Assembly: GCA_021847625.1 (NCBI GenBank)
Contig: JAJZQK010000012.1
Span: forward strand, 1-17,433
Length of the DNA stretch: 17,433 nucleotides
Reading direction: 5' to 3'
Source: Chloroflexota bacterium
Lineage (GTDB): Bacteria > Chloroflexota > FW602-bin22 > JAMCYS01
The notes beneath the pieces are model-generated. The model searched no databases. It worked only from the letters and a program-made list of their open reading frames with translations, and was not told where the DNA came from. This document shows positions 1 to 17,433 of this stretch, one piece after another (within the stretch, counting starts at the first letter, position 1; every line of letters begins with the position of its first letter). The position numbers and the translations under genes are program-made.

Positions 1-670
1 GCGTCACCACTGGGACGAGCCCTGCGGTCTGCGCTCCGAACCACGCCAGCGCGCTGAGAAGCAGGCTGCGGCCGATTCCGTCCCCCTGTGCTTCACCGCT
101 CACGGCGAAAAGACCAATCCGCCCCTCTGCCTGTAGCCCTTTGCGCTCAATGTGACAGCTCACGTATCCCACCGGCTTCCCCCCGAGCTCAGCCACGAGC
201 ACCGTGTCCGCGTAGCCTCTGCAGCTAACCTCGATCCAAGTCTCGTACAGCAGGTCGCAGCGTGCTCTCGGGAAGTTGGCATCGGCGTAGAATCGGGACG
301 ATCTGTGGCTGGCCCCGGCGATGGCGCGCAGCGCCTGCATATCGCTCTCCCGGCTCTGGCGGATAGACGTGCCAGATCGGCAGGCGGACGTGGGGGCGGC
401 CTGCTCTCGACGGTCCAGCGTGATCCCAAGAGCCAGGCGCACGTCGACCAGGCGAAAGCCACGATTGGCGGCGAGATGCATCGTCTCGGGGTCGTCGCTG
501 TGGGCTAGAAAGTAGAGGCACCGCACGCCGTTCAGCCTGCACCACGCGTCGGCATCTTCGACCAGCTCTTCGGACAGGGATTGGCTATCAATCCTGGCTA
601 TCGGGAAGCCCCAGAAATCGGTGTCCCAGCCGAGCAGTGAGCACGGGGCAGCGAGGGTCCTAGTCTTCAT
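1..670 (-). CDS. GNAT-family N-acetyltransferase, WecD/RffC-like (3' end beyond window)
   Basis: This frame is open from an ATG at 670 to the left edge, giving at least 223 residues with no stop; the C-terminus lies outside the window. The start LGWDTDFWGFPIARI (residues 13-27) is the N-terminal signature of acetyltransferases related to TDP-fucosamine N-acetyltransferase (WecD/RffC). Further on come the GNAT core strand VAELGGKPVGYVSCHIE and the acetyl-CoA pyrophosphate loop QGDGIGRSL. By family knowledge it would transfer acetyl from acetyl-CoA to an amino group, possibly of a nucleotide-linked amino sugar; the substrate is inferred only from the glycosyltransferase neighbours. The start overlaps the end of the upstream GT2 gene by 11 bp, so the two are probably translationally coupled. 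An AGAGGA stands 10 nt before the ATG. I am sure of the family and unsure of the substrate. Confidence 0.85.
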   Translation of the reverse strand, partial: MKTRTLAAPCSLLGWDTDFWGFPIARIDSQSLSEELVEDADAWCRLNGVRCLYFLAHSDDPETMHLAANRGFRLVDVRLALGITLDRREQAAPTSACRSGTSIRQSRESDMQALRAIAGASHRSSRFYADANFPRARCDLLYETWIEVSCRGYADTVLVAELGGKPVGYVSCHIERKGLQAEGRIGLFAVSGEAQGDGIGRSLLLSALAWFGAQTAGLVPVVT

Positions 671-1703
671 CGCTTGCCGATCCTCTGCGCTGCGCGCGAG
701 TGACGCCGGCAATTGCATACCGGGCGTCAACTTCTGTCCGATCTGCTTCCGACTCCCTGCTGCCCGAGCCCGATCCCGATACCCGGTCTCGCACCGTGAA
801 CGCCGGCCTGTCCATCATACGAAAGTGCATCCGGGCCAGGTACTCGCCAATAATCCCCAGGGCGAATAGCTGGGCGCCAGAGAGGATGGCGACCAGCGAT
901 GCCAGGAATGGAAAGCCTGGTACGCTGCCCCCCTCCGCGAGGTAGCGGCCGATCACGTACAGCAGCACGAGCAGGCCGAACACTGTGAAGGCGAAGCCCA
1001 CGATGCTTGCTATTTGAAGCGGCAACGTGCTGAAGCCGGTCACCATGTTCAGCGCGTGGGTCACGAGCTTGCGGAAGGTGTAGTGGGAGGTGCCTTCCTG
1101 GCGAGGGTCGTGCCGTACGCGTACAGACGCGAAACGCTTGGTGCCCCAGGTGAGCAGGACGTCGATGGAAACGAACGGCCCTTGATAGCCAACAAACGCA
1201 TCTCTTAGCTTGGTGCGGAAAGCCCGGAATGCGCTCACCTCGCGTGCGGTCTCCGCGCCCATCGTGCTCTGCAGCGCCAACTTGGTCACCTGCGAGGCCA
1301 GATCCCGCCAGAGGCCGTGCTGCTCCTGCACAGGGGTGCCGTACACGACGTCGTAACCCTCCGCCAGCTTGGCCAACAACTTGGGGATCTCCTCGGGGGG
1401 GTTCTGGAGGTCGTCGTCCAGGGTGACGACGATGCCTCCCCGTGCCGCCCGGATGCCGGCCAGCAAGGCGTTGTGCTGTCCGTAGTTGCGCATCAAGTCG
1501 ATCCCGAGCAGCGTCCGGCATTCGCGGGCCAGTGCCTCGATGCTTCCCCAGCTGGAGTCGGCGCTGCCATCGTTCACAAGGATGACTTCATACTCTGCGT
1601 CCAACTGCGCCATCACAGATGTCAGGCTTCTTACCAGCAGGCCAAGAGTCGCCTCGCCGTTGTACACCGGTACGATGATCGATATCGAATCTTGGCGATC
1701 CAT
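660..1703 (-). CDS. GT2 polyprenyl-phosphate glycosyltransferase (DPM1/ArnC/GtrB-like) with two C-terminal membrane helices
   Basis: The protein of 347 aa has a GT-A catalytic domain at about residues 5-230: SISIIVPVYNG (6-16), VNDGSADSS (43-51), the metal-binding acidic cluster LDDDLQNPPEEI starting at residue 95, and the SAFRAFR acceptor region. Two membrane helices follow (IASIVGFAFTVFGLLVLLYV and LVAILSGAQLFALGIIGEYL) and then a Ser/Gly/Arg-rich tail. This is the layout of dolichol/undecaprenyl-phosphate sugar synthases, which move a sugar from UDP- or GDP-sugar to a polyprenyl phosphate at the cytoplasmic face. It would supply donors to the membrane glycosyltransferases next to it. I chose the ATG at 1703 because GGGGGAGGA stands 7 nt upstream; an in-frame ATG at 1745 would add 14 residues but lacks such a site. 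The stop overlaps the GNAT start. Confidence 0.92.
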   Translation of the reverse strand: MDRQDSISIIVPVYNGEATLGLLVRSLTSVMAQLDAEYEVILVNDGSADSSWGSIEALARECRTLLGIDLMRNYGQHNALLAGIRAARGGIVVTLDDDLQNPPEEIPKLLAKLAEGYDVVYGTPVQEQHGLWRDLASQVTKLALQSTMGAETAREVSAFRAFRTKLRDAFVGYQGPFVSIDVLLTWGTKRFASVRVRHDPRQEGTSHYTFRKLVTHALNMVTGFSTLPLQIASIVGFAFTVFGLLVLLYVIGRYLAEGGSVPGFPFLASLVAILSGAQLFALGIIGEYLARMHFRMMDRPAFTVRDRVSGSGSGSRESEADRTEVDARYAIAGVTRAQRRGSASDED

Positions 1704-1783
1704 CAGTAGATCCTCCCCCTGGGCCTCCGGCAATGCTTGTCTCATTGGCGCGCCGCCAAAGTGCTACCCAAACCTAACCAAGG

Positions 1784-3388
1784 CTAATCCGAGCCCCAAT
1801 CGATTCTGTAGATGCGCATCGGCCCCAGATACTGGGTGTCAATCGATGCAACTAGGCTGGCGTGGGTATGTAGGAACGTCTCAAGCTCTGCCTGTGGTAG
1901 GTAGAGATACTCGCGTAGTGGCGAGTTCTGGGGCTTCTCAGATGCGATATAGTCATCCATCTGGCCGTCAATGATGAAGATGTCTGGGCGAAACTCGCGA
2001 AGGGCATCCCCTAGCGTACTTCCGGGCGCGTAGTGTCGATAGTAAACGAGCTGCCCCCAAGAGAGGTACTTGCGGTCAGGCAGGCAGAGCCAGTAGGTTT
2101 GTGACCCCATGGCTGTTTCGCCCGGGCGCACGACCTGTCTGAGAGTCGCGCCTACGGCTGGCAGGTCCACTGATTGGTCGGCGGTGAAAGGGATGATCTG
2201 CCCCAGAAACATCACGGCCAGAGTCAGCGACCATGGTACTGCCGTGCCCAGGAATGCCCAAGGAGAACGAGAGATGCGCCACGGGGTCCGTGACAGTCCG
2301 TCCAGAAAGACGGCAGCGATCAGCGACAATGCGGGGCCGAACAAGATCGCATAGTATGTCGACTTGAAAGAGAGCAGCGCAATGAAAGCCAGGAGAACGA
2401 CGCCCGAGAACGATAGCAGCAGGCGGTCTGCGTTCGCCCTGCGACGAGCGAGGAGTGCGATGGCCGCTGCAAGGACGGGGAGCTGGGCCCCAAGCATTGC
2501 CCACACCATGAGCCACCACATGTCGCTTACCGCCCGTTGCCAGACCTGCACATCCCAGATGAGGAGGGGCGGGGTGCGCCAGGAGGTGAAGGATAGGCTC
2601 ATTATGGCCAGGTATGTCTGCGGATAGGGGGCCACGTGCACGGCGACGAAGAAGGCGAAGCCCGCGCCCAGGCCGACGGCGAAGGCCCAGAGGCGTCGGG
2701 CAGAGAGAAACGAACGGCCATGCGCCAGCAGGTACAGGGTGCACATCGCGGGGATGAAGATGACCGCGTTCGGGTTCACCTCGAACGCCAGGCCAAGCGC
2801 CAACCCGGCGCCGAGGCTCCTGATCGGATAGCGACTATCGCGCTGTTCGGTGACGAAGAGGGCTAGTGCTCCGTAGGCAAAGGCGGCGACGATCACGTCG
2901 TGGCGGGCCCAGTGGGCGGAGACCTGAAAGGGCATCGACGTGGCTACCAGCAGTACCGCCAGTAGGCCCGTGCGCTGCCCGTATAGCGTCTTGCCGATCG
3001 TGAAGACGATCAGCAGAAGAACGAGCCCGAACGCCAGCGACACTAGACGGACTGAGAATAGGCTTAGCCCTAAGACCTGTATGCCAAGCGCCTGAAACCA
3101 AGTTCCAAGCAGCGGTGGGAAGGTCCAGTATCCCTCATACCGGTCCCACACGCCATGGTCTAACGAGCTGAAGGCGCGGCCTGTATGGAGAAGCGCCCAG
3201 GCCCGACTCGCCAGCCAGCCTTCGTCAACAAACGGTTGAGGGTAGCGCATCAGGGTGAGGAGGTTGACCCCGGCGATGGCGGCGAGCAGGGCCGTGACCG
3301 CAAGGTAGGGGTGCGCCCGCAAGGCTCGGTACAGCCTCGCATCAGGGTCCGCGCCTTTTGGACTAGAAGCGATAGCGCTCTCGGCCAA
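1784..3388 (-). CDS. ArnT/PMT-like membrane glycosyltransferase (GT39/GT83 type)
   Basis: The 534-aa product is a polytopic membrane protein with about 11-12 hydrophobic segments. A short cytoplasmic N-terminus and one helix (about 28-47) lead to the first extracytoplasmic loop, RYPQPFVDEGWLASRAW, where D55-E56 match the acidic pair of GT-C enzymes of the PMT/ArnT group. A Tyr-rich soluble C-terminal part (about residues 400-534) follows the last helix. Members transfer a sugar from a polyprenyl-phosphate donor to lipid, protein or glycan outside the membrane. The donor is probably made by the GT2 enzyme 80 bp downstream on the same strand. The start is TTG at 3388, preceded by a GGGGGGG tract 6 nt away; no ATG or GTG is available before the first helix. 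The palindrome GTAGTATACTAC lies 26 bp upstream and contains a -10-like TATACT. Acceptor unknown. Confidence 0.9.
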   Translation of the reverse strand: MAESAIASSPKGADPDARLYRALRAHPYLAVTALLAAIAGVNLLTLMRYPQPFVDEGWLASRAWALLHTGRAFSSLDHGVWDRYEGYWTFPPLLGTWFQALGIQVLGLSLFSVRLVSLAFGLVLLLIVFTIGKTLYGQRTGLLAVLLVATSMPFQVSAHWARHDVIVAAFAYGALALFVTEQRDSRYPIRSLGAGLALGLAFEVNPNAVIFIPAMCTLYLLAHGRSFLSARRLWAFAVGLGAGFAFFVAVHVAPYPQTYLAIMSLSFTSWRTPPLLIWDVQVWQRAVSDMWWLMVWAMLGAQLPVLAAAIALLARRRANADRLLLSFSGVVLLAFIALLSFKSTYYAILFGPALSLIAAVFLDGLSRTPWRISRSPWAFLGTAVPWSLTLAVMFLGQIIPFTADQSVDLPAVGATLRQVVRPGETAMGSQTYWLCLPDRKYLSWGQLVYYRHYAPGSTLGDALREFRPDIFIIDGQMDDYIASEKPQNSPLREYLYLPQAELETFLHTHASLVASIDTQYLGPMRIYRIDWGSD

Positions 3389-3413
3389 CCCAGCCCCCCC
3401 AGAAGATGTGTTA

Positions 3414-3425
3414 GTAGTATACTAC
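3414..3425. promoter_or_regulatory. 12-bp perfect palindrome GTAGTATACTAC, copy 1 (candidate operator/-10 region)
   Basis: This perfect palindrome stands 26 bp upstream of the TTG start of the ArnT-like gene and contains TATACT, a good -10 hexamer for leftward transcription. TTGCAG lies 15 bp further upstream on that strand, which is short for a -35 spacer. The identical 12-mer recurs at 6222-6233. Overlap of a dyad with a -10 element suggests a repressor site, but this is inference. Confidence 0.4.
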
Positions 3426-3438
3426 CCAATCCACTGCT

Positions 3439-3481
3439 GCAACAGTGGCAGAGCGGTTAAGAGGCGGCCTTGAACGCCGAT
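3439..3481 (+). other. tRNA-Ser(UGA)-like 5' half, degenerate relic
   Basis: In the gap between two minus-strand genes the plus strand reads like the 5' half of a class II tRNA. A 7-nt acceptor-like GCAACAG is followed by TGGCAGAGCGGTTAAG (the D-arm region of many tRNA-Ser genes) and then an anticodon arm with GCGGC and GCCGA flanking the 7-nt loop CTTGAAC. That loop would carry anticodon TGA (Ser). Four of five anticodon-stem pairs form, but the third D-stem pair fails. No T-arm (TTCRANY) and no complement of the acceptor strand follow within 100 bp, so this cannot be a functional tRNA. A 6-bp inverted repeat (CCACTG-6 nt-CAGTGG, 3431-3448) overlaps its start. It could be chance resemblance. 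Confidence 0.25.
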
Positions 3482-3555
3482 ACGCGCATAAGGACGTTGA
3501 CGAACGGGCGAGGGCGGGCCCTGAATATCGCGGAGCTCACCCCCGCGTCAGCCTG

Positions 3556-4803
3556 CTATCCAACCCCACCGTTCTGGGCATGATGACTGTGGGCATCTTG
3601 GTCTACGCTTTGAGCCCAGGTGGCCCTTGATAATGGGAAGCCCCGCCAAGCAAGGACCGCCGTGATGGCTGCCAGGGAAAGGAGCCACAGATGGCCAGCA
3701 GGTTGGATGGCGGCAAGCACCGAGGCTATCGGAGGGGCCGTGCCGCTAGCCCTATGCACGAAGGCCATGGTTGTTTCCATTGTCATGTTCACGAGCGGTA
3801 GCACGTATGAGGCGCCAACCGTAGCGGCAATCGCCCAATACCTCGTTTCACGATGCCGCATCAGGTCAACGACTAGTGGCAGAGCGAGCACCGTGTAGTA
3901 CGACCATGCGCTAGGCATGGCAACCAACAGCGCCACCGGGCCGGCCTCTGGCCGGAGAATGGCGAGCGCGACCAGCGCCCCAATGGACAGTATGATTGCT
4001 ATGGGCAGTGCCGCCTCTGGCCGATTGAAGACGGGCGTTGCGTCTGTCGCACCCCCGAACAGCCGCAGGAGTGCTCCGTAAGGGGCGCTGTTGAGACCCA
4101 TCTGCACGTACTTGCCCGACACCTCTGGAAGCACCTGCGCGAAGTACCGCATAAGACCGGCTGGTCCGACTGTCAGAAGATTGCCGATCTGACCGGCAAG
4201 AAAGACAGCCCCCGCGACAAATACCAACCTGAAGCGACCCCGAGCCAGAAATGGGAGCAAGAGGAGTGCAGGATAGAACTTCATGATGGCGGCGATGCCC
4301 AGCCACATCCCCGCCCGGGTGTCCTGCTCTTCGCTTGCCAGTCGCCAGCCGAGCATCAGCATCGCTAGGATGAGGATCTCATACTGCCCGATGAAGAGTG
4401 TGTACCAGATGGGCGGCCATGCGCTGAGGGCCAGGCTCGCCTGGGTGGACAGGCCGAGCCAGCGGCCGATAGTCAAGAGTGCAACGACGTTTAAGGCAAG
4501 CAGCAGCAAGACGATTGCGGGAAACGGAAGTAGTGTCAGCGGCATAGCCAGTAGCGACAGAAGGGGAGGATGGGGATTAGGGTGCGGGAAGTTGTTGGTC
4601 TCTACTGGGAAGTAGCGAGCGGACAGATTGGTTGTCGGTGTGAAGATGTCGAGACCATCGCGAAGTGCCAAAGCGGATAGGTACTCCTGCTGGACATCCT
4701 TCCCATACGCGAGCGGTGGCAGGCTCCCGAAGACCACGATGGCGAGTGCAATTCCCGCAATGAACACAAGCATCAGGTTGACTGCCTTCTCACGCTGCCG
4801 CAT
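3556..4803 (-). CDS. GT87 family (DUF2029) membrane glycosyltransferase, paralogue B
   Basis: The 415-aa product is a polytopic membrane protein with about 10 or more hydrophobic helices. After the first helix (about residues 9-28) comes the loop LAYGKDVQQEYLSALALRDG. D36 there occupies the position of the catalytic Asp of GT87 polyprenol-phosphate-mannose mannosyltransferases such as PimE. A second loop contains NNFPHPNPHPPLLSLL, closely matched in the divergent paralogue at 6401. The expected role is extracytoplasmic transfer of a sugar, probably mannose or a similar hexose, from a polyprenyl-phosphate donor. I chose the ATG at 4803 because CGGAGAG lies 5 nt upstream and it overlaps the stop of the upstream GT87 gene by only 14 bp. 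A GTG at 4863 would overlap by 74 bp and has no ribosome site. The acceptor is unknown. Confidence 0.9.
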   Translation of the reverse strand: MRQREKAVNLMLVFIAGIALAIVVFGSLPPLAYGKDVQQEYLSALALRDGLDIFTPTTNLSARYFPVETNNFPHPNPHPPLLSLLAMPLTLLPFPAIVLLLLALNVVALLTIGRWLGLSTQASLALSAWPPIWYTLFIGQYEILILAMLMLGWRLASEEQDTRAGMWLGIAAIMKFYPALLLLPFLARGRFRLVFVAGAVFLAGQIGNLLTVGPAGLMRYFAQVLPEVSGKYVQMGLNSAPYGALLRLFGGATDATPVFNRPEAALPIAIILSIGALVALAILRPEAGPVALLVAMPSAWSYYTVLALPLVVDLMRHRETRYWAIAATVGASYVLPLVNMTMETTMAFVHRASGTAPPIASVLAAIQPAGHLWLLSLAAITAVLAWRGFPLSRATWAQSVDQDAHSHHAQNGGVG

Positions 4804-6094
4804 ACGCTCTCCGTTGACGCAGAACTGCCACGCCGGTCCAGAGGAGGATTGCCAATCCGGCACAACCCAGCGAGGTTACCAGTAGGGCTGCAACCCTGCC
4901 AAGTACCAGGCCAGCGCCCTCGCCCGCGGTCAGAAGCCAAGCGATGAGACCGGTCGGAGCGGGCACGGAAAGCAAGACCACAGCCAGCAGGAAGAGCCGT
5001 AAGATCGAGCGACTGGCCACCTCCCCCTCCCTGAAGCGCGCCAGCCAGACAAGGCCAGGCAGGTACAGAAACACCAAGTAGTGCGGCCACGTGATCGGGG
5101 ACGCTAGCAATATTGCCGGAATCAGAGCCGAAATCTCCATGTCCGCCGTCCGGCCGTTGGAAGGTTGGCGGTCGCAGCCTCTCAACGCGTAGACGAGCAC
5201 CGCAAGGGCCAACACTGCCGCGACAGCAGACTGCGGAAAGAAAGCAAGTACCTGCCCTGCGGGGTCTTCGGGCAGGACGACGGGAGCCTTGTACACCAGG
5301 CCGAACACCGAGGCATTGCCCAGGCCGTCATAGTATTGGCTCAACTTCGGTAGGATGTCTCGGTAGTAGGTTAGTATCTGCCCCGGTCCGAGGGGGAATG
5401 CTCCTAGAAGCGTGAACAGGACAAACGAGGCTCCCGTCGCGGCCAGCGCACGCCAGTTACGTTGCCTAAGAAAGTACAAGGCTAGCGGTGCCGGGAACGG
5501 CTTCAGCGCACAGGTTAGCCCGAGCAGCCAGCCCGCGGCGCCGTACCAGCCTCGCCGGTAGAAGAACCAGGTGAAGGTGATCAGTAAGAAAAGCAGTCCG
5601 GTCACCTGCCCGAAGAGGACCTGGTGATGGAGGGGGGCGAAGGAGGCAAGGGCGGCGGTAACCAAGGGCAGAGCGGCCAACGGGATGCGCAGCCCAATCG
5701 TTCGATAAATGACCAGTACGGCTAATCCAATGCACGCCAGCGACAGCAGGCTCCACGACCACCAGGCCATTCCGTATTCCATACCGGCGAACGGTAGCAT
5801 AATAAGCTGGAACACAGGTGGATATGGCGCCGAGTCGGTCCACATCTGCGTGCCCGCGGCGACGGCCCTTTCAGCTAAGTCGGAATAGGCGCTTCTGCCC
5901 TCCAGCACTGCCCTGGCCGCTAGGTAGTACTGTGTGAAATCAGTTGCCGAAGAGGGAGAGGACAGTGAGTCAATGAGCCTGGTGAATGACACGGCAATTA
6001 GGCCGAGCGCGGCCAGTCCCACCAGCACAATGGCCAGGTTCGGGAGATTGACGCGGCCTGTGGTCTTCGGTTTGGACACCGCGGATCCACCCAC
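4790..6094 (-). CDS. GT87 family (DUF2029) membrane glycosyltransferase, paralogue A
   Basis: This is a polytopic membrane protein of about 434 aa. The first helix is NLAIVLVGLAALGLIAV, followed by the loop SSATDFTQYYLAARAVLEGR with the conserved Asp of the GT87 family (residue 52 from this start), then YPPVFQLIMLPF and many further helices. It is the first gene of the leftward cluster and overlaps the next GT87 gene by 14 bp, a sign of translational coupling. The start is uncertain: I chose GTG at 6094 because GGAGG lies 9 nt before it. TTG at 6112 is also open but has no ribosome site, and GTG at 6079 has a GGTGG. By family it transfers sugars from polyprenyl-phosphate donors outside the membrane. 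Its loop motif is less like paralogues B and C than those two are like each other. Confidence 0.88.
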   Translation of the reverse strand: MGGSAVSKPKTTGRVNLPNLAIVLVGLAALGLIAVSFTRLIDSLSSPSSATDFTQYYLAARAVLEGRSAYSDLAERAVAAGTQMWTDSAPYPPVFQLIMLPFAGMEYGMAWWSWSLLSLACIGLAVLVIYRTIGLRIPLAALPLVTAALASFAPLHHQVLFGQVTGLLFLLITFTWFFYRRGWYGAAGWLLGLTCALKPFPAPLALYFLRQRNWRALAATGASFVLFTLLGAFPLGPGQILTYYRDILPKLSQYYDGLGNASVFGLVYKAPVVLPEDPAGQVLAFFPQSAVAAVLALAVLVYALRGCDRQPSNGRTADMEISALIPAILLASPITWPHYLVFLYLPGLVWLARFREGEVASRSILRLFLLAVVLLSVPAPTGLIAWLLTAGEGAGLVLGRVAALLVTSLGCAGLAILLWTGVAVLRQRRAYAAA

Positions 6095-6112
6095 CCTACG
6101 AAGCCTCCACAA

Positions 6113-6400
6113 CGGCGGTGCTCATCTGCCGACCGCAAAGGGAGCCTCGGAAGCTTACATGATTGACTCACTACCTCGACGAGCTTCATGCCGCAATAGT
6201 AGCGAGTTCTCGGTCCCTCTGGTAGTATACTACGGTAGCAGTTGGTCTACCAGCAGGTTGAACGCACGGTCTGGTACGCCAAGGCGGCACCCGCGCAACC
6301 GCCGCCTGCTGTGCTGGAGCAGGGGCGTCACTGGCCGTTGGCTGGTGGAGAGACGACCTGTTGAACGCGCAGGGCATCATCCATATGGAGTGCAAACGGC
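6113..6400. other. Divergent intergenic region between GT87 paralogues A and C
   Basis: This gap of about 290 bp separates the leftward and rightward glycosyltransferase genes and should hold the promoters of both. I see no gene of its own; a short open frame starting at 6189 on the minus strand has no domain and runs into paralogue A. Its notable content is the palindrome at 6222-6233 and the adjoining inverted repeat. I found no convincing -35/-10 pair for the rightward gene. Confidence 0.6.
6222..6251. promoter_or_regulatory. Palindrome GTAGTATACTAC, copy 2, with adjoining GGTAG/CTACC inverted repeat
   Basis: The 12-mer at 6222-6233 is identical to that at 3414-3425. It is followed directly by GGTAG (6234-6238), 8 nt, then CTACC (6247-6251). 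Counting G6221, GGTAG or CTACC-like half-sites recur four times within about 31 bp. The TATACT inside could serve as a leftward -10 for paralogue A, leaving a 5' leader of about 120 nt. The arrangement is what a dimeric regulator shared by the two glycosyltransferase transcripts would bind; this is inference. Confidence 0.4.
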
Positions 6401-7792
6401 ATGAGTTCGGGCCCTACGGCCTCTAGCCTGTTGGCGATTGTCGTCCGTGCCGAAACTCGGCCTGCCAGGATGCTGAGGCTAGCCCTCATCGTGGTTCTCT
6501 CCTCGTATGTCGTAATTTCCTTGTATGGGGCGGTCGTATCGTTGTTCCCGCCTTACGTGTATCTAAAGGATTTCATCCAGGAGTATCTCCTGGCAAGAGC
6601 GCTTCTTTCTGGAGTCGATCCCTATCTGCAATTGCCCGCGCTGACCACGCTGTTCCTTGGTCCGTTGCCGAACCTTGTGTTTCCCCACCCAAGCCCTCAT
6701 CCCCCGCCAGTGGCGGTTCTGTGCCTTCCTTTCGCTTTGCTGGACTATCGACAGGCGGCGCTGTTATGGATGATTCTTCAGCTCACATGCCTGTTCGCGG
6801 CTTTCCGTCTTCTTGCCGGCATGTGGTACGTCCGTCGCGGCATAGCGGTGGCAGGTGTGGCGGCGTTGCTCACACTCGGCTGGGCCCCTGTTCTCGCCGA
6901 CGTTCTAGTTGGTCAGATGGGTATCATTCTGCTGTTGCTGGCATCTCTGGCCTGGCGGGAATTACGTTTGCGTAAGCAGGTCAGAGCGGGCCTATTGATC
7001 GGGGGTATGCTTTCTCTTAAACTGCTCGGTTGGCCACTGGTGGTCCTGCTGTTGATCCGGCGGGAGTGGCGAGCAAGCTTAGCAGCTGTGTCCGCTTGGC
7101 TAGGTTTCAACGGCATCGCGGCGCTTCTCGTGGGCTTCGATGTTGTTGTCCGCTACTACACGGAAGTTGGTTCAGCTGTCTTTGCCCTATACCGTGCGCA
7201 CGAGAGGAACATATCGCTGTGGTCGGTTGGCTGGAGGCTATTCGACGGCACGGGGTCTCCCGTGGTGGCCGGGCTGACTGCCCCACCGCTGTTTGCGTCT
7301 ACCGTTCTGGCGCAGCTGGTGTCCTATGGTCTGCCGGCCCTCTTCAGCGTCGGCGGCCTTGCCCTCACGGCGAGGACACGCAGGCTGGACACGGCGTTCT
7401 CCATTCTGTTGTGCGTGAGCATACTCGTTAGCCCCATCGCTTGGATGCACTACTTGTCTCTCGCGCTGCTCCCGCTGGCGGTCTGCCTGAAGCACCTGAT
7501 GAGGCGCGGCTTCCCAAGGCCGAGCACGTATATTGGCGCCGCCATAGCATTCTCCTGGTTTGTTGCCCCTGCCCAGTTGGACGCACTGGCGCTGCGTCTA
7601 GGGGGTGGAGACCCCGCGCAGATCGGTCAGGTCAGCGTTCCGCTGGCCGCGAGCCTTGTCACGTTGGCGCCGACTCTCGGCCTCCTCCTGCTCATCGTAT
7701 TGTTGTGGTCGCTGGACCGCGGTCTGCCGCCGGACGGCGACGAGGGTACGATAGTACGGCAAATGGACAAGGGAAAACCTGCGATCCTATAG
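6401..7792 (+). CDS. GT87 family (DUF2029) membrane glycosyltransferase, paralogue C
   Basis: The 463-aa polytopic membrane protein starts at ATG 6401, with GGAG 10 nt upstream. The first helix (about 25-48) leads to VYLKDFIQEYLLARALLSGV, with D57 at the catalytic-Asp position of GT87 enzymes, then FPHPSPHPPPVAVL. Both loops closely match paralogue B (KDVQQEYLSALALRDG and FPHPNPHPPLLSLL), so B and C probably arose by duplication. A central cluster of Arg/Lys between helices marks cytoplasmic loops. The C-terminus is short and polar. It is divergent from the leftward cluster and probably belongs to the same pathway, transferring sugars from polyprenyl-phosphate carriers outside the membrane. 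Its stop codon overlaps the -35 element of the next promoter. Sugar and acceptor are unknown. Confidence 0.9.
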   Translation: MSSGPTASSLLAIVVRAETRPARMLRLALIVVLSSYVVISLYGAVVSLFPPYVYLKDFIQEYLLARALLSGVDPYLQLPALTTLFLGPLPNLVFPHPSPHPPPVAVLCLPFALLDYRQAALLWMILQLTCLFAAFRLLAGMWYVRRGIAVAGVAALLTLGWAPVLADVLVGQMGIILLLLASLAWRELRLRKQVRAGLLIGGMLSLKLLGWPLVVLLLIRREWRASLAAVSAWLGFNGIAALLVGFDVVVRYYTEVGSAVFALYRAHERNISLWSVGWRLFDGTGSPVVAGLTAPPLFASTVLAQLVSYGLPALFSVGGLALTARTRRLDTAFSILLCVSILVSPIAWMHYLSLALLPLAVCLKHLMRRGFPRPSTYIGAAIAFSWFVAPAQLDALALRLGGGDPAQIGQVSVPLAASLVTLAPTLGLLLLIVLLWSLDRGLPPDGDEGTIVRQMDKGKPAIL

Positions 7793-7819
7793 ACACTCGA
7801 CAAGTTCTTACTGTATAAT
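7790..7819 (+). promoter_or_regulatory. Sigma70-like promoter for the regulator pair
   Basis: TAGACA at 7790-7795, an 18-nt spacer, and a perfect TATAAT at 7814-7819. The start point would be about 7826, leaving a leader of about 315 nt before the ATG at 8142. Confidence 0.6.
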
Positions 7820-7905
7820 TCCTGCGCGGGGATCGGGGAGTCCACGGGGCGGCTGCTCCTTCTATTGTCTTGTTACCACATGGGCGGCCCGGGTGTTGGG
7901 CTATG

Positions 7906-8092
7906 TAGGATCTGACAAGTGCAACATCGCTTTGATTTGAGGTTGCCTATCCTAAGAGCACATGCCTGTCGACGGGCGGTCATGCGTTGGTGCGCGACTC
8001 CGAGCACGTGGCAATCTGCCTGCTTTCGACGTGCTCCCCTTCTTCCTACGCGGTGAGGCGGTGTAGTTCCTGGTCGTACAGGAATGACCTAC
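7906..8092 (+). ncRNA. Structured 5' leader RNA with three hairpin regions (candidate cis-regulatory element)
   Basis: The 349 bp between the GT87 gene and the response regulator hold no supported gene but contain ordered inverted repeats. Element A: TAGGAT (7906-7911) pairs with ATCCTA (7949-7954) and encloses GCAAC (7921-7925) pairing with GTTGC (7942-7946). Element B: an 8-bp perfect pair GAGCACGT (8002-8009) with ACGTGCTC (8029-8036), enclosing GGCA (8010-8013) with TGCC (8017-8020). Element C: TTCCTG (8067-8072) with CAGGAA (8079-8084), flanked by GTAG (8063-8066) and CTAC (8089-8092). A ribosome site AGGAGA follows 9 nt before the start codon. I do not recognise a known riboswitch consensus, including the c-di-GMP and T-box classes. 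The pairings are seen; RNA function is inference. Confidence 0.4.
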
Positions 8093-8141
8093 CCGAGCGA
8101 GGTTATCTGCCGGCTTGATTTAGGTACAGGAGAAATAGGAC

Positions 8142-8825
8142 ATGGAGAATATCAGGATCTTGATCGCGGATGTCCACCCGATCTTCAGGCAGGGCCTGCG
8201 GGGTATCCTTGCCGAGCAGCCGGATATGGAGATCGTGGGCGAGGCGGCGGATGGCAACCAGGCCGTCGATCTCGCCAGCGGCCTCGCTCCCGACGTCGTC
8301 CTCGTCGAGGCCCAGATGCCTGGCAAGGACGGCCTCGAGGTGGCCAAGCAGGTGAAGACGCAGAACCCCCGCGCGGGCGTGATCCTCCTCACCGCCCAGG
8401 ACGACGAGGAGCAGCTCTTCCAGGCCATCAAGGTGGGCGCGGCCGGCTACTACCTGAAGGACATCGAGCCCGACGTCCTCGTCGAGGCCATCCGCCGCGT
8501 CTCCAACGGCGAGTACCTGATCAACGAGAGCGTCCTCACCAAGCCGCTCGTCGCCTCCCGCGTCCTCAAGCAGTTCCGCGACCTTGCCCTCGCCGGCCAG
8601 GATGTCGAGCCCCTCTTCGTCCCCCTCTCCGCGCGCGAGATCGAGGTGCTGGAGTACATCGCCCGCGGCAACAGCAACAAGGAGATCGCCCGTGCCCTCA
8701 AGATCAGCGATCAGACCGTGAAGAACCACATCACGTCGATCCTCCGCAAACTGGCCGTGAACGACCGCACCCAGGCCGTGGTCTACGCCCTGCGCCACGG
8801 CTGGATCAAGATGCACGAGGTTTAG
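8142..8825 (+). CDS. NarL/DegU-type response regulator with degenerate receiver (phospho-Asp replaced by Glu)
   Basis: The 227-aa protein has a receiver fold at residues 4-120 and a LuxR-type helix-turn-helix at about 160-222 (LSAREIEVLEYIARGNSNKE, then IARALKISDQTVKNHITSIL), which looks intact. The receiver is atypical. The acidic pair, usually DD, is D10-V11 (ADVHP). The phospho-acceptor Asp of LLMDxxMPxxDG is Glu: VVLVEAQMPGKDG, E56, codon GAG at 8307-8309. The conserved Thr (T84, LLTA) and Lys (K106, YLKD) remain. Loss of the Asp should prevent normal phosphorylation, and Glu can mimic the active state, so it may bind DNA constitutively or respond to another signal. The start is set by AGGAGA 9 nt upstream. 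The kinase-like gene begins at the very next base after its stop. The likely target is the pilus locus downstream or its own promoter; this is inference. Confidence 0.93.
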   Translation: MENIRILIADVHPIFRQGLRGILAEQPDMEIVGEAADGNQAVDLASGLAPDVVLVEAQMPGKDGLEVAKQVKTQNPRAGVILLTAQDDEEQLFQAIKVGAAGYYLKDIEPDVLVEAIRRVSNGEYLINESVLTKPLVASRVLKQFRDLALAGQDVEPLFVPLSAREIEVLEYIARGNSNKEIARALKISDQTVKNHITSILRKLAVNDRTQAVVYALRHGWIKMHEV

Positions 8826-9920
8826 ATGTCGCCGGCTGCCGATAGCCCGGGAACCTTCGAATCGATAAGCCGTGAGCTTACTGCTACTGTCGCCGACGGC
8901 CGGGCCCAGCTTGCCCAGCTGCAGCGCCAGCAGCGGGAGCTTGGCACGCTCGTCCGCCAGATCGAGGGCGAGCTGCGCCTGGCGGGTACCCGCCAAGCAG
9001 AGATCGAGGACAGAATCAAGGCCGTCGTGGCCTCCCCGGGCGGCCTGAACGCGGCCGAGGTTGCCGAGGCTTACGCGGCGCTGGCCGACGCCACTACTCG
9101 CCACAGCCTCATGCAGGTTCAGCTGGATAGCCTGCGCCAGCGTGGCCAGTGGTTGGCGGAGCACAGGGGCCAGCTCGCTCAGTTCGTCGACCTCTTCGAA
9201 CGCCTCGACGGCCTGCCGCTCCGCGCGACCGAGCCCCCGCGGCCAGAAGCGCCGAACCCCTCGCCTGCCGCCCCGTTGGCGGCCCGGGAGCTCTCCCGGC
9301 AAGTGGTAGCAGCCCGCGAGGATCTCAGCGCCTGGCTGTCGAAAGAGCTGCGCGATGGTCAGGTGCAGACGTTCAGCAACCTCATCCTCCAGGCGGAGAT
9401 TGTGCGCCGCCTCATCGCTCGCGACCCGGCGAAGGCGGAAGCGGAGGCGCGCTCGCTCAAGACCTCGCTGACCGAGGCGATGGCGGCGGCGCGCCTCCTC
9501 GTCTCCGGGCTGCATCCCCCCGCCCTGCGCGAGGTGGGCTTCCAGGCCGCCCTGCGCCGCTACGTCGAGGACGCGGCGGGCCGCCTCGGCGCCCGGGTCC
9601 AGCTGCGCCTCCCCGGGCGCAACGTCGCCCTGCCGAGCGGAACGGAGCTGGCCCTCTTTCGCCTCGTGCAGGAGAGCCTGCGCCTCGCCCAGGTAGCGCT
9701 GATCGTGGCCGAGGTCGAGGTTCAGCTGGCCGTGGACGAGGCCAAGGCCGAGCTGTCCATCCGTGTGGAAGGGCGGCCGTCGCCTGGCGCCCGGACCGGC
9801 ACAGGCGGGAACGTGCTCACCACCTACGCCCAAGCCATCGGCGGCGAGTTGCAGGCCGAGGGGCCGGATGGGCGCGGCCTTACCGTGCGCGTCGTCGTGC
9901 CCCTCGTAATGGCCGAGTAG
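8826..9920 (+). CDS. DegS-like cytoplasmic sensor histidine pseudokinase
   Basis: The 364-aa protein has no membrane segment. Residues 12-125 are Gln/Glu/Leu/Arg-rich and predicted coiled coil, like the DegS sensor region. A Pro-rich linker follows (131-150). Residues 155-250 align with the HisKA_3 dimerisation domain (DLSAWLSKELRDGQVQTFSN, later LLVSGLHPPALREVGFQAAL), but the phospho-acceptor His of ELHDG is Arg (R176, codon CGC at 9351-9353). In the ATPase-like part (about 255-364) the N-box QEALNN reads QESLRL (both Asn lost at 286-287), and the DxGxG box is replaced by VEGRPS (314-319). It should therefore neither bind ATP normally nor autophosphorylate. It begins at the base after the regulator's stop, so the two are certainly co-transcribed. 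It may act as a protein-binding partner controlling the regulator without phosphate; that role is inference. Confidence 0.88.
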   Translation: MSPAADSPGTFESISRELTATVADGRAQLAQLQRQQRELGTLVRQIEGELRLAGTRQAEIEDRIKAVVASPGGLNAAEVAEAYAALADATTRHSLMQVQLDSLRQRGQWLAEHRGQLAQFVDLFERLDGLPLRATEPPRPEAPNPSPAAPLAARELSRQVVAAREDLSAWLSKELRDGQVQTFSNLILQAEIVRRLIARDPAKAEAEARSLKTSLTEAMAAARLLVSGLHPPALREVGFQAALRRYVEDAAGRLGARVQLRLPGRNVALPSGTELALFRLVQESLRLAQVALIVAEVEVQLAVDEAKAELSIRVEGRPSPGARTGTGGNVLTTYAQAIGGELQAEGPDGRGLTVRVVVPLVMAE

Positions 9921-9986
9921 CCCTGCATCGCCCTGGGGGCGACCCTCCCTTCACTCGTTCTTCACTTTTACCCCATTTTATTCCTA

Positions 9987-10015
9987 TTGCCTATGCAGGT
10001 ACCAGCCCATATAAT
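9987..10015 (+). promoter_or_regulatory. Sigma70-like promoter for the flp pilin genes
   Basis: TTGCCT at 9987-9992, a 17-nt spacer, and a perfect TATAAT at 10010-10015. The start would be near 10022. It lies in the 208-bp gap after the pseudokinase, within an AT-richer stretch, and leaves a leader of about 107 nt. Confidence 0.6.
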
Positions 10016-10017
10016 GG

Positions 10018-10044
10018 CTAGTGGACAGTAGGTAACTGCCCTAG
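10018..10044 (+). other. Bulged inverted repeat at the 5' end of the flp transcript
   Basis: CTAG, GG and CAGT (10018-10029, with single bulged bases at 10022 and 10025) pair with ACTG, CC and CTAG (10035-10044) around the loop AGGTA. It sits at the predicted transcription start, so it could be a regulator site in DNA or a 5' stabilising hairpin in RNA. Neither is proved. Confidence 0.3.
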
Positions 10045-10128
10045 GCGACTAGCGAAGGGATGGCTGGCCGCGTGGCGGTCGCCATTGCCGACGCGAAATC
10101 GCCGGCAAATACGGGGGAAAGGAGGTAA

Positions 10129-10308
10129 ATGAACGTGGCGTATCTAATGTCGCTTCTCCAGTCGGTTCGGCGGGAGGAGGAAGGCCAGGGTCTGGTCGAG
10201 TATGCCCTCATCCTCGTGCTCATCGCCATCGCGGTGATCGTCATCCTCGGGCTGCTCGGAGAGCAGATCTCGACGACCTTCAGCACGGTCGTGTCCGGTC
10301 TCAAGTAG
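10129..10308 (+). CDS. flp: Flp-family type IVc prepilin (59 aa), first copy
   Basis: This short gene encodes the major pilin type of Tad systems. A 19-residue basic/acidic leader ends in REEEG and is followed by QGLVEY. That matches the Flp processing motif G-XXXXEY, with cleavage after G19 and the conserved Glu and Tyr at mature positions 5 and 6. A hydrophobic segment of about 20 residues follows (ALILVLIAIAVIVILGLLG) and then a short polar tail ending SGLK. The mature pilin would be 40 aa. AAAGGAGG lies 3-4 nt before the ATG, strong but close; an in-frame GTG at 10135 is an alternative. It is the first gene after its promoter, 105 bp ahead of a second pilin gene. A TadV-type prepilin peptidase is needed but is not in the window. 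Confidence 0.92.
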   Translation: MNVAYLMSLLQSVRREEEGQGLVEYALILVLIAIAVIVILGLLGEQISTTFSTVVSGLK

Positions 10309-10413
10309 GGCGCGGGCATTGGCGAGGGATGTTGCATCCTTGGCCGGTGCCCGGCGGGCCACGTATGGTCTTCGCGAGGGCGAAGCGGGTGGCTCGGCAG
10401 GCAGGAGGTTGAC

Positions 10414-10572
10414 ATGGGGCGAGTAGCGAATGACGAGAAAGGCCAGGGGCTCGTCGAATATGCACTGTTGTTGGTCCTGGTAGCCGTCGCGCTGTTGGTG
10501 GCTGTTCTCGCCCTGGGTAACGGTTTGTCTAGCACGTACTCTGACATCGTATCGAACATCGCGTCCCTCTAG
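10414..10572 (+). CDS. flp: Flp-family type IVc prepilin (52 aa), second copy
   Basis: A second small prepilin has a 10-residue leader MGRVANDEKG, cleavage expected after G10, then QGLVEYALLLVLVAVALLVA and a polar tail ending NIASL. The six residues around the cleavage site (QGLVEY) are identical to the first pilin, but the leader, the helix and the tail differ, so this is a diverged paralogue, not a recent copy. The mature length is 42 aa. GGAGG lies 5 nt before the ATG, a near-ideal ribosome site. A strong hairpin 213 bp downstream probably ends the pilin transcript. Which of the two is the major fibre subunit cannot be told from sequence. Confidence 0.92.
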   Translation: MGRVANDEKGQGLVEYALLLVLVAVALLVAVLALGNGLSSTYSDIVSNIASL

Positions 10573-10784
10573 GTCGCGGTGAGTGAGCAGCAGGTCGAGC
10601 GTGGTCCCGCCCCTCGGGGGTGCCGGGCTGCGTCGCCGACATAGGGCGTTTCCGCCGTCGTGGATCATATTATCCGATGGGCTTAACATTTTGTTGATGG
10701 GCAAGCATTTAGTCGGAGGAAACGCGTCAGGCTGGGAAGACTCGATACGATCGGTGGTGGGGCTGGTGGGGAGCGCGACTGGCA

Positions 10785-10824
10785 GCGGGGACCCTATTGG
10801 CAAGATAGGGTCCCCGCCATTTGT
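10785..10824 (+). terminator. Strong hairpin, terminator or attenuator after the flp genes
   Basis: GCGGGGACCCTAT (10785-10797) pairs perfectly over 13 bp with 10805-10817 around the 7-nt loop TGGCAAG. The following CATTTGTG is only moderately U-rich. It sits between the pilin genes and the cpaB promoter, so it probably ends or stabilises the pilin mRNA and limits read-through into the assembly genes. Confidence 0.65.
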
Positions 10825-10889
10825 GTCGCGAACGGTGGCATTTCTGTAGTCGGCTGGTAATCTTCGTGAAGGAATGAGCCTTTGACCAG

Positions 10890-10918
10890 CTGACACGTGA
10901 GCGGTTGTGTAGTAGAAT
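10890..10918 (+). promoter_or_regulatory. Sigma70-like promoter for the cpaB-tad operon
   Basis: CTGACA at 10890-10895 (5 of 6 consensus bases), a 17-nt spacer, then TAGAAT at 10913-10918 (5 of 6). The start would be near 10925, about 33 nt before the cpaB ATG. Confidence 0.55.
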
Positions 10919-10957
10919 GATAGGGACAGACTCGGCAACCGACAGGAGGTATGGCGG

Positions 10958-11725
10958 ATGGGGCGTCGACGGGGCGGTATAGTCCTTATCGTCTTTGGTG
11001 TGCTCTTGGCGGCCGTGGTGGGCGGCGCGGTGTTTATGTTGGCGCAGCGGACGGCGGAGCCGGCCAAGGCCGAGGATACGACCCAGGTGGTCGTGGTGCT
11101 CTCGGATATTGGTGAGCGCTCGGTCATCTCCGCCGCCTCGATCGGCATGGCGGAAGTGCCGACGCGCCTCGCGCCGGCGACGGCAGTGCGTAACACGGCG
11201 GACGCCGTGGGCAATATGGCGCTGGCCGCGATGTACCCCGGCGATTACGTGCTGAGCGACCGCATCGCCAAGACGAACGGCGAGAGCGGCTTCGCCTTTA
11301 TGCTGGACGAGGGCCATGTGTTGGTGACCTTCCCAATGTCGGACATCGTGTCCGGTGGGGCTGTGCGGCAAGGGGATACGGTCGACCTGCTGATCACCCT
11401 CGACACCTCCAAGGAGGATCCCACGGCGCCCAAGGCGATCACCCAATTGACGATGCAGGACCTGAAGGTCGTCAGCGTGGGCACCGGCCAGGCTCAGAAC
11501 CAAGCCAACCAGGGGACCGCCACTACCTCCACGGCGGCCAAGATCTCCGGGCAGGTTGTCGTCTTCGCCGTGCCGCGGCAGGACGCTTTGGTTCTGAAGC
11601 ACCTCAAGGACTCGGGCGCCAAGATCGAGATGGCGCTGCGCGCCGCCGGGGACACGCAGGTGTACACGACGGAAGCCGTGGTGATGCAGTCGCTGATCGA
11701 TCGCTTCAACATCCAGGCTCCGTAG
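10958..11725 (+). CDS. cpaB: CpaB/RcpC-family Flp pilus assembly protein
   Basis: The 255-aa protein has a basic N-terminus MGRRRGG, one membrane anchor (about residues 7-28) and an extracytoplasmic part. An SAF-like domain at about 45-105 includes VVVVLSDIGERSVISAASI and MYPGDYVLSDRIAKTNGES. An RcpC-type domain follows, with VLVTFPMSDIVSGGAVRQGD, VDLLITLD and a C-terminal VVFAVPRQDALVLKHLKDSG. CpaB proteins stabilise the Tad apparatus outside the cytoplasmic membrane and in diderms contact the secretin; no secretin gene follows here. A Thr/Asn/Gln-rich insert lies at about 175-195. AGGAGG stands 8 nt before the chosen ATG; the ATG at 10951 is out of frame. It is the first gene of the assembly operon. 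Confidence 0.92.
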   Translation: MGRRRGGIVLIVFGVLLAAVVGGAVFMLAQRTAEPAKAEDTTQVVVVLSDIGERSVISAASIGMAEVPTRLAPATAVRNTADAVGNMALAAMYPGDYVLSDRIAKTNGESGFAFMLDEGHVLVTFPMSDIVSGGAVRQGDTVDLLITLDTSKEDPTAPKAITQLTMQDLKVVSVGTGQAQNQANQGTATTSTAAKISGQVVVFAVPRQDALVLKHLKDSGAKIEMALRAAGDTQVYTTEAVVMQSLIDRFNIQAP

Positions 11726-11782
11726 ACGCGGCGATGAAGTAGGTTGGGCCACGGCCCGGCGCAACTAGCGGGTTGGGGAATT

Positions 11783-13060
11783 ATGGCAGACGACCAGAGA
11801 ATCATCCGGGTAGTGATTGCCGACGATAGCGACTCCGCGCGGCTCAGCGTCCACAAGCTGCTGTCACTGGAAGAGGCCATTGCCGTCGTCGGCGAAGCGC
11901 GTGATGGCAACGAGGCCATCGCGCGGGCGAGGGAACTGCGGCCGGACGTGCTGTTGATGGACATGCACATGCCGAATCTGGATGGCGTCGCCGCCACGGA
12001 GACCATCGTGGCCGAGGTGCCCGGCGTGGAGGTCATCCTCGTCTCGGTCGTGGACAGCCCGGAGACGCTGCGTGCGGCGATGTTGGCGGGCGCTCGCGAT
12101 TACCTGGTGAACCCGTTCACTCCCGAGGAGCTGGCGGCGAGCATCCGCCGGGCCTACGAGTTGCGCGGGCCCCAGGCGCCGCTTGGCCTGGCCGTCGAAG
12201 GCCCCAGCGGGTCGGAGGGCTCCGGCGGCAACGGCGAGGGGTGCCTGATAGCCGTTTGCGGGCCCAAGGGCGGTATCGGCCGCACGACCGTTGCCTGCAA
12301 CCTGGCCGTGGCTCTGGCGAAGAACCACGGGCGCAAGGTAGCGTTGCTGGACGGCTGCTTCAACTTCGGCGATGTCGGCACGGCGATGAACCTGCGTAGT
12401 AGCCTAGGCATCGGCGACCTGGCGTCCGCCCAGCCGGACGAGATCGACCTCCAGATGGTGGAGGAGGTCTTGGTGGCGCACTCGTCGGGGGTGAAGGTGC
12501 TGCAAGCGGCCGCTCGCCCGGGGAAGGACGACGGCGTTGGCGAGGCAACCTTGCGGAAGATCGTCGGCGAACTGACGTCCGCCTACGAGTACGTGATTGC
12601 CGACCTGTCGCCTTCGCTGCGGGATACCGACCTTGCCTTGCTCGACGTGGCCACGAAGGCCGTCCTTCTGTATTCGCCGGAAATGGCCGCCATCAAGGAC
12701 CTGAAGCTCTTCCTCGAACTTTCGCAGGGCCTGGGATATCCACGCACCAAGTTCTTGCCGGTGGCCAACCGGATGGGCGCGCCTGGGGGGGTGCGCGTGC
12801 AGGATGTGCAATCCAATCTCAACATAGAGACGGTTCTCTGCATCCCCGACAACCCCCGTGTTGCCAACTTCGCGCTCAACAAGGGCATGCCTTTTGTGCT
12901 CGCCAACCGTGACAGCGCCATTGCCAAGAGCCTCGTGGAACTGTCGGACTTGTTGCAGAGGCAGGCCGTGCCGTCGCAACCCAAGGCCACGGAGACGGCC
13001 AAGAAGAAGGGTAGAGGATGGCTGCCGTTCGGGCGCAAGAAGAGCGCGAGCGCGGCCTAG
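11783..13060 (+). CDS. cpaE: CpaE/TadZ-like protein: receiver domain fused to MinD/ParA-type ATPase
   Basis: The 425-aa protein combines a CheY-like receiver (residues 8-127) with a ParA/MinD-like ATPase (about 154-400) and a Lys/Arg-rich tail. The receiver keeps D14-D15 and the phospho-acceptor D60 (LLMDMHMP), with S88, but the usual Lys is Asn (YLVNPF, N110). The deviant Walker A reads CGPKGGIGRTT: the signature Lys K162 is kept while the P-loop Lys is Arg (R167). The Walker A' region is LLDGCFNFGDVG and Walker B is YVIADLSPSL. TadZ/CpaE proteins localise the pilus machine, often to a pole, and many have atypical ATPase motifs. I chose the ATG at 11783, with GGGG 5 nt upstream, over a TTG at 11744. 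It lies between cpaB and tadA, as in many Tad operons. Confidence 0.92.
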   Translation: MADDQRIIRVVIADDSDSARLSVHKLLSLEEAIAVVGEARDGNEAIARARELRPDVLLMDMHMPNLDGVAATETIVAEVPGVEVILVSVVDSPETLRAAMLAGARDYLVNPFTPEELAASIRRAYELRGPQAPLGLAVEGPSGSEGSGGNGEGCLIAVCGPKGGIGRTTVACNLAVALAKNHGRKVALLDGCFNFGDVGTAMNLRSSLGIGDLASAQPDEIDLQMVEEVLVAHSSGVKVLQAAARPGKDDGVGEATLRKIVGELTSAYEYVIADLSPSLRDTDLALLDVATKAVLLYSPEMAAIKDLKLFLELSQGLGYPRTKFLPVANRMGAPGGVRVQDVQSNLNIETVLCIPDNPRVANFALNKGMPFVLANRDSAIAKSLVELSDLLQRQAVPSQPKATETAKKKGRGWLPFGRKKSASAA

Positions 13061-13112
13061 GGGTCAGTTTTCCGTAGTTGTCGCTTAATTTGACCGATGC
13101 CAGGAGAGTGCC

Positions 13113-14492
13113 ATGTCGCTACTAGGAAGGATCGAGGGCAGTCCACCGCCGAATGCCTCGTCGACTTCTGGAAATGACACACTGCGCCGTTCGACGATGT
13201 CCAGTCCCCGGGAAGGGGCCCGCGAACTGACGGCGGACCTCAAGTCGCTCGTCCAGAACAAGCTTATTGCCGAGCTCGATCCGCGCATGGACCTGTCCGA
13301 CCGCGCTAGGGTAGAGCGCACCATCGAGGAACTGTACAACGCAATCCTGGCCGAGGAGAGCATTATCCTCACGCGTGTCGAGCGTTCGCGGCTCTTCGAA
13401 CAGGTCATCGCCGAGATTCTTGGCTACGGCCCCATCGATCCCCTTCTGAAGGACGAGAGCATCACCGAGGTGATGGTCAATGGCCCGAAGAACGTGTACG
13501 TGGAGCGCAAGGGTAGGATCCAGAAGATGGATATCAAGTTCGAGAGCGACTCACATGTTATGCGGGTCATTGACCGGATCATCTCCCCGCTGGGTCGACG
13601 TTGCGACGAGACGCAGCCGATGGTCGATGCCCGCCTCCCAGACGGGTCGCGTGTGAACGCCATTATTCCCCCGCTGTCGCTGGTGGGTCCGGTGCTCACC
13701 ATTCGTAAGTTCGCCAAGACGCCCTTGACGGTCGATGATCTGATCTCCTTCGGGACGTTGACGCAGGAGGTCGTCGATTTCCTCAAGGCGTGCGTGAGCG
13801 CCAGGCTCAACGTCTTGATCGCCGGCGGCACCGGCTCCGGTAAGACGACTCTACTGAACGTGCTGTCCGGGTTCATTCCCGACGACGAGCGAATCGTCAC
13901 TATTGAGGACGCGGCAGAGCTGCAGCTGCGCCAGGACCACGTCCTTACGCTGGAGGCGCGTCCGCCCAACATCGAGGGCAAAGGCCAGGTTACGATCCGC
14001 GACCTGGTGATCAACGCCCTGCGCATGCGTCCCGACCGGATAGTGGTCGGCGAGTGCCGTGGCCGTGAGGCCCTGGATATGCTGCAGGCGATGAACACGG
14101 GCCACGATGGGTCGATGACCACCCTGCACTCCAACAGCCCGCGCGACTCGTTGGCACGTCTGGAGACGATGGTGCTGATGGCGGGCATGGAGCTGCCACT
14201 GCGGGCGATCCGGGAGCAGATTTCTTCGGCAATGGATCTGCTGATCCACCAGGAGCGCATGAAGGACGGGTCGCGGCGCGTGGTGAGCGTGACGGAAGTG
14301 CAGGGCATGGAGGGCGAAACGATCGTCCTGCAGGACATCTTCGCGTTTGAGCAGACGGGCATTCAGGAAGGGCGTATCCTAGGCCAGTTGCGACCCACGG
14401 GGATGCGGCCGAAGTTCATGAACAAGCTGGAGGCATCAGGCATATACCTGCCGCCGTCCGTGTTCGGCATTCGCGCGGGTAAGTTCTGGTAG
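13113..14492 (+). CDS. tadA: TadA/CpaF-family secretion motor ATPase
   Basis: The 459-aa protein is a full-length type II/IV secretion ATPase. A variable N-terminus is followed by the TadA N-terminal domain (about 60-200, with ILGYGPIDPLLKDESITEVM and VDARLPDGSRVNAIIPPLSL). The RecA-like motor carries Walker A GGTGSGKTT (K244), the Asp box IVTIEDAAELQL, Walker B RIVVGECRG (E314) and the His box GHDGSMTTLHSNSPRD. All catalytic motifs are intact. It should form a hexamer on the cytoplasmic face of the TadB/TadC platform and drive extension, and in CpaF-type systems also retraction, of the Flp pilus. AGGAGA lies 5 nt before the ATG. It is the only full motor ATPase in the window. Confidence 0.96.
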   Translation: MSLLGRIEGSPPPNASSTSGNDTLRRSTMSSPREGARELTADLKSLVQNKLIAELDPRMDLSDRARVERTIEELYNAILAEESIILTRVERSRLFEQVIAEILGYGPIDPLLKDESITEVMVNGPKNVYVERKGRIQKMDIKFESDSHVMRVIDRIISPLGRRCDETQPMVDARLPDGSRVNAIIPPLSLVGPVLTIRKFAKTPLTVDDLISFGTLTQEVVDFLKACVSARLNVLIAGGTGSGKTTLLNVLSGFIPDDERIVTIEDAAELQLRQDHVLTLEARPPNIEGKGQVTIRDLVINALRMRPDRIVVGECRGREALDMLQAMNTGHDGSMTTLHSNSPRDSLARLETMVLMAGMELPLRAIREQISSAMDLLIHQERMKDGSRRVVSVTEVQGMEGETIVLQDIFAFEQTGIQEGRILGQLRPTGMRPKFMNKLEASGIYLPPSVFGIRAGKFW

Positions 14493-14517
14493 AAGGTAAG
14501 GGGCTGCGGGGGGGAAG

Positions 14518-15471
14518 ATGCTCGCTATAGGACTGGCTGCGGCCGCGGCAATTGGCATTGTGCTGGTGTTCGTCGGGATCTCGCGCTTGATGGCGCCAGA
14601 TGTGGACGTCAACGCCCGGCTGGATCAACTGGCGACGAGCCCTGCCGCCGTACGCACGGCGTCGACGACTTCGCGCGTTTCGGGACGAATGGTGGCGGGC
14701 CTAGACAAGGCGGTCGCCGGGCGGGGTTTCGCGACCCAGCTCGCCCAAGACCTGGCCCGGGCGGACATCAAGCTGACCGTTTCGGAGTACATTGCTGTCA
14801 ACATCCTTGTCGTCATCGGGGTTGCTGCTCTTGCCTACTTTTCGACCCGCAGTATTCCCGCCGGGGCGGTGTTCGGTCTGTCTAGCCTCTTCTTGCCCCG
14901 GCTGTACGTAGGCATGCGTCAGCGCAACAGGCTCAATTCGTTCAATAATCAACTCTCCGACACTTGCGAGATGCTATCCAACTCTCTTCGTTCCGGCTAC
15001 AGTCTCCTCCAGTCGATGGAGATGGTGGCACGGGAGGGGCCGTCGCCTACGTCCGATGAGTTCCAGAGGGTGGTGCGGGAAGTCGGCCTCGGGCTGAGCG
15101 CCGAGGAGGCGTTGGCGAACCTCGTGCGACGCATCGCCAGCGAGGACCTTGACCTCGTCGTCACGGCCATCAACGTTCAACACGAGGTTGGTGGTAACCT
15201 GGCCCAGATACTCGACAGCATCAGCCACACCATACGCGAGCGTGTCAGGGTCAAGGGCGAGATCAAGACGCTGACGTCGCAGGTCAGCTGCAGCGGTAAC
15301 GTGGTGAGTCTATTGCCGGTCGCCCTGTGCGTGGTGCTATATATCATCAACCCGGAATACATGTCGCAGCTGTTTGAGCCCGGGTTGACGCTCTGCCTGC
15401 CTGCTGGTGCGGTGGGCGGTATCCTGTTAGGCTGGCTGGCAATGCGCAAGATCACACAAATCGAAGTGTAA
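14518..15471 (+). CDS. tadB: TadB-family inner-membrane platform protein
   Basis: The 317-aa protein has an N-terminal helix (about 3-22), a pair of helices at about 95-130 (YIAVNILVVIGVAALAYF, then AGAVFGLSSLFLP), a cytoplasmic T2SSF domain (about 140-250) and two C-terminal helices. The T2SSF domain contains LSDTCEMLSNSLRSGYSLLQ, EVGLGLSAEEALANLVRRI and EVGGNLAQILDSISHTIRER. With TadC it forms the membrane platform that TadA engages. The ATG at 14518 has GGGGGGAAG just upstream. It follows tadA by 25 bp and precedes tadC by 7 bp, a tight operon. The usual segment after the T2SSF helices has two Cys-Ser pairs (SCSGN), an unimportant oddity. Confidence 0.94.
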   Translation: MLAIGLAAAAAIGIVLVFVGISRLMAPDVDVNARLDQLATSPAAVRTASTTSRVSGRMVAGLDKAVAGRGFATQLAQDLARADIKLTVSEYIAVNILVVIGVAALAYFSTRSIPAGAVFGLSSLFLPRLYVGMRQRNRLNSFNNQLSDTCEMLSNSLRSGYSLLQSMEMVAREGPSPTSDEFQRVVREVGLGLSAEEALANLVRRIASEDLDLVVTAINVQHEVGGNLAQILDSISHTIRERVRVKGEIKTLTSQVSCSGNVVSLLPVALCVVLYIINPEYMSQLFEPGLTLCLPAGAVGGILLGWLAMRKITQIEV

Positions 15472-15478
15472 GGAGACG

Positions 15479-16411
15479 ATGCCAATGGACTGGTTGGCTA
15501 TGGGCCTTGCAATGGGGGCAGCGGCAAGCGTACTCCTGGTCGTCTCCGGTGGCTACGTCGTAAGGGCAGAGGCCGTCAAGGTTCGCACCAGACTGGATGA
15601 GTTCGCCGCCAGGCCCAGGACTCTGGAGGAACTCGAGCTCTCGCAGCCCTTGTTTGACCGGGTGGTCCGCCCTGGTCTGTCCAAGTTGTCGGACCTCCTC
15701 ACCCGGCGCCGGCCGGAGCATACCTTGGCGGAGGTACGCCACAAGCTGGCTGTGGCGGGGAATCCGAAGGATCTGGAGGCAGCCGATTTTCTGGGCTTGA
15801 AGGCGCTGGCGGCGTTCTTGCTGGGCGTCATCGTTCTGGTGATCGTGTTTTCTCGCATGACGCTTCTGATGACCTTGGGCATAACGGCCGCTTGCGCCGT
15901 CGTCGGGTACATGCTGCCCGACCTGTGGCTATCGAGACTGATCAGCGCCCGCAAGAAAGAGATATCGCGGGCGCTGCCCGATGCCCTCGACCTCCTGACG
16001 ATCAGCGTGGAGGCCGGCTTGGGCTTTGATGCGGCGATGAACAAGGTGGCTCAGAAGTGGAAGAATGCGCTCTCCTCGGAGTTCGGCCGCACGCTGGCTG
16101 AGATTAGAATGGGCAAGGGCCGTCGCGACGCCCTGCGCGACCTCTGCGGGCGGACCGACGTGGGCGATATGAACACGGTGATCGCCGCGGTAATCCAGGC
16201 CGACCAACTCGGCGTTAGCATCGCGAAGATTCTGCGCATCCAGGCCGAGCAGATGCGCGTGGTGCGTCGCCAGAGGGCAGAGCAGGAGGCGCATCAGGCC
16301 CCTATCAAGATGACCTTCCCCTTGGTCTTCCTGATATTCCCGGCGATGCTCGTCGTTATCTTGGGTCCGGCCCTGCTGCAAATCGGAAAGACGTTGGGCA
16401 ACGGATTTTGA
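15479..16411 (+). CDS. tadC: TadC-family inner-membrane platform protein
   Basis: The 310-aa protein has an N-terminal helix (about 5-27), a central helix pair (about 105-150), a T2SSF domain and a C-terminal helix. The T2SSF domain contains EISRALPDALDLLTISVEAG, LGFDAAMNKVAQKW, FGRTLAEIRMGKGRRDALRD and QADQLGVSIAKILRIQAEQM, the typical TadC signature. The C-terminal helix is FPLVFLIFPAMLVVILGPAL. It pairs with TadB to make the pilus platform. AGGAG is 3 nt before the ATG at 15479 and 9 nt before an in-frame ATG at 15485, so the second may be the true start. Its stop overlaps the TTG start of the DUF192 gene by 4 bp. Confidence 0.94.
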   Translation: MPMDWLAMGLAMGAAASVLLVVSGGYVVRAEAVKVRTRLDEFAARPRTLEELELSQPLFDRVVRPGLSKLSDLLTRRRPEHTLAEVRHKLAVAGNPKDLEAADFLGLKALAAFLLGVIVLVIVFSRMTLLMTLGITAACAVVGYMLPDLWLSRLISARKKEISRALPDALDLLTISVEAGLGFDAAMNKVAQKWKNALSSEFGRTLAEIRMGKGRRDALRDLCGRTDVGDMNTVIAAVIQADQLGVSIAKILRIQAEQMRVVRRQRAEQEAHQAPIKMTFPLVFLIFPAMLVVILGPALLQIGKTLGNGF

Positions 16412-16749
16412 GAGTCACCAACACCAAGCAGGGACAGGCCCTGGCAACTGATTGCGTCGAGGCGAAAGGCTTCTGGCAACGGAGCCGGGGCCTTCTTTTT
16501 CGTCCTCCCCTAGCGGAGGGGGAAGGCCTGTTGCTTACCCCTTGCCAGGCCGTGCATACCTTCCTGATGGGCTTTGCGATCGACGTGGTCTTCCTCGACG
16601 CCCGCGGGAAGGTTGTCCACCTCATCGAGGCCATGGTGCCCCAACGGATTAGTCCTATTGTCTGGCGGGCACGCAGCACGCTCGAATTACCCCCCGGCAC
16701 CATTGGGAACACGAAAACGAAGGTAGGGGATGAACTAGCCTTCGAGTGA
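16408..16749 (+). CDS. DUF192 family protein coupled to tadC
   Basis: The 113-aa protein covers most of a DUF192 domain: AKGFWQRSRGLLFRPPLAEG, the GLLLTPCQAVHTFLMGFAID motif, VVFLDARGKVVHLIEAMVP and the late strand STLELPPGTI. There is no signal peptide or lipobox, unlike many family members, so it is likely cytoplasmic. The start is TTG within TTGA, where A and the preceding TG form the tadC stop; the 4-bp overlap means translation depends on tadC. The biochemical role of DUF192 is unknown to me. Its position as last gene of the operon suggests a link to pilus function. The 3' end overlaps a convergent pseudogene by 15 bp. Confidence 0.88.
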   Translation: MRVTNTKQGQALATDCVEAKGFWQRSRGLLFRPPLAEGEGLLLTPCQAVHTFLMGFAIDVVFLDARGKVVHLIEAMVPQRISPIVWRARSTLELPPGTIGNTKTKVGDELAFE

Positions 16750-17235
16750 CGGTGTGAGTGGCACCGCCTTCACGGCGTTTTGCTTGAAGAGCGAGCCAAG
16801 GTACGGGTCGCAGTGACACGGCAAGTAGCCGGGGAGTGTCGTAATACGAACCTTCGCACCCATCGCCAGGGCTCCTGCTCGCAGGCAGCGGTCGACCTTC
16901 CGGTTGGCATCCCGGATCGCCTCCAGCGTGCGGCCTCGCACGAACGTCTCGAGCCTGACGTCGGCCGGGATCACGTTCACCAGGTCCCCGCCCTTGGTGA
17001 TGATCGGATGCACCCTCACCGTGTCCTGGTCACGGAACGTCTCGCGCTGGGCGTTCACGGCGGCCAGGGCGATTGCCGCCGCGCTCAGCGCGTTCACACC
17101 CTTATCGGGCGCTCCTCCGGCGTGGGCTGCCCGGCCTAGATACTCGACGACCTTGGCGAAGCAGCCGTTGTTGGACGCCACCATCCCATGCTTTCCCCTC
17201 TTCCGGCCGCGAGGACACGTGTACCATCTATGCAT
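16735..17235 (-). pseudogene. Fragment of an M20-family amidohydrolase/peptidase (dimerisation-domain part only)
   Basis: The reading frame on the minus strand encodes 166 residues. From about residue 17 it closely matches the lid/dimerisation part of M20D amidohydrolases: YLGRAAHAGGAPDKGVNALS, AVNAQRETFRDQDTVRVHPI, ITKGGDLVNVIPADVRLETF, VRGRTLEAIRDANRKVDRCL and ITTLPGYLP. Full enzymes of this group are around 400 aa or more. The N-terminal metal-binding catalytic half (with its HD and EE motifs) is absent, and the first 16 residues look unrelated. The frame ends at a TAG at 16735 soon after LFKQNA, before the C-terminal catalytic residues. It overlaps the DUF192 gene convergently. It cannot be an active enzyme and is best read as a decayed fragment. 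Upstream sequence to 17433 shows no further M20 match in the minus frames I read. Confidence 0.75.
16765..16781 (+). terminator. Weak terminator-like hairpin after the tad operon
   Basis: CGCC (16765-16768), loop TTCAC, GGCG (16774-16777), then TTTT (16778-16781), starting 16 bp after the DUF192 stop. The stem is only 4 bp, so this is weak, but its position fits the end of the operon. Confidence 0.3.
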
Positions 17236-17238
17236 GCG

Positions 17239-17260
17239 GTAGTCTCGCGGATCATACTAC
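17239..17260. promoter_or_regulatory. Partial relative of the GTAGTATACTAC palindrome
   Basis: GTAGT (17239-17243) and ATACTAC (17254-17260) carry the two half-sites seen at 3414 and 6222, but their 5-bp arms are 12 nt apart instead of adjacent. It lies just upstream of the M20 fragment's frame on the minus strand. It may be chance. Confidence 0.15.
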
Positions 17261-17353
17261 GATTGATCGAAGGAAGAACCGCCCGCCGTTTGTCGTGGAG
17301 GCGGAAGGCTCGCCGTATGGTTTGTCTGGCAGGCCTCTGCCTTGGGCACTTGC

Positions 17354-17382
17354 TTGACGTCAGCGATCATGAGCGGTAGGAT
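17354..17382 (+). promoter_or_regulatory. Sigma70-like promoter reading off the right edge
   Basis: TTGACG (17354-17359), a 17-nt spacer, then TAGGAT (17377-17382). The region 17236-17433 contains no supported gene, so this would serve a plus-strand gene beyond the window. Confidence 0.4.
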
Positions 17383-17433
17383 GAGCGGGCGTCGGCAGCG
17401 GGCAATTGGCCGACAACCCAACGGGCCGTAGCC

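Follow-up and report, generated by a model that had tools for sequence, protein, structure and literature searches.

A regulator and a kinase-like protein, both without phosphotransfer residues, adjoin the flp/tad genes of a Chloroflexota bacterium

Introduction

How does a response regulator come to stand beside a kinase-like protein when neither keeps the residues that pass phosphate between such partners, and did the two losses arise together? The question is raised by a stretch of 17,433 nucleotides from a Chloroflexota bacterium (GenBank assembly GCA_021847625.1, contig JAJZQK010000012.1, positions 1 to 17,433 of the forward strand), hereafter the window. An initial annotation of its letters had proposed that the pair was kept under selection as a phosphate-independent switch, possibly controlling the adjacent Flp/Tad locus.

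According to the available text of a 2025 review, the phospho-acceptor His is missing in 56 of 16,025 HisKA_3 domains (0.3%) and the phospho-acceptor Asp in 3,111 of 152,269 receiver domains (2.0%), Asp-less receivers most often have Glu in its place (26%), and on/off switching of pseudo-receivers in bacteria is called a mystery (PMC12632262). The second acidic residue is replaced in about 80% of pseudo-receivers, and Glu partly activates some receivers and is alone often insufficient, as given in the accessible parts of PMC12632262 and PMC4395418. On the kinase side, the portions available describe DivL, a pseudo-histidine kinase whose retained fold can serve to bind a regulator (PMC4211667), and a dead kinase, ChrS, that can act through heterodimers (PMC9491836). 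Among the matches listed in the open-licence literature, judged by titles and the starts of abstracts, none described this locus or an adjacent pair with both losses.

Results

Two abutting genes without His and Asp beside the flp/tad genes

The features of the locus are given below; HK_dn denotes the kinase place directly after the regulator.

7790..7819, plus strand: sigma-70-like promoter 5' of the regulator (consensus scan)
8142..8825, plus strand: NarL/FixJ-type response regulator, 227 aa (Pfam; 120-relative alignment; conserved columns)
8172..8174, plus strand: V11 codon GTC (read in the window)
8307..8309, plus strand: E56 codon GAG (read in the window)
8826..9920, plus strand: HK_dn pseudokinase, 364 aa (Pfam; 7-member clade; AlphaFold model; fold match)
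9351..9353, plus strand: R176 codon CGC (read in the window)
9987..10015, plus strand: sigma-70-like promoter 5' of the first pilin gene (consensus scan)
10129..10308, plus strand: Flp pilin 1 (Pfam Flp_Fap, 33.7 bits, cut-off 32.2)
10414..10572, plus strand: Flp pilin 2 (Pfam Flp_Fap, 29.2 bits, E 7.7e-7, below the cut-off of 32.2)
10958..11725, plus strand: CpaB/RcpC (Pfam RcpC)
11783..13060, plus strand: receiver and ParA-like ATPase (Pfam Response_reg, AAA_31; alternative start TTG at 11744)
13113..14492, plus strand: TadA-type ATPase (Pfam T2SSE)
14518..15471 and 15479..16411, plus strand: two T2SSF proteins (Pfam T2SSF each; TadB and TadC by gene order)

The stop codon of the regulator (TAG, 8823-8825) is followed at the very next base, 8826, by the ATG of the kinase-like gene. 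Reading of the codons placed V11, E56 and R176 where the initial annotation had put them, and the alignments agreed that both proteins are without the phosphotransfer residues, the kinase-like protein also being without the N-box Asn and DxGxG. Its further statement that the folds, the DNA-binding domain, a predicted coil and the open frames are kept and that the genes abut was borne out by Pfam, an AlphaFold model and the codons.

The regulator matched Response_reg with 87.6 bits and GerE with 79.7 bits, and thus has the receiver and the GerE/LuxR DNA-binding domain of the NarL/FixJ type, but the phospho-acceptor Asp and a complete acidic pair are absent. E56, which lies inside the Response_reg domain, aligned with the phospho-Asp of VraR, the regulator's best match by sequence. 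The protein hence joins an Asp-less pseudo-receiver, with Val for the second Asp of the acidic pair (D11V) and Glu for the phospho-acceptor (D56E), to an intact GerE domain. T84, A85, Y103, K106, P60 and G64 are unchanged, so that the machinery by which the protein would answer to a phosphomimetic Glu is still in place.

The kinase-like protein carries a HisKA_3 domain of the DegS/DesK type (34.7 bits, cut-off 24) in which the phospho-acceptor His is replaced by R176; QESLRL (282-287) stands at the N-box, without its Asn, and there is no DxGxG. HATPase_c was not among its 5 Pfam matches at E<=10, a search in which HMMER filters drop most weak matches, while the AlphaFold model and fold matching, on this one model, indicated a catalytic-domain fold, with the VraS catalytic domain and DesK as best matches. 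A PDB sequence search gave 0 matches at E<=0.001. The protein thus comprises a predicted long coil, a DHp domain without His and a catalytic-domain fold without ATP boxes. VraS/VraR and DesK/DesR are working kinase-regulator pairs; the window resembles them in these best matches and differs in that the His and the ATP boxes are absent. Judged from their residues, His-Asp transfer between the two proteins has very probably been lost.

The consensus scan gave a third sigma-70-like promoter at 10890; altogether 5 such sites, on both strands, fell within 7700-11000, where shuffles gave 0.6 (sd 0.8). Of the 11 loci examined with a looser promoter-like pattern, four (window, L001, L005, L007) had it 5' of flp and 7 did not. 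Inverted repeats were present 5' of the regulator and of flp1 in a listing made without a control. Between pilin 2 and cpaB we observed a strong terminator-like hairpin (10785-10817; 14 pairs, then a weak T run); because it is followed by the promoter-like site at 10890, the pilins and cpaB/tad may be separate transcripts. The receiver-ParA protein, which we take to be of the CpaE/TadZ type, keeps its Asp, but inspection by eye shows Ser at the conserved Thr position (LVSVVD) and Asn at that of the conserved Lys (YLVNPF), so its receiver may also be atypical. Upstream, a five-gene glycosyltransferase run (660-7792; GT2, PMT_2 and three GT87 by Pfam, the GT87 genes being two on the minus and one on the plus strand) leaves 350 bases between the end of a GT87-type gene and the regulator. 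L001, a related locus, has three long minus-strand frames 5' of its regulator too.

The altered receiver pocket appears private to the window

We aligned the best 120 of 7444 regulator hits, window included, and surveyed the best 80 of 261 loci from genome records; the two sets overlap. D56 was present in 119/119 other relatives, the sole E being the window's own, and in 79/79 readable regulators of the surveyed loci. In L034, whose regulator gene is split, the receiver-bearing piece also has Asp by eye. The column of V11 held D in 109 of the 119. Among the sequences read, E56/V11 thus appears so far private to the window, and the claim that the two losses had arisen and been kept together was not supported by these lists of best hits. 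Because no other readable sequence has E56/V11, conservation of the altered receiver is not demonstrable. A search of viral contigs with the regulator gave 4 remote matches.

Could E56 and V11 be sequence or assembly errors in one contig? Each would be one base change from a GAC codon, going by the genetic code, and both are private to one record. We nevertheless regard errors as very improbable: that two of them should independently hit one pocket while the rest of the frame stays intact is unlikely, P0001, a relative with the same Arg, confirms the kinase side, and the regulator's cluster, P0028, has 2 member sequences, one of them read.

In the regulator tree the window grouped with P0035 (the L001 regulator), P0037 and P0041 with support of 88/82, below the tool's starred level, on an end branch of 0.15 as against 0.058-0.065 in those three. 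At columns conserved in the 36 closest relatives, a yardstick set without the window itself and therefore favouring the finding of changes in it, the window departed in 4/47 receiver columns (D11V, E26Q, D56E, R69K), 0/27 linker and 0/63 DNA-binding columns, and the 36 relatives in at most 2 receiver columns. By the yardstick of all 119 relatives the window was no outlier (2/26 receiver columns; others up to 3).

Selection was estimated as dN/dS by a Nei-Gojobori type method in our own script. Between the window and L001 the receiver gave a ratio of 0.14 and the DNA-binding domain one of 0.003, at dS of 1.6 and 1.8, which is near saturation and weakens the argument. For the receiver, other window pairs gave 0.20, L002-L010 0.10 and L002-L003 0.06. 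The receiver values of the window pairs, 0.14-0.20, are well below 1 but above those of L002-L010 and L002-L003. The kinase value (0.54, window-L001) was set aside, the sequences being only 36-37% identical. On these sequence comparisons the regulator gene is not dead, but its receiver may be somewhat looser in constraint.

The main rival to a phosphate-free function is decay of the receiver: with HK_up, the kinase 5' of the regulator in related loci, gone and HK_dn dead, the receiver would have lost its use, E56/V11 would reflect loosened constraint, and the regulator would survive as a constitutive DNA-binding protein or be on its way out. The privacy of the change among relatives and loci read, the long end branch, the further departures E26Q and R69K from conserved receiver columns and the window-pair dN/dS above that of L002-L010 and L002-L003 all speak for it. 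A dN/dS well below 1, the open frame and unchanged T84, K106, Y103, P60 and G64 speak against it, as does the placement of both changes in the pocket, one of them the commonest natural replacement. Weighing these points, we consider decay possible but rather unlikely.

The pseudokinase belongs to a clade without the phospho-acceptor His

Seven related proteins, the window's included, formed one clade with support of 100/99, all of them full-length and open. The His occurred in 0/7 (R, R, L, L, L, L and Q in its place) and DxGxG in 0/7. With the phospho-His replaced in 7/7 and the fold kept, the fold being taken from one model, these are pseudo-histidine kinases. Within the clade the coil and DHp were better conserved than the catalytic domain. 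The closest relative of the window protein was P0001 (91%), the relative sharing its Arg. That the clade as a whole acts as phosphatases is unlikely, since only 3/7 members have a complete DxxxQ.

Regulator partners were covered for the window, L001, P0150 and P0149, leaving out P0001, P0002 and P0151. The L001 regulator, which adjoins a clade pseudokinase, was read directly and has D56; P0037 and P0041, which were assigned to P0150 and P0149 because their contigs are equally long (51427 and 3438) rather than read directly, have D56 too. Because the regulator adjoining P0001 could not be read, E56 may be common to one more species. Paired conservation of E56/V11 and R176 as a clade trait was rejected, since the three other clade pseudokinases so covered go with normal regulators. 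The proposal of a paired loss kept together is half supported. Orthologues with canonical residues, which the initial annotation had named as evidence against it, were found for the Asp in all the other listed relatives and readable loci, but for the His not inside the clade. The pseudokinase would thus be an old trait of one clade, and the pseudo-receiver so far a single case.

Loss of His recurs at the downstream kinase place

In Chloroflexota the arrangement HK_up–RR–HK_dn–cpaB–cpaE was whole in 5/80 loci (best 80 of 261). HK_up and HK_dn occurred together in 6 of the same 80 (L003, L005, L006, L007, L010, L013), with cpaB downstream in five and not in L006, where the contig ends. The window pseudokinase occupies the HK_dn place, directly after the regulator and with cpaB downstream, and cpaB was downstream in 10 of the 15 other HK_dn loci of this set. 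In L006 and L032, HK_dn loci where cpaB was not seen, the view is cut by contig ends; L008, L014 and L020 have regulator and HK_dn, yet the roughly 5 kb that follow carry no tad gene. The initial annotation is supported in that the position of the pseudokinase beside regulator and tad genes recurs in relatives. There was no HK_up directly 5' of the window regulator and no kinase match upstream within the window. L001 had no kinase in front of its regulator either. When its genome, a metagenome bin that may be incomplete, was searched with an HK_up protein, all matches fell on the transmitter part of other kinases, apart from a weak one to the pseudokinase itself.

A kinase tree of 42 rows (18 of the 41 HK_up, all 16 HK_dn, two outgroups and six others of unseen gene position, labelled dn) placed HK_up and HK_dn on opposite sides of one branch (100/100). 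The His was kept in 41/41 HK_up of the best 80 of 261 loci, and in two further HK_up beyond the distance rule (L034, L039), as against 9/16 HK_dn, window included (Fisher p 4e-5, relatedness ignored). The non-His HK_dn were those of the window (R), L001 (L), L003 (R), L013 (Q) and L042, L058 and L063 (D); at least 3 changes of His state are needed on the tree, in which L003 sits on a very long branch. The HK_dn of L020 keeps the His without N-box and DxGxG. That HK_dn is dead in general was rejected: HDGPAQ was kept in the HK_dn of 14/14 further loci (L137-L150, the best profile hits in other genomes, of which L142, L149 and L143 seemingly repeat L007, L005 and L032), so the loss of His is confined to certain branches. 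The five non-His HK_dn other than the window and L001 go with D56 in 5/5. As both these and the clade regulators covered have D56, the loss on the kinase side predates the change in the receiver, where readable.

The HK_dn of L042 (6781-8034), L058 (3973-5238) and L063 (6748-8061), all tad-linked, have Asp for the phospho-His with intact N-box and DxGxG, and are a second kind of altered kinase at the same gene position. Eleven regulators (L026, L033, L043, L047, L048, L049, L057, L060, L067, L071, L077), mostly labelled Ktedonobacteria and with no adjoining HK_up or HK_dn by profile, have an acidic-pair Glu and Arg for the conserved Lys and keep D56. The L034 regulator (6001-6687) lies in two frames, through real decay or sequence error. 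L055, L058, L061 and L072 are labelled Rubrobacter or Proteobacteria, yet their regulators closely resemble those of Chloroflexota, perhaps because the bins are mislabelled or the genes were transferred.

The repeated loss of His bears on another explanation, in which the pseudokinase is the functional novelty and E56 is incidental. HK_dn would partner or inhibit the regulator or another kinase in the manner of DivL or ChrS, and the window regulator would be a minor variant of that scheme. The three clade regulators read or matched do have a normal pocket, His was lost with D56 kept in L003, L013, L042, L058 and L063 as well, the His state changed at least three times, and the available parts of the DivL (PMC4211667) and ChrS heterodimer (PMC9491836) reports offer precedents. 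This explanation leaves unaccounted for why the sole regulator with a changed pocket adjoins a dead kinase; moreover, the incomplete DxxxQ in most of the clade makes a phosphatase role unlikely, and HK_up, the obvious dimer partner, was not found in the L001 genome (a metagenome bin). We judge it unlikely.

Discussion

We tentatively prefer a phosphate-free regulator tuned by its dead neighbor. In some Chloroflexota two related kinases, HK_up and HK_dn, stand on either side of a NarL-type regulator by the tad genes. The HK_dn of the window's clade has, by its sequence, become a pseudokinase, with the coil and the regulator-docking DHp helices kept and the His and ATP boxes missing. Elsewhere in the readable clade it goes with a regulator whose phosphate pocket is intact and which probably receives phosphate from another source. 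In the window lineage the receiver then exchanged D56 for E and D11 for V, without change to T84, K106, Y103 or the DNA-binding domain. E56 may partly mimic the phosphorylated state, so that the regulator would act without phosphate, its activity depending on its abundance and on contact with the coil and DHp of the pseudokinase; the likely target would be the adjacent flp/cpaB/tad genes. As a whole chain, the phosphate-free E56 regulator, its tuning by pseudokinase binding and flp/tad as target make a credible but tentative proposal. Its weak points are that E56/V11 occurs in no other readable sequence, that dS is close to saturation and that the window is no outlier against all 119 relatives; against it, too, stand L008, L014 and L020 without nearby tad genes and, in the available text of the sources cited above, the frequent insufficiency of Glu alone.

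Known systems share single features with the window. In DivL of Caulobacter, as described in the available part of PMC4211667, the phospho-His is replaced across homologues, the kinase fold is kept and regulator binding is proposed; DivL, however, has PAS domains and reads the normally phosphorylated DivK, whereas the window has a HisKA_3 protein with a coil and an adjoining regulator that is itself without Asp. The ChrS variant of Corynebacterium glutamicum likewise lost catalysis and shapes signalling via heterodimers with a paralogous kinase, but according to the accessible text it is a laboratory-evolved catalytic-domain frameshift and the paralogous kinase still phosphorylates the regulator (PMC9491836). 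Asp-less receivers, in the portions available of PMC4395418 and PMC12632262, share Glu at the D position and replacement of the second acidic residue; the window regulator differs in directly adjoining a catalytically dead kinase and in having normal receivers as near relatives. PprAB of Pseudomonas aeruginosa is also a two-component system and controls Flp (type IVb) pili, but is described as a working system in the accessible part of PMC3510237.

Taken singly, each part is of a known kind; the interest lies in their adjacency and in an order of steps that can be read. The loci form a natural series, from a working kinase with a normal regulator (L005, L007) through a dead kinase with a normal regulator (L001) to a dead kinase with an altered regulator (window). 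It is a possible but doubtful reading that a conserved pseudokinase family beside the tad genes of Chloroflexota made a phosphorelay into a binding switch stepwise, kinase catalysis being lost first, with the phosphate pocket of the regulator still kept, and Glu for the phospho-Asp and Val for a metal-binding Asp following in the regulator of one lineage. If it is true, adjoining genes would encode a two-component pair working without phosphate passed between its members. The series bears on the order in which a phosphorelay may become a phosphate-free switch, and on whether Glu at the D position matters.
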